Source: Steromphala cineraria | Lineage: Eukaryota > Mollusca > Gastropoda > Trochida > Trochidae | NCBI GenBank assembly: GCA_916613615.1 | Contig: OU744721.1 | Location: 79,551,060 to 79,615,059, forward strand | Direction of reading: 5' to 3' | Length of the DNA: 64,000 nt | Shown: positions 1-64,000 of the stretch, piece by piece | Position numbering within the stretch: position 1 is the stretch's first letter | Layout: the number at the start of each line of letters is the position of its first letter | Program-made: the position numbers and the translations under genes | Notes under the pieces: model-generated | Seen by the model: only the letters and a program-made list of their open reading frames with translations | Databases searched by the model: none | What the model was told of the DNA's origin: nothing

Positions 1-1490
1 GAATTGTATACATTTGTATTTTTCAATTTGTAAGTAATTATGTTAAGTTTTCGAAGACATATTTAGTAGCACCATAAATACATAAATACATATTCATGAA
101 TTGAAGTCTTTGGATCGCCTCTGTATGCTTGTGATATGATTGTTTGTTAACAAATAAAAATACATAGCCGAACTAGAACATTAATTTCCCCATGTCTCAT
201 CTTTGTTGTTTTTACTTGTTCTCTTTATTGTTTACATACTGACATACAGACAGACGATGAATCCTGCTAAATCGTTTTTTATACTCTACTACTTTTTAAT
301 TTCCTGAGTATGTTAGTTAGGGTATACATAGAATGGTATTGTTCCAGTCATGTTATATAAATTGATCGGCACTCTTATAAAATATGAAAACACTAGTATG
401 CCAATCAATTATCAAAATAAGAACAGAACAACGGAAAATGACTTTTGACTTAACAGTTTGTGTGTGGTTTTTAAATTCAAAGTGAATATGGGTCAAAAAC
501 ATAAATCACAACTTTGTTGATATTTTTACTCTTGAATAATAAATATTGTACATGATCTCACGTCAGACCAACATATACTCAAGACGATTGTAAACACACA
601 AAGAACCATTACCAGGACAAAATATTTAAGGATTCTATGACTCCATCCTATGGCTCCTGCAGTATTCCTGTTAAACCTTAATCCAGGCCTGTTCAAAAAA
701 GGAGGACGTGACATGCTCGAACATGTGATTCTTTAAAGACTAAATCAATGACAAGCCATGTCGCCTTTACGATCACCATTAACCTTAAACATATAAGCTT
801 TCCCTGTCACAAAGGAGTAGTAATTTAGCAAAGTAAAGCAGTTCATGTATGAACTTTTAGGAAGTAAATAGCCCGGATTTCGCTTGTTTTTTTATCTCTT
901 TGTACTTAAGAACATAATGCAATACATACCCATAATATTTGGCGTTGACGATGGTCTATTGTAAACGGTTATCTTTCATCAAATGTTTCATCAAAACTCT
1001 TGATAGCTTATAGGTGGGTTTTTTATTCACGATGGCGATGATCGGAATTTCTTTCCAAAATGCGGGACGATGTTTAATTAAAAGTTAAAACCTCATACTT
1101 AGGGCTTGACGCTTGTAATTCGATGTTAACCATCAATATTTACATAAAAATACGTTCATAATATCATCAAAAGTGATAACTTTTTTGCCGTTGAGATTGT
1201 TTCGATAATTGGAAAAGATGCCAATTGCCTGATTATCAATAACGATGTCAGCACGTTAATAAATAACCTGGAATGGACTGTTGGCCTGTCTTCAGGCCTT
1301 TTATCTTCAGGAATGATATGATTGTCATCTCTGATTAGAGATGCGTCTTATAATCTTATTCCATTGTCTGAGCCTTGTCATTGTTGCTTTATGTCCGTCA
1401 TTTCACAGGAGTAATATAAAGAAGTATCTGAAGTATATGTAATAGATTGTTCCCTGGATCACATTGAAATATGGTGCCCACTTTCGTAAG
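1..1490. other. Non-coding, no feature recognised
   Basis: AT-rich sequence with stops in all frames. I see no repeat, RNA gene or coding exon here. Short ORFs of about 60 codons are within chance for this composition. Confidence 0.5.
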
Positions 1491-1730
1491 TAATATATAT
1501 GCAGTAACCTCATTTAAAGTCATACTGACAATTGTAGCACCTGCAATATAAGTTTTTATCTAAATCTTCTTTAGTAAATACTTACACGAAATTAATATAT
1601 ATGCAGTAAAGCCATTCAAGTCATATCTTAATTAAATGAAAATGTCATATTTGTTGTTGAAATAACAATGTAACACCTGACATATCAGTTTTTAATTAAA
1701 TGTTCTTTGATATATATCTTCATGGAAAGT
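1491..1730 (+). repeat. Two diverged tandem copies of a ~100-130-bp unit
   Basis: The string aatatatatgcagtaa occurs at 1492-1507 and again at 1594-1609. In both copies it is followed by a cat-tca-agtcata stretch and then a caccTG...agttttta block (about 1539-1560 and 1675-1695). The second copy carries about 30 extra bases. This is a diverged tandem duplication with no coding capacity. Confidence 0.55.
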
Positions 1731-1798
1731 TCTTGCAATCAATACATTCCCTTGCACTATTTGTAATTCAAATTTGACTTAAAAGGGAAAAAATTATG

Positions 1799-1921
1799 TT
1801 TATTTATGAAACATAACACAAAGTACATATACAAGTACATATCGTTTGTAGAATACAGATTGACTGCCTACTCTACAAAGTTTAAAGGTATATGTACTTT
1901 GTGTTATGTTTCATAAATAAA
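1799..1921. repeat. Perfect 34-bp inverted repeat (hairpin)
   Basis: Positions 1799-1832 are the exact reverse complement of 1888-1921, separated by a 55-base spacer. The spacer holds a weaker nested inversion (tttgtag / ctacaaa). The sequence outside the arms does not match. This is most simply a small foldback MITE; a transcript would form a long hairpin. Confidence 0.85.
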
Positions 1922-3027
1922 AACAATTGATGGCCTGAATTCTGAACACACTTTTTTGTACATTTTTTTAAATAATACTTTTTCACATAGCTTATCAAAC
2001 ACTATCAACCAACTGTGGCCATCTTGTTTAGTTAATTGTGAACTGAAGTAGTTGTTGATCAAACTCGTGACTTTAATACTTCATTTTGTCACTTCACTGA
2101 ACGGATCAGCATTAAGTTGACACTTGAAGGCATCCCTCAGTTCTTTTCGACCAACGTTTGGCACATGTGACTCCAACAACTCACTGGGTGTCTCTTTAAG
2201 TCTCAAAGCGATTAGAGTTGGAGAAGTGATGAGCGATCATGTAATGCTGTAAAAAGCTGATTCAAAATCAATATGCCTTCGTAAGGAAGAGGATTTCTTC
2301 GTTTCAAAACACGAATGCTGCTATCAAGTGTCAATATTGGGATTTTTTGAAGCAGAAACCAATCACGAAAGCCAAACAAAATTAATGTTTTGCATGAAAT
2401 TATCACTTTTTTCAATCGTATAAGCTGTCCAAATGTCCATTAATTCGCTCTGGAGTTGTTGCATGTATGTTTATTGGATCTCAACATGCATATCAAAAAC
2501 GATCTTTACATGTGATATCAGATTTCTGACATTTGACTTATAAATCATAAACAATCTGTTGTAATTTCAGTTTGGATTAAGCCTGTAGTTTTAAATCATT
2601 TGAAACTGAGGATTGGACTAAGGACTATGTGAATAGACCTTTGTCAGATTTTCCACTAGAAGCAAACATTGCAAGACAAAATTAAAACTCTGTAGTGCGG
2701 AATAAAATTTTTATATTAAAGTTTCAAATGGATTTCAGTCCCATCTAATTCCAAATTTGTTGATGTTATTGATTAACGACTCGTAGACGAAGGATTCCAC
2801 ATTACCTGTAGAAGGTTTTAAAAGTTCAATCTGTATTTGGAAACAAATAAAACACTTAGAATTTTCCTAAGCGGTAAACTCATAAACTCTCTTCAAGTCT
2901 TTAGTTCTATGGTTGTATTACCTGGCATCTTCGGTATGACAGTTCACTAAGGGAAAACATTGAGATTGGGTTCATCTTGCCAGAGAATGGTTAAAGAAGA
3001 ATTGCCACACAGATATTTTCTTTCTTA
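1922..3027. other. Non-coding, no feature recognised
   Basis: AT-rich sequence without a recognisable gene or repeat. A 67-codon minus-strand ORF (2212-2415) resembles no family I know and has no splice or poly(A) context. Confidence 0.45.
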
Positions 3028-3220
3028 CGACAAATTAAGTGTTAATGTCTGATGCTTGACATATGGATCCCTTGTGATGAGAACTTTCAGATGACACCAT
3101 GACATTTGACCTTGTGACCTTGACCTTGACACAGCGAGCAGGATGCATCCGGGGGCATTCGTGTTTCACAAACACATCTTGTTATTCTAGCGACAAATTA
3201 AGTGTTAATGTCTGATGCTT
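3028..3220 (+). mobile_element. Short dispersed repeat framed by a 30-bp direct repeat
   Basis: The 30 bases at 3028-3057 recur exactly at 3191-3220. Between them lie 133 bases carrying three TGACCT hexamers (3112-3131), a ccgggggcattcgtg block and a hairpin-like gtttcacaaacac tail. I recall such G-rich and aacacatcttgtt tails from dispersed molluscan repeats. The framing repeat is long for a target-site duplication, so this may be an insertion with an unusually long duplication or a local tandem duplication. The first is favoured because the inner sequence differs in character from its flanks. Confidence 0.5.
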
Positions 3221-5053
3221 ATTCATCTTCTTGATCCATACTCGATGATGCTGAATTTTGAAATATTGCATTATTAAAAACAAAATGACACAAATCATAA
3301 TTTGGAGAGAGTTTCGATGCAAACCAAACAGAGGGACAAGAGCGAATGATAATAAGAAATGTAATTACATGTATGCTTTGAGTTGTGCTTTCCATATAAT
3401 CAAATTGTTCTTACCATTCCTTAAAATGATGAATAGGATTCCATTTGGAACATGAATTGCTGCTTCACAGATTCAAACAAAGTGCTCGTAGTTTCATCCA
3501 TCATCTCTGTTTTTTTCAGTTCTGAACAGACATGCAATGCAAAAAAGCTTGTGTGATTTGCACGGCTATATTGTACGGACACTCGAAGTCATTCATCACC
3601 TGATTGCAAACGTAAGTTATATTCAAAGTTTGATTTATGAATGAGAGGGAAAGAATGTTCTTTATTTTGTATTAAAAAAATTTAAATAGCAATCATAATA
3701 TCTCAATTAGAGTCAAGAACAATAGTCGTTTCAAGAAATGAAAATAGAGGTCATGTATGCAACCAATTTCGTGATAAATCAAGATTAAACTTTGTATATC
3801 ATCACTGAATAAGAGCGCATTTGAAAGAAAGTCTTTCAGCAAACGTTACTACCTTTCAATTATTATTTACCCCAACAAACAAACAGAGATTCCTTTTGAA
3901 ATGGTGATTCATGCTTACCATGGCAAGAACATTATTGATTGACTTATTTTCAAATATCAATAGTTGAAACCTTAGTGCTAAATTATAGTCTTTGCAAGAG
4001 GAAGCAGCTTTCAAATTTGCATCTACAGATTAACTTCATTTTCATCCCGAAATAATGGAATACGCTTTGCAGCAACTCTGGCATCACACACAAGTTAGAC
4101 ATTGGTAATTTGATGACTTAGTTCTTGGCTTATCTCGGTCAATCTAAAAGACCTCTAATGAATTGGTTATCTGCAATGTGTAGATTGATTAAAGAGTGTT
4201 GATTGGTTCTGAGAAGTCACAAGCCCTACTGACCTATATGTTAGATTGACCTGGAGGTATCAAGAATCACAAAAGTCATGCATAACAAATTCAGAAATCA
4301 ACGGTGAATGGGTAATTTTTTATTCACAATATTCAACAAATTTTCCTCTGACTCAAAGTTGATGGCCCTATATCTAACGAATGCAAGCTCAAAGCATTGT
4401 TGTAGATTTATCATATTTATATATTGAAAAAAACATCTGCACAAACGTAAGCTTCAGTAATAGCACATAATAAACATGTACGCCAAGGACTGTTGTGTAG
4501 AATGGCTAATCAGACTAAAAACAACCTTTCCAATTTGTGATAGCAAAAAGTCTTGTCGCACAAATAATTTGACACTGATTTGAAAGATCCTTACAAAATT
4601 GTTATTCGGCATTGAATTTTCACTGTTCATAACTATGTTCAACAAAATTTTGATAGAAAGACTTCGTGTTTTATTGTATATGATTAATGTTAACGAAGCA
4701 CACTAGATTACCAAATTCCTTATCTACATGTACATTCTACCTCTAATATAATACTCTATTCTGACGGACTCTGGCACTCTGTAACCATACATATGTATCG
4801 CACTGTTATCAGTTCCCTTCACGACTTTTGCTTCAATGGTAATCGCTTACTACGGTTCAAGTACATGCACGGACACATCAATTGGATATCGGGGTAAAAC
4901 ATCATTGCCGTTGCCGTTTTAGCGGTAAAAGTGGACGTTTTATTGTACTTTGTTTAATTTCTTATGGTGTTTTTTTTATGAAAACCTATATGTGGCCTAT
5001 GAGAACGGGATTGTCGATCAGTTGTGTGAACCTGTCCGCTCATTAATGGGGTT
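3221..5053. other. Non-coding, no feature recognised
   Basis: Upstream flank of the Gypsy element. Short ORFs on both strands have no protein-like composition. No RNA gene or repeat was recognised. Confidence 0.45.
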
Positions 5054-5058
5054 GAATT
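5054..5058 (+). other. Left target-site duplication (GAATT) of the Gypsy element
   Basis: The five bases gaatt sit directly before the 5' LTR and are repeated directly after the 3' LTR at 9932-9936. Five-base duplications are usual for Ty3/Gypsy integrases. The match fixes both element ends to the base. Confidence 0.9.
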
Positions 5059-5211
5059 TGTTACAATATCTGGCCTGGTTACCCTCGCGTACTTCCGGTT
5101 CTCCGGATTTTAATGTAACTCAGTTTCCGGTTAGTAAAATGGCTGACTAAACCCACGATCTCTCTCTTTGTCTTTCTTATGGGCTTTACAACCCCACATG
5201 ATATTGAAACA
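5059..5211 (+). repeat. 5' LTR
   Basis: It begins TGTTACAATATC and ends ATATTGAAACA, giving the usual TG...CA termini. At 153 bp it is short even for the Mag clade. It differs from the 3' LTR by G/A, A/T and T/C changes at three internal sites. It holds a (TC)n stretch and a possible weak TATA-less promoter. No AATAAA is visible inside. Confidence 0.95.
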
Positions 5212-5229
5212 TGGTGGCAGCGCAGGGAT
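5212..5229 (+). other. Primer binding site, tRNA-Leu type
   Basis: TGGTGGCAGCG directly abuts the 5' LTR. It is complementary to the CCA end and acceptor stem of animal tRNA-Leu (AAG/TAG type) as I recall it. The match then weakens. Use of a leucine tRNA primer is also what I recall for Steamer-type elements. Confidence 0.75.
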
Positions 5230-5445
5230 AATCTCTTCTTACTATGAAAATACTTATGAATCCTACTTTCCATAGACAACTGACTCTCTAACTTTACTGA
5301 ACGCAACACGAAGGGACAGTGTTATTGTGAAGACCACGTGGGACATTATCAAGTGTGCCGTTGATGTTTGATTCATGGACTCACTGGTAAATATCATGTG
5401 ATATGACAGAACTTAAACATGAACTCTTTCTCATAACTACGATGT

Positions 5446-6669
5446 ATGTATCAGATTTCAAAAACTCTGAATATGAACCATAACTCTGATACCGATTCTG
5501 GTGAAGAGCAAACGGAAGCTCAGTCTGGGCCAAGCATGGCGACTAGTGCTAATCATGATACCAGTCACTTCAGACCACCTGAACCTCTCAAGTTAGGTGA
5601 TGATCCTGTTAGAAACTGGACACTTTGGAAACAAATGTGGGGTCACTACTGTGTAATTACAGGTAAAAATGAAGAAACATATGATAAGAAAATCCTTAGA
5701 TCATATTTGATTTCTACAATGGGTGTAGAAGGTCTACAAATCTATAACTCTTGTGATCCTCTGGAAACTGACTCTGTGAAGGATATTATAACAAAGATAG
5801 ACTCTCATATTCTTGATGAAAGTAATGAGACTTTTGAAAGGTACAAGTTCAACACTAGAACTCAACAACCAAATGAAAATATTGACGCCTATGTAGCAGC
5901 TATCAAGCAGCTTGTTAAAACATGCAATTTTTGTGATTGCCTTAGAGACACACTTACAAGGGACAGAACTGTGTTAGGCATATCAGACTCCAATACTCGC
6001 AAACGCTTACTGCAGGAACGCAAGCTTACATTGGCCAAGTGCATTGACATCTGTCGAAGCAATGAAAATACAGCATCACAGTTGAAAGTCATTACAGCAG
6101 CACAAAATGGTGAAGTCAACAAAGTAACAAGACAGCATCCCAAGTCAAGAAATCACAAAGACAGACAGCAGTCCAACTTTAGACCTACTCACAAAGGTTT
6201 TAACAACAGACACAAACAGAATACCTACCAAGCTCAACAACCACGACTGAACACTTGTAAGTTTTGTGGACGAGAACATGTGTCTCGCAAAGAATTGTGT
6301 CCAGCTTGGGGAAAGACATGCAAGTCGTGTAAAAGACCAAACCATTTTGACATATGTTGTACTTACACTCAAAAGTCTGTTCATGGGGTTCAAATCAATG
6401 AAAACTCTTCACAAAGTGAAGATCAACCACAAGATGGTTATGTGTTCACACTCTCTGAAACAGCAGCAGAAGATGTAAACAAAGTGAATACACCAAATTC
6501 AGATCTCATTTTAGCTGACATGACCATTGATGATAACACTTCAGTTACATTCCAAGTTGACTGCGGCTCAACAGTAAACATCTTTCCGTCCAAGTTTGTG
6601 AACTGTGCATTACAGGACAGTGAAACACAACTGAAAATGTACAATCAATATCTGACACAGCCATTAGGA
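5446..6669 (+). CDS. gag: Gag and aspartic protease region (Mag-clade Gypsy)
   Basis: About 408 sense codons, then a frameshift leading to a stop at 6679-6681. Order: acidic Ser/Thr-rich N-terminus; a capsid-like helical region (roughly residues 50-205); a basic Gln/Asn-rich linker; a double zinc-knuckle module at about 270-304 (CKFCGREH ... CPAWGKTC ... CKSCKRPNHF), which would bind RNA; then the protease with DCGS (Asp about 372) where most families have D(T/S)G. Gag would package element RNA into particles and the protease would cut Gag-Pol. The first ATG (5446) is used here; a second in-frame ATG at 5473 is equally possible. In related elements gag and pol form one long frame. Here a one-base deletion near 6670 separates them. 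Confidence 0.85.
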
Positions 6670-6671
6670 AG

Positions 6672-7328
6672 TGTACATTGAAAGTCACAAACCCAGGAAA
6701 TGGGAGGTCATATGATATTGAATTTCAAGTCATAAAAGAAGATCTGACACCACTTCTCAGCAGAAGGTCAGCGGAATTAATGGAACTTATCACCGTCAAC
6801 TATCAAAACTTTCAGCAGATCAACAAGGTCACTACAGAGACGATGCTGTCCAAGTTCAACGACGTCTTCGACAAAAACTCACAAGGTACTTTTCAAGGAG
6901 AAGTACGCCTACATGTGAAGGAAGGTACTATGCCATCCCAATGCCCACCAAGAAGAGTACCTCTGGCTATTAAGCCGAAACTGAAAGAAGAGCTCGACCG
7001 GCTGGTCAAGCTTGGTGTACTAGCACCAGTAACTGAACCCACTGAATGGTGCTCACAAATCTCAGTACAGATCAAGAAATCAGGTCAACTGAGAGTGTGT
7101 GTTGACCCGAAATCTCTTAATGATGCTCTACAACGGGAACGGTACCCGTTACCTACTATTGACGATGTTCTCCCTAAGATTGCTAAGGCCAGAGTGTTCA
7201 GCAAGGTAGACCTGACACATGGATACTGGCACTGCGTATTGGATGAAGACAGCAGTTATCTCACTACTGTAATAACTCCTTTCGGTAGGTACCGATGGCT
7301 GCGACTGCCCTTTGGAACAAGGTCAGTT
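6672..7328 (+). pseudogene. pol: Pol part 1: protease end and N-terminal half of reverse transcriptase
   Basis: This frame continues gag-pro after the deletion near 6670. It holds the linker TPLLSRRSAELM, the RT entry LRVCVDPKSLNDALQRERYP, the motif-A Asp in FSKVDLTHGYW and the LRLPFG motif. It would copy element RNA into DNA. The frame is lost just after LPFG: the family pattern resumes one frame lower at codon GAA 7331, so one base is missing at about 7329. There is no separate start codon, so this is a segment of Gag-Pol and not a gene of its own. Confidence 0.85.
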
Positions 7329-7330
7329 CG

Positions 7331-8230
7331 GAAATCTTTCAGAGAATGCTGCACAAGAATCTGGAAGGATTAACAGGTGTCTTCTGTGTAGCAGATGATG
7401 TGTTAGTGCATGGAGAAAATGAAGATGTGCACGATACAAACCTCAAAAGTTTGCTTCAACGTTGCAGTGAGAGAAATATGAAGTTGAACAGAGACAAGTG
7501 TGTTTTTAAGACTGACCACGTTGAATTCCTCGGACATGAAATCACTGCAACAGGTCTGAAAGCAGACAAGAAGAAAGTGGAGGCAATACTGGAAATGGAA
7601 ACTCCAGCTGATGTTGAAGCAGTCCGACGACTGCAAGGAACAGTCAACTACCTCGCGAAATTTCTTCCAAGACTATCAGATGTCATGGAACCAATAAGGC
7701 GTCTAACTCACCAAGAGGTTAGATGGGAATGGACGGATGAACAAGACAGAGCAATGACAGAGATCAAGACGTTGCTGACTGAAGCACCTGTGCTGAGGTA
7801 CTATGATCCTCAAGTAGAATTACACATTGAGTGTGATGCCTCAAGCAAGGGACTGGGTGCAGCTCTTATCCAGGAAGAGAGACCACTAGCATATGCTAGC
7901 CGAGCACTGTCTGATACAGAATGTGGCTACGCACAGATAGAGAAAGAGTGTCTGGCGATTGTTTTCGCTCTAGAGAAATTTCACCAGTACACTTTCGGCA
8001 GAACTACGATTGTTCACTCTGATCACAAGCCGTTTGAAGCTATCCTGAGAAAACCTCTGTACAAGGCACCCAAACGACTTCAATCCATGATGCTGAGACT
8101 CCTTCAATACGATATTGATGTTGTGTACGGACCAGGTAAATTGATGTACCTGTCAGACATGCTTTCCAGAGCATACATCAACTCAATCACAACCTCGAAC
8201 ATGCAGGACAAATTTTCATCAGTTAACGCA
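7331..8230 (+). pseudogene. pol: Pol part 2: C-terminal RT and RNase H
   Basis: It resumes at EIFQRML and carries the RT catalytic pair in CVADDVLVHG, the thumb and connection (FLGHEITATGLK, WEWTDEQDRAM), then RNase H. The RNase H acidic residues are in ECDASSKGLGAAL, QIEKECLAIVFALEKF, HSDHKP and YLSDMLSRA. RNase H would remove the RNA template. The frame ends at a stop at 8243-8245. Compared with the Mag-type layout I recall, the linker between RNase H and the integrase zinc finger looks short, so the frame change near 8232 may reflect a deletion of several tens of bases and not a single-base change. Confidence 0.85.
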
Positions 8231-8234
8231 ATTG

Positions 8235-8513
8235 GACATATATAAGCCGGAATATAAGACGGATCTACATGAAAGACTAGCTCCATATTTCTCTACCAGA
8301 GATGAATACACCGTCCATGATGGTTTGGTGTTCAAGGGAGAACGCATTGTTGTACCTGAAAACATGCGATCTCATGTCAAAAAACTCCTCCACACATCTC
8401 ACCTTGGTACAGATAGCATGTTGAGAAGAGCTAGAGAATGTGTGTACTGGCCGGGTATGACTGACCAGATCAAGCAGATCACTGAATCTTGTGACGCATG
8501 TCAGACATACTGC
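8235..8513 (+). pseudogene. pol: Pol part 3: integrase N-terminal zinc finger
   Basis: It holds PYFSTRDEYTVHDGLVFKGE followed by the HHCC module: LLHTSH (two His three residues apart) and CDACQ. This is the zinc-binding N-domain of the integrase that inserts the cDNA. It ends at TGA 8514-8516. Reading continues in the same frame beyond it with SQQKET, which matches the family, so the stop is a nonsense change, most simply CGA to TGA (a CpG transition). Confidence 0.85.
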
Positions 8514-8516
8514 TGA

Positions 8517-9533
8517 TCACAACAGAAGGAAACACTGATGACTATTGAAGCCGAATATCCGTGGGAGATAGTTGGAACAGACCTATTTACCTTTGAAGGT
8601 CGAGAATACCTGCTCACGATTGACTATTTCAGTGGTTTCTGGGAAGTGGACTATCTCACTTCAACTACTTCCGCAGCAGTGATCAGAGCTCTGAAAGTTC
8701 ATTTCTCACGACATGGGATGCCTGACAAACTCATCTCGGATAATGGTCTGCAATTCGTAAATGAGGAATTCTTGTCATTCACAAAAGCTTGGGACATTGT
8801 TCACTGTACCAGTTCGCCGAGACACCCGAACGCTAATGGCAAAGCGGAATCTGGTGTTAAAGCAGCCAAAACAATGATGAGTAAGTGTAAAAGGTCGAAA
8901 ATGGATCCCTATCTATGCTTGCTTGAGCTGAGAAATACTCCAACTCAGAACACAGGGACCAGTCCTACCCAGAAGCTGTTTAACAGAAGGACTAGATCGC
9001 TAATGCCTATGTCCGAAGAATTGCTCACTCCTGGAAGTGAAAAGAACTACAGAATTAACCAAAGAGCCATTGAGAAATCACACAGAAAACAAGCTGAAGT
9101 CTACAACAGACATGCACGAGACATGTCTCCCCTTAATGTTGGAGATTCAGTACGAATGAAGCCTTTTAGACCGGGGCACAAAGAGTGGGAACAAGGAACT
9201 GTGAGAAAACAACTGGATGAACGGTCATATGAAATAGACAGCGCAAATGGATCATTCAGAAGAAACAGAGTACACCTGAAGAAAACAAGTGAAACTAACT
9301 CTCCTTCTCCTAGATCCCCACCTTCTACTGCAGCGGCCAGAGGATCAGACATTCCTCTGCTAACTAAACATCCAACACTAGAGATGTCAACTGAACCCAT
9401 TACAGAGTCTGAGACTGTTAGACCTCATACTGTGGTAATGACTGAGTCGGAGATATCTGACAACCCGAGACGATCAACGAGGCAAAGCATGATACCAGCC
9501 TACCTCAATGACTTTGAGGTGTCCCTGAAGTAG
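8517..9533 (+). pseudogene. pol: Pol part 4: integrase catalytic core and C-terminal domain
   Basis: Same frame as the zinc finger, beyond the TGA. The DDE core is intact: Asp in EIVGTDLFTFEG, Asp in LISDNGLQF, Glu in NGKAESGVK. The C-terminal domain (VGDSVRMKPFRPGHKEWEQ ... YEIDS ... RRNRVHLKK) is of the Mag type and has no chromodomain. The Ser/Thr/Pro-rich tail ends at TAG 9531-9533. The first ATG is 8538, but no independent start is expected. No env-like ORF follows. Confidence 0.88.
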
Positions 9534-9765
9534 ACCGACAACCTGATGTTCCAGTTTGAATGGACTGTTATTTGTTAAAGTGTTTAATTCCAAACCGTTC
9601 TGAAGGACTTTTAAGTAATACCTACATGAAACAACTTCAAGCATTAATATCTTCTTAAAAGTTACTTAAAATTCATTGACTTTTATTAATTCTTCTTTCT
9701 TTTGATCACTTGTACAGGTGATTGCAATTTTCAACTCCTTTTCATGTTAAAGTTTATAGTTTTTC
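9534..9765 (+). other. 3' untranslated region of the Gypsy element
   Basis: 232 bases between the pol stop and the polypurine tract. It has no ORF of note and no second gene such as env. Confidence 0.7.
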
Positions 9766-9778
9766 AAAAAGAGGAGGA
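9766..9778 (+). other. Polypurine tract
   Basis: The all-purine run aaaaagaggagga directly abuts the 3' LTR, where plus-strand DNA synthesis is primed. Confidence 0.9.
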
Positions 9779-9931
9779 TGTTACAATATCTGGCCTGGTT
9801 ACCCTCGCGTACTTCCGGTTCTCCAGATTTTAATGTATCTCAGTTTCCGGTTAGTAAAATGGCTGACTAAACCCACGATCTCTCTCTCTGTCTTTCTTAT
9901 GGGCTTTACAACCCCACATGATATTGAAACA
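9779..9931 (+). repeat. 3' LTR
   Basis: 153 bp with the same ends as the 5' LTR and three substitutions relative to it. The GAATT duplication follows at 9932-9936. Confidence 0.95.
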
Positions 9932-9936
9932 GAATT

Positions 9937-11598
9937 CCCCGCCGTCAAATATAAATAAATAATGTTTTCGTGCTATGCAATATATAGTCAGAACATATTT
10001 CAACTGGTGGACAACTTGATGCATTCATTGTGTTATGAGATCTTTTGAATATGGCACACAATATATCACAGGTCGACAAATTTCTGTTAACATAAAAATA
10101 AAGAGAGACAATGTTTAAGTCAATTACTGATTACAAAAGATAAACCCTTCTGAAGAGCACATGAAATGAACATTTACTAAAAAAACTTTAGTTTATCCTC
10201 TAACACAATTTCTTTCTAATTTGCATCTTGCATATATTTCACAATTAAATAATCAAATTTCTGAAATATTCATCATTGGCGGGCTCCTTCCCAACGCTAG
10301 TCCTGGAAGGCTCATGACCAAAACCTCCTTGCTCTTCTCGTTTTTATGTGATTTCTTTTATGGGAAATCAGGTATTCACTAGTGGAGGATGTGTCCAGAT
10401 CAGATATGCAATATACGTACGAAGGAGCCAATTCAGACTGAAGTCTATCTACATATATATGAGGCATCGATATTAAATATCTGTCTGAACACTTGGCGCC
10501 CAAAAGAATTTAACACTAAGGGTACAGATCTGATTGGCAGCTATTTAGGATGAATAATCTTGGCAAAAGTATATTTTTCTGAAAGTCTTTTGTTGTTTAT
10601 TTCTAAGATAAAGAGGCTCATTATCTTTCTCTGTCCATTTGTTCTTAAATTGTTTACTTGATCTCGTTTCTTTACAGAACCAGCTTTGAAGTTGGTGACA
10701 TGTCCAAATTAGTTTCTCTCAAACATTCCTCTCTCATCAGATGGTCTTGGGGTGTCATAAAGGCAGACGTGTCTAATTAGTTTCATAATCAGTAATATTT
10801 AGTTCTACTGTCTTTCGACATCACACACAAAAGAAACGAGAATGAGTAAGAGAACAAGGGAATTTATTACAGCCCCTTTTTCACACTGCTTCAGTAACTT
10901 TGTTAAGGTGCACTGCCTTTGGTGCAGAAATATAGTTAAACAAAAGAAGATCACTGTCACGTACAATGTAACAACATATTTGTCTTCAGTCAATCATTAA
11001 CACACTCTTATCATCATTTGCTTTAGCATTTTAAATGAAAATTTAAGGATAAACGATGGTAATAATTAACCTTCTGGTAAGGGTTATGTTGATAATATTC
11101 AGGATTAATCAATTGCAACCTTTAGTGTTTTCGCGCCTTACTCCTTTGATCTGAAATATGTATTGACTATTACAAACAAACATAAACATTGCATCCAGAA
11201 AGTGAATAAACATCACACTTCGAAGTGTCGATCTATCTATCTATCTATCAAGTATTCTACTACTAAGGAAGTCTATCTTTTTAAGGTTTTGTAATTTAAA
11301 CGGTTTAATATATCTAGAATAACTAAACGTTTTAGCAATTTGTCCCCATGATCTACCCTGATGTCACATATTGTAAAGTAATCATTGATACACAAAATCA
11401 GTATTATAGCCAGTGTTTATGATGAAAACATTTCGAACGGCAAGTATCAGATTAAAGGAGGTATGAACGTTACCTTATAAGCTTAACTGTTAACTACAAC
11501 GGGGAAATCGTCTTTTCAAATAGTTTTTAATCTACTTGCAAAAAAAGCGTGGTGAAATTAGTCTTTAATTGACAAGAGTAAACAAGAGTCATCAGAAG
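9937..11598. other. Non-coding; (ATCT)n microsatellite at 11230-11249
   Basis: No gene recognised. The only simple feature is five ATCT/CTAT repeats at about 11230-11249. Confidence 0.5.
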
Positions 11599-11695
11599 AT
11601 GACATATCCCACCGGTTCCACATGATCTAAAGATGTAAACCTTTGAAAGATAATTGTAAATTTTTCAATATAATATAAGCTAATATATATAAAAC

Positions 11696-12371
11696 GAAAC
11701 CTTTCATGAACAGAGTCCAAATAAGAGCCGTTTCCATGGAAATAATAAAAAATAAAATTTTCAGAAATGTGAAAATATCAAAAGGCACCACTTCAGTAGG
11801 TGGGCAATACACATGTAAAGTTTAAGAAAGATATGTGGACCGGTTTTTGAGTTCTGCTCCGGAAACGAAACCTTTCATGAACAGAGTCCATATAAGAACC
11901 GTTTCCATGGAAATAATAAAAAATAAAATTTTCAGAAATGTGAAAATATCAAAAGGCACCACTTCAGTAGGTGGGCAATACACATGTAAAGTTTAAGAAA
12001 GATATGTGGACCGGTTTTATATATATGAAACCTTTCATGAACAGAGTCCAAATAAGAGCCGTTTCCATGGAAATAATAAAAAATAAAATTTTCAGAAATT
12101 TGAAAATATAAAAAGGCACCACTTCAGTAGGTGGGCAATACACATGTCAAGTTTCAGAAAGATATGTAGACTGGTTTTTGAGTTCTGCTCCGGAAACTAA
12201 ACCTTTCATGAACAGAGTCCATATAAGAGCCGTTTCCATGGAAATAATAAAAAATAAAATTTTCAGAAATGTGAAAATATCAAAAGGCACCACTTCAGTA
12301 GGTGGGCAATACACTTTATAAAGTTTCAGAAAGATATGTGGACCGGTTTTTGAGTTCTGCTCCGGAAACGA
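11696..12371 (+). repeat. Four tandem copies of a ~171-bp satellite-like unit
   Basis: Units start at about 11696, 11867, 12027 and 12198, each with aacctttcatgaacagagtc. Spacing is 171, 160 and 171. The second unit lost its last block (tgagttctgctccgg), which is replaced by a short (AT)n. The units differ by only a few substitutions. Confidence 0.92.
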
Positions 12372-12378
12372 AATGATT

Positions 12379-12420
12379 ACGGACGGACGGACAGACGGAC
12401 GGACGGACATACAGACGGAC
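12379..12420 (+). repeat. (ACGG)n tetranucleotide tract
   Basis: About ten imperfect ACGG/ACAG repeats directly after the last satellite unit, at the place where pearl-type elements carry their microsatellite. Confidence 0.9.
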
Positions 12421-12469
12421 AGGGCGATGACTATATCCCACGGTATTACATACCGGTGGGATAAAAAGC

Positions 12470-14205
12470 TTATACATGTATATTTCATTGAATATCCTTA
12501 ATATATTGAAATTCACATCCAACACTGACAAGAAAATGAAACTTATGCGACAACTCAAAACTGAGCCAATGACCTTGCCAAATTTTCGGATATTACCTAC
12601 ATTAAGAATAATTATAAACACGAACGTTTCTAGGACAATAAAGAATTCGATTTCAGTCTAAGATACACCAATGCCTTTATAAATGGCTGATATGATCGAC
12701 TTTTGCCTTCGACTTATTAGAGACATTTGGATGTTGAACTTATACGACTGGAGATAATTTCCCATGTGGTCAGGGGCGGTTTGTAACATCGTAATAGTCT
12801 CAGCAGAGTACACTGTGTAAAGTGTGAGCTGATCCGATCATGTATCGAGGCCTGACATCCCCGTTTTATATGAAATAAGTCTCTCGATGCTGGAGAGAAT
12901 TGTATTGTATTTTACATAAACATTTTAGTGTTACTGGTACCGAAATTCTCGTCTTTCAAATTGCATCAAGATCATTCCTTTTCAATCTAGTTGGGATATT
13001 TGCGTTGCACTCGAAGAAAACTATAGATAAAAATGTGAAGTTTTTTGCAATAATTAATTGTGTTTGACTTCATTGTCAAATATCTGTGTTATCGACCCCT
13101 GATTGCCCCCTCCGGACTTTACAGTGGAGAGAGGTGTTCTTCTTATTGCAGTCACATTGATTTTGGTTTTCCCCGGAAATTGTCAGTTACAAATTAGAAA
13201 AGTTCAGCCTCAAATGTTTTCTACGACTATAACAAGAAGCAATCTAAACCAATTGGTTAGACAATCCTTTTATTTTCTAAAGATACTTTCCTACGAAGGG
13301 AAACAGAAGCAGTTTAGCAAGACGATAGATTTATCAACATAAGATTTTTTTACAAACCTTCAAAAAAATAATAAAATAGGAAGATCTCAGCAATTATAAC
13401 ACACAGTGCAGACATTGTTTTTGATGCAGAAGGAAGCTTTTAAATTTATCAATTTGTTTCAATTTGTTATATAGAACTGTTTAAACTCAGGACATTGTGC
13501 ATGAAAAGTGCATAAAAGAAATTTGTTTCTTTAAAAACCGATACATTCTATTGTTTTAAATTCCCTAAATCTATGTAGTCGGACTCGTTGTCAAACGTTT
13601 CTATCCTGATTGATATCTGCTTCTAAATGCCTCTCGTATTGACTCTAGATCAAATTGTGTTATTCACTGATGGAATACTCAAATTCATTTTAATTAACAG
13701 ATAAGGACAATCTTATGACAGGAATGTGATTTTAGGACAATCCTCAGTCGTATTACTTTTTAATATTGAATATGAGGAGTTTTGTTAGAAATATAAAAAT
13801 CTTTCTTATAGCAAATTTTCAAAGTGATAAGTAACAGTTACTGAAAGATCGAAGCCGATTGATAGTTAGTTAGTATTGATTGTGGTTCATGAGGTCTAAT
13901 TATACCAAGTGGTGATCTAGGTGAACAAATTTAACTGTGGCAAAAGAAAATATCCATTTCTGATTTGTATTGTATCTCCAAATGAATAAATTGTTTCTAT
14001 CGAAACCGGATAATTAGACACCTTTCTATTTTTGTGAGGTAATTGAGAAGATAAATCCTACCTTATGAGGCATGTTTTTTGCAAGTATTTTTTCAAATCC
14101 AATTTGATAAATCAGTCCAGCATGCCAATAAGAGAGGTGCTCGGTAATAGTGATATGGATTCTCATGCGCAATTATATGATCAGCAATGAAATACTAAGA
14201 GGATA
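12470..14205. other. Non-coding, no gene recognised
   Basis: AT-rich. An open frame at 13103-13342 encodes a hydrophobic run (GVLLIAVTLILVFPGNCQ) like a signal peptide but begins without ATG and lacks supporting context. It is listed under rejected items. Confidence 0.4.
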
Positions 14206-14207
14206 TT

Positions 14208-14352
14208 TGTCTTTTCTTGACTAATACCATGTTTAGCTTATTGAGTGAGGAAGAATGTTAATATCGTCACGAGTGACGCGGCCATGAGTGATAACATAAA
14301 ACTTTTCTGCCTCACGAGACAAGATAAACATGGTCTTTGTCAAGAAAACATA
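14208..14352. repeat. Diverged foldback palindrome, copy 1 of a CRE-linked family
   Basis: tcttttcttgac ... ccatgttta ... gtgagg (14209-14251) is mirrored by cctcacgag ... taaacatgg ... gtcaagaaaa (14310-14348). Between them is a cgtcacgagtgacg palindrome (14265-14278). The arms have many mismatches, so the copy is older than the one at 47357. Confidence 0.6.
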
Positions 14353-14448
14353 GATCTTCAATTTATTCTCTGGTTAAATTGTTGTATTTCTAACGAAACC
14401 GAAGCATATTGACGTTGAGTCGGCTCCGAAAAGAGACAAGCGACAACA

Positions 14449-14456
14449 TGACGTCA
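14449..14456. promoter_or_regulatory. Perfect CRE palindrome TGACGTCA
   Basis: It lies 97 bp beyond the foldback at 14208-14352. The same arrangement is seen at 33.6 and 47.6 kb. CREB/ATF-type factors bind this octamer. Function here is inference. Confidence 0.4.
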
Positions 14457-14633
14457 TGAGCATGTCATTGCGTCAGAGCATTGTTGATGACTTCAGGGCA
14501 TTGTTGTTATCAGTCCATTGTTAGTGTCACTAGTGACTGATACTCGTTTTATTTTCATTGACAGATCTCGGCAATCCACCGTCAAACATATAATAATAGG
14601 TTTTATCAGTGAAATATACTGTCTGTCAGTTAA

Positions 14634-14700
14634 CAGTGACGATATATCATATTTTTGCTGTAACCAGTGACGATATATTATGTTGTCACTGTCCAGGTTC
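14634..14700 (+). repeat. Short tandem repeat, period ~31
   Basis: agtgacgatatat occurs at 14635 and 14666 with related flanks and a further diverged copy after it. It is surrounded by other tgtcact/agtgaca-rich sequence from 14460 to 14830. Confidence 0.5.
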
Positions 14701-15107
14701 CAAAACTAATTCAGCTATTTGACAAATGGGGTAACGTTCCATTTTTACTGTCATCTTGGTGACATATTTCATTAAAATCATATGATAAATAGAATACTTA
14801 ATGTAACACTTGTGACATATCAATTTTACCCATGACACTTGATGAAATTAACCTGGTATTTGTAAAAATACAGTAAGTAACCTCTATATATTCTGTCATG
14901 TTTGGATAGTTTTATATTCTAATAGATGAATTTCAATGGATAAACTTAATATTTTTTGGCAAAAAGTAAGCATTAGTACATGTTTGTCCCGTACATGTAT
15001 ATATTGTTTTAGGATTTTTTTTGCAAAGGGAAAATGTTATTTTCATTGAAATTGAAATTCTAAATCGTTTTGAAATATGTTCAAACTGATAAATCTAATT
15101 GTTTGAA

Positions 15108-15262
15108 ATCTTGACTAATGTTGCCAAATGCTTATCTATAAAGAATACAAATGAAGCTTTCAGCAGTTTAATCTTCTTTCTTCATCTACTGACAAGACAT
15201 TGAAAACAAACACCAGGTGTATGTAGAGAATATAGACTTTAAGCTAAAAACATTGATATCAG
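15108..15262 (+). repeat. Array block M0, copy 1 (others 22680-22830 and 25512-25682)
   Basis: The three copies share ttgaaatcttgac, tgttgcc-aaatg-cttatct, caagtgaagc and acaccaggtgt in the same order. The third copy lies inside a 128-codon ORF (25419-25805), but the other two copies do not keep that frame, so coding is not supported. Confidence 0.6.
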
Positions 15263-16050
15263 CCGAACCCATCACTGCATTCTGCTCTGAGGACTGATTC
15301 TTTAGGACTTGCGCCAAGTTCTGTATCGACTCTAATCTTCTTTATTTTAAAACATTCAGAGGCTCACTAAAATGTCAACTCCCGCCTCTTGAGTTCTTAC
15401 CTCCAGATTGAAAGGCTGTTGTGTCACATAATTCGAAGCCAAGCGAGGACTCGGACTGAAAGCACAACATGATACGAGTGATCGCGAACGCCACAACTGA
15501 CTGAGAAAAGTTCATTTCACAACCTGATTTTACAAGTAGGTAATTAGGTTATTTTTCAAGAAAAAATAAAAAAGAGATTAAAGTCGGTTTTCCTTTAACC
15601 TTCTAATACTTTCATAAATGAAACTTTCGTTCATCCTGTTGTAGAAAATTGGTGCTTATGGATAACATTGTAGTTTAAATTGTGAAACTATTCATGTTAT
15701 TGGTCTCTAGGGTATGTAACTACATGAAACAGTCCTACTATCTCTTGAAAAAATTATATAGGCAACTATTTCTAAAAGAATTTATTATTCAAATGACAAA
15801 ACATGATAAATCGAGAGCTTGAATCGATACTTGTCATCATTCAATTCACATGATCTAAAAAAACTTCTCTTAAAAATACAATACAATACAATGCATAGGG
15901 CTAGGAGTCCATCATTAACAGGCAATATCATTCCAAGCTAAAAACGTTTACTACAAGGACATAATACTGCAGTTAATTTATTTCTTTTTAAACAATTTGA
16001 CACAGTATGAAAAAGGTTGAATGCAAGAGGTGTTTAAATTACGAAAGGTG

Positions 16051-16298
16051 ATGTTATCCAAGTGGCATTTGGAATTCTACCATTCTTCAAACCACCCAAC
16101 ACTGGTTCATTAAACTCACATTTCTTCTCTCACCGTACAGAGATAAACGAGCTGCATGTTAGCTACCTCGACATGATCAGCAACAAAAACTAGACATGCT
16201 AACAAACAGTCAGACAGACAGCAGAGATGTGCAGAGTGCTGTTGATTAGCTGAACTTTAGTATGGTCTCCTGTTCCACTGGAACACCAAGAAACTAGG
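16051..16298 (+). repeat. Conserved array core, copy C1
   Basis: It runs from atgttatccaagtggcat through cattaaactcacattt, ataaacgagctgcatgtta, cctcgacatgatcagcaac and gacatgctaacaaacagtc to gttgattagctgaac and a gttccactggaac end. It lacks the cattcacagta stretch present in other copies. Confidence 0.75.
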
Positions 16299-18693
16299 AC
16301 TGCAGCAAATACGTACTTCGCTCTGAAGCAATTGAGTGACTCAAATTTTTCTTTGAAAAACTATAAAACTTAATGCTGGAAAGAGAGATTAGAGAACAGG
16401 AACATTATTTTATTACTAATTCATATTTCAATAAGTAATAGATGGCTATAAAGCCGTTGTTTCTCATAAGTTTAATTCATGGTTTCACTGTTATTGAAGT
16501 TTGCCAACGAAAACCACGTGTATTCATGAATTTAACCTATGGTAATCTGCTCGCTTTAAAACGTTCGACAATCTAAGCAAAAACACGTGGATTATATACA
16601 ATATCTTTCATTAAATAAATTAATATTGTTATTTTATGAGTAGTTAAATGTTAAATAACTTATACATGTACAACATTGAAGTACTGAAAAGATGAATTCT
16701 GATTACTTAATCGAATTGTGCATAACTTATAACCGACAAACACTTATAGTCCTTTAAATTTTCTTTCAGATCATGATAATAAAAAATGAAATTTATTGTA
16801 ATGTAGTTGTTAAGAGCATGTATAAGGCGTCACCAAGGTCTCTTTGATGAGGCTTTTATCAGATATTGAAACTGTTTATATTAGGTACTATCAGTCATAC
16901 ACACATGACTTTCGTACTGGTTATCCCTTAATGGCATTGCAGAACATGAACAAACCGACAGTTGAGTTATTTTTTGCTCTATCCTATTGGATCCTCTTTT
17001 TATCAATTTTGTTTGTTTGAAGTATCCACTTCATTTGTTGTTACATCTTATTCCCAATATCAACAAAAGTGAAAACTTGTAATACATTAAAAAAGGAAAG
17101 TCGCTATTCCAAACATTGTAATAATAAAAATGTCAATTTTATACCCCCAAAAAATATTTCGAATTATAACTCTTATAATTCATAAATCATCCAAATGTTT
17201 AAAAAAAATGAGGTCATTTTGACGATAATCATAGTTTCGTACAGGTACATAAACAGATCTTATCTCAGTTTTGATTTTAACTACTAAAATCAATTCTCAT
17301 CTTAAGTAATCACGAAATGCTTAATATATGATTTAGGTAACCTCTCTGATAATAGATTGTTCAAAACAACTATTGTTATTCGTTATCTTCTGTTTATGCT
17401 GTTAGGAGCTGCCGGTTATATATCATTACACTTAACTGCTTCGAGAACAATGTTGTTTCAGCACTGTTTTTGGAACTTAGAAACGGAATTATAGTTGAAA
17501 CAGGGAAAACGTTTCTTCTGATTTTGACCGCTTTTTCTGTTTCTTTGAAACCATATTCTAAAGATCTCAATAGAGCAATTATCTGGTTCATTTTGTGTAG
17601 TCGAAAGAAAAACAATAACTGGATGAAACTGGGTTTTTATGCATAGTCATAACTTATTTAAAATAGAAACAGCAATATCAACGACCTTCGTATAATGGCA
17701 GGTTAGATAGGTAACTTATGAATATATAGACAAGTATGTTGATCGTATTCCTTACAACTCCCAGTAAGAAATCAAATAAGAGGTAACACATTAATCGGCT
17801 ATTTTACCTGCAACCAAATGATGTGGTGACGAGTAACTGTTGCCATTACTTATTTGAGTGATAGTAAGATTCGATCAAAAAATCTAGATGATTAATAGAT
17901 TGGCCAAATTTGAAAAAAAAAGAATTTTACTGATGCGTTTCTTGTTTATTCTTGTGTTGATGAATTCTTATTATATGTACAACATCGCAGTTTTCTTAAG
18001 CTTTATCAGTCTCAATGCTTCGTGATACTATATACCTTTCGCGAGCAAATGCAATTTTAATAACAGTGGCTGGTCAAACATTCATAAATACATTCTACCC
18101 TAATCATAGATAACAGGTTTCAGATAGCAAATAAAGAATTAAAGACTCTTATGTCTATAAGGACATATTGAAAAGGCATAAGAAATACAGCCAATGTCAG
18201 TCGAATTTATATATGTCATGCTGTACGGTGACATTTATAGAGAGTACAATTCACAAAACTAAAACCTTAATCAACTTCCAATCAATATAGACGAGATTCG
18301 TGTATTGTATAATTGAGTGTTGAAGGAGAGCCATTCAAACTAGATGTCATAATGAAATTAATTACCCACTCCGCTTCAGTTAATCAATAAACCTCACATT
18401 TGTAGAATGTGTATTATGATTGATCGTGCATCCACGATTTCCTTTTCCTCTTTTTTTAAATTTTTTTTTGCTTATGCCTGATTTAATTCAATACATTTAA
18501 AACTTCCGAGATGCATTTCCGTTTTTGCACTTCAAAAACATCAATTATTCTTCACTTATTCTACTTACTGGCTTCAAATGAGTATCCGAATCCTTGCATG
18601 TTCCGAGAATATTTTATTTGAGGATTTAGAATACACTTATTTTTTACAGGGTGCAATGCGAGACTAACTTTTCAACTCTTCATGAAAACATAT

Positions 18694-19366
18694 GCCCTTT
18701 TTACATGCGCACTTTACTCCTGAGAGTATAATTACTCCTAGGAGTATTTTTGCTCCTAGGAGTAAAAGTATATTTACTTTACGTTCCATTGGAATTTAAG
18801 GACCCTTAAGTATATCATGATTTGCTTACAGAAGGAAATAAAAATTTTCATAGAAAACTCAATGTGTGAAATGCAAATCTTGAGGCAGAGAAGAATTTAA
18901 CACAATTTTACCATAGATTTTGTTTGGTCAATCAACTTCTAATGGAAAAGGGGTAAAAGCAGGTTTTCGGTTTTAAAAGAATGACACTAACATAAAAACA
19001 CAAAATTTCCTTCATTAGGAAACATGCTCTTGACAAGTTATAAAGAATAATCTTGAATGTAGGTTATTATTGATGAAAACACAATAGTAGTGTTTAGAAA
19101 ATATATAAATAAATAAAGTCATTTACCTCAACCTAATCATTCAACTATGCTAATACTATAGAAAATGACAAGATACTCACAGGAGTAAAAGTAAGTATAC
19201 TTTTACTTTACCTCTAGGGGAGGAGTATTTAACTCCTAGGAGTAAATATAATCCTGTAAGTAAATCTGTTTTGGGCTGTTTACATGACACGTTTACTCCC
19301 TGTAAGTATATTTACTCCTAGGAGTAAATATACTCCTAGGAGTAAACGTGCGCATGTAAAAAGGGC
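18694..19366. mobile_element. MITE with gccctttttacatgcgcac inverted termini and ggagtaaa repeats
   Basis: The 19-base terminus at 18694-18712 is inverted at 19348-19366. Inside each terminus, and again near 19190-19240 and 19290-19345, are many copies of the palindrome actcctaggagt. An internal gggctgtttacatg (about 19273) resembles a second, nested terminus. There is no ORF. The gggc...tttacatg ends recall hAT or PIF/Harbinger termini, but I cannot see a clear target duplication, so the superfamily is open. Confidence 0.72.
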
Positions 19367-20525
19367 TTTAGTGAATCAAGAAAACCTATTCCAATATGAT
19401 TAATATCTATATTGTGATAAAGAATAACCATGGACATGCAATGAGCAAACACCAATCACTGTGTGGTGGACACTACAGAGAAACATACAGATGTGAGTAT
19501 AGATAAATATAATCAAAGTTCTTCTCTCCGTTACTGTTTCTTCCACATTTAACGACTTATACATACAGATTTAAACAATTATTTTCATGATCGTTCATTC
19601 GCTAAACGGCATGTAATTCTTACTGGGTAAAATCTCTGCCAAACGTTATCTCTCAATGCTGCAAATACAAATGAACTATGCGTTGAGTGTTCTGAGTTTG
19701 ACAATGAAAATGTTGCTATGATATAAATTACCATCTTGCACATTTTTAAATAATCATAAACCCTAATTTAGAATTGCTTTTTGGAGAATTGGAAATATGC
19801 TCCGTTCTCTCAAATTGTGATCATTTTCAACGGATGCTTATTTATGTTTTTACAATGGCTTGATGTTCTGTTCTAAGATGTCCTGTAATTATCCGGCATT
19901 CTGGGAAATGTGAAATGTGAAAGGATCTTGTACGAAAATAGATAAATTACTCGCTGATCGGTAGGAGTGGGTGTGACGCTCTGTATATAAACATGTTGGT
20001 TTATTCTTAGAGTTAGCATACCTATCATTTCAAAGGTCAATTTTCTCAAATTAGCATTTGGAGGCCTTTATTAGACATTCTAACGATAATGGTACCTATT
20101 TCTTAACACTTATGGTCAATTAAAGCATAAAGGGGAATCTCCTCGTTTCAAGTCCTTCCTCAGCTTCTTTATAAATATACACCTTATTCAAGCGGTCTTG
20201 ATGAATACACACTTAATTCACTCCGACTTGATATGCTCAGAAATACTGTAAATGATCGTTTCAAATCATCTCACAATATATATGCCATATAATCAAAGTG
20301 CACTTTAATGTTCAATTTGATGTCATAGTTGATTATCATTTATTGACGAATGCTAGGTGTATTTCGGTGATTATCATTGATGCTTTCTTAATGGCATTGC
20401 ATATTCTATCCTATTCCAATCATTTCGGGTTTATTTATAAACATTTCACATGGTCACGTGCAAAAAATACACGTTAATCTGAATCATGTGGTTCCTAAAA
20501 TGTTATGACCAGCTAAATATATTTC

Positions 20526-20592
20526 CGATAAACGAGCTGCATGTTTTCTATCCACACATGCTAAAAAACATTTAGCCAGTCAGAGTCATTTT
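20526..20592 (+). repeat. Conserved array core, truncated copy C2
   Basis: It keeps gataaacgagctgcatgtt and an acatgctaa-aaacat...agccagtcag remnant; the rest of the core is lost. Confidence 0.6.
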
Positions 20593-21189
20593 TTGTACAT
20601 AGTTTGAAGCAAAGGTTGAAATATACGAATATCCTCAGCAAACATCCTCAGCAAACGGTGAAAATGAAAGACAAGTTTCTTAACAAATTCATCAAAGACT
20701 ACTTCTCATAGCCATTCAAGCAATTGTCTAGAAATTTCATACAACACGAGAGTATTATTCACAGGGATGTTGTCAACTTGTGCATGCACATTTAATAAAA
20801 AAAATATTATAATAATTTAAAAGTCCATTTGTATGGCACCTTTCTGTGCTCATGTTCATATTAGTGATAACAATTTTATGATAAAGCTTCAAATGATAAT
20901 CTTAAAAAAAAGGGAAAATGATAATTTCAAATTATGGTTATCAACCGATAGCACGATTGCTCTTATTTTAATGAAGCTATGACGTAAAAAGAGAGCTATG
21001 ATTAACTTTTGAAATAGTCTTTTGGTTGTGTGCTGCTGCGATTGTCGAGGGTTAGTGATACTCAAAATATCTAAATAATTGTACTTCTTCAAGCTGGTTT
21101 TGTTAGATCTTATAAAGTTATGTTTACTCATTACCAGTAGTCTTCTACAGTACTATCAGTCCATCACACAAGTATCTCAAACTGATGAT

Positions 21190-21477
21190 AAGACCATAAA
21201 TGTAATTATGCAATTATGTCAAACGAAAATGAAAATAAATGGTTCCAATTGACAATGTAATTAAACGGTAATTAATGAAGCAGTAATAGATCAAATATGA
21301 TGCCAAGCGATTCATTTTTCACACAAAAACGGCAGCAAGTGTGTTCGCTGACTATTGATGATTGGTTTATGTAAGGAGATTGTTTGACACTAACAAAATG
21401 ATACATTTAGCATTAGCGTACAATTTCAGTGACAAAATGAAAATATAAAATGTTCAAAAAACGTGCTACTGCCCCTC
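21190..21477 (-). mobile_element. TTAA-type MITE, degraded inverted copy
   Basis: It ends with acgtgctactgcccct (21461-21476), the terminus of the MITEs at 28359 and 49198. Inside it has aaataaatggttccaattgac and gaagcagtaat in the opposite orientation to those copies. The other terminus is no longer recognisable. Confidence 0.6.
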
Positions 21478-23379
21478 GAATGGGCTACAAGGCCGAAAAC
21501 TATCTCACATGACAATTAAAGAAAATCTAATAGCAACCTTTCTGGCAGTATCAATCCCCTGACTACCGACATAGAGACATGTGGAACATTGTTGATTCCC
21601 TGCTACCTCTTCCAATTAACCTAGAGTTTTCTTCATTTGACTTTTGTATCTTCTCTCATTCCAGTTAACATCAGCTGGCCACACATCATTACAGTAATTG
21701 GCATAAAAAAACACTTAGACCAACTGTTATTTCAGTGTGGGCTAGATACATATTTAAGACACGTATAGAAAATCGATAAATGTAAATTGTTTTACTGCAT
21801 AAGGTGTCTTAAATTCCTGAAAGCTGCAGCATGTTTCATCTACAACCCGACAGCAATCACCTGCCACAATGACCTGAATCATGTTCATACAGTGGTGGAA
21901 AACAATGACTTGATTCAATTGTTGTTTCCAGATACTTATGTAGGACACATAAACTGAATTCTGGGGATATTTAAGAATACATAATCAAAAATCAATTCAA
22001 GATTTCAAATATTATGTGATTGCTTTGGCTTTGACACAAACAAAAGGCAACAGATCAATGAATTCCTTCTAATTGAAACATAGACATTTCTAATGAATAT
22101 CGGTGTACAGTGTGTATAATATGATAACTTCTCTTGAGTATCATATTTAAACTTGAAAAATCAAAGACAGGTGCATGTCAAAAACGCCTGTGTGTGTTTA
22201 GTGATAAAAGTTAACGCCTTTTTTCTTAAAATCGGGAATAACTATAAACTTAGACATTGTCAGTGACTCTAAGGTCGTAGAAATAGATAATGATCATTTG
22301 AACATGAACAAAAACAACAGAAAGTCAAACCTGTCCCACTGATTTCCAATTGCTTGCTAGCTGAACTGTATAGTTCTGCTCACGAAAAGCTATTTGGGAT
22401 TCGTTCACATTGTAATGGTAGTAAAGGGTTCGTCCGGTCTGCAGCAAATATTTCCCCGTCCAATTTGAAAAATCATGCCACCATACCAAACACAGCGTGA
22501 AACGTTTCTATCCCAATTAATTCTCATGTTTGAAGGTTTCCAAAGTATAAGTATCGTTAGTACATGTATCTCTCATATTTGTTTTTCTCATAAAACCTTT
22601 AAAAAGTTTACTGTTGTATTTGAAATTTGTTATTCTAAATTGTTTTGAACAACTTTTAAGCTTATAAAACAAAATCTTTGAAATCTTGACAAATGTTGTC
22701 ATATGGTTATCTTAGAAGAAAACAAGTGAAGCATATCACCAGTAAAACCATCTTGATCTTCTTGCCCGACGTAGACATCAGACACCAGGTGTTTCTCAGA
22801 GGTAAAAACATTTTGTTACCATCCAAAGAAAGTAGGACAGAAACAAGTCAAACCCAATTTTGGTCCAAGTACTGGGTCCAAACGTTCCAACCTACCTATC
22901 ATATGTGACGTTCACCTTTATTTATTTCAAACTATCAAAGAAAGAGCAAAACATTTTACTAGTAAGTCAATAACAACTTCTGCACTGAACTTAATTAATT
23001 ACTAATCCTATGTTAATACTCGTATCCTTCTGCGTTTCTGGTATCAGTACTCCACTGCGAGAACACTGAATAGATGAATTCACAAGAAACAGCGTCGACC
23101 TGCAAATATGATCATACTGGTCAATATTCATAAAATCTTACATAAGTTTTCAATGTCTCAGATATCTGAGTGAAGTGTAACATCTCGATCCTCCATTTGA
23201 TGTTAAAGATAAAACCAATATTAATTTCATCTCTCGGCACAAGCTATAGAACAAGTTTTGGTTATTACTTTTGAATTAACAACATGAAATAAAGAAAGAT
23301 AAAAGTCGAGTGACAGTTCCCTTTAAGTGCTGAAAGTTGCTGCTATACAGCTGACAGAGAGAATACTGCTAATCTCCAC

Positions 23380-23585
23380 ATCACTCGACACTGATTCATT
23401 AAACTCACATTTCTACTGTCAGTAAAACATTCACAGTACAGAGGATAAACGAGCTGCATGTTAGCTTCCTCGACATGATCAGCAACAAAAACTAGACATG
23501 CTAACAAACAGTCAGACATCAGCGATATGCATAGTGCAGTTGATTAGCTGAACTGAACAATGGTCCCTTGCTCGACTGAAAATTG
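23380..23585 (+). repeat. Conserved array core, copy C3
   Basis: Nearly identical to copy C4 from cattaaactcacattt to gattagctgaac, including the attcacagtacagagg stretch. Sequence before about 23380 matches C4 only weakly. Confidence 0.78.
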
Positions 23586-23599
23586 ACCTTAGGACCTAA

Positions 23600-23718
23600 G
23601 TTTGAAATATCTATCACATCATTTTTCTTTTATATTGCTCTCTGTAGTACGAGAATCTACTGTTCAATATCTGTGTTTTGGGCCTGTGGCCCCTTTACGA
23701 AATAAAACATATAAAACG
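23600..23718 (+). mobile_element. 5'-truncated LINE tail with 10-bp target duplication
   Basis: The decamer taggacctaa at 23590-23599 recurs at 23719-23728. The 119 bases between them end in gggcctgtggccccttt...gaaataaaac, which matches the 3' end of the LINE at 53860-53909 (ggcctggggccttttgag...aaaataaag). The other core copies lack this insert. It is a very short, target-primed insertion. Confidence 0.72.
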
Positions 23719-24137
23719 TAGGACCTAAACACTACTTACATGTGGAACTTTGTAAACTTTATTTAGAATGAGTGCTCTAAAAGCGTTCATTTACATTGCT
23801 TATTTCAAAACGTGTGAGGCATTCTGTATGTCGTACGGAGATGCTAGACTGATGTAGTTTACCATACTATTAAGAATATTCATGAAATGTATTATGCTTT
23901 ATTTTAAATTGATGAATTGAAGGAATTTATTTTAATATCCATCCTATTTAGAATTAAAGTTATATATAATATTACCATTCTAATGACACCAAGTTGTAAG
24001 ACAAAAGAATATTTGCCAGCGATTATTTCTATCTCAAGAAAATATTAAATCATGACTGTCAGATACATTCAGGAAATACTTTATCCGTCTTTTTGCAAAA
24101 ATTTCGTTCAAGGTAGTAAAGCTCTTTATAAAAAAAA

Positions 24138-24323
24138 TTATTTGTGTGCAAAATATCACCGTTTGATTAGTGAAATGAACGACAAGTTTCTTTCCAATTC
24201 AACACAAAGATATTTTGCCTTCAATATTTGTTATTTGTGTGGAAAATATCACTGTTTGATTAGTGAAATGAACGACAAGTTTCTTTCCAATTCAACACAA
24301 AGATATTTTGCCTTCAATAATTT
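24138..24323 (+). repeat. 93-bp tandem duplication
   Basis: 24138-24230 and 24231-24323 differ at only a few positions. The period is a multiple of three, so a 92-codon ORF (24052-24330) spans both and repeats a 31-residue peptide. The ORF has no family resemblance and a related non-repeated block at about 28896 is not open, so I treat it as non-coding. Confidence 0.85.
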
Positions 24324-25120
24324 TGTCTGAATCCTTAAACTAGTGCTATTAATTGCATTTCAGTTAGTGCAACTTCTTTTAATTGAGCATGTGCTTGTCA
24401 TATTTATTACATCAATTAATCATTTATCATCTACAACTTTCATGATCCAACAAGAAAACGAAAAGTATCATTTGAAATCATGGTCACACCTGAAAATGGA
24501 GCTTTTATAGTATCAGGCATCTATGAACAGTTATTAGCTTGTGCCTCTGCAACTGTCTGGCTGCTTTGATGGCAACTAGTAAATCATATTCACACACCAA
24601 TAGTGTGCTGTTATCAGTCAAACACACACGTTTCTTGCACAGATAATCCCTTTAAAACGCTGTTATGCATAGACAATCCAACTAATGAAGTATTGAACTA
24701 CTCAATCCTACTCGATTACTTCTGACATCTAAGATTCACGTTTTCTTTGATGTTACACAGTTTTGAAGTTGAAACACTACCTATACATCTCTAGAGTTAT
24801 ATCTCACTTCAACACACACATCTATTCTGTTGATAAACTCTTGATGAGGCGTGTGTACAAACCTACAGTTGTTCATTTTCTTGATCCTATCAGATCATCT
24901 GAGTCATCTTCAAAGAATGCTTGAGGTTATGTCACTGACAATGTCTTCACTCATATGTCGTTATAAGACAAGACAAGTAACATAAATCAAACTAAAGTCA
25001 TGTTCAACAATATGCACCTTTATATGTCAAATTTTCAATTACAAATATTTTGAGTTTTTGATGTCATATTCTTAAACTGATAAGAAGAAGAGTTAAATGA
25101 TCGTTAAATAAATACTTTAA

Positions 25121-25230
25121 TGTTCTTTTAATTTTTGAAAAGTTCAATCTTATGTTAAACTTTTGATAACATAATTGTTCTTTTAATTTTTGAAAAGTTC
25201 AATCTTATGTTAAACTTTTGATAACATAAT
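25121..25230 (+). repeat. Perfect 55-bp tandem duplication
   Basis: 25121-25175 and 25176-25230 are identical (tgttcttttaatttttgaaa to ataacataat). This is a recent local slippage or repair event. Confidence 0.92.
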
Positions 25231-26754
25231 TGTTCATCAAAATAAGACGTACATTGAAAATCAATAAACGTGCCTATTTTTTCACATATTACAACATTTT
25301 AATCATGGTAGGAGTTATGATAGCATTAATTCTACTTCATACCCCTGACTCCTTAAAAAAGATGTTTTAACAAAACATTAACTAGACACAAATTATTGTT
25401 TTCATATAACTGCAATACGTGTTATTTAAATGCGCAAACACTTATACACCACACATCTTTTATATCTTTAGTAGATTTAACCAAATTGTGATGTGTACTT
25501 TCTTTTATACCTTTGGAATTTTGACTTATGTTGCTAAATGCTTATCTACGCAAAATACAAGTGAAGCATTTCAGCAGTCTAGATTTTCTGGCAAGATGTG
25601 GAAAACAAAACACCAGGTGTATCTCAGACAATGTTTATGTGAGCTTGAAGCTAAAAACATATTGTCTTCCGAAGACTTAAACAACGAAATCTTAATGAAA
25701 TCAGTTGAACAGTCTAAACTAAATAAATTCTGCGTTTCTGGTGTCTGCGTTTTGCGCATTAGGACTCTTATCAAGGGATTTACTGTGACCCTTCAGCTTC
25801 CATAAATTAAAACAACCAGAGGCCAAAGACATGTCAACTTGCTCTGATTGCTTTCTTGCTTCCACGCTGATTGGCTTGAGTGAAAAGGTGATCTGACTCG
25901 ACACAAAAGGATCAAGGGGGGGTAGCTATATCCGCATTTAAGGAGATTTAAAACAAAGTTGGATTTCAATTGTTACCAAGTTCCTTTCACTGTATTTAAA
26001 CGAAAACTGCCGTTTAAACCATCAAAACATCATTCTATTGAAATTTTGAAATCATATTTTTTTCTAATGAAAATTGTTTCAAAACTTATTTTTACAAGTA
26101 TCATTCAATTATAGTGATAAGAAGTCAATTGCTTCTATTTGTTTTCAAAATACTTCTATACAATAAGATTAAAGTTAGATTTTTTTCTTCAACCTGTCAA
26201 TGCCTTCATAAACCTCACATTATGTTCATGTATTATTTTTGCTTACTAACAAATAAAGTGTTGATAACAGTGTATTTTGAGTTGTGATGTTTATGTAATT
26301 GACAACTAGGGTCAAAACGGCGTTGAAGGGAGATGATAAACAATAAAGGCCAATAATTGCAGCTAAATAATGTTATTCAAAATACAAAAAATATTAATGA
26401 AGAAAAAAGTAAGCATCAATCAATTTATCACAAAATAACTAATATCTATCTAAATGTATTTAATGAATGTTATCGTGAGAAACAATGCCTTGAGGAAGCA
26501 AGGAGTCAAACTTATATATTTGTCCAGGCTACTGTAAGGAAGGTTCACATGTCACAGGAACTCTTAACAAATACTGTAATGATATAATTCTCGAAATTGA
26601 AACTTGAAATCTCAAGTGACACAGGAAACCATCATACATATACAAATGTCTCAAAAAACTCAAATCATCCTGCATCTAACAGGCTTCATTTCAACACGTA
26701 TGCGAGTTTATTTCCTCCCTATCTGACGTCATAAACAGATAAAGATAAGTCTTC

Positions 26755-26950
26755 GAAAATGTTCGTTTCATCAGGCTTACATATCTTTAACTAAACACTA
26801 AGGTGATCGTAAGGTAACCTTAGTGCAATGTTAAAGAATGGAAGTTAAGATCAACCTTAGTAAAGGTTGCTTTGTGAAAGGAGGCAGAGGTAGAAAAAAG
26901 TCATCAAATATGTCGGTTTCATCAAACTTCCATATGTGTGCCTGACATTT
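26755..26950. repeat. Small palindromic insert between diverged direct repeats
   Basis: tgttcgtttcatcaggctt (about 26760) recurs as tgtcggtttcatcaaactt (about 26911). The sequence between has a cactaaggt / accttagtg hairpin (26798-26827) and an accttagtaaaggttgctttg block, as in a small MITE. Confidence 0.4.
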
Positions 26951-27939
26951 GAAAAGTTTTATAAAACCATGCTTTGGAAATTGAAAATATGGTAATTCAA
27001 AATGTTACAAAATGCTAATAGATGTTGATGTACGAACACTCTTTGTCTTTGTAAGACATCGTCTCAATAACCATGAAAAAAAAGCAAATTTGAATTCAGC
27101 CTAAAATATTCAGTTAAGATTTAATTTAATAACTGTCATGTAAATAACTATTCAGAAAATAATGCATGATCCCAGGCGATTGAAATGTATATGTGAAATG
27201 ATTATCACAATTTTTTCTAGTCATCAATCACCAATGCAATGTATATTTAGGTAGCATCTTCTGCAGCAGGGAAGCTAAGCTTCTTCCAGTTAATGTACTA
27301 ACAGAGAGAGAGCAGCAGCAAATATCATTTGAAATAAATGATAACAAACATGACCCTGTGTCCCTATTTTGCCCTTAGCAACAACGGTAGTAGTCTGAAA
27401 ACCACCCAAGTCAATTTTTCCCTTTGCTGTAAATGGTTCCAAATTAAACCAAATTACTAGGTAATCAGGAGTAGTTGGGTTTGACGTACAGGATCTCAGC
27501 TAGGTTGTTAATTCTTTAAAAAGACACTATTTTATAAAGGTCACTTCTCATTTGTCACCAATTTGTCCCTCGGAAGCTTGTTTAGATATCTTATGGAGCT
27601 TTGTGGCTATTTAATCCCAATTTCTGTCTTTTGAAGTGTATTGGAGAGTCTCGTTGTCCCATATTACTATATATACACACGCTACTTATGGAAACATTCC
27701 ATTTTTTTAATGACATTTTATGTTGCCTTTAAATGTCACGAAATATTATATATCCTAATAAAGATTCAAAACAGGTCACATTTCAAAATGCCACTGACAT
27801 CTGAGTGAGTTTTATGTCTATGTGTTTTAAGTTAAGATTCAAGTAACATCTGTCTGAGTAAACGTTGGCTATCTTACTGGATGTTTTTTCTTAACTTTTA
27901 CCAGCATTCAGTATGGATTGGAGAAGTGTATGACGGCAG

Positions 27940-28200
27940 TTGATCCTATCCAAGTGGCATTCTACCATCTTACACCACTCAACACTGGTTCATTAAACTC
28001 ACATTCTTCTCTCAGCAAAACATTCACAGTACAGAGGATAAACGAGCTGCATGTTAGCTTCCTCGACATAATCAGCAACAAAAACTAGACATGCTAACAA
28101 ACAGTCAGACATCAGCGATGTGCAGAGTGCAGTTGATTAGCTGAACCGAAGAATGGTCTCCTGCTCGACTGGAATACTAAGAACATAGAAACTTTAGACT
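27940..28200 (+). repeat. Conserved array core, copy C4 (best preserved)
   Basis: A full copy: tgacggcagttgat, atccaagtggcat, cattaaactcacatt, cattcacagtacagagg, ataaacgagctgcatgtta, cctcgacataatcag, gacatgctaacaaacagtc, cagcgatgtgcagagtgcag and gattagctgaac. It follows the block that starts with the cagagagag motif (27301) and the gtccctcggaagcttgtt motif (27567), an order also seen at 34.1-35.0 and 59.9-60.8 kb. Confidence 0.8.
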
Positions 28201-28358
28201 CCTCACATGTGGAGGTGAAAGCAAGAAAAAAACGTGTATGTCATTTTTATTCTTTATTTAGATGGTGTTCCGATAACTCTCGGTTTGGATTGCCTAGCTT
28301 CCTTCAATAAGTGAAAGATATACTGCATTTAAACAGATCTGCTAAACTGCATTGTTAA

Positions 28359-28710
28359 AGGGGCAGTAGCACGTTATTTGATAATTTTATATTTTAATTT
28401 TGTTACCGATAATTGCAAGTGAATGCTTAATGTATTATTTTGACAGTGTCAAAAATCTCATTTCACAAGCCAATCATCCATAGCCTGAGTACAAAGTAGA
28501 TTTACATAAAATCCATTGGCGGCCATTTTGTGTGAACACCTTTAATTCAGTTTGTGTAAGAAAAAGGAATCGCATAGCTAAACTTTACGTTATATATTTG
28601 AATTATTACTGCTCCATTTAGTTTAAATACTTTGTCTTTCAATTGGAACCATTAATTTTTATTTTCCCGACATCACCTTACTTTCCCCCTAAAAACGTGC
28701 TACTGCCACG
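28359..28710. mobile_element. TTAA-flanked MITE, copy 1
   Basis: TTAA at 28355-28358 and at 28711-28714 flank 352 bp that begin aggggcagtagcacgtta and end aacgtgctactgcc. A second copy with TTAA on both sides is at 49198-49552. TTAA targets are typical of piggyBac and Kolobok. The element is non-coding, so it is non-autonomous. Confidence 0.82.
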
Positions 28711-30455
28711 TTAAGCCCACAGGAAATGGATATACACATTTTAGATGCTAGGGAACTCGTACATGTAAAAGATATTCATAAAAAATTTCATAATAAGTTT
28801 TTTACATTCGATTAAGGACTGAGCAATATGAGTTGATAGCCAAGAAAATATCTAATACTTATGTGCTAATATCTTATCTGTGCAAATTAGCGAAATGAAC
28901 AAATAGTTTTCTAAACAATTTAAGATCAAATAAGAAAGATCAAAAACTTATTTTTTGATATGTTGTAAATTACATTTTCGTTGAAAACGTGCTTATCGTA
29001 TTTTCTAATATGAATGGCGTAATATATTTCAACCATGTTCATGAACTAAAACGTTTTATTGATTATTTCAAATTATAGTCACTAATTAAAAGCAAGAATG
29101 CTCAAATTTTACTGGAACTGTGCAGTTAATGCCTCTTTGAGCTGAAATTTCAACTGTGTGCTACTGCAACTGTCTGGCACTTTAGATCTTGTGATGTCCC
29201 AGTATCAGAATACAAGCAGGTCCTTATCATGGAGGAACAGTTGACGTCCAGTATATCATTCTCTAACACCCATACTATATTGTTATCAATTAGACACACA
29301 GTCTCTTGTACCAATTATTCTTTAATGATGTCACATAAACAAACTCCCTGATGATTTACTATTCAACCACTATTAATCAACACCATATTGACAACTTTAT
29401 CATAAATATTGTTTGAATTTATGCCATTTACAATGTATTGTCTTCATATAAAAGTGAATGAAATTCGAAGCTAAAAGTCCTTATCAAATATTTACAACCA
29501 AAGAATCATACATGAATACAACTACCTATCAGTTTCAATGTTTTATACATTTTCTAAACATATACATGATATATTTTTTATAACATATACATTTTCAAAA
29601 CGAAATGAAAAGTAAGAGCTAAGCCATTTTGGAAAATTTCTTACCTACCTAGGCAGAAGAGAATCAATGGCCTTTCAGATAGTTCAGTGTCTTCTTCAGT
29701 AAATAATACCAAATACTTACTTTCTTTTTCCACACATATATGTAACAAGTTACAATTCAATATTTGCGACTTTAGGTTTACTGAAATGACATAATTAATG
29801 AGATTTACTTGAGAATGTGATGTGATTGATAATTTGAAAAATATTTGTCCGAAAGAAACACTTTGATATCAATAAAATCCTTATTAGTAGAACATAAAAT
29901 CGTTTCTGTTTATAAGACAGTCATTGAGAATGAAGTCCAAATACTTTTTCAAGGTCTTTATGAATGCCATCTTGTTACAATAAACATTATTTTGAATTCC
30001 TTTCCAGAATATTGACTATCGATAAGACGTTTAACTAGTGATGGGTAATCAAAGTGTTTCAACAAAACATGAAATGTAACACAAACACATGATATGAGGA
30101 AACTAATGGCTCATGTTGAAAAATCAATCCAGGATCTAATCCATCGCTGTAAATATTGTTATAAGGAGAGAAGCAGTCATTCCATTGATCTACTTTAAGA
30201 CCATTTAAATGTTTCAGTGTACAGAAACTCAGGAATTGACTGTAAAATACAAATGTAAATATATGTCATAGTATGTGAATCGTCGACAAATATGTCTTTA
30301 GATATATCATTTCCAAGCCTCACATGTGTTATAAATACATCTTTGTTAAGCTGCTTTTTAAACGTTATTGAAAATGGCATCTCATAACTAAATATGCTTT
30401 TGCTTACTATTATTGTAACTCATTGTTAAATGAAAACATACCTGTATATATTATT

Positions 30456-30897
30456 TCATCCTGCTACATCAGCGTATATGTCTCCGCTAATGCTACAACC
30501 TATCCCCTGATATCCTCCTATGGTCTTCTGTCGTATCGCTGACGGGTGGTTGCTCAGCGCTATTTATAGCCTGTATGTTTTCAGTCAAACTATTTCGAAC
30601 TCCATACACTGTTGTCTAGTGATGTCGCACGTGGAAATCTAAGAGCGCGTGATTTGGAGCTTAGTGGGAGACTGCAGTGAGAATCAGATTTATTATCTAA
30701 TAGCACTCCGATTGGTTAATTTGAATCACGAGGTGAGCACGCGGAACGAAGCCAAGTTAACTAGTTTGCCACTATCGCTGAAAGGGCATCATTTGATTGG
30801 CTTGCTATATATAGCGATACGACAGAAGACCATAGGAGGATATCAGGGGATAGGTTGAAGCATTAGCGGAGACATATACGCTGATGTAGCAGGATGA
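30456..30897. mobile_element. MITE with 85-bp inverted termini and TATTATT target duplication
   Basis: 30456-30540 is the reverse complement of 30813-30897 with a single mismatch seen. TATTATT precedes the left end (30449-30455) and follows the right end (30898-30904). The 272-bp interior is non-coding; a 69-codon ORF overlapping it is incidental. Near-perfect termini suggest a recent insertion. A 7-bp duplication is unusual and the superfamily is not assigned. Confidence 0.85.
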
Positions 30898-33504
30898 TAT
30901 TATTTTACTTTTCGTCTCTTCTGTCCTATGCTTGAAAAGTTTGAGGATCAATACCAAATCCTTGCTATTATGTGAATAACAAAGATGGATATCCATAACG
31001 TATTGCATTGTTTTCATTACCTCACAACTTCTAGAATGACACTCAACAAATTCACTTGAATCACCTCAATGGTGAGCAAACAAATCTTTTTATTCGTGTT
31101 TCTCTCCCTTTCCTGTTAGCAGCAGCTGGCTATATCTCATTACAGTAATTATCTGATTCAGGTATAATGCTCAGGTGAAAAAAAGGGCAAAGACCAACCA
31201 ACTGTTGTTTCACTTTGTATTTATAAGCATTGAAAAAAATCGTAATTCTAGCTGGAGAATCATTTCTATTAGATTAACTTACTTTTCTGTCGTCCTCAAA
31301 TTCTGTTTACTGCAGCTGGTTTCATTTGCAACCTGGAGTTCCAATTATACCCTTTATCTGATGCACTTTTGTACCTGCCATACACTTATTTGCAATTGTT
31401 TAGTGGTTCAATCTCAAAAGTTGATGTAAAGTGCTCATTTACACTACTAAGTTTGATTTACTTTTTCTTTAAAGTTAAACAAACTGGCAACCATAGTTGC
31501 TTCTGCCTACAAAAATATATATATTTAAAAACCTATTTGAATTTTTGTCTTCACCTTATTACATCTAGCCAATAATTCTTCAAATTGATATAAAGTACTT
31601 TATAATAGGCATAAAAAATGAGTAGTAATAGTTCGAATTTTTTAATATTTGACAGAAATGAATAAGAAACTTGAAGGACAAATTAATGGATATTTAACAT
31701 GACAAGTTCTCGAGCCATCTGAGCTAAATCAAATTCCAATTGCTATTAAAGGAGCATTAATGATTGTATAATTGAGTGTTGAGGGACAATCGATCATATG
31801 TCATGTCATGTCGATGTGACATTCCTCTCCTTATTAATGTGGGTCCCATTCAGTGCTTCTGCACTTTTTTCTATATTCTGAACATGACTGATTTAAATCA
31901 ATACATTTTGACATTTAAAAAAAATTATTTTCAAGAAAAGTGTTATTAAATATTACATGAGTGCTACTCATGGTCTTTCATCTTTCTATGCTTAGTTAAT
32001 TGTGGAGCTTTTATGTCATGTTTTGGACTGTTTGAACTGGGTACAATATTTGCCAACAATTTTCATCCTAAAGATTCTGATTTCATGAAGCAAAGTATTG
32101 ATATTTAGGTAGTCACGGTTATAACTCTTTATGTTTTTCCCAAGAAAATCACATTGGTAGTCGAAAGTAAAATAGCATGTATACTTGTGCTTTGAACTCC
32201 AACGATACTAGCCAATCATCTGTTTTCAATATACATTCTTGTTCTCATTATACTGATATTTTTAACAAAAGGTTGACTGAAACGAACAGAAAGAGGATAC
32301 ATAATGAATGTAAAGGAATAAAAGATTGCAATTCAAGATTAAGCTTTTACTTTTTACAACCTGTATACTAATACGTGCGTGATTTAGGCATAAGATACCA
32401 TGCAATTTTCCTTGTCTTTATGAAACAGGTGATCACAATTGCGTTCATTTACCTCCCAGACAACCAGACGCCACATTATTCTATATTAGATAAGAATATA
32501 TTTTCATCTTGAAACTGAAAACTGAAATTCTAAATATTGAGAGGGGTCATGGTTGAGTTGGAATTTTTACATATAATAACATTGGTGATATCATTCTTGT
32601 TCCATTCGTCCATTAACAATTTCAACATACATTTAGCTTTACAACGTGTGCATTTCCATACCATACTGAAGAAGAAATGACCTAGAAGTCATTTAATTGG
32701 TACGTTGGATCAACCACGCGATATGGTGAAGGCAGGCCAGAGAATGTTGGTCCATTAAACAGTGGATTGACTTACTGACATGAGTTTCCCCCTATCTTGT
32801 TTGTTACTTGAGCTCTATGATCTCTGCAAGAATGTCAGAGAGAACCAAGCCGAGAATTCAATGTTTATTCTGACCGATATATTTCAACTATTCAATTCAT
32901 TTTTTCAATCCGTTTTTATAGATTAGAAACACATTTTGATAAACATTAACTGAATCCTCAGTCCTTATGTTCCTGTTCGTCATTTAACTATTTTTATCTC
33001 ACACCTCACACACATATAAAACAGTTAATGAGGAAGTTGAAGAAATATAAGAAATAATTGTAATTGATTTGTAATTCTACAAGAGTAGAGTAATGTATGC
33101 CCTTTAGAATACTACAAGTGATATTTTCTCAATAGATAGATACATTTACTCAACACACGGCAGTTCAGTGTAAAATTTCTAAACACATTTGTTTCCTTTT
33201 CTTAAAGCATGATTGAAAACAGGTAAACTGTAAAGTTCATTGTCATCGATTATATTGATCTATCCTATGTAAGAGGGATAATGTATTGTTCTCATCTATA
33301 TTGTATTATCATAAGAACATCCTCTATTATTATAAAAATGTTCAAGTAATCAAGGGTTTTCAGTGAATAGCATTCTTGCACTGGTTGTTATGAAACCCTT
33401 AACAGTCCTGGTTTGATATGAAAACGATGTCATCTAGTTATTCGATCTAACTTATTCACCTCTTCAGGAGTCATTAAGGAAATCCTCGATTTAAAGTACT
33501 ATGT

Positions 33505-33882
33505 ATATGTTAAAGGACTTTTATTACACGCCCGTGTAAGATACCGCAGTGTAATATTTATACGGCAATATTAAACTAGTGTAATATCACAATGCAAGTA
33601 TGACGTCACAGAAGTGAGCTGTTGTGACGTCACAATGTAAGCGCTTCGTCACAATGGGTGCCGGGTCGCGGAACTGTTAGTTTCAGCACATTTTCAGCAA
33701 GTTTGCGTGATTTTTAGGGCATGTAATAAACAGAATACTAAACTTCCTACCATTTAATACTATTTTTATTAAACTCGTGAATGATTTGGTATCAAACTCG
33801 CTTTCGCTCGTTTTATACAAAATCATTAACTCGTTTAATAAAAATAGTATTAAATGGAAGGTCGTTTAGTATCCTCTATAAG
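33505..33882. mobile_element. Foldback insertion with paired CRE sites, copy 2
   Basis: The paralogous block at 55060-55100 runs straight from actatgtatag to gtgacc, whereas here about 375 bp lie between actatgtatatg and gtgacc. The insert contains two TGACGTCA sites, a GC-rich spacer and a strong palindrome (33739-33868) whose arms share catttaatactatttttatt. The loop holds ctcgctttcgctcg. It has no ORF of note. The in-window empty site makes the insertion call firm. Confidence 0.78.
33601..33632. promoter_or_regulatory. Two perfect CRE palindromes, 24 bp apart
   Basis: TGACGTCA at 33601-33608 and 33625-33632, centre to centre 24 bp, near the palindrome at 33739. Possible CREB/ATF-type binding; function is inference. 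Confidence 0.45.
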
Positions 33883-34756
33883 TGACCTTATTAACATACA
33901 AATTACTTCTCGCACCAATCTCTATCCTCCAAACATTATTCATGTCAGACGTGTGTTGGAGAGTTCTTATCTTGTCTTGTTCAGATGTATCAGACCTTCA
34001 GACCTGGCAGACAGCAGAAGAAGAATTTTAACAAACATGTCTTCCGCAACATCATGAGTAACTAGTAAGCTAGTTCTTATTTGTAAATGGTACTAAACAG
34101 AGAGAGAACAGATATTACCCTTTGACATAAATGATAACAAACATGGCACTGTGTCCTCACTTCGCCCTTACCAAAAGTGATCATAGTCTAAAAAAACATC
34201 TAATTTCCTTGGCTTTAAATGGTAACAAGACTAACACTACAAATTTAGACTAATTACTCGGTTTAGTAGGAATAAGTTGATGTGACGTACGAGGTCTCAG
34301 CGAGGTGGTTGGATCATAGAACAAATATGTTTTAAAGGTCATTTCTTAATTCTCACCAATTTGCCTCTCGGAAGCTTGTTATAGATATCTTAGGGAGCAT
34401 TTTACCTGATAAATTGCAACAGCTGTCTGTTGAAGTATACAGGAGAGTCTCATCGTCTGTAGTTCTTCCTCGGTTACTTTAAAGACCCACGCTATAGAGA
34501 CATTGTAATTGTTTTAATAGACATTTTATGTTGCTTTCAAACGTCACGACATACTATATATCCTGATATAGATTCAAAACAGCTCACATGTCAAAATATG
34601 CCACTGATATCTGAGAGATGTTTCACCGACATGTTTTATGTGATGTCATGATGAATTTATTTTAGTAACATCCGTCTGCATAAACGTCAGTCATTTCACT
34701 GGATAGGGTTTTATAAATCAACTTTTAACCGCATTCAGTGTGAATTGCAAAAGGGC

Positions 34757-34995
34757 GACAGTCGATGCTATCCAAGTGGTATTCTATCATTCTCGACACA
34801 CCTCTACACTTGTTCATTAAACTCACATTTCTTCTCTCTGTAAATCCTTCACAGTACAGAGGATTAACGAGCTGCATGTTCTCTATCAGCAACTACAATA
34901 GGTACTTACAAACAGTCAGACAACAGCGATGTGCAGAGTACAACTGAGTAACTGAACTGAACAGTTATCCCCTGCTATACTGGAACACCAAGGAA
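34757..34995 (+). repeat. Conserved array core, copy C5
   Basis: It keeps atccaagtggt, cattaaactcacatttc, ttcacagtacagagga, taacgagctgcatgtt, acaaacagtcagaca and cagcgatgtgcagagta. It has a deletion around the cctcgaca stretch. Followed by sequence also seen after copy C6. Confidence 0.75.
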
Positions 34996-35408
34996 CTTAA
35001 TACTCATTGCATATGGAGGGAACAGGATAAAAGATACGTTTTAGTGCTTTTTTATCTTAAGATGGCGTTTTTTGGCGTTTGAGTTAAGTTAAAATGCACA
35101 CAGAAGAGCACCACAATCAATTAAGCAAATTATGTTTATTCTTTTTAATTGGAGACTTACAAAAATGATTTAATAACCAAGTAAATATTCGACATTTCTG
35201 GTATGTATCCTGACCACCTTCCTGCTTTTTATCAGTGATTGCTCCAAGCTGTATGTGTCAGACGTTTAAATATAGCCTGCGAAGAAAAGTTTCTATCTCG
35301 AGATTATCTATACATGTAGATGCTGCATACATTCATGTCTACTTATAGCTACATAAACTGACGTCCAAAAGAAACTTTACTACATTTTGTAATCATTTTG
35401 ATTATGGT

Positions 35409-35508
35409 TGAGATAATGACCTACAGCCGAGTGGTTATCGGAATATAAACTTCAAGCGACAGCGAGAAGGTTATATCCGATAGCCACGAGGATGTGGTCA
35501 TTATCTCA
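35409..35508. repeat. Foldback palindrome beside the small spliced gene
   Basis: Outer arms tgagataatgacc (35409-35421) and ggtcattatctca (35496-35508); inner arms gtggttatcgg-aatataa and ttatatccgatagccac. The centre is aagcgacagcgagaag, like the gcgagagcga centres of the palindromes at 33.8 and 47.4 kb. The adjoining atacaccacatgg (35510-35522) is inverted at 36898-36910, which may mark the two ends of one ~1.5-kb element. Confidence 0.65.
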
Positions 35509-35668
35509 CATACACCACATGGCTTTACCAATTTGCATTTTAACAAAAGTAGATCATCATACAAATATTTAGCTATTTGATGGTTGTCGTTTTGGGGTAC
35601 AACTTACATCCACCCCACTTCTAAACATTTCATTTGCACAATACGCGGATTTCACGTGCAGATTGAGC

Positions 35669-36565
35669 ATGTCATGGCGAAATTGTCAATCAGACAAATC
35701 TGAGCAAGAAGCAATCTGTTTTAGTTGTTTCGACTTATTAAAAAAACAAAAATTCTACATTGAACTGAAATTAAATAATGTGAATACAATAAAGGCTGCA
35801 CGGACGTTGTCAATTTCATCTTGTGATGCACGGATTTTAAGTAAATATAATATCGCACGAGCTGTACACAATCGAAAGCACATGGTTTGAAGGTGGACGA
35901 AAATGAAGTGGTCTCATGTTTTGACAAATTTATGGCCGCGTTTCAAGGTCTTTTCAGGAGGAAGTAAAGGTGAGTGGAACTTTTAAGTATATTCATGTAT
36001 ATGCTGTTGAATGTTATTTATGCGTGGATCTACGAAAAAGCTGAAGTATGTTACAGAGGGTTTACACGGTGTAAATCAAGCTGTCAACAACCAAGTTGAT
36101 ATTTATGCATTTTGCTGTTGAAAAAATGATTGTTAATGTAACTATTTTCAATATCATTTAGTAATATGTATGGCAATATGTACATAATATTGATAAATAA
36201 TGTAACAAGGTGCTTATAATCTTATTACTCTGAAACTGTAATTATTTACTATTTAGCATGTTTCTTTCTTACAATTAATCACATTATTCGATTAATGTTG
36301 GTGTTAATTTCAACAACGGAACATTTTTGTTTCAGGGACTACATATGGACATTTGATTGACTTTCCAAACAACATTATAGTCGACCTCATTATGGATGGA
36401 TTATGCATGGAACAGATTTCAGCTTGTCAAAGGATTGGGAACATTGTTCACTTGGATTCTGTGTCTTGTGAAACTTTTCAGCTAATCGAGAACGACGTGA
36501 ATTTGTGTGTGAGTGTTATGATGACAATACTAGAAGACCTAGAGGTCTTCATTCATCATGGATAA
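35669..36565 (+). pseudogene. Small two-exon gene of unknown function, possibly with an internal stop
   Basis: Exon 2 (36336-36565) starts after a good acceptor (acatttttgtttcag), stays open to TAA 36563-36565 and is followed by AATAAA at 36612. Exon 1 ends at 35969 before GTGAGT; the intron is 366 bp. Starting at ATG 35903 (context gaaaATGAAG) the spliced product is 98 residues. In the same frame an ORF from ATG 35669 ends at TGA 35888-35890, only four codons before that ATG. So exon 1 may once have run from 35669, giving about 176 residues, now cut by a nonsense change. The upstream part has a CFSC pair and basic stretches; exon 2 encodes an acidic, hydrophobic-rich tail. I recognise no family. 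Inverted atacaccac motifs flank the gene, so it may be cargo of a mobile element. Confidence 0.5.
35970..36335 (+). other. Predicted intron (GT...AG)
   Basis: 366 bp, donor AAAG|GTGAGT, acceptor TTTTTGTTTCAG. Joining the exons keeps one open frame across the junction. Confidence 0.5.
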
Positions 36566-36611
36566 GCATAAAGCACAAAATGATATCACCATGTGATGCA
36601 TTTTATATGAA

Positions 36612-36617
36612 AATAAA
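36612..36617 (+). terminator. Poly(A) signal AATAAA
   Basis: 46 bases after the stop codon of the small spliced gene. Confidence 0.5.
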
Positions 36618-37400
36618 TTTTAACTGTAACTAAACAACGTTTTAAAATTGTTTTGATATCATGTATTTTTCGTAAATATGTCTTTGATACAGAGTCAACA
36701 TTTAAAGGTGTTTGGTACCTTGACGTACCCTAAAACACAGTAGTTGTAAGTTCTTTCGAGGTGCGATACCACAAAGAAGTGAGGCGACACATCGACCAAA
36801 CCCACCTTGGATGTGAAGAGGTAAGGTTATACAATATAACCATCGCACGCCTGGTTATACGAAATAGTTAACATCTGATATTGACCTGATAACCACACCA
36901 CGTGGTGTATAGAATGAAAAACGATAGAACTGTAAAAGAAAGTACTTCTTATCGATCAACTATTTCAGTAAACAAGCAGCTAATCAAAATTAAAGGGGAA
37001 ACCCCAATTTAGCAATTAATTAATTTAAAGTAGGCAGGGGTAAAAAATTTGATTGTTCAGGCGTTCATTGAAATACTTTTTTCGCAATAATTTCGTTAAG
37101 GTAATAAATTGTTCAACTTTTGTGCCAGGTATGAGCATCCCGAGTGTTATCACTTCAAAATCTGCCATGTGTAACGAAAAAGGCCAAAATTTGAATTTAA
37201 TCTACATCCAAGTTGTTCTATCAATGGGAATGTGTGGATAAAGTCCTACATGTCAGATTGACACATCTTTGAGTCGGACAAATGGTAACCAGTCTTACTT
37301 TGAATGAAATTGCCTTGTGTGGATGTCCAATAACTATCAATTGAGCAGTCGGTGAGCTCTAATTTCAACTGTTCAAGTTCATAAAGTGCACGAGAACTTA

Positions 37401-40400
37401 ATGGCATGTTTGCTATCCTTGACATCACTAAGAGACAACGTTATCGGTGGTCTAACGTTATAGATATCGGCCATCATGCAGTGAAAACAACTCTTTTTCG
37501 ATGTTTCAGGGTTGTCAGCAATCCTCACAACCTCTCTGTACAGCCGGATCAAGTTACCATAGGAAATGAAGGAACACTATTGATTCTTGTAACAAGGGTA
37601 GTTTTGATCAGTTTTGTTGATTTTCAATGGGGTAACGCAATATTTTTGCTTTGCCGTTAACCGATTTTAAGGAGTTTTTTCACAAACAGGGTGATAAACA
37701 TTCATTATGGACATTTATTCAACCTTTTCGTCAGGTGACAAAGCTCTGCTGGAAGGGTCACGTGATTATGACATTTTTGCCATTTTTTACACAAATCCAT
37801 AAATAAGTTTTAAACATAAAAGTTTGGGTTTCAACTATTTTGTTGACAACTTAACTGAAACAATCGATATGACATTGTTATCAAAATTTCAGTTTGAAAT
37901 GTGTAAAGTTTCTTTTGGAATTCAGTTTATTTGGTTAAGAGGTTAGAGGCTAAATCATGTGAAAATATCATTTTAATACAAAATTAACAAAGATTCTTTG
38001 CAATTAACCATTTGAACTTGCTAACCATATAATATTTTGTTTAGTAGCGTTTCAGTTAGTGAACCTTTATTGGACATATGCTTATACGACAATAATACGC
38101 TAAAACATTGGCCATTTTCATGAACTAAAAAGTTGAATTTATTTTTTTAAATCATTGTCGTAAGTTACATGTATAAGCAAGACTTACTTGAGCAGCGCCT
38201 TTCAACTGGGTGCTTCTCTCTGGTGGTTTAGATTTTATTGATGTCCCAGTATCAGAATACAAGCTGATGCTTAATATGGAGGTTCAGTTGACATCAAGTA
38301 GATCATATTCGTACATCTATGCTACAGTGTTATCAGTCAGTGACGCGACTCTCCTACTGATAATTCCTTGATTATGTTGACAAATGATTCAATTTGCAAC
38401 TTTCAATTTGTACCTAATACATGTGTATGTTGGGCTAATGTCACAAATATGACAAAAATTGAATCTTAACTAAAATGTGAAATGTCCTTATCAAATTTTA
38501 CAATTTACTGTAATAAACAGACATAAAAGATATCATATAACATTTACATTTTCAAAACAAAATGAAGAGTCAGATTTTCTTCATACCTATTTATCAATAA
38601 ACTTTAGTTTAGGTAAGAAATTCAGATTGCCCTAAAGTTACCAGAAAATATTTCTTGAGATACGCCATTGACAAGCCTTATAAGTGTTATAAGTGTGGGA
38701 CTAAACATGACCGTGAGCATTAGTGAAAAGTATGCCCGATGCCTGGGAGCTGAACATACTTTCAATAATTCCCATGGGTCACAATTTTATACTTAAATGG
38801 GTCACGTTTTATCGAACTTATATATCAACAGAAACAGTGTCGCCATGTTGGTTGTAACAAAAACTAGTTTTTTTTATATCATTGTCGTAAGTTACATGTA
38901 TAAGCAAGACTGCTCAAAATTTATTTGAGCAGCGCCTTTCAACTGGGTGCTTCTCTCTGGTGGTTTAGATTTTGTGATGTCCCAGTATCAGAATACAAGC
39001 TGATGCTTAATATAGAGGTTCAGTTGACATGAAGCAGATCATATTCGTACATCTATGCTACAGTGTTATCAGTCAGTGACCCGACTCTTGTACTGATATT
39101 TCCATGATTATGTTGACAAATGATTTAATTTGTAACTTTCAAGTTGTACCTAATACATGAGTATATTGGGCTAATGTCACAAATATGACAAAAATTGAAT
39201 CTTAACCAAAATGTGAAATGTCCTTATCAAAATTTACAATTTACTGTCATAAACAGACATAAAAGATATCATATAACATTTACATTTTCAAAACGAAATG
39301 AAGAGTCAGATTTTCTTCATACCTATTTATCAATAAACTTTAGTTTAGGTAAGAAATTCAGATTGCCCTAAAGTTACCAGAAAATATTTCTTGAGATACG
39401 CCATTGACAAGCCTTATAAGTGTTATAAGTGTGAAACTAAACATGACCGTGAGCATTAGTGAAAAGTATGCCCGATGCCTTGGAGCTGAACATACTTTCA
39501 ATAATGCCCATGGGTCACAATTTTATACTTAAATGGGTCATGTTTTATCGAACTTATATATCAACAGAAACAGTGTCGCCATGTTGGTTGTAACAAAAAC
39601 TGGTGATCAAAATGTAGGATTGGGAAGCGGCACCAGATTATCAGAAATGGAAATGGATTCATAAAACTAAATGACCATTTTGACCTTAATGACTTTGTAA
39701 CATTTGTGATATTCACACAGACTTGAAAAAAGATTCTCACACTCAGAGGCGATAACACTTTTCTATATCCGAGAACACTCACAACTTAGTACATAATAAA
39801 ACTCAGCATCTCTCCACTCAGCATATATCAAATATTATTGATGCATACAAATTTGTAAAAAAATATTCTTTTACAAATAGAACCGTATTTATATAAAATC
39901 TTATGTGGCCTTTCATATAAATCGCATTTGGCTGCTGTTGTTATAATTCATTGTTTTCACATATGTTTTGAATAAAAACATATCTATATTTACTGCTATC
40001 CATATACTGCTACATATGCATGAAAAAAATATAAGGATATATAACTGATAAAAATGAATAAAGAAGATGGATATCCATTAAATATTGTACTTTACTACAA
40101 AACTTCTAGAATTCTACACAAACAGTTCAAAATGAGTCACGAAATTGGTCAAAACAACCTTCTTACTCTCCCCTTCCTGTTAGCAACGGCTGGCTATATC
40201 TGTTTACAGTAACTTAATGGCATGTTTGCTATCCTTGACGTTACTAAGAGACAATGTTATCGGTGGTCTAACGTTATAGATATCAGCCATCATGCAGTGA
40301 AAAACAGCTCTTTTTAGATGTTTCAGGGTTGTCAGCAATCCTCACAACCTCTCTGTATAGTCGGATTAAGTTACCATAGGAAATGAAGGAACAATATTGA

Positions 40401-41143
40401 TTCTTGTAATAAGGGTAGTTTTTGACCAGGTTTGTTGATTTTCAATTGGGATTCGCGATATTTTTGCTATGCCGTTAACCGATTTTAAGGTGTTTTTTTT
40501 TAAACAAACAGTGTGACAAACATGCATTATGGACATTTACTAAACCTTTTCGACACGTGACAAAGCTCCGCTGGAAAGGTCACGTGATTATGACAAAAAT
40601 GCATGACTATTGCTCAATTTATAGTTTTAAACATAAAAGTTTGGGTTTCAACTATTTTTTGACAACTTGACTGAAAATATCGATATGACATTGTTTTCAA
40701 AATTTCAGTTTTAAAAGTGTAAAGTTTCTTTTGGAATTCCGTTTATTTGGTTAAGAGGTTAGAGGCTAAATCATTTGAAAATATTATTTTAATACAAATT
40801 TCACAAAGATACTTTGCAATTGACCATTTGAACTTGCTTTGCATATAATATGTTATTTAGTAGCGTTTAGATAGTGAACCTTTATTGGACATATGCTTAT
40901 ACAACAATAATACGACAAAACATTGCTCATTTTCATGAACTAAAAGGTTGAACTTATTTTTTTATATCATTGTCGTAAGTTACATGTATAAGCAAGACTG
41001 CTCAAAATTTATTTGAGCAGCGCCTTTCAACTGGGTGCTTCTCTCTGGTGGTTTAGATTTTGTGATGTCCCAGTATCAGAATACAAGCTGATGCTTAATA
41101 TAGAGGTTCAGTTGACATGAAGCAGATCATATTCGTACATCTA
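37401..41143 (+). repeat. Recent ~2.8-kb direct duplication (copies P and Q)
   Basis: The block starting atggcatgtttgctatcc at 37401 recurs at 40217. The two stay collinear, with offset 2816 to 2824 bp, up to 38.3 / 41.14 kb. There Q is interrupted by the 9-kb insertion and resumes at 50206. The copies are much more alike than other units of the array. Confidence 0.85.
38136..39602 (+). repeat. ~736-bp tandem duplication inside copy P
   Basis: Blocks at 38136-38871 and 38872-39602 share catgtataagcaagact, gtcccagtatcagaatacaag, cgtacatctatgctacagtg and gcccgatgcct in order, offset 736 bp. The second shares the palindrome gctcaaaatttatttgagc with copy Q, which the first has partly lost. Confidence 0.85.
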
Positions 41144-41167
41144 CAGACCCTTGCAGAATTAGTTACC
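41144..41167. repeat. Left terminal inverted repeat of the 9-kb element
   Basis: Begins CAGACCCTTGCAGA and ends TTACC. Over 24 bases it agrees with the inverted right end (50182-50205) at 18 positions by my count. Confidence 0.65.
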
Positions 41168-41173
41168 TGAAAA

Positions 41174-41377
41174 CCGCGGTCTGATTGCAGTCTGATCGCG
41201 ATCAACTGCATTCAGATTGCAGTTTGATCGCGGTCAACCGCGGTCTGACTGCAATCTGATCGCGGTCAACTGCAATCAGATTGCAGTTTGATCGCGGTCA
41301 ACCGCGGTCTGACTGCAATCTGATCGCGATCAACCGTGATCAGATTGCAGTCAAACTGCGGTCGACCCGATCAGGGG
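41174..41377 (+). repeat. Left 32-bp palindromic satellite array
   Basis: About six units. Two unit types alternate: A, tgatcgcggtcaaccgcggt then ctgactgcaatc, and B, tgatcgcggtcaactgcaat then cagattgcagtt. Each 32-bp unit is three 10-11-bp modules. In type B aactgcaatcagattgcag is most of a perfect 21-base palindrome. The array is very rich in CG and GATC against an AT-rich background. Confidence 0.88.
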
Positions 41378-42698
41378 TTGAGAGTGATTATAGACATTGT
41401 CTGCATGTCGGCAGTACAGCATAAGTTTAATCATAATAGATTGAGAAACTCAAATCTGCCGTATTCGGTCCAAATTGATTTTACTACCTGATTTGTTATT
41501 TGTTATTCAAACTTTAACAACGCACACTATTCCTTTGTTCAGATACTTCATGTCTACCTTCTACACTGTCGTAAAACGTATAGCGATTTTTTGCACTGGT
41601 TAAAAAATGAAATAATATCCTGCTGCATAAAGTGTAATTTGAATGTACCTTGCTACGACTTTTTGTAGCGTATGTGTGAAGTTATGAACATCGTTAACTC
41701 ATCATTACATATATTCCTCATTCATACAGGAGAGATATATCACTTTATGGTGTTATGAAAGCCCTTTGACTTCTCTGTAGTTTGTGGGTGTTTAAGTTTT
41801 AAGACGGCCGAATGAAATCGTGAAAATCTCCATGCCAATACACGTCATAACGTTATACACAAGTTTTAATGACAGACGTAAATTGTTAAAGAATTCGTGA
41901 TATCATATTTGATTTTGTTGAATTTTGGAGACAATAGGAAGAAGGAATAATTACTGATCATGATATTCTCGGTTTTTGGACAACACTGGGTAATTTAGAC
42001 AGGACACAATGGGAGAAAGTGGTATTATTGGTATATGACTGTCATTTTCAAATATTTTTTCAAAACTGTACATTTTAATTCTTTGTGTGCACGACCTTTT
42101 TTTTAATACATTTGGAGGAAATAAAGATGGCTTATCAATCATCGTGACAATCTCACATGCTAGTATGGTAAGGCATAACTGAAACGGTACAACCAGTAGC
42201 AGTAGTAATATAAAATGTTTCCATCAAATCAAGTCTAATGGTCTATTTTCAAGGTATAACTGAAATAGAACAAGAACACATATGTAATATTGATTATCTG
42301 TGATCAGTTTTGCCGATATATGTGCATTAATTTATATGCGAATTGAGAATTTTGAGAATTTCACCTTCCGGGCCGCATACCTTTAATGAGAAGAGACAAC
42401 CTCTATGTAGATTTTGTAATTCTGTCATGAATGTAAATATTACAGTGTTTATGTTTTCACGGTTAAGTTTATAATTATGATAACACCCGATAGAAACAGT
42501 CAGAGAAAAGTTTATGAATTAATTTTTATGTACAACAGCGACTTCTGACCGATGGTGTCATATACCGCATTGATGTTTCAAAAACGTTCATCTTTTACAG
42601 GTTTAACAAGTAGTTTATTGGTCGAGTCATTCAGTGTTGCTGCCAAATTACCAGTTATCAGTATGTCAAAAGTCTTGTACTTTAAAATGGTTCAGGTT

Positions 42699-42788
42699 CA
42701 TACACGTGGGATCAACAATTTAAGTGGGATCAACCATTTAAGTACGCGGATTAAAAATCGGCAAAAATCTTGTCGATCCCGCGTGAAT
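42699..42788. repeat. Short inverted repeat around tandem gtgggatcaac motifs
   Basis: cacgtgggatcaac (about 42704) is inverted as gtcgatcccgcgtg (about 42773). Between them gtgggatcaac is repeated directly with attta spacers. Confidence 0.5.
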
Positions 42789-42810
42789 GTCACTTCCACT
42801 TATCGAGAAT

Positions 42811-42932
42811 AATGCAGAGGAATATATGGATAACAACTTCTTTGGTCATTGAATCCAAAGTTTACAAGTATCTGTGTTGAAAAGCCGCATGCAATGAACA
42901 AGGAAGTTGTCATCCATATATTCCTCTGCATT
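42811..42932. repeat. Foldback with 34-bp arms
   Basis: 42811-42844 (from aatgcagaggaatatatgg) is the reverse complement of 42899-42932 with two mismatches, leaving a 54-base loop. It lies inside the 9-kb element. Confidence 0.85.
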
Positions 42933-43689
42933 ACTGTCATTCCAACTTATATCATGCCTCTCAAAGAAGTTAATCGAGAACAGTCGATTGGCTTAGAAGG
43001 ATTAACGCATGGATAATCCCGATCCTCATGAATACAATTGTCGACAGTAACTTGAGTTACGAGTTAAAACGAGACGTTTTACTAATTTACCATTAGCTGA
43101 AAGAGTATATGTCTTATATTTGTTTTTACGCTGTTAAAGTTGAGTACCATGTTCTTTTGTCCACAGTATACATACCATAGACAAGAGATTTTATCTATTA
43201 ATGTGGACATTTGTCAAGATTTTGTGCCTTTTAATCTAGCTTTATAATGTTCAGTCCAGAGTTTTTATGTATTGTTGCCAAAAGCTGCAGATTTAGTTCA
43301 GAAAAAGGAAAATCTTTTTTATGTTAGGTTAAATATATTTCATAGTCAATTTTGTTGTATTTATATTTCATATGTCGTAGTCTCTCATAACCCTCATATC
43401 AACGGTTGGCTCATATGTTTTTGTTTTTAGCAAAATATATATGTATGTAATTCATCTGATGCTAATAATGTTTTAATTTGTTTTATCTATTTGTAAATGT
43501 TCTATGTAACCTGGCACGTGACTTATTTTCTCTCTCTCTCTCTGTTGATCGGCCCTGTTCGTTTCATTCAAGGACATTTGAACTTGATTTGGAGAACTCA
43601 GCAGCTTCATCTCGTTTACTTTAGGGTGGGAGATTGCCCCTATTTTCCTCTTTATTGTGTATTGCTTTGCCTACATACCTGATACAAAG

Positions 43690-44420
43690 GCCGCCGCCAT
43701 TACTTCGTTAATTAACCCGTGACCCGATTTACTACCCAACATCTCGCTGTCCTACCGTCTCGCTCTAGGAGACAAATTACCACAAGAAACGACTTCCGGT
43801 TATGTAAAGGGCCATAAAGTCCCGATTGTTTCACGAAGATTAAAAAGGAATCGAAGTATAGTATGTTTTAACGTGTGATGTGTCATTTTGCTGCACTGAT
43901 TTAATTGGGGAGGGAGAGGAGAACACTGTTAAACATCCATTATTCAGTGTCGCCTACAGCTCGGCTGTACAATCTGAACGCACATACATCTGTAGATTCA
44001 AAGTCGGAACATCAAAGTCCTATTCAGCGATCAAAGCGGTATATCACATACATATTTCATATTAACACCGGTGACCGGATTGGTGGTATTTATTGTCTGA
44101 TATTGCTAAAGAGGTCATGTAATGTATTTTTTCCAGGAATGATAGATCGTTATTGCCAGTACCGTTATCTATGGGAATGAGCGGTTTAAGAGCGCAGCCG
44201 AAATTACCAGGCGAACACTTTGAAAACTCATTAGAGCGTGACCAGGCCTGTCGCCACTTGCGTATCTACCATAATGTCCGGAGATAAACCCCCTAAAAAC
44301 CTAAACCATTTATGCGTTAAAGTCTGATTTATAAAAATGGCAGAAGCAGGTACATTAACATCTAAGAAATACGCTAAACTCGAACTTTATAAAACGGTGA
44401 GTCAATTTTGTTTGCGGATT
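43690..44420 (+). other. CpG-rich patch with possible small exons
   Basis: This interval has clearly more CG dinucleotides than its surroundings. A frame open from 44138 to TAA 44285 (47 or more codons) follows a good acceptor (tattttttccag) but has no certain start. At 44337, aaaATGGCAGAAGC opens a 20-codon frame (MAEAGTLTSKKYAKLELYKT) that ends exactly at a strong donor, ACG|GTGAGT. It looks like a promoter with a first coding exon. I cannot find a phase-matched second exon with confidence. One candidate acceptor at 45591 opens a frame to TAA 45692, with SFWYWAK in it, but its phase does not fit. The whole is speculative. Confidence 0.25.
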
Positions 44421-47356
44421 CGCTTTGATGGATGTGACTGTACCATTATGCGGAATGTGATGATCCCAAATATAACATTGGTGCATTTTCAATACGAATC
44501 GAAACCTTATATATCATAAATATATCAATCACTGGTAACAATAATGTATGTTTAATAATTCTATTCTTGACATGTGTTGTAAAAATACGGATATTGATCA
44601 TAACTTACTATAGATAATTCACTGTGGCGTCTATATTTTTCATAAAAATAAAGATATCTTAATAAATAACATTTAACCGTCTACACTTTTCCTTTCCATT
44701 CATATCACCATGGTACAATTATCCACCGTCTAATGGCTCTTTAGAATAAATCTTTATTTTGCAGTAAACTCACAAAAATGTAACATTATTTAGGTATTCT
44801 TTTTTAGAAAATATTCGGTTTGGTTAAAATATAAACAATTTTTTATTTGTCACCGTCAGAAAAAACAGTCAGTGTATGTTATGTAAGATTCAGGAAACAA
44901 CAGACCATCAGATTATCACTTTAAACAGACAAGTCTAGCCACGACGGTGCCAATATAACAAGGAAATTTTATCAAGATGAAGCCTTGTTGCGTCATTTAT
45001 AGGGTTTTGAAATATACAATGCGACATGTTTATACAAATAAAAATTAGCTTGAATAAACTATTATTGAGCCGTCGGATATCTATGCTTTCGGAATAAATA
45101 AAACTTGAATGTATTTTGTAACTATTTGTATGTAAAATGAACGATGAAAAGGGTGTCATTACACGTTGAAACTACTCCCCTTCTCCTACGTCATAGAAGG
45201 TAGATACGCTCGTGACACGCTTCAGTGACCACAGATTCTGTTCGCCGCGGCTAATTAGGCAGTGTATTTAAAAAGCTGTATTTAGGCAGGTTACCGTCGT
45301 TCTTTCGAAAATTCAAAGTTGAATATAATTCAAATTGCAAACCCCTTTTCATGAATCCCCAAAGTGGCTATAGACCATTTTAGTCCTCCTTAACGATAAG
45401 AACTGATGAGGGATACACATTCCTAATCACTGATGAAAGTGGTATATCACATGATCATTTTATGTTACCGCCGGTGACCAGTTTGTCGGTATGTATTGAG
45501 TGACAATGGCGTCATCACTGTGTCTTGAATGTTGTGTCATATATTTAGACTGCTTCAATAAAATATAATGTCTTTTGACCTCAGGCGATCATTCATTGAT
45601 ATACTTTTTAAAAAGGATGAGTTAGTGTCAGGATTAATTGTGCAAACACTGAACGACGACAGTTTCTGGTACTGGGCAAAAAGGTTTTACTAAACAATGC
45701 TCATATTTGATAAAACCTAAATCAAGAATGTCATCTATGATGTTGAAAGAGATTATCATAATACGTTAGACATATATGATAGTAAGAATATGACATTATA
45801 ACGACTTATCTATTATTCTATTTTTTTTTGCATTAAATTACAAACTATCCACTGAAAAAAGATATAAATAATGTAATAATGATTTTTGATATCACAAAGC
45901 AAGAGTCTGATATCTAATAATTCCTAAATTTGATGATAATGATGTTTCTGAATAACATGAACCCGTAATGTAGCATAGCGACACAAACAGTGGTATATTA
46001 AAATTCAGTTATTGAAACAGTGTCAATTGTTCAATAGCAGCATTTACAGGAAATTGATACAGCCAAATGTTAATTCATGACATATTTACATTCAATCATT
46101 TCTTATGTTTTCCCGAAATGTTCACTAGAACTCCAACCAATCCCGATGTTATGTAACTACGAGACGAGTGACACATGAATAAACTCGTCGGTCTGTCCCT
46201 TCTAAGTAAATCCTGATTCACCGAGGGAGCTAGCTAATCACCGAGACATACACATGTACACCAGTTGTATGTACACGATGTCAGACAAACAGACAGACAG
46301 AATATTTGTGTCTCACTTGTTTACACTACCAATCTATCAGCACGAATAACTACCACCTGCAGTCGTTTTTTAGATTGTTATATTATTGTGCCAACACCCC
46401 AATCTTCCGGAAACACTAAGTCTTCATCTCGAAAATGAAGGAAACTCTTTTGAAAGTTCTAATAACCACAAACATATTTTTTTCTATTTCTTTGGAATAT
46501 ATGAAAGTCTGATTAAAATATTGTATAGTGCGTCAAAGGTCGCTACTCAAATATGTTCAGTTAGTCGCATTCCGTTTCGTCGAGTACTGTAGCCTACTTC
46601 ATTTATTAACTTAGATTCTCCCAGTGTCTCTTGCTCGTCAAACTTCGAATGATCGTCACAAAATCACCCAAGCGTTATTCGACGGATAGGTACAGAATCA
46701 GTTTTGAAAATTCGACGGATCAGGCTGTAATTGTTCAGTTTGGTAATGGAAGCCACTTTTGATGGGTCGCTTAGACTTGTCTGGCCACAAACCAGTGAAT
46801 GCATGACTACACACGCCCCCTTTTTGTGACCGGGCGTCATTAACAGAATCAGCCTCGTTATCTATACATCTATCGTAACAATACCACAGAAAAAAACCCA
46901 ATAAATAACGATTTTCAGAAAATGATTCCACTCAGTTAGATAAATCATTTGACGATGTAACACTACTAAGCATTTGGTGTAAAAGGGATATCAATGGTAA
47001 TTAAACAATTATTTAGGCGGTATATCAGTTGAATTAATGATGCGTTACTTTCTATGTTTATTGTGTCACAACCGCGCAAGTTTTATGGCCCCTAACCCAG
47101 GTGGGTTTTTCACAGCCGATAATTACGCTGTCTTAATGAAAGGCCAATTAAAGGTGTTTATTTGACAAATTTTTGAAAAATCGAAAAGTGGTAAAGTCGA
47201 GGTTAGTGGATGTTTAACTTAACGATTGACATGTAAAGTTCATTTACGGTAATTAATATGCTCACATGGCAATTTAAAGCACGATTTTCTTACTGAAATA
47301 AAGGGATCTTACGAAAAGATAAATACGTGTTAACAATTGCTAAATAAATAGAGAAT
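44421..47356. other. Interior of the 9-kb element, no gene recognised
   Basis: Mostly AT-rich. A block at 45400-45525 (gtggtatatcacat, ccggtgacc) is a diverged repeat of 43998-44115. No transposase motif (DDE, HUH, tyrosine recombinase) was seen on either strand. Confidence 0.4.
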
Positions 47357-47490
47357 ATTACCCGAGGCAGTGTGTCATATGACTTTTACGAAACGAGTGT
47401 GAATTTTGTTATTACCCGAGCGAGAGCGAGGGTTATACACAAATTTGCACGAGTTTCGTAAAAGTCATATGACACACTTCCTCGGGTAAT
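47357..47490. repeat. Near-perfect 134-bp palindrome, copy 3 of the CRE-linked family
   Basis: 47357-47394 is the reverse complement of 47453-47490 with one mismatch. The inner part continues to pair more loosely (gtgtgaattttgttattaccc with gggttatacacaaatttgcac). The centre is gagcgagagcgag. Confidence 0.88.
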
Positions 47491-47578
47491 AATTTCTTTG
47501 TTACCGATTCTATTCCTATTCTATCATCTTAAAAATATCCAAGAAACGGGCCGCTTCCGTTGCGACGGCCGACTACGA

Positions 47579-47586
47579 TGACGTCA
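47579..47586. promoter_or_regulatory. Perfect CRE palindrome TGACGTCA
   Basis: It lies 89 bp beyond the palindrome at 47357-47490, followed 18 bp on by a partial second site (tgacgtcc), so the pairing resembles that at 33.6 kb. Function is inference. Confidence 0.45.
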
Positions 47587-49197
47587 CGAACAATGGTGTT
47601 ATGACGTCCCAGGCGAAAAAATACGGGAACTCGCGCTACAACAATCGTTGCTAGGAAAAATTGATATGTGCACTAGTGCTCATATTGAAAATACGTCACC
47701 ACTTATTTCCAACCGTATGGGTAATAATACTTTGTATCAATAAAAATAGTTCTAAAACGAATGCACAATGTTCGGTTACGTCATGTGAGCCGATTTCCCT
47801 TCGAGCGGCCACATTGTATTCCATAATGTTCACACACTAAAATGGCCGCTCGGATGTTCAAGTTCAAGGGATCTGACTGATATGGCGAAACACAGTGTGT
47901 TATAAACATCCAACAAGCAGGTTAATTTCGAATATGGTAGAACTAATGGGTCACTAATTCATCAAACCTTATAGACACCTTTGAATGAGGCACCATTTTG
48001 ACAATAAAAATGATCGACACACACAAATATTCCAGTGCACATATTGTATATGTATTTTGTGTTATGATAGTGTGAGACAAGAAGGATTGCTAGCGTATCT
48101 AATTTCTACAGTTTAGTATTTAATTCAACGCCGCTTCAATTCATATTTCTCAAATCTGGATGAAAAACAAATATCAAACTCAATGAATATACTGTATAAT
48201 TTTCTGCCATATATTTTATGTAGGGTATGAAACTTTCTGTTGTTCTGTTAGTGAACGTCACCAATTATTATTTTTGGAAATATATCTTGGAACCGCCTTA
48301 GCATAACTTGTTGGCCAAACCGATTCATTTATCTTTAATGAAATGAATATGTTTAAACCAAATCAATGAAATCAAAAATGAAAAGAACAATATAATGTGT
48401 TTAAAACATCAAATCAGTGAATACATTATGAAAAGTGTCATGTTGTTGGGTATGCCAAATGAGGAAGAGGGCTGCAGCTCTAAATTAATTTTTTGTCGAA
48501 GATACGTTTTGGCAGTGGTTCAAACCAAGTATCGATTGTAATATTGTAATGATTAGTACCAGGATCAGCACCTACATATAATCGACCGAAATATTTGTAA
48601 TAACTTGAGGGAATTGGATACTCAAAGGTGTATACACGTGAACTGAATGTAATTGAAAATTTTGTTCATTGTCCATTGTTATCTGAAAACCAGTATAGTA
48701 TGACTAAATATTGGTGTAAGCTTTTCGTGTGTGATTATGATATTTTACGTATTTGTTATGAGTATCTGTAAAAGAAGTTGAAAATTTAACCTGTTCAGAT
48801 TCCCACGTTTCAGGTTAAACGTATACTGTTATTGTCATTAATTTCATTTAAGTATGATTATAGATTGAATTGATTATTCATCAGTGTTAAAACAATAGGC
48901 TTTCTTATAAACAGTTAAATATGGGGTCTCTGAAAATTCAAATGATTATTACCATATCACCCAGTTAAATATCTTGCTCATTGCGTAATAATACTTTTGT
49001 TTAATGTTCACTGTAATATTATTCACGCAAATCTATTACATATCATTACATGAAATATGTATAGAAAAACCTACACTTTGTCTACTCAACAGTTCTTATT
49101 ATCAGTAGAAACTGAAAATATAATGAAATAAATATTGCTCATCTCAAATAACCAATGTGTACAGATGAAATTGTAGACGAATTATTCTTTATATTAA

Positions 49198-49552
49198 AGT
49201 GGCAGTAGCGTGTTCTTCCTTGAAGAAAAACAATATAAATTTGTCACTGATAATTGAATGTTAATGATTAATGTATTATGTTGATAATGTCAAAAATCTT
49301 ATTACACAATCATCCATTGTAAGAAAATAAATTATAAAGTTTCACATAAAGACCATTGGCGGTCATTTTTGTATGAACAATTTTAACTCATTTTGTGTAA
49401 GAAAACAAGAATCCAATGGCTGAACTTTACAAAATATATTTAATTCATTACTGCTTCATTCAGTTAAAATATTTGTCTTTCAATTGGAACCATTTATTTT
49501 CCTTTTCCTGACATCAGCTCATATTCCTCCAAAAAAACGGACTACTGTCCCT
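49198..49552. mobile_element. TTAA-flanked MITE, copy 2
   Basis: TTAA at 49194-49197 and 49553-49556 flank 355 bp that begin agtggcagtagcgtgtt and end in actactgtccc. Aligned with the copy at 28359-28710 it shares attggcggtcatttt-type, tcaattggaacca and gacatca blocks. It sits inside the 9-kb element. Confidence 0.8.
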
Positions 49553-49979
49553 TTAAAATATCCTTTATATGTGATTCCAGAATACGATTTGTCAAACCTT
49601 ACGCAATTTTTTAAATACTATAATGTTTATTAAAATCACGCCTCACAACACATAACCTAATCTTATTCAATTCGAATTGAGTAAAAGAAAATTATTTGTA
49701 TTGATTACTGATAATCACTTCTGGCCGTAACAAGTGAAACGGTGATACCGATGTTGCATATAACTACTACATGTATAGTTTTTACAATTAACATGTTTTA
49801 TTTGGTCATAAAACATATGCCTTTTCCATACATATGTAAATCAACCATAACGTTGTTTATGCGTTTTCAAATTATAACTGGCGACAAACATATCTGTACA
49901 AATTGACTGTCCTCTTTATATCAACTGATGGGCTTTATAGATCAAATTTTCCTTCTTTCAATGATTCTGAATTGTTCAC

Positions 49980-50175
49980 GGTCAAACGCGATCAGAATGC
50001 GATCCGATCGCGGTCAACCGCGGTACGACTGCATTCTGATCGCGGTCAACTGCAATCAGATTGCAGTTTGATCGCGGTCAACCGCGGTCTGACTGCAATC
50101 TGATCGCGGTCAACCGCGGTCCGACTGCAGTTTGATCGCGGTCAACTGCAATCAGATTGCAGTTTGATCGCGGTA
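49980..50175 (+). repeat. Right 32-bp palindromic satellite array
   Basis: About five to six units of the same two types as at 41174-41377 and in the same orientation. The first unit or so is degenerate (cgcgatcagaatgcgatc). One unit is a chimera of both types (gtccgactgcagtt). Confidence 0.88.
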
Positions 50176-50181
50176 GGTACC

Positions 50182-50205
50182 GGTAAAGATATCTGCAACC
50201 GTCTG
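50182..50205. repeat. Right terminal inverted repeat of the 9-kb element
   Basis: Ends TCTGCAACCGTCTG; read inward from the end this is CAGACGGTTGCAGA. TA follows at 50206-50207. Confidence 0.65.
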
Positions 50206-51134
50206 TATGCTACAGTGTTATCAGTCAGTGACCCGACTCTTGTACTGATATTTCCATGATTATGTTGACAAATGATTTAATTTGTAACTTTCAAGTTGTA
50301 CCTAATACATGTGTATATTGGGCTAATGTCACAAATATGACAAAAATTGAATCTTAACCAAAATGTGAAATGTCCTTATCAAAATTTACAATTTACTGTC
50401 ATAAACAGACATAAAAGATATCATATAACATTTACATTTTCAAAACGAAATGAAGAGTTAGATTCTCTTCATACCTATTTATCAATAAACTATAGTTTGC
50501 AAAACTTTAGTTCGCATATTATGTTGTCACTTTATCGACTATGAACTTGAAAACCATGTCAAGAAAGACAAACAAAAGTTACCAGCAAATATTTCTTGAG
50601 ATACGCCATTGACAAGCCTTATAAGAGTTATAATATTAGGAGTGGGACTAAACATGACCGCGAGCATTAGTGAAAAGTATGCCCGATGCCTGGGAGCTGA
50701 ACATACTTTCAATAATGCCCATGGGTCACAATTTTGTACTTGAATGGGTCATGTTTTATCGAACTTATATATCAACAGAAACAGTGGGGAAACAATTTTG
50801 TAATTAAATACAAAGTGATGGAAGCAGTAATGAAAAGATGTGTCATTGAGAGTTGATTCAATTTGTTTTCGGTTGTGAAACACATTGTGCGAACTCAGTC
50901 ATGTCAGCCTTGGTATGTGTTGCATGTGCAGCCACCATGTTTCTGCAGTGGTACTTACGTGATTTTCACCTTAAAATCGACTCAAAATGTCTAGATGGTC
51001 AAATATTTTTTTAAGAATGATAAATGAATATTCCAAGCCTTAGTGTACCTGAAAATAAATGTATAATATAAAATATCAAACCAAACTCAGACCTTTGTTA
51101 TGAAAGGACCTCACATTGGAGCTCCATCAGGCCT

Positions 51135-51215
51135 GTCACAATAGCGCAGTTGTCAGAGTGTTTGGTTCGGCGATCAGGAGTGTGACCTATGCAGATTCGA
51201 GACGGCATATAACCC
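51135..51215 (+). mobile_element. tRNA-derived SINE head, degenerate
   Basis: Contains an A-box-like atagcgcagttgtcagagtg and a B-box-like gcagattcgagac with tRNA-like spacing, as in tRNA-derived SINEs. A diverged copy is in the same array position at 61590-61673, so it predates that duplication. Confidence 0.5.
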
Positions 51216-52689
51216 TTAAAACATTTTCAGATGGGAAATTACATTTGTGTTAGTTTTCTCAAAAGTGATAGTTAGGTGAATACTTTGACTTTAACATTTT
51301 TCGTTTGAAAACAATTAAGATATTATCAAAACACATGCTGTTATCACCTCTTTGATATTCACACTGACTTGAAAAAAGGATCTCACACTCAGAGGCGATA
51401 ACTGAGAACACTCACAACTTAGCACATAATAAAACTCAGCATCTCTCCACTCAGCTTATATTAAATATTAATGATGAATACAAATTTGTAAAAAATATTC
51501 TTTTACAAATGGAACGTATTTATGTAAAATCTTATGTGGCCTTTCACATAAATCGCATTTGGCTACTGTTGATATAATTTATTGCTTTCACATTTGTTTT
51601 GAATAAAACATATCTATATTTACTACTATCTATATACTGCTATATATGCATGAAAAAGTATAAGGGTATATAACTGATAAAAATGGATAAAGAAGATGGA
51701 TATCCATTAAATATTGTACTTTTCTACAAAACTTCTAGAATGCTACACAAACAGTTCAAAATGAGTCAAGAAATTGGTCAAAACAACCGTTTTACTCACG
51801 TCTCTTTCCCCTTCCTGTTAGCAACAGCTGGCTATATCTGATTACAGTAATTATCTGATTCGGGTATAATTCTCAGGTGGAAAAAGGGCAGCGACCAACT
51901 GTTGTTTCACTTTGTATTTATAAACAAGGAAAAGAATCGTAATTGTAGCTGGGGAAACATTTCTTTTAGATTAACTTACTTTCTATCTTTTTCAACATGT
52001 GTAAACTGCAGCTGGTTTCATCTGCATCCTGGAGATCCCATAACAGCAATTATCTGATCTTGTTGTTGTCAGGAGAAGAACAAAGACTTGATACAGCTGT
52101 TGATCTTAGTGCTAGATATGAATTTGAGACAGCCAAACTGATATGTTGGATTGTTGCATATGTGAATGTAGGCTACCTGACATTTACTCCCATTTGTTAA
52201 GCGATTCAATCTCCAGAGTTGATATTATTTAATACAAAAGCACATAAATCTGAATTGATGGTTAAATAGTAAATTGTTCTATTTACAGTCAAGGAAACTG
52301 GTACTCTAATAATTGCAAATTTGAAACTACTAATTCGTATAAATACCTTGGTGTATATTTAACAAGTCAACTGTTATGGTCATTACATACAAATTATGAA
52401 GCTTTACCGGCTCAAACGTTACTGCTAGGAATTTCTTGACATATACATACCCTTGGTGATCTCAGTATGAACTCATTTTTCAATATATTTTATGTAAAGG
52501 TAAACCAAAATATTTTATATGGAGCAGAAATTTGGGGATGAAGTACATTCGTTAACTTTAATATTATTACTCCTATATGCCTGTAAAAACTTCTTGTGTG
52601 TTAAAAATAATATTTCAAGTGTCATGACTTATGGAGAATGTGGCAGTTTTCCCTTATATATTTACTCGTATTGTTAAGTTATTCGGTAC

Positions 52690-53142
52690 TGCAAAAAAGT
52701 ACTATATACGTCTGCTGTACGACCTTCCTGAGTATTTAATACACAAACTGCAGATGGTTCAGAACTCCGCAGCGAGAGTAGTCACATGTACAAAGAAGTG
52801 TGACCACTTTTCACCTCTGCTGAGAGAGCTACACTGGCTTCCCATTCGTCAGCGCATACATTTTAAGGTGATCGTTCTAATGTTCAAGAGTCTTCATGGA
52901 CTGGCGCCACAATACCTAGCAGATCTGGTAGAGAAGTATCAACCAGCGAGATCACGCAGGTCACAGGACAGCCATCTTGTCAAAGTCATAGTGACACGCA
53001 CAAAAACATACGGTGATCGGACATTCGAAGCTGCTGGTGCCCGATTGTGGACGAGCTCCCGTTGCATATCAGAGAAATTGAGGAACTGTCCATTTTTAAA
53101 AGCATGCTCAAGACCCACCTCTTCAACATCGCCTACCCTTAG
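52690..53142 (+). pseudogene. C-terminal end of a CR1/L2-type LINE reverse transcriptase (LINE-B)
   Basis: The frame gives LLYDLPEYLIHKLQMVQNS, CDHFSPLLRELHWLPIRQRI, VLMFKSLHGLAPQYLADLVE and TYGDRTFEAAGARLW. This is the well-known C-terminal signature (thumb region) of CR1/L2-like non-LTR elements. After ARLW a one-base deletion (about 53052) shifts the frame; in the shifted frame the family ending (ELPLHIREIEELSIFKSMLK) continues to TAG 53140-53142. The catalytic RT and endonuclease domains are absent, so this is a 5'-truncated copy. It lies inside LINE-A. The tail gcgctatataaatgc followed by (TAGA)n at 53213-53230 is a typical 3' end. Residues before about 52690 in the same frame belong to LINE-A. 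Confidence 0.85.
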
Positions 53143-53212
53143 TGAATTCAACTTCCCTCCAAAGCGCATTTGAGCAGTGTGAACTGGATACCTGCGCTAT
53201 ATAAATGCTAAT

Positions 53213-53231
53213 ATAGATAGATAGATAGATG
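53213..53231 (+). repeat. (TAGA)n tail of LINE-B
   Basis: Four to five TAGA repeats directly after gcgctatataaatgctaa; probably the 3' repeat of the inserted LINE. Confidence 0.6.
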
Positions 53232-56200
53232 TCAATTGCCAAAGAAATGATATAATATGATGCTTTTATGTTATATTAATTGTCATAAAAACTGTGTTAG
53301 TGATGTAAAACAACTATTGTTTCAAACAGGTTTTTACTATATTAAGCAGAATCAAGAATTTTGAAATTACGAGGAATTCATAAAAACATTCATTTAAAGA
53401 CTCTAAGATATGTATTTTCCAAATTTCGCGAAAAAATATGACACCTACAATATGTTGAATTTAGTATCCATACCGAAAACTACCTGTCTTGTTTAAACAG
53501 TAGGAATGATAAGGTAAGTCTAGCACGTTTCAATGCTCATCTTATGAAATGTTTATTGAGAAAGGAACATCTCTAATTGTATGTAAAGAAGAACAATTTT
53601 GTCAGTTATTCCATTTAAATGAAATTGAAGATGGCTGCCATTTCTTACTTGGATTGCCTAGCTGTAATAACATTCGAAAGATATATACTAAAGGAAAATA
53701 TTATCCAAATTAAAATATGCTTAAGTTTACCAATCTGCTGAATAATAAAGTAATTGAAACCCTACCCCCGTACATGTACATATTCTACTCATCGGTTTAT
53801 AAACACAATATTGGATCATAATTGTTGTAAATATGTATAAACAAATGTATATGTAATGTACTGTAGGCCTGGGGCCTTTTGAGTACCAAAATAAAGATTG
53901 ATTGAAACTCATTTCACTTAATAACATCTAGTTGAATAATTTTTCATACTTATACAAAAAAAATAGCATGATAATGAGCGATAACAGTTCGATTTTTCAA
54001 ATATTTGACAGCATTGATTGAGACATTTGAAGGGAACATTCATGCAGAATTAGCATGCTCAGTTTTCAAAGCACCTGAGCTAAAAGAAATCCAATCACTA
54101 TAAAAGTGGCGTTCATGCTTGCATAATCGAGTGTTGAGGGACAATCAATTAGATTTCATGTCAATATGACATTCTTTGCCTTATTGTTGTAGGTCCTTTA
54201 AATTGCTTTTGGACCCAATGGAATATGTCTTTTGAAGGCATTCATGGCTCTAAGTCAATATATTTGTAAATTTGTAACTAAATATTGCATGAATGCTTTT
54301 CGTCTTCCTATAATTAGTTATTTGTGAAGTTTTTATTCCGCATCTTGGACTTGGTACTTATTTCCACAAACTTTGCATCCTAAAGAGGCTAATTTTCGTT
54401 TCTCTGACCATTAACTGGATCACGACAGATGACCTTGCAATCATTTAATTGGTAAGTTAGATCAATAACATGATGTGGCGAAAGCAGGCCAGAGATTTCG
54501 GTCGATTAACCAGTAGATTGACTTACTGACATGGAGCTGACTTTGTAACTAGAGCAAACTGATCACTGTAATTATTTCAGGGGGAACAAAAGTGAAAAAT
54601 CAGTAATTATTCTGAATGATATATCTAAACTATTCAATTAATTCGATACAGGTAACGTTTTAGTAGTATGCTTCACAACTCTTATACAAATAAGATTCCA
54701 ATATAACAATACATATCTTGAAGCATGAGTTCTTTTGTGACTGTTTATTCTTTTAGCTTTTTTGTTACCACACATCTGTAATTAGAAAACACAATAAAAC
54801 TGTTTATTAGGAGAAATTGAAGTAACGTGAAGAACAAATATAACTTTAACCTGCAAAATAATGTTCCTGTACCTGTTCCTGCAAGTTAACAATTGCTTCC
54901 ATTTTACATAATTCTTGCACTGGTTATAATTAAACCGTAAACAGTCCTTGTTTGAAATATGAAAATATTATGAAAAAATCTGAATATAATATTTATGATT
55001 ATCATTCATCTATTTTATCGAACTTATTTTCCTCCTCCATTAAAGAGTCATTTAAGCCATCCTCGATTTAAAGTACTATGTATAGGTTAGGTGACCATCA
55101 TTAACATACCAATTACTTGACGAACCCATCCCTATCCTCCACACATTACTCATGTCAAACACGTGTTGAAGAGTTCTAATCTTGTCTCGAGCTCAGTTCA
55201 GATGTGTCAGACCTTCAGAGCTGGTCCAGAAAGTACCAAACTGCACTTATAGCGTGCTAATGGGCCTCTTCCATAGCCACAGATTTGACACATTACGCAT
55301 ATATCTTATCATTCAAATGTATATTTGATGGTCTCCAAACAGAGCATGGGCACTACTCTTGTATCTAGATTGCTATTGTGAAAATATACAATTTCTTTGA
55401 ATCTTGTCATTTAAGTGAAAAAAACGGTTCAAGTAGAATGAAGCAGGCAAAATTTATACATCTTTATACACTCAGAGAAGAGCATGCGTTCCTATATAAT
55501 CATGAGTTATGTACATACTAAATGGATCAGAGCAGCGTTTATATAAAGTTTTAGTTTCAGTTTGACTTTTCAATCATGTCTTTGTTGTTTTATTTATTGT
55601 ATTCACTATTGATGAAGGTATTGTTGTTTTTGTCTCCCTGGTTTAAAAAAAGAGGGGTTTCCTTATCTTACGTGTTTACGTGCAGTATGGATTAATTATT
55701 AACCTTGGCAGAAAGTGACAATTGATAAAAGTTTCAAATCAATTACCTCTTTTTAAAACGATTTATTGGAAAATCATTGCCATTTTCCTTGTCTCTAAAG
55801 ATTCTTACCCATGTAATGATTATAGCAAATCGCTTACAGGATCTCTAAATAAACATAAGGACCACCATAAACCCCATTGGCAATATGTCACGCCGTCAAT
55901 AAGAGTGTTTTGTGTGAGATATACTGTCATAGGAAAATGATTATGTGTCACATTAATGAAACCCTTACAGCAATGAACACCATACTGGATGACGGGTATT
56001 GATGAAGCTGATGAGGCTGATGACAACTGAATTAAAGCTTGACAGACACATGGGACAAGCTTGATAGCCTGTCGTGTGAGTTTTGAATTGAGCCCTATTT
56101 AGAGAACCTTATTCTTTGAATGCACAAGTGACAAATATATCAATGTAAGTGACAATCATTGGTGAAGGGACAACAAAGTATCTGCGCACTGTATGTCCAA

Positions 56201-56678
56201 TTTAACATCTGCCTTGATGTAAAGATATATTATTCAATGTATCTTCAGACATTTAACGTAGGAAGAGAACAAATTGTCATTTGTCTTGTCAGCATACTTT
56301 AGGTACTCTTTTACAATTTCAATAACACACATTACATACGTTTTAATTTGAGCACATCACAATTTGAATAGATGTCTTTTTGATAATAATTCAGTTGATT
56401 TACCCAAAGGCATATGAATTACATCGTTATTTAATGGAGAGCCTTATAGAAATGAAACATAACTGAGATGTAAATCTTTCAATTTCAACTTCTCTATTCC
56501 AAAGACTATATCCACAAAAGTATCCTTATTCGAAACCTCCAAGAGAGCAAGTTTGTGATCACATGAAAATGATAACTTCACCGGGGTATCATTCAACCAA
56601 TTTCCTTCATGTCTATAACCATCTATTCTGATTGATTCTTCAGAATGATAAAATGTTAGGTCAGTCTTATTACATATA

Positions 56679-56706
56679 AACTGACGATCAAAAGAAAGTT
56701 GTCACC
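56679..56706 (+). repeat. Tc1 terminal inverted repeat, left
   Basis: Begins AACTGACGATCAAAAG, preceded by TA. Exact reverse complement of 58204-58231. Confidence 0.93.
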
Positions 56707-56946
56707 CACTTCAGTTGACTCTAAAAGATAAACGACATCAGATACAAGTTTGATGTTATGAAATATTTTTACTGCGTTAATGTGTGATTATCCATGCAAA
56801 GAATCGAATTGCTGCCAGTGCATCTCAAATATTTACAGTCTCTGAAGACCACTGGGGGTCCAAATTGTCATTTTCCACACAACTTTGGAAAACGTCTATG
56901 GCACATGAATCGGCGATTCCTAGTACTGACAAGTGTACATATCACA

Positions 56947-57957
56947 TTAGTACCTTGTATGTCCTCCCCTGGCACGAACACAAGCGTCACATCGTCTTCT
57001 CATGGAGGACGTCAGTCTTCTGATGACGTAATCAGGTATCTGTTGCCACGTATCTTGTAAGGCATTTTCAAGTTCTCGAATAGTAGTTGGTTGGTTTGGA
57101 CGGTTCCTTAACTCTCTACCAAGATGATCCCACAGGTGTTCGATAGGAGACATATCGGGAGAACGTGATGGCCAGGGCAAAACGACGACATTAGCGTTGT
57201 CGAGATAGTTCTGAGTGATCCTGGCTGTATGGGGAGTTGCATTGTCTTGCTGCAGAATGGTTTCCATTGCTCGTTGCTGCAGAAATGACACTGCTACAGG
57301 TCTCAATATCTCATCAACATAGCGTTGTGCGTTCATATTGCCACGTATCACCACAAGTTGTGTCTTCTGGTCATCACAAATTCCACCCCAAACCATTAAA
57401 CCAACTCCTCCTTGTTGATGAACGTCTTGGACACAATTTGGAGCCTCTCTTTCATGTCTACGACGATAAACACGTATTCTCCCATCAGCATGGAACAGGT
57501 TAAATCTACTCTCGACAGTAAAGAGAACGCGTTGCCATTCGCGTCGCTGCCAACGCAGTACATGTCGTGTCCATCGAAGTCTGGCGAGGCGATGTTCGAG
57601 GGTCAGTGCCATCCCACGAAGAGGTCGGTAAGCCCTTATTCCAGCATGAAGTAATCGTCTCCTCACAGTGTGTCGACTCACACGACGACCAAGCGCTGTT
57701 GCTGCTGAGTGCGTCACTGTCAGGAACCGATTACGAAGATGTAAAGTTCTAAGGAAAAGGTCTTCCCTGCGGGTTGTGACACGTGGTCTGCCACTCTGAG
57801 GTCGGTCACGTGTTGTGCCAGTCTGCTGGAACCGCTGAAAATATTTAGTTATACATTGGCGTGAACAACCAAGTCTTCTTGCTATTGTTGACTTTTCGGT
57901 CCCCATCATGGCCATGCCAATGGCCCTCTCCCTCTATTCAGCAGTCAAACGTGGCAT
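56947..57957 (-). pseudogene. Tc1-type transposase (DD34E), catalytic Asp lost and start cut off
   Basis: The intact frame from ATG 57915 gives 322 residues: paired helix-turn-helix DNA-binding part (STIARRLGCSRQCITKYFQRF), GRPR motif (SGRPRVTT), second helix-turn-helix (GRRVSRHTVRRRL), then the DDE core. The first catalytic residue is changed: LFTVESRF has Val (GTC, 57516-57514) where the family has Asp. The second Asp (QQDNATPHTAR, residue 224) and the Glu (SPIEHLW, residue 259) are intact and 34 residues apart. Upstream in frame, ATG 57957 starts MPRLTAE and is followed by TAG (57936-57934), then RERAIGM joins the long frame. So the original protein was about 336 residues, as usual for Tc1, and codon 8 is now a stop. 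It would cut and paste the element by its termini; as it stands it cannot catalyse. A bound but inactive protein might still act as a repressor. Confidence 0.93.
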
Positions 57958-58203
57958 TGCTTTAGTGCTTTTATCGGTTGATGTGATAGCAAGTTACCAT
58001 TGTCACGGGTTTATATGGAGTTATGTGCATGAAAATTCCAAGGAAATTAAAAAAACGTGGTTTTGACTTTTGGGACGCAGCACGGATATTAACAAATGCA
58101 TCAGCTTGGTTCTTTGGAAATGAGAGTGTTGCGTTTGTGTGAACTGCTCCTGAAAGTTAAAAACCTGGGTTCGAATCCATTTTGGAAATATTCAAAATTT
58201 TAT

Positions 58204-58231
58204 GGTGACAACTTTCTTTTGATCGTCAGTT
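58204..58231 (-). repeat. Tc1 terminal inverted repeat, right
   Basis: Exact reverse complement of the left terminus, followed by TA at 58232-58233. Confidence 0.93.
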
Positions 58232-58233
58232 TA

Positions 58234-59787
58234 AGATATTGACACAGGCAATGTCGTTAGTATGGAGGTCGTATCTTCACTCTCCAGTAATTGATGTAAA
58301 TCTAATTAATTCTCTTGAAATCCGATCTAACCGATCTATTTTTATGCCTTGGTGGGGAGACTGTGTCACTGTTTCATTCCAAATCAATGTAATTACTTTC
58401 CAAAGTATTACAACACGAACAGAGTTGAGGGTTCATAATATCGTATCGAAAAGGTTTGAATTGAATAGATTAAATCTTTCTGGCCTCTTGACGATGCTTA
58501 TTCAGCCATAGGCTGCAATTTCTTCTTTTTAGTCGTTTTTATGATAAGACTATTGCTACTGTGTATTTTGTGTTGTGATATTATCTATACAATTGGATTG
58601 GATAATAAGAATAGTAACCACCAAAATAAAGGCCAATTATTTCCACAAGAAATATTGACTAAAAATACAGATAATATCTAACACGTTTCATTTCAACTTT
58701 GCGAGATTGTAAAGTATATGTTAGTCTTCAAAAATGTTGGTTTGATTGGACATCCATATTATTGCCTTACCTTTTGTAGTTTGTGAACATGGTGATTCCA
58801 TAAAATGAAATAATTTCTAACTGTAAACTATGCAGGAATATAAATAAAGGAACAAAATATTCTAGTTCCTATTTTACATAGTTATCTTGTTGTTTAAATG
58901 GTAGGTGGCTTACAGTCTCTTGTAATTGGATTAAATTGGGTCGATGTGACCCAATTCAAAAGTAAGGGCAGATAACTGTTAATCTACAGTGATCAAACAC
59001 ACAACCATTGAGATCATGTTACGCTTATATTGTATGGGCGATTTGTGCCGCAAATGGTGTTGCTGAAGATGTCATTAAAAACCACCAAAGGGTCACTGTG
59101 ATAAATTCACTCCTTTTCGTCAGGGACAGACAAAATGTTTGACCAAATTTAGAAATATATGGCAAATGCGAATTTAAAAAAGGTAAACTCTTCGTCAGTA
59201 TGTCAAGTTAGTCAAAGCTTATCAGGCTCAGTCCTGATATCAACCCTATTGAACACTTTTTGGATTTAGTGAGTTATGTTTGATTCTGGTGCCTCTGGGG
59301 GGAATAAAATGAATACCATCAACAGCGTTTTCCATTTCATTGTATGGATTGTGTGTCGTCCTTGTGACTGCCAAAAGTGGCCTAACCAAGAAGTGAGGTT
59401 AGCCTTTACTTCAGTTTATTTCATCATTGTCATGTGTTATCTTGTTCAGTAATACAGATGTCTGGAGTCAATGGAATCGACTTTTTGTTATTGCTTGTGA
59501 ATTAAATTGTTTCCTTGTTTGTTTGTTAAAAACATGTTTCATATACTTTCTGGATTCACGTTTTGGTCTTCAGTATATAATACATTCGGGCAAATAACCA
59601 TTAAAAACAAAATAAATTTGAATATGTCCTCAAATAAATTGTTATCATGTAAATCATAACTATTCATAATATAGTTCATGACTCCAGGGCAATCACATGT
59701 AAATGTGATGTAATATAATGATAAAACACGATTTTCTAATCTTTCCATCTATAATTAAATTTAGTTAACATCTTTTTCATCAGAAAA
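58234..59787. other. Non-coding array DNA, no gene recognised
   Basis: AT-rich. A 90-codon ORF at 58239-58511 and others are not protein-like. No RNA gene seen. Confidence 0.4.
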
Positions 59788-59891
59788 GCAATGCCAAGCA
59801 TTTCTTTGTGAAACATCATGAGTCATGTTTATTTTGTTAGCAATACTAAGCATTTCTTGTGCAACTGCATGAGTCATGTGTATTTTGTAAA
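59788..59891 (+). repeat. ~52-bp tandem duplication
   Basis: gcaat(g/a)c(c/t)aagcatttct ... catgagtcatgt occurs at 59788 and 59840. A related single unit is at about 34040 in the corresponding array position. Confidence 0.7.
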
Positions 59892-60551
59892 CTACTTCAA
59901 GTTAGTAATTGTACTAACAGAGAGAGGACAGAAAATAACCGTTGACATAAATGATAACAAACATGACACTGTGTCATCAATTCGCTTTGCCAAAAGTGAT
60001 GGTAGTCTAAAGACATCACAGTCAATTACTCGTTTAGCTGTAATAGGTTCAATACTTACAGTACAGATTTAGACGTATTGTAAGCTTATCAGTAGGAGTA
60101 AGTTGGTATGACGTAAGGTTTCTCAACAAGGCGCTTTATTCTTAGAAAAAACAAGCCTACCTTTTAAAGGTCATTTCGTAATTGTCACCAATTTGTCCCT
60201 CGGAAGCTTGTTTTAGATATCTTACCGAACTTTGAAGCTCTTTAATTTCAATTCCTGTCTTTTGAAGTGTATTGGAGAGTCTCATAGTCCTTAGTGCTTC
60301 CTTGGTTACTTTGTGTCTACATGCTACTGTGCTGCTTTCAAATTTCCCGATATATTATACATGTATATCATGATATATATTCAATACAGCTCAGATGTTC
60401 AAAAAAAATTGCGACTGATATCTGAATGAGTTTCATGTGATGTCATGACTGGTTGAATTGATTTAACTAACATCTGTCTTAGTAAACGTCAGCCATCTCA
60501 CTGGATAAGATTTTTAACTTTTAACAGCATTCAGTATGTATTGTAAAAGAG

Positions 60552-60815
60552 TATGACGGCAGTTGATGATATCCAAGTGGTGTTTGGAATTCTACCATTT
60601 TACACCACTCAACATTGATTCATTGAACTCACATTTCTGCTGTCAGCACAACATGCACAGTACAGAGGATAAACGAGCTGCATGTTAGCGTCCTCGACAT
60701 AATCAGTAACAAAACCTATACATGCTAACAATCAGCCAGACAGCAGCGATGTCCAGAGTGCAGTTGATTAGCTGAACTGAAGAATGGTCTCCCGCTCCAC
60801 TTGAATGAAAAGAAC
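60552..60815 (+). repeat. Conserved array core, copy C6
   Basis: A full copy: tgacggcagttgat, atccaagtgg, gaactcacatttc, cacagtacagaggataaac, gagctgcatgttagc, cctcgacataatcag, acatgctaacaa, cagcgatgt and gattagctgaactg. It is preceded by the same blocks that precede C4 and C5. Confidence 0.8.
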
Positions 60816-61589
60816 CTAGACACCTAAGATTCCTCACATGTGGAGGGGTGGTTAGCCGGCATAATATTAATAGACCAATTGTAGACTCAAGGAAACACAT
60901 GATACTGGTATATGTTATTTATAAATGAAATTATGTTTATATTCTCAATTGAGGACTAATCAAAATGTTTCAAAAACAAAGTAAATATTAAATATCTCTC
61001 ATTTATTTTGGTAAAACCATCAAGACAAGGTTTCCTTTGATTTTTATCATTGATTTCTTCAAGTTATATGTTTCAGATATTTAAGTATTGTTTACAGACG
61101 ATAAATATATCTTTAGGTGCTGCATGCATCCATGAATACTCTATGCTTCATATTTGCAAGATTCTTCTTACGAGGGTAAGCAAAGGGATAAATTACGTGC
61201 AAAATATCTTTGGCTGGCATAAGTAAAAAGCATGTCCAATGCCCGCTAGAGCAGGACATACTTTCAATAATGCCCACGGGTCACAACTTTGTACTATAAT
61301 ATAAATTGGTTGAAGTAGTAATGTAACAACATGTCATTTAGAGTGGATCCAATGTATTTTTAGTTGTGAAACACGTTATGCGGACACAGCCAAGTCAGCC
61401 TTAGTATGCGTTGCACGTTCAGCCACCATTTATATAGAGTGGTACTCACGTGATTATCACTTTAGAATAAACTCAAATTCCCTAGATTGTCAAAAAAATT
61501 AAGAATGAAAAATATTCTTAGCCTTAGTGTACCTGAAAATAAATATAATAATATGAAATATCAAACCACTCAAACTAAGACCTCAGCGC

Positions 61590-61673
61590 TGTCACAATGG
61601 CTCAGTAGTGAGACCGTTTGATTCAGCAATCAGAAGTTTGAGCTATGACGATTTGAGACGGCATATCACAAAC
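61590..61673 (+). mobile_element. tRNA-derived SINE head, second copy
   Basis: gtcacaatggctcagtagtg ... gattcagcaatcagaag ... gatttgagacggcatat matches the copy at 51135-51215 in order and spacing but is more decayed. Confidence 0.45.
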
Positions 61674-63180
61674 AAACATTTGCAGAAGGAAAATTAGATT
61701 TGTGTTACTTTCCAAAAGTGAGAGTTAGTTGAATGTTGAATTTTTTTTAAATTAAATCGTTTGAAAATAATTAAGATATTTGCCCGGCATTATGAAGACA
61801 CATGCTGTAATCACCTCTGTGATATTTTCACTGACATGAAAAAGTTATATCACACTCAGTGGTGAGAACACTTTTCTAGAACTGAGAACACTCAGTATTT
61901 AGCACAAAATAGAACTCAGCCTCTCACCACAAAGCATATATTAAATACTATTGATGCATAGAAATTTGTACCAATAGAACCCTATTCATTACCTTAAAAC
62001 TTCTAGAATGCCACACAAACAGTTTGAGTTGGTCAAAACAACCTTTTTATTAATGTTTCTCTCCCCTTTCTGTTAGCAGCAGCTGGCTATATCTTATTAC
62101 AGTAATTATCTGATTCAGGTGAAATGCTCAGGTCAAAAAAGGGCAGCGACCAACTGTAGTTTCACTTTGTATTTATAAACAAAGAGAGGAATCGTAATTG
62201 TAGCTGGGGAAACATTTCTTTCAGATTGACTCACTTTCTGTCTTCTTCAATATGTGTAAACTGCAGCTGGTTTCATCTGCTTCCTGGAGATCCCATTACA
62301 GCAATTATCTGATCATTTTCTGTAGCCAGGAGAAAATACAACTGTTGATCGTAGTGCTAGATAGACAGAAAACAGATATGGAATTTAAAGGGAATATAAG
62401 TTTTAGTTAAAGAAAAAACATATCACACAAATACAATCACAGAATCATACATGAGTACAACTATAGTTTTAATATATTTACATTTCATGAACTGAAGTGC
62501 ATGTGCGATGTGTATGTGCCTGCCAAACATTAACTCGCAGTTCAATCTCAAAAGTTCATACTACATGATAAGAAAGGATGAATAAGAATAAAGACTAGTA
62601 AATCTGATTTTCTTTTCATTTTCAGTCAAGAAAACTGTTAAACATGCCTGCTTCTGTCTAACATAAGATCATTTTGTTTTAACAACTATTCATTTCATTT
62701 CTGACTTCACTTAATGACATTTATTGGAGCAATTGATATTCAAATTGATATTAAGTAGTTTTGAAGGCATGGTAATATGCCATAATAGTTTTATTTTCAT
62801 TATTTGACAGCATTCATTAAACAAATTTAAAGGACGCTTTCATCGAGAATTAACATGCCCAGTTCTCAAAGCATCTGAACTAAAGAACTTTCAATAAACT
62901 ATAAAAGGGTGTTCATGCTTGGATAATCGACTGCTGAGGGACAATCAATGAGGTTCTTTGTCAAAGTAATATCCCTTACCTTATCAATATTGGTGCTGTT
63001 CAGTGCCTTTGGACCTCTTCTTATGAAGGCATTTGGGGTTTGCTTGTTTTTCTCTGCATAATAGACTTAAGTCAATGCATTTTGACATTTTCAAAACTTA
63101 TTCTCAAGAAATATCTAATTAAATATTACACGAAAGCTACTTATGGTATTTCATCTTTATATGCTGCAGTAGTGAATTGA

Positions 63181-64000
63181 GTGGGGTCTAGATTGAGTTA
63201 AAATTTTACAGATAGTTATGTATCTTTGTTGTTCCATTCTTCAAGTTTTCACATATATTTAGCGTTACACCGTGTGTATTTCCTAACCATACTGTAGAAG
63301 AGTAGAAGAAGTTTTTAAACAGCATAAATGTCTTCAAACTAATTCAAAATAGGCTTGAATGAGACATATATTTCAACCAATTGACCTTTCTTTCGACATT
63401 TCGATATATGGCCTTTTGCACATCATGATTTCGTGAGTTGTGTAACGCAGTGGAAGCTTGTTTAACAATGTTAATAGACAACAGAGCACTTTAGTCTTGA
63501 AATTCAATTATGTTTTTATTACAAAAGATAAAACCAAAAATATTTCCCAAATATATACAAAATTTTTACAGCAAATTTTTGTTCATGACACTATTGTCCG
63601 AATATGACCTACCTAGTGTCAAAAACCGCCAAATAATGCAAGTAGAAACCCTTTATTTCTACTACACTCGAAAAACGAATATCAAAAACTCTTGAGAAAC
63701 ACCGAATATGTGAACTCTCTAAAGTTATCCAAATACGAATTTATTTAACCAATTCAAATTAGAAATGGCATATACAAATGCCTACAAACAAGTTCGAAAT
63801 TACATCTTGATTGTAAAGTTCAAATATTATGAGAGACAGCCGCCAAGAAACGCGACTGCTCTCAACAAAGCCAAAATCAAAAGTGAAGCCAACATGTGCT
63901 TTCCAGCACGGGCTGCAACGAACTCGTGTACATTTCAGTTACGTTCATGCAAACGTTTTTCATAGCCGGGAAAATCACAAGTCCTTCAGACCAAGTTGTT
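63181..64000. other. Non-coding, no feature recognised
   Basis: Resembles the 32.5-32.7-kb array block at its start (cattgagtggggtc, taccatactg) and then becomes unrelated. Two 60-66-codon ORFs are not supported. Confidence 0.4.

Follow-up and report, generated by a model that had tools for sequence, protein, structure and literature searches.

A 9-kb insertion in the Steromphala cineraria genome, probably a recent copy of a non-autonomous TA-targeting transposon family with stacked palindromic decamers near its ends

Transposons of the Tc1/mariner/pogo group duplicate a TA target and typically measure 1–5 kb, and a CAG tip is common at pogo/Tigger ends; hAT elements make 8-bp duplications and Helentrons make none. 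Subterminal tandem repeats are known from several families, described here from excerpts of the cited papers. In the Muta1 MULEs of Aedes aegypti, a short, imperfectly palindromic terminal motif is followed by a subterminal tandem repeat of 9 copies of 12 bp with 3–4 bp spacers (PMC5225508). The plant PIF/Harbinger elements MtPH-A6-4 of Medicago truncatula, which range from 431 to 25,288 bp, have subterminal tandem repeats (PMC2213677), as do the hAT elements Buster1 and Buster2 (PMC4298943). In Hermes, two precisely positioned subterminal repeats form a quasi-palindrome, which is bound cooperatively by two BED domains (PMC10368747). Helentrons combine subterminal inverted repeats with a central array (PMC11136912), and ISL2EU elements duplicate AT (A-AT-T) and have ends that usually begin with GG (PMC4482050). 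An earlier sequence-only reading of the insertion described below held that no named family has such a plan. In view of Muta1, MtPH-A6-4 and the Busters this was an overstatement; tandem repeats near the ends occur in these elements too, and it is the decamer-stack form that is new.

The insertion lies in a 64,000-nucleotide stretch of contig OU744721.1 (the window). It comprises 9,062 bp at positions 41144–50205, exact to the base, and is flanked by TA on the left (41142–41143, read at the junction) and on the right (50206–50207, read at the junction and at other loci). Two target copies without the insert, carrying ATCTATGCTACAGTG at 38315 and 39051, serve as paralogous empty sites, both on the plus strand. 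When the flanks were joined with a single TA, they matched the copy at 38869–39304 at 435 of 436 bases, with one mismatch; in the alignment to the more diverged copy at 38142–38568, 407 bases matched, 19 did not, and 11 internal positions fell in gaps. The two intact target copies, the TA duplication and the base-exact junctions had all been proposed from the letters of the window, and each was borne out.

Both tips of the element read CAGAC. The left inverted end (CAGACCCTTGCAGAATTAGTTACC; 41144–41167, plus strand) and the right inverted end (50182–50205, reading CAGACGGTTGCAGATATCTTTACC on the minus strand, defined by comparison with the left end and with other loci) are imperfect, as predicted, with matches at 18 of 24 and 12 of 14 positions; among 200,000 random window pairs, such matches arose once and twice, respectively. 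The first 24 bp of the left end had no mismatch in any of the six left ends found at 10 loci picked by interior match. Pairwise differences between copies were 0 in bases 1–28 and 0.58% in the left array, compared with 2.1% in the interior, although the left-end figures are biased because these loci were selected by their left end. In the right array the outermost 101 bp differed by 0.15%. The right end differed over its final 31 bp by 0.92% rather than 0, chiefly due to one copy (L027). The ends are more strongly conserved than the body.

A tandem array adjoins each end, spanning 41172–41374 on the left and 49972–50174 on the right. The expectation of a palindromic satellite with a 32-bp unit at both ends was correct as to its placement, but the true repeat is finer: each 32-bp unit consists of three decamers of the palindromic form RAYYGCRRTY, spaced by 10.67 bp. 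The left array holds 18 such decamers (41172–41363, plus strand), arranged as 6 units with steps of 11, 11 and 10, and the right array another 18 (49984–50175, plus strand) running in the same direction. The unit pattern occurred seven times in the window, always inside the insert, and never in shuffled sequence. The longest exact run common to the two arrays is 74 bp in direct orientation versus 16 bp inverted. It is unusual for the transposase sites of an element's two ends to be co-directional instead of inverted.

Within the decamers, A2, G5 and T9 are invariant in all 36, and 34 of 36 have CGCG or TGCA as their YGCR core, which none of 5,000 shuffles equalled. Symmetric variants could also spread by tandem duplication in the absence of selection; when only distinct decamers were counted, the core was symmetric in 14 of 16, and 19 of 5,000 shuffles did as well. 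The outer pair 1–10 and the pair 3–8 matched no better than chance. In 11 other ends or elements, the 4–7 pair was kept in 90 of 99 decamers (0 of 3,000 shuffles) and the steps were always 10 or 11; the spacing and the core dyad persist in diverged relatives. The left array is free of indels in 21 of 21 copies. For the right array, 14 copies were covered, with 11 free of indels, two short by exactly 32 bp and one by 1 bp. In both arrays, divergence is greatest in the innermost units. Neither the viral nor the genome contig collection contained the array patterns, and the viral contigs also lacked the end pattern; an origin of the satellite from viral or prokaryotic contigs was rejected on this ground.

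Other loci with the same ends and TA duplications had been named beforehand as the test of a family, and they are abundant. The end pattern occurs at 399 sites in the host genome, whereas its reversed control gave 0; closer comparison covered the first 100 of these sites and the first 100 of 457 from a second scan. On three contigs, TA precedes every end compared (72 of 72), in a search that did not require it, and it lies on both sides of all 26 insertions seen at both ends, of which two (L062 and L063) are probably a local duplicate pair. The left 357 bp was 97–100% identical at all 40 places scored from 448 candidates. Of the first 100 end sites, 26 have no facing partner within 20 kb, and end pairs 15.5 and 18.3 kb apart also occurred. 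The evidence of mobility is the precise insertion and the many loci. With terminal inverted repeats (TIRs), a duplication of fixed length, many loci and no transposase gene found, the family has the features of the non-autonomous cut-and-paste class. Support was found for the suggestion that a TA-targeting enzyme carries the insert as a large, non-autonomous passenger, and the insert is probably a recent copy of such a DNA transposon family, its decamer stacks being putative binding platforms.

The sampled element lengths are bimodal, with classes of 122 bp and about 9 kb. The 122-bp members (L059–L061) are just the ends and six decamers in one central array; they match MITEs in length (less than about 600 bp), TIRs and lack of coding sequence, whereas the 9-kb form is too long. 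These members, which hold nothing else, suggest that tips and six decamers may suffice, with the interior as dispensable ballast. Alternatively, the 9-kb form could be such a single-array element split by foreign DNA, that is, a MITE with a fixed passenger. The small members have the same tips around a single array, and the two long arrays are co-directional with the 74-bp common run that halves of one array would show. However, their innermost units are the most diverged, as at array edges rather than a split centre, the interior has no inverted ends internal to the arrays, and each 18-decamer array exceeds the six of the miniature. The reverse order fits equally: the first three decamers of L059 are those that open the left end of a diverged member (L057), and its last three are those that close the right end of L057, as if the stretch between direct arrays had dropped out. 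We regard a split miniature as somewhat unlikely.

The contrast that had been drawn with carriers of a single central array weakens, since a lone central array is what the 122-bp members carry. Helentron/pearl-type elements are not known to have a target duplication or terminal inverted repeats at their very ends, whereas the insert has both. The bivalve satellite carriers of this type resemble it in placing a short tandem array in a non-autonomous element (PMC11136912). With Tc1/mariner/pogo elements and their MITEs the insert has the TA duplication in common, and its tips begin with CAG; no DDD/E transposase was found inside it. The window also holds a Tc1-like element (56679–58231); as a candidate mobiliser it was rejected, its ends (AACTGACGATC...) differing from those of the insert.

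The 2-bp duplication of the insert differs from the 8–9 bp of hAT elements and MULEs and, being TA, from the 3-bp TWA of PIF/Harbinger. In excerpts of PMC5225508, Muta1 MULEs resemble the insert family in their terminal motif, subterminal repeat and many non-autonomous derivatives; they differ in their 8–9 bp duplications, in repeats placed within long inverted repeats and in the heterogeneous interiors of MULE derivatives, where the insert family has one homogeneous body. MtPH-A6-4, as far as PMC2213677 is excerpted, has paired arrays opposite in orientation, a 3-bp duplication and 2 to 35 repeat copies, a number nearly fixed in the insert family. Subterminal repeats link the insert family to Buster1, Buster2 and Hermes, but a helical stack of 18 sites is not described for Hermes or Buster in the excerpts of PMC10368747 and PMC4298943. 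ISL2EU likewise duplicates 2 bp in an AT-rich target, yet it uses the AT in AATT and GG tips where the insert has TA and CAGAC (PMC4482050). Searches of the open-licence literature gave no match to the family among the papers listed, and for words from the array and end sequences the listed matches were due to chance.

A CACTA/TRC-like system could account for a 2-bp duplication, short ends, long subterminal repeats and several kilobases of cargo. The excerpts of PMC1636069 describe, for animal elements, 2-bp duplications (2 or 3 bp for CACTA/En-Spm/TRC in general), short inverted ends and elements of up to 9.2 kb, one of them of that length. The same excerpts give CACTA or, for the animal elements, CCC tips, a transposase of their own and no fixed target dinucleotide; the insert has CAGAC tips and no CACTA/TRC transposase inside, and TA at 72 of 72 ends is a stricter target. 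Such an affiliation seems to us quite unlikely.

Between the arrays lies an interior of about 8.6 kb (41364–49983), common to the family and without a conserved reading frame. In 20 other copies the body is 97.5–99.7% identical to one intact copy where alignable (4,122–9,098 aligned bases of 9,106 per relative). At least three sub-lineages are each about 99% or more identical inside, and two of them have much of the body in common at 77–93%. The interior is therefore not variable cargo, and the variable interiors that had been foreseen gave way to one 9-kb sequence, save indels and nested elements. Nested in it are palindromic mini-elements at 42810–42933 (arms 42 nt, 93%) and 47356–47491 (arms 39 nt, 97%), part of the latter also matching 33764–33843 at 76%, and a MITE-like repeat at 49236–49556 (78% to 28395–28714), whose edges as drawn by eye, TTAAAGTGGCAGTAG...CTACTGTCCCTTTAA, suggest a TTAA target.

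An autonomous element with a split gene had been offered as an alternative, its transposase lying in small exons or being of a type absent from Pfam. Large size, recent activity and the body common to two sub-lineages would fit this. Domain scans covered four members in all, with a working positive control: six-frame Pfam searches at E up to 1 found no match in the window copy or in the intact copy L010, and none at cut-off level in the diverged members (L057 was scanned except for its last 1,154 bp). The sub-cut-off matches in L057, to PRIMA1 and CR_prot_dom_plant, were rejected; their scores did not exceed 20 bits, with cut-offs at 34–39, and its weak matches all fall, in three frames, on one low-complexity-like stretch. 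Protein Data Bank sequences gave no match to the element. The longest open stretch is 91 codons, a length reached or surpassed by 83 of 100 shuffles, all 22 frames of at least 60 codons are broken in at least one copy, and copy differences are scattered across the interior, with indels throughout. Comparison with a diverged relative gave no clear codon-phase signal, the lowest p among 163 overlapping windows being 0.0009 (uncorrected), with an excess in one phase near 4,380–4,500. An autonomous element thus finds no support and is highly improbable, and an integrated large virus or Polinton was rejected, as no frame or domain was found. A one-off rearrangement is refuted by the 399 end sites, the common body and TA at the ends, and is next to impossible.

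For the preferred reading, a non-autonomous TA-targeting transposon, the mobile unit would be the whole 9-kb segment. No protein gene was detected in it, so the enzyme would be supplied from elsewhere in the genome; because no transposase was found, we infer cut-and-paste movement from the TA duplication and the ends. The stacked decamers, spaced one helix turn apart, are probably the grip for this borrowed enzyme. Because each end bears 18 one-turn palindromic sites, a dimeric DNA-binding protein, either transposase or accessory factor, may load one helix face at each turn. The resulting nucleoprotein stack would draw together ends 9 kb apart, and a DDD/E transposase would then cut beside the CAGAC tips and join them to TA. 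In its most specific form, a helically phased filament of 18 dimers per end on one face would synapse the distant ends in place of a compact end-binding domain, with a TA-specific transposase; this version is tentative and rather unlikely. If it were true, the two size classes, 122 bp and roughly 9 kb, would be two stable presentations of one platform: touching tips would have an array in common, and distant tips an array each.

Gene-less families of about 9 kb with homogeneous copies are unusual, as non-autonomous transposons mostly shrink. The decamer stack offers a testable hypothesis for how a transposase could find and pair ends that lie far from each other, and the 122-bp members, which occur naturally, hint at a minimal substrate. 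Because the number of units is nearly fixed across copies, the family also suggests that a short genomic 'satellite' may be a functional transposon end instead of a spreading tandem repeat.

The 9,062-bp insert (41144-50205) is flanked on either side by a TA dinucleotide, and two paralogous copies of its target lie upstream. Paralogue 2 (38869..39304) equals the joined flanks, with a single TA retained, at 435 of 436 bases without internal gaps; this shows a precise insertion, and a recent one by comparison with the divergence from this paralogue. Paralogue 1 (38142..38568) is more diverged, having 407 matching and 19 mismatched bases and 11 positions of internal gap against the joined flanks. 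The target block is present in about three copies (37395-41143, 50206-50786), the first two being 94.98% alike and the second identical to the left flank over 187 bp, and it belongs to diverged longer repeats running through the window. The inverted ends of the insert match at 18 of 24 positions, in the order CAGACnnTTGCAGA, five unmatched-looking positions and TTACC, which was equalled by 1 in 200,000 random window pairs. The tip motif CAGACAGTTGCAGA is also found on the minus strand of a host repeat, exactly at 24546-24559 and with one mismatch at 29163-29176; no TA adjoins either match, and the resemblance is probably due to chance.

In the 1.27 Gb host genome, a search with the left 357 bp of the insert gave 448 candidate places; all 40 that were scored were full-length at 97-100% identity. 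A 1-kb interior query was full or near-full length at 35 of 40 scored places (91-100% identical). Twenty of the 40 left-end loci were read out to 10 kb: TA precedes the left end in 20/20, and the right end, reached within the stretch read in 13 of them, is followed by TA in 13/13. Ten more loci were picked by their interior match and read at the expected end regions only, yielding the left end in six, the right end in nine and both in five; every end found had its TA and no mismatch in 24 bp. TA is present on both sides in 26/26 insertions seen at both ends, including the window copy, two diverged members (L057, L067) and five miniatures, two of which (L062 and L063) are probably one local duplication.

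The end pattern without TA occurs genome-wide at 203 + 196 sites (reversed control, 0 + 0), and the pattern with TA but without TTACC at 232 + 225 (control, 4 + 10). Among the matches listed on three contigs (C1-C3), in a search that did not require it, TA stands before 72/72 ends. A variant right end, with CC replacing GG, is found with TA at 18 + 28 sites. Among the first 100 of 457 sites listed, 37 facing pairs lie less than 20 kb apart (six measure 122 bp, one measures 132 bp and the other 30 range over 8,353-18,284 bp) and 26 ends have no facing partner within 20 kb. Extrapolating from these 100, with about three quarters of the 457 sites taken as paired and four fifths of the pairs as large, would give an estimate of some 130-140 large copies, or about 0.1% of the genome. 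One facing pair spans 15.5 kb (G000:C1:24233875-24249369); its interior match leaves about 5.6 kb extra on the left-end side, which points to a nested insert. Another spans 18.3 kb (G000 C3:67280172-67298459).

Twenty copies and the window copy are 97.47-99.67% identical to the intact copy L010 over 4,122-9,098 aligned bases, cover being short in some because nested inserts push the remainder past the fetched 10 kb. Identity rises to 99.6-99.7% inside a sub-lineage of the window copy, L010 and L013, to 99.4-99.5% inside L020, L023 and L024, and to 98.9-99.5% inside L014, L015, L017, L019, L021, L022, L025, L026 and L027. Such near-identity indicates repeated, recent movement of the 9-kb unit in its complete form. 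Copies compared pairwise do not differ in bases 1-28 and differ by 0.58% in the left array, against 2.1% in the interior. The two left-end figures are biased because loci were picked by the left end, a bias from which the right-end figures are free. At the right end, the outer 101 bp of the array differ by 0.15%, the entire array by 1.5% and the last 31 bp by 0.92%, mostly two changes in L027. Within the insert, a 78-bp stretch is also repeated directly (77%), at 44018-44095 and 45421-45498.

The body appears to be non-coding. Six-frame translations of the window copy and L010, with X at stops, had no Pfam match with E of 1 or below; the same scan, with the LTR element of the window as positive control, recovered reverse transcriptase, RNase H and integrase. 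Six interior frames, compared with Protein Data Bank sequences, gave no match at E up to 0.1. Open stretches are no longer than 91 codons, a length that 83 of 100 shuffles reached or surpassed, and each of the 22 L010 frames of 60 or more codons is interrupted in one or more of 13-20 other copies. No codon-phase signal emerged consistently against the diverged L057 (lowest p = 0.0009 among 163 overlapping windows, uncorrected), and neither the first 9.8 kb of L057 nor L067 had a Pfam match reaching the curated cut-off. Larger open frames in some copies sit at varying positions in nested elements: a reverse transcriptase in L019, a DDE_3 fragment in L018 and a FLYWCH finger in L026, the last in an element at about 4353-5546 (element orientation) between duplicated CATAGAAGG, as for MULE.

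With Tandem Repeats Finder, a period of 32 bp is detected in two places, 41172-41374 and 49972-50174. Each unit is built from three decamers, palindromic with the motif RAYYGCRRTY, with linkers of 0, 1 and 1 base, and so presents a site every 10.67 bp, equal to one turn of B-DNA. Both arrays hold 18 decamers (41172..41363; 49984..50175). Across these 36, A2, G5 and T9 never vary, C6 is kept in 35 and the full motif is matched by 29. Positions 4 and 7 covary (CGCG, n = 19; TGCA, n = 15), with two exceptions, each in an innermost unit (41354, 49995); none of 5,000 shuffles reached this 34/36, and with distinct decamers counted once (14/16) 19 of 5,000 did equally well. In the same 36 decamers, positions 1-10 and 3-8 pair no better than chance. 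The entire 32-bp unit is palindromic too (26/32; 0/2,000 shuffles), and as single-stranded DNA the left end has a strong fold (z -12.7). The arrays are rich in G+C (0.53 and 0.55); CpG observed/expected reaches 1.39 and 1.65 in them, compared with 1.02 for the interior and 0.70 for the window.

The arrays are nearly fixed in length. The left is free of indels in 21/21 copies; of 14 copies covering the right, 11 are indel-free, two lack exactly one 32-bp unit and one lacks a single base. Eleven further ends or elements supplied 99 decamers, picked by a motif-guided walk, with steps of 10 or 11 only and A2 in 99/99; the 4-7 pair is kept in 90 (0/3,000 shuffles), or in 25/32 when distinct decamers alone are counted (0/3,000).

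Diverged members are present too. The 11,001-bp L057/L058 has the same plan as the window element, with TA on both sides, and is colinear with it in pieces (77-93% identity); the 4,910-bp L067 is 88-94% identical. Three miniatures (L059-L061) measure exactly 122 bp, with 28 bases, six decamers (64 bases) and 30 bases between their TAs. The first three decamers of L059 are identical to the first three of the L057 left end, and its last three to the last three of the L057 right end.

The window also carries a Gypsy-type LTR retrotransposon (5059-9931), with 153-bp direct repeats at 5059 and 9779 (98%) enclosing RNase H, reverse transcriptase and integrase domains, and two palindromic or inverted-repeat mini-elements (30450-30903 and 33727-33880), the second of which matches in part the insert's nested 47356-47491 (76% over 83 bp). 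A Tc1-like element (56679-58231) has perfect 30-bp inverted arms, TA included, and a 328-codon stop-to-stop frame related to Sleeping Beauty transposase; its ends are unlike those of the insert.

The family fits the class definition of non-autonomous TIR transposons that duplicate TA; filing it under Tc1/mariner would require its transposase. CACTA/TRC is ruled out by the tips, Helentrons by the target duplication and terminal ends, hAT and MULE by their 8-9 bp duplications, Harbinger by its 3 bp duplication and ISL2EU by its AT duplication and GG tips. Subterminal tandem repeats are already known in Muta1 MULEs (PMC5225508), hAT Busters (PMC4298943) and MtPH-A6-4 Harbingers (PMC2213677). Within the open-licence literature searched, the near-fixed-length stack of one-turn palindromes, the large homogeneous non-coding body and the two size classes appear to be new.

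The left and right arrays of the window copy are oriented identically, as direct repeats. This can be explained if the miniatures arose by recombination or deletion between direct arrays, or if the interior entered one single array. The most diverged units of both arrays are the innermost ones, and this decay at the inner edges is more in keeping with two separate arrays.

Precise insertion at TA, invariant tips, a homogeneous non-coding body, minimal members of 122 bp and near-fixed arrays are observed features of the family. In Hermes, two subterminal repeats form a quasi-palindrome bound cooperatively by two BED domains (PMC10368747), which we take as an analogy for the decamer arrays, with no membership implied. 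We propose that a dimeric binding protein would occupy the palindromes along one helical face, that the loaded arrays would then pair with each other, and that a trans-acting DDD/E transposase with specificity for TA would cut and paste the element.
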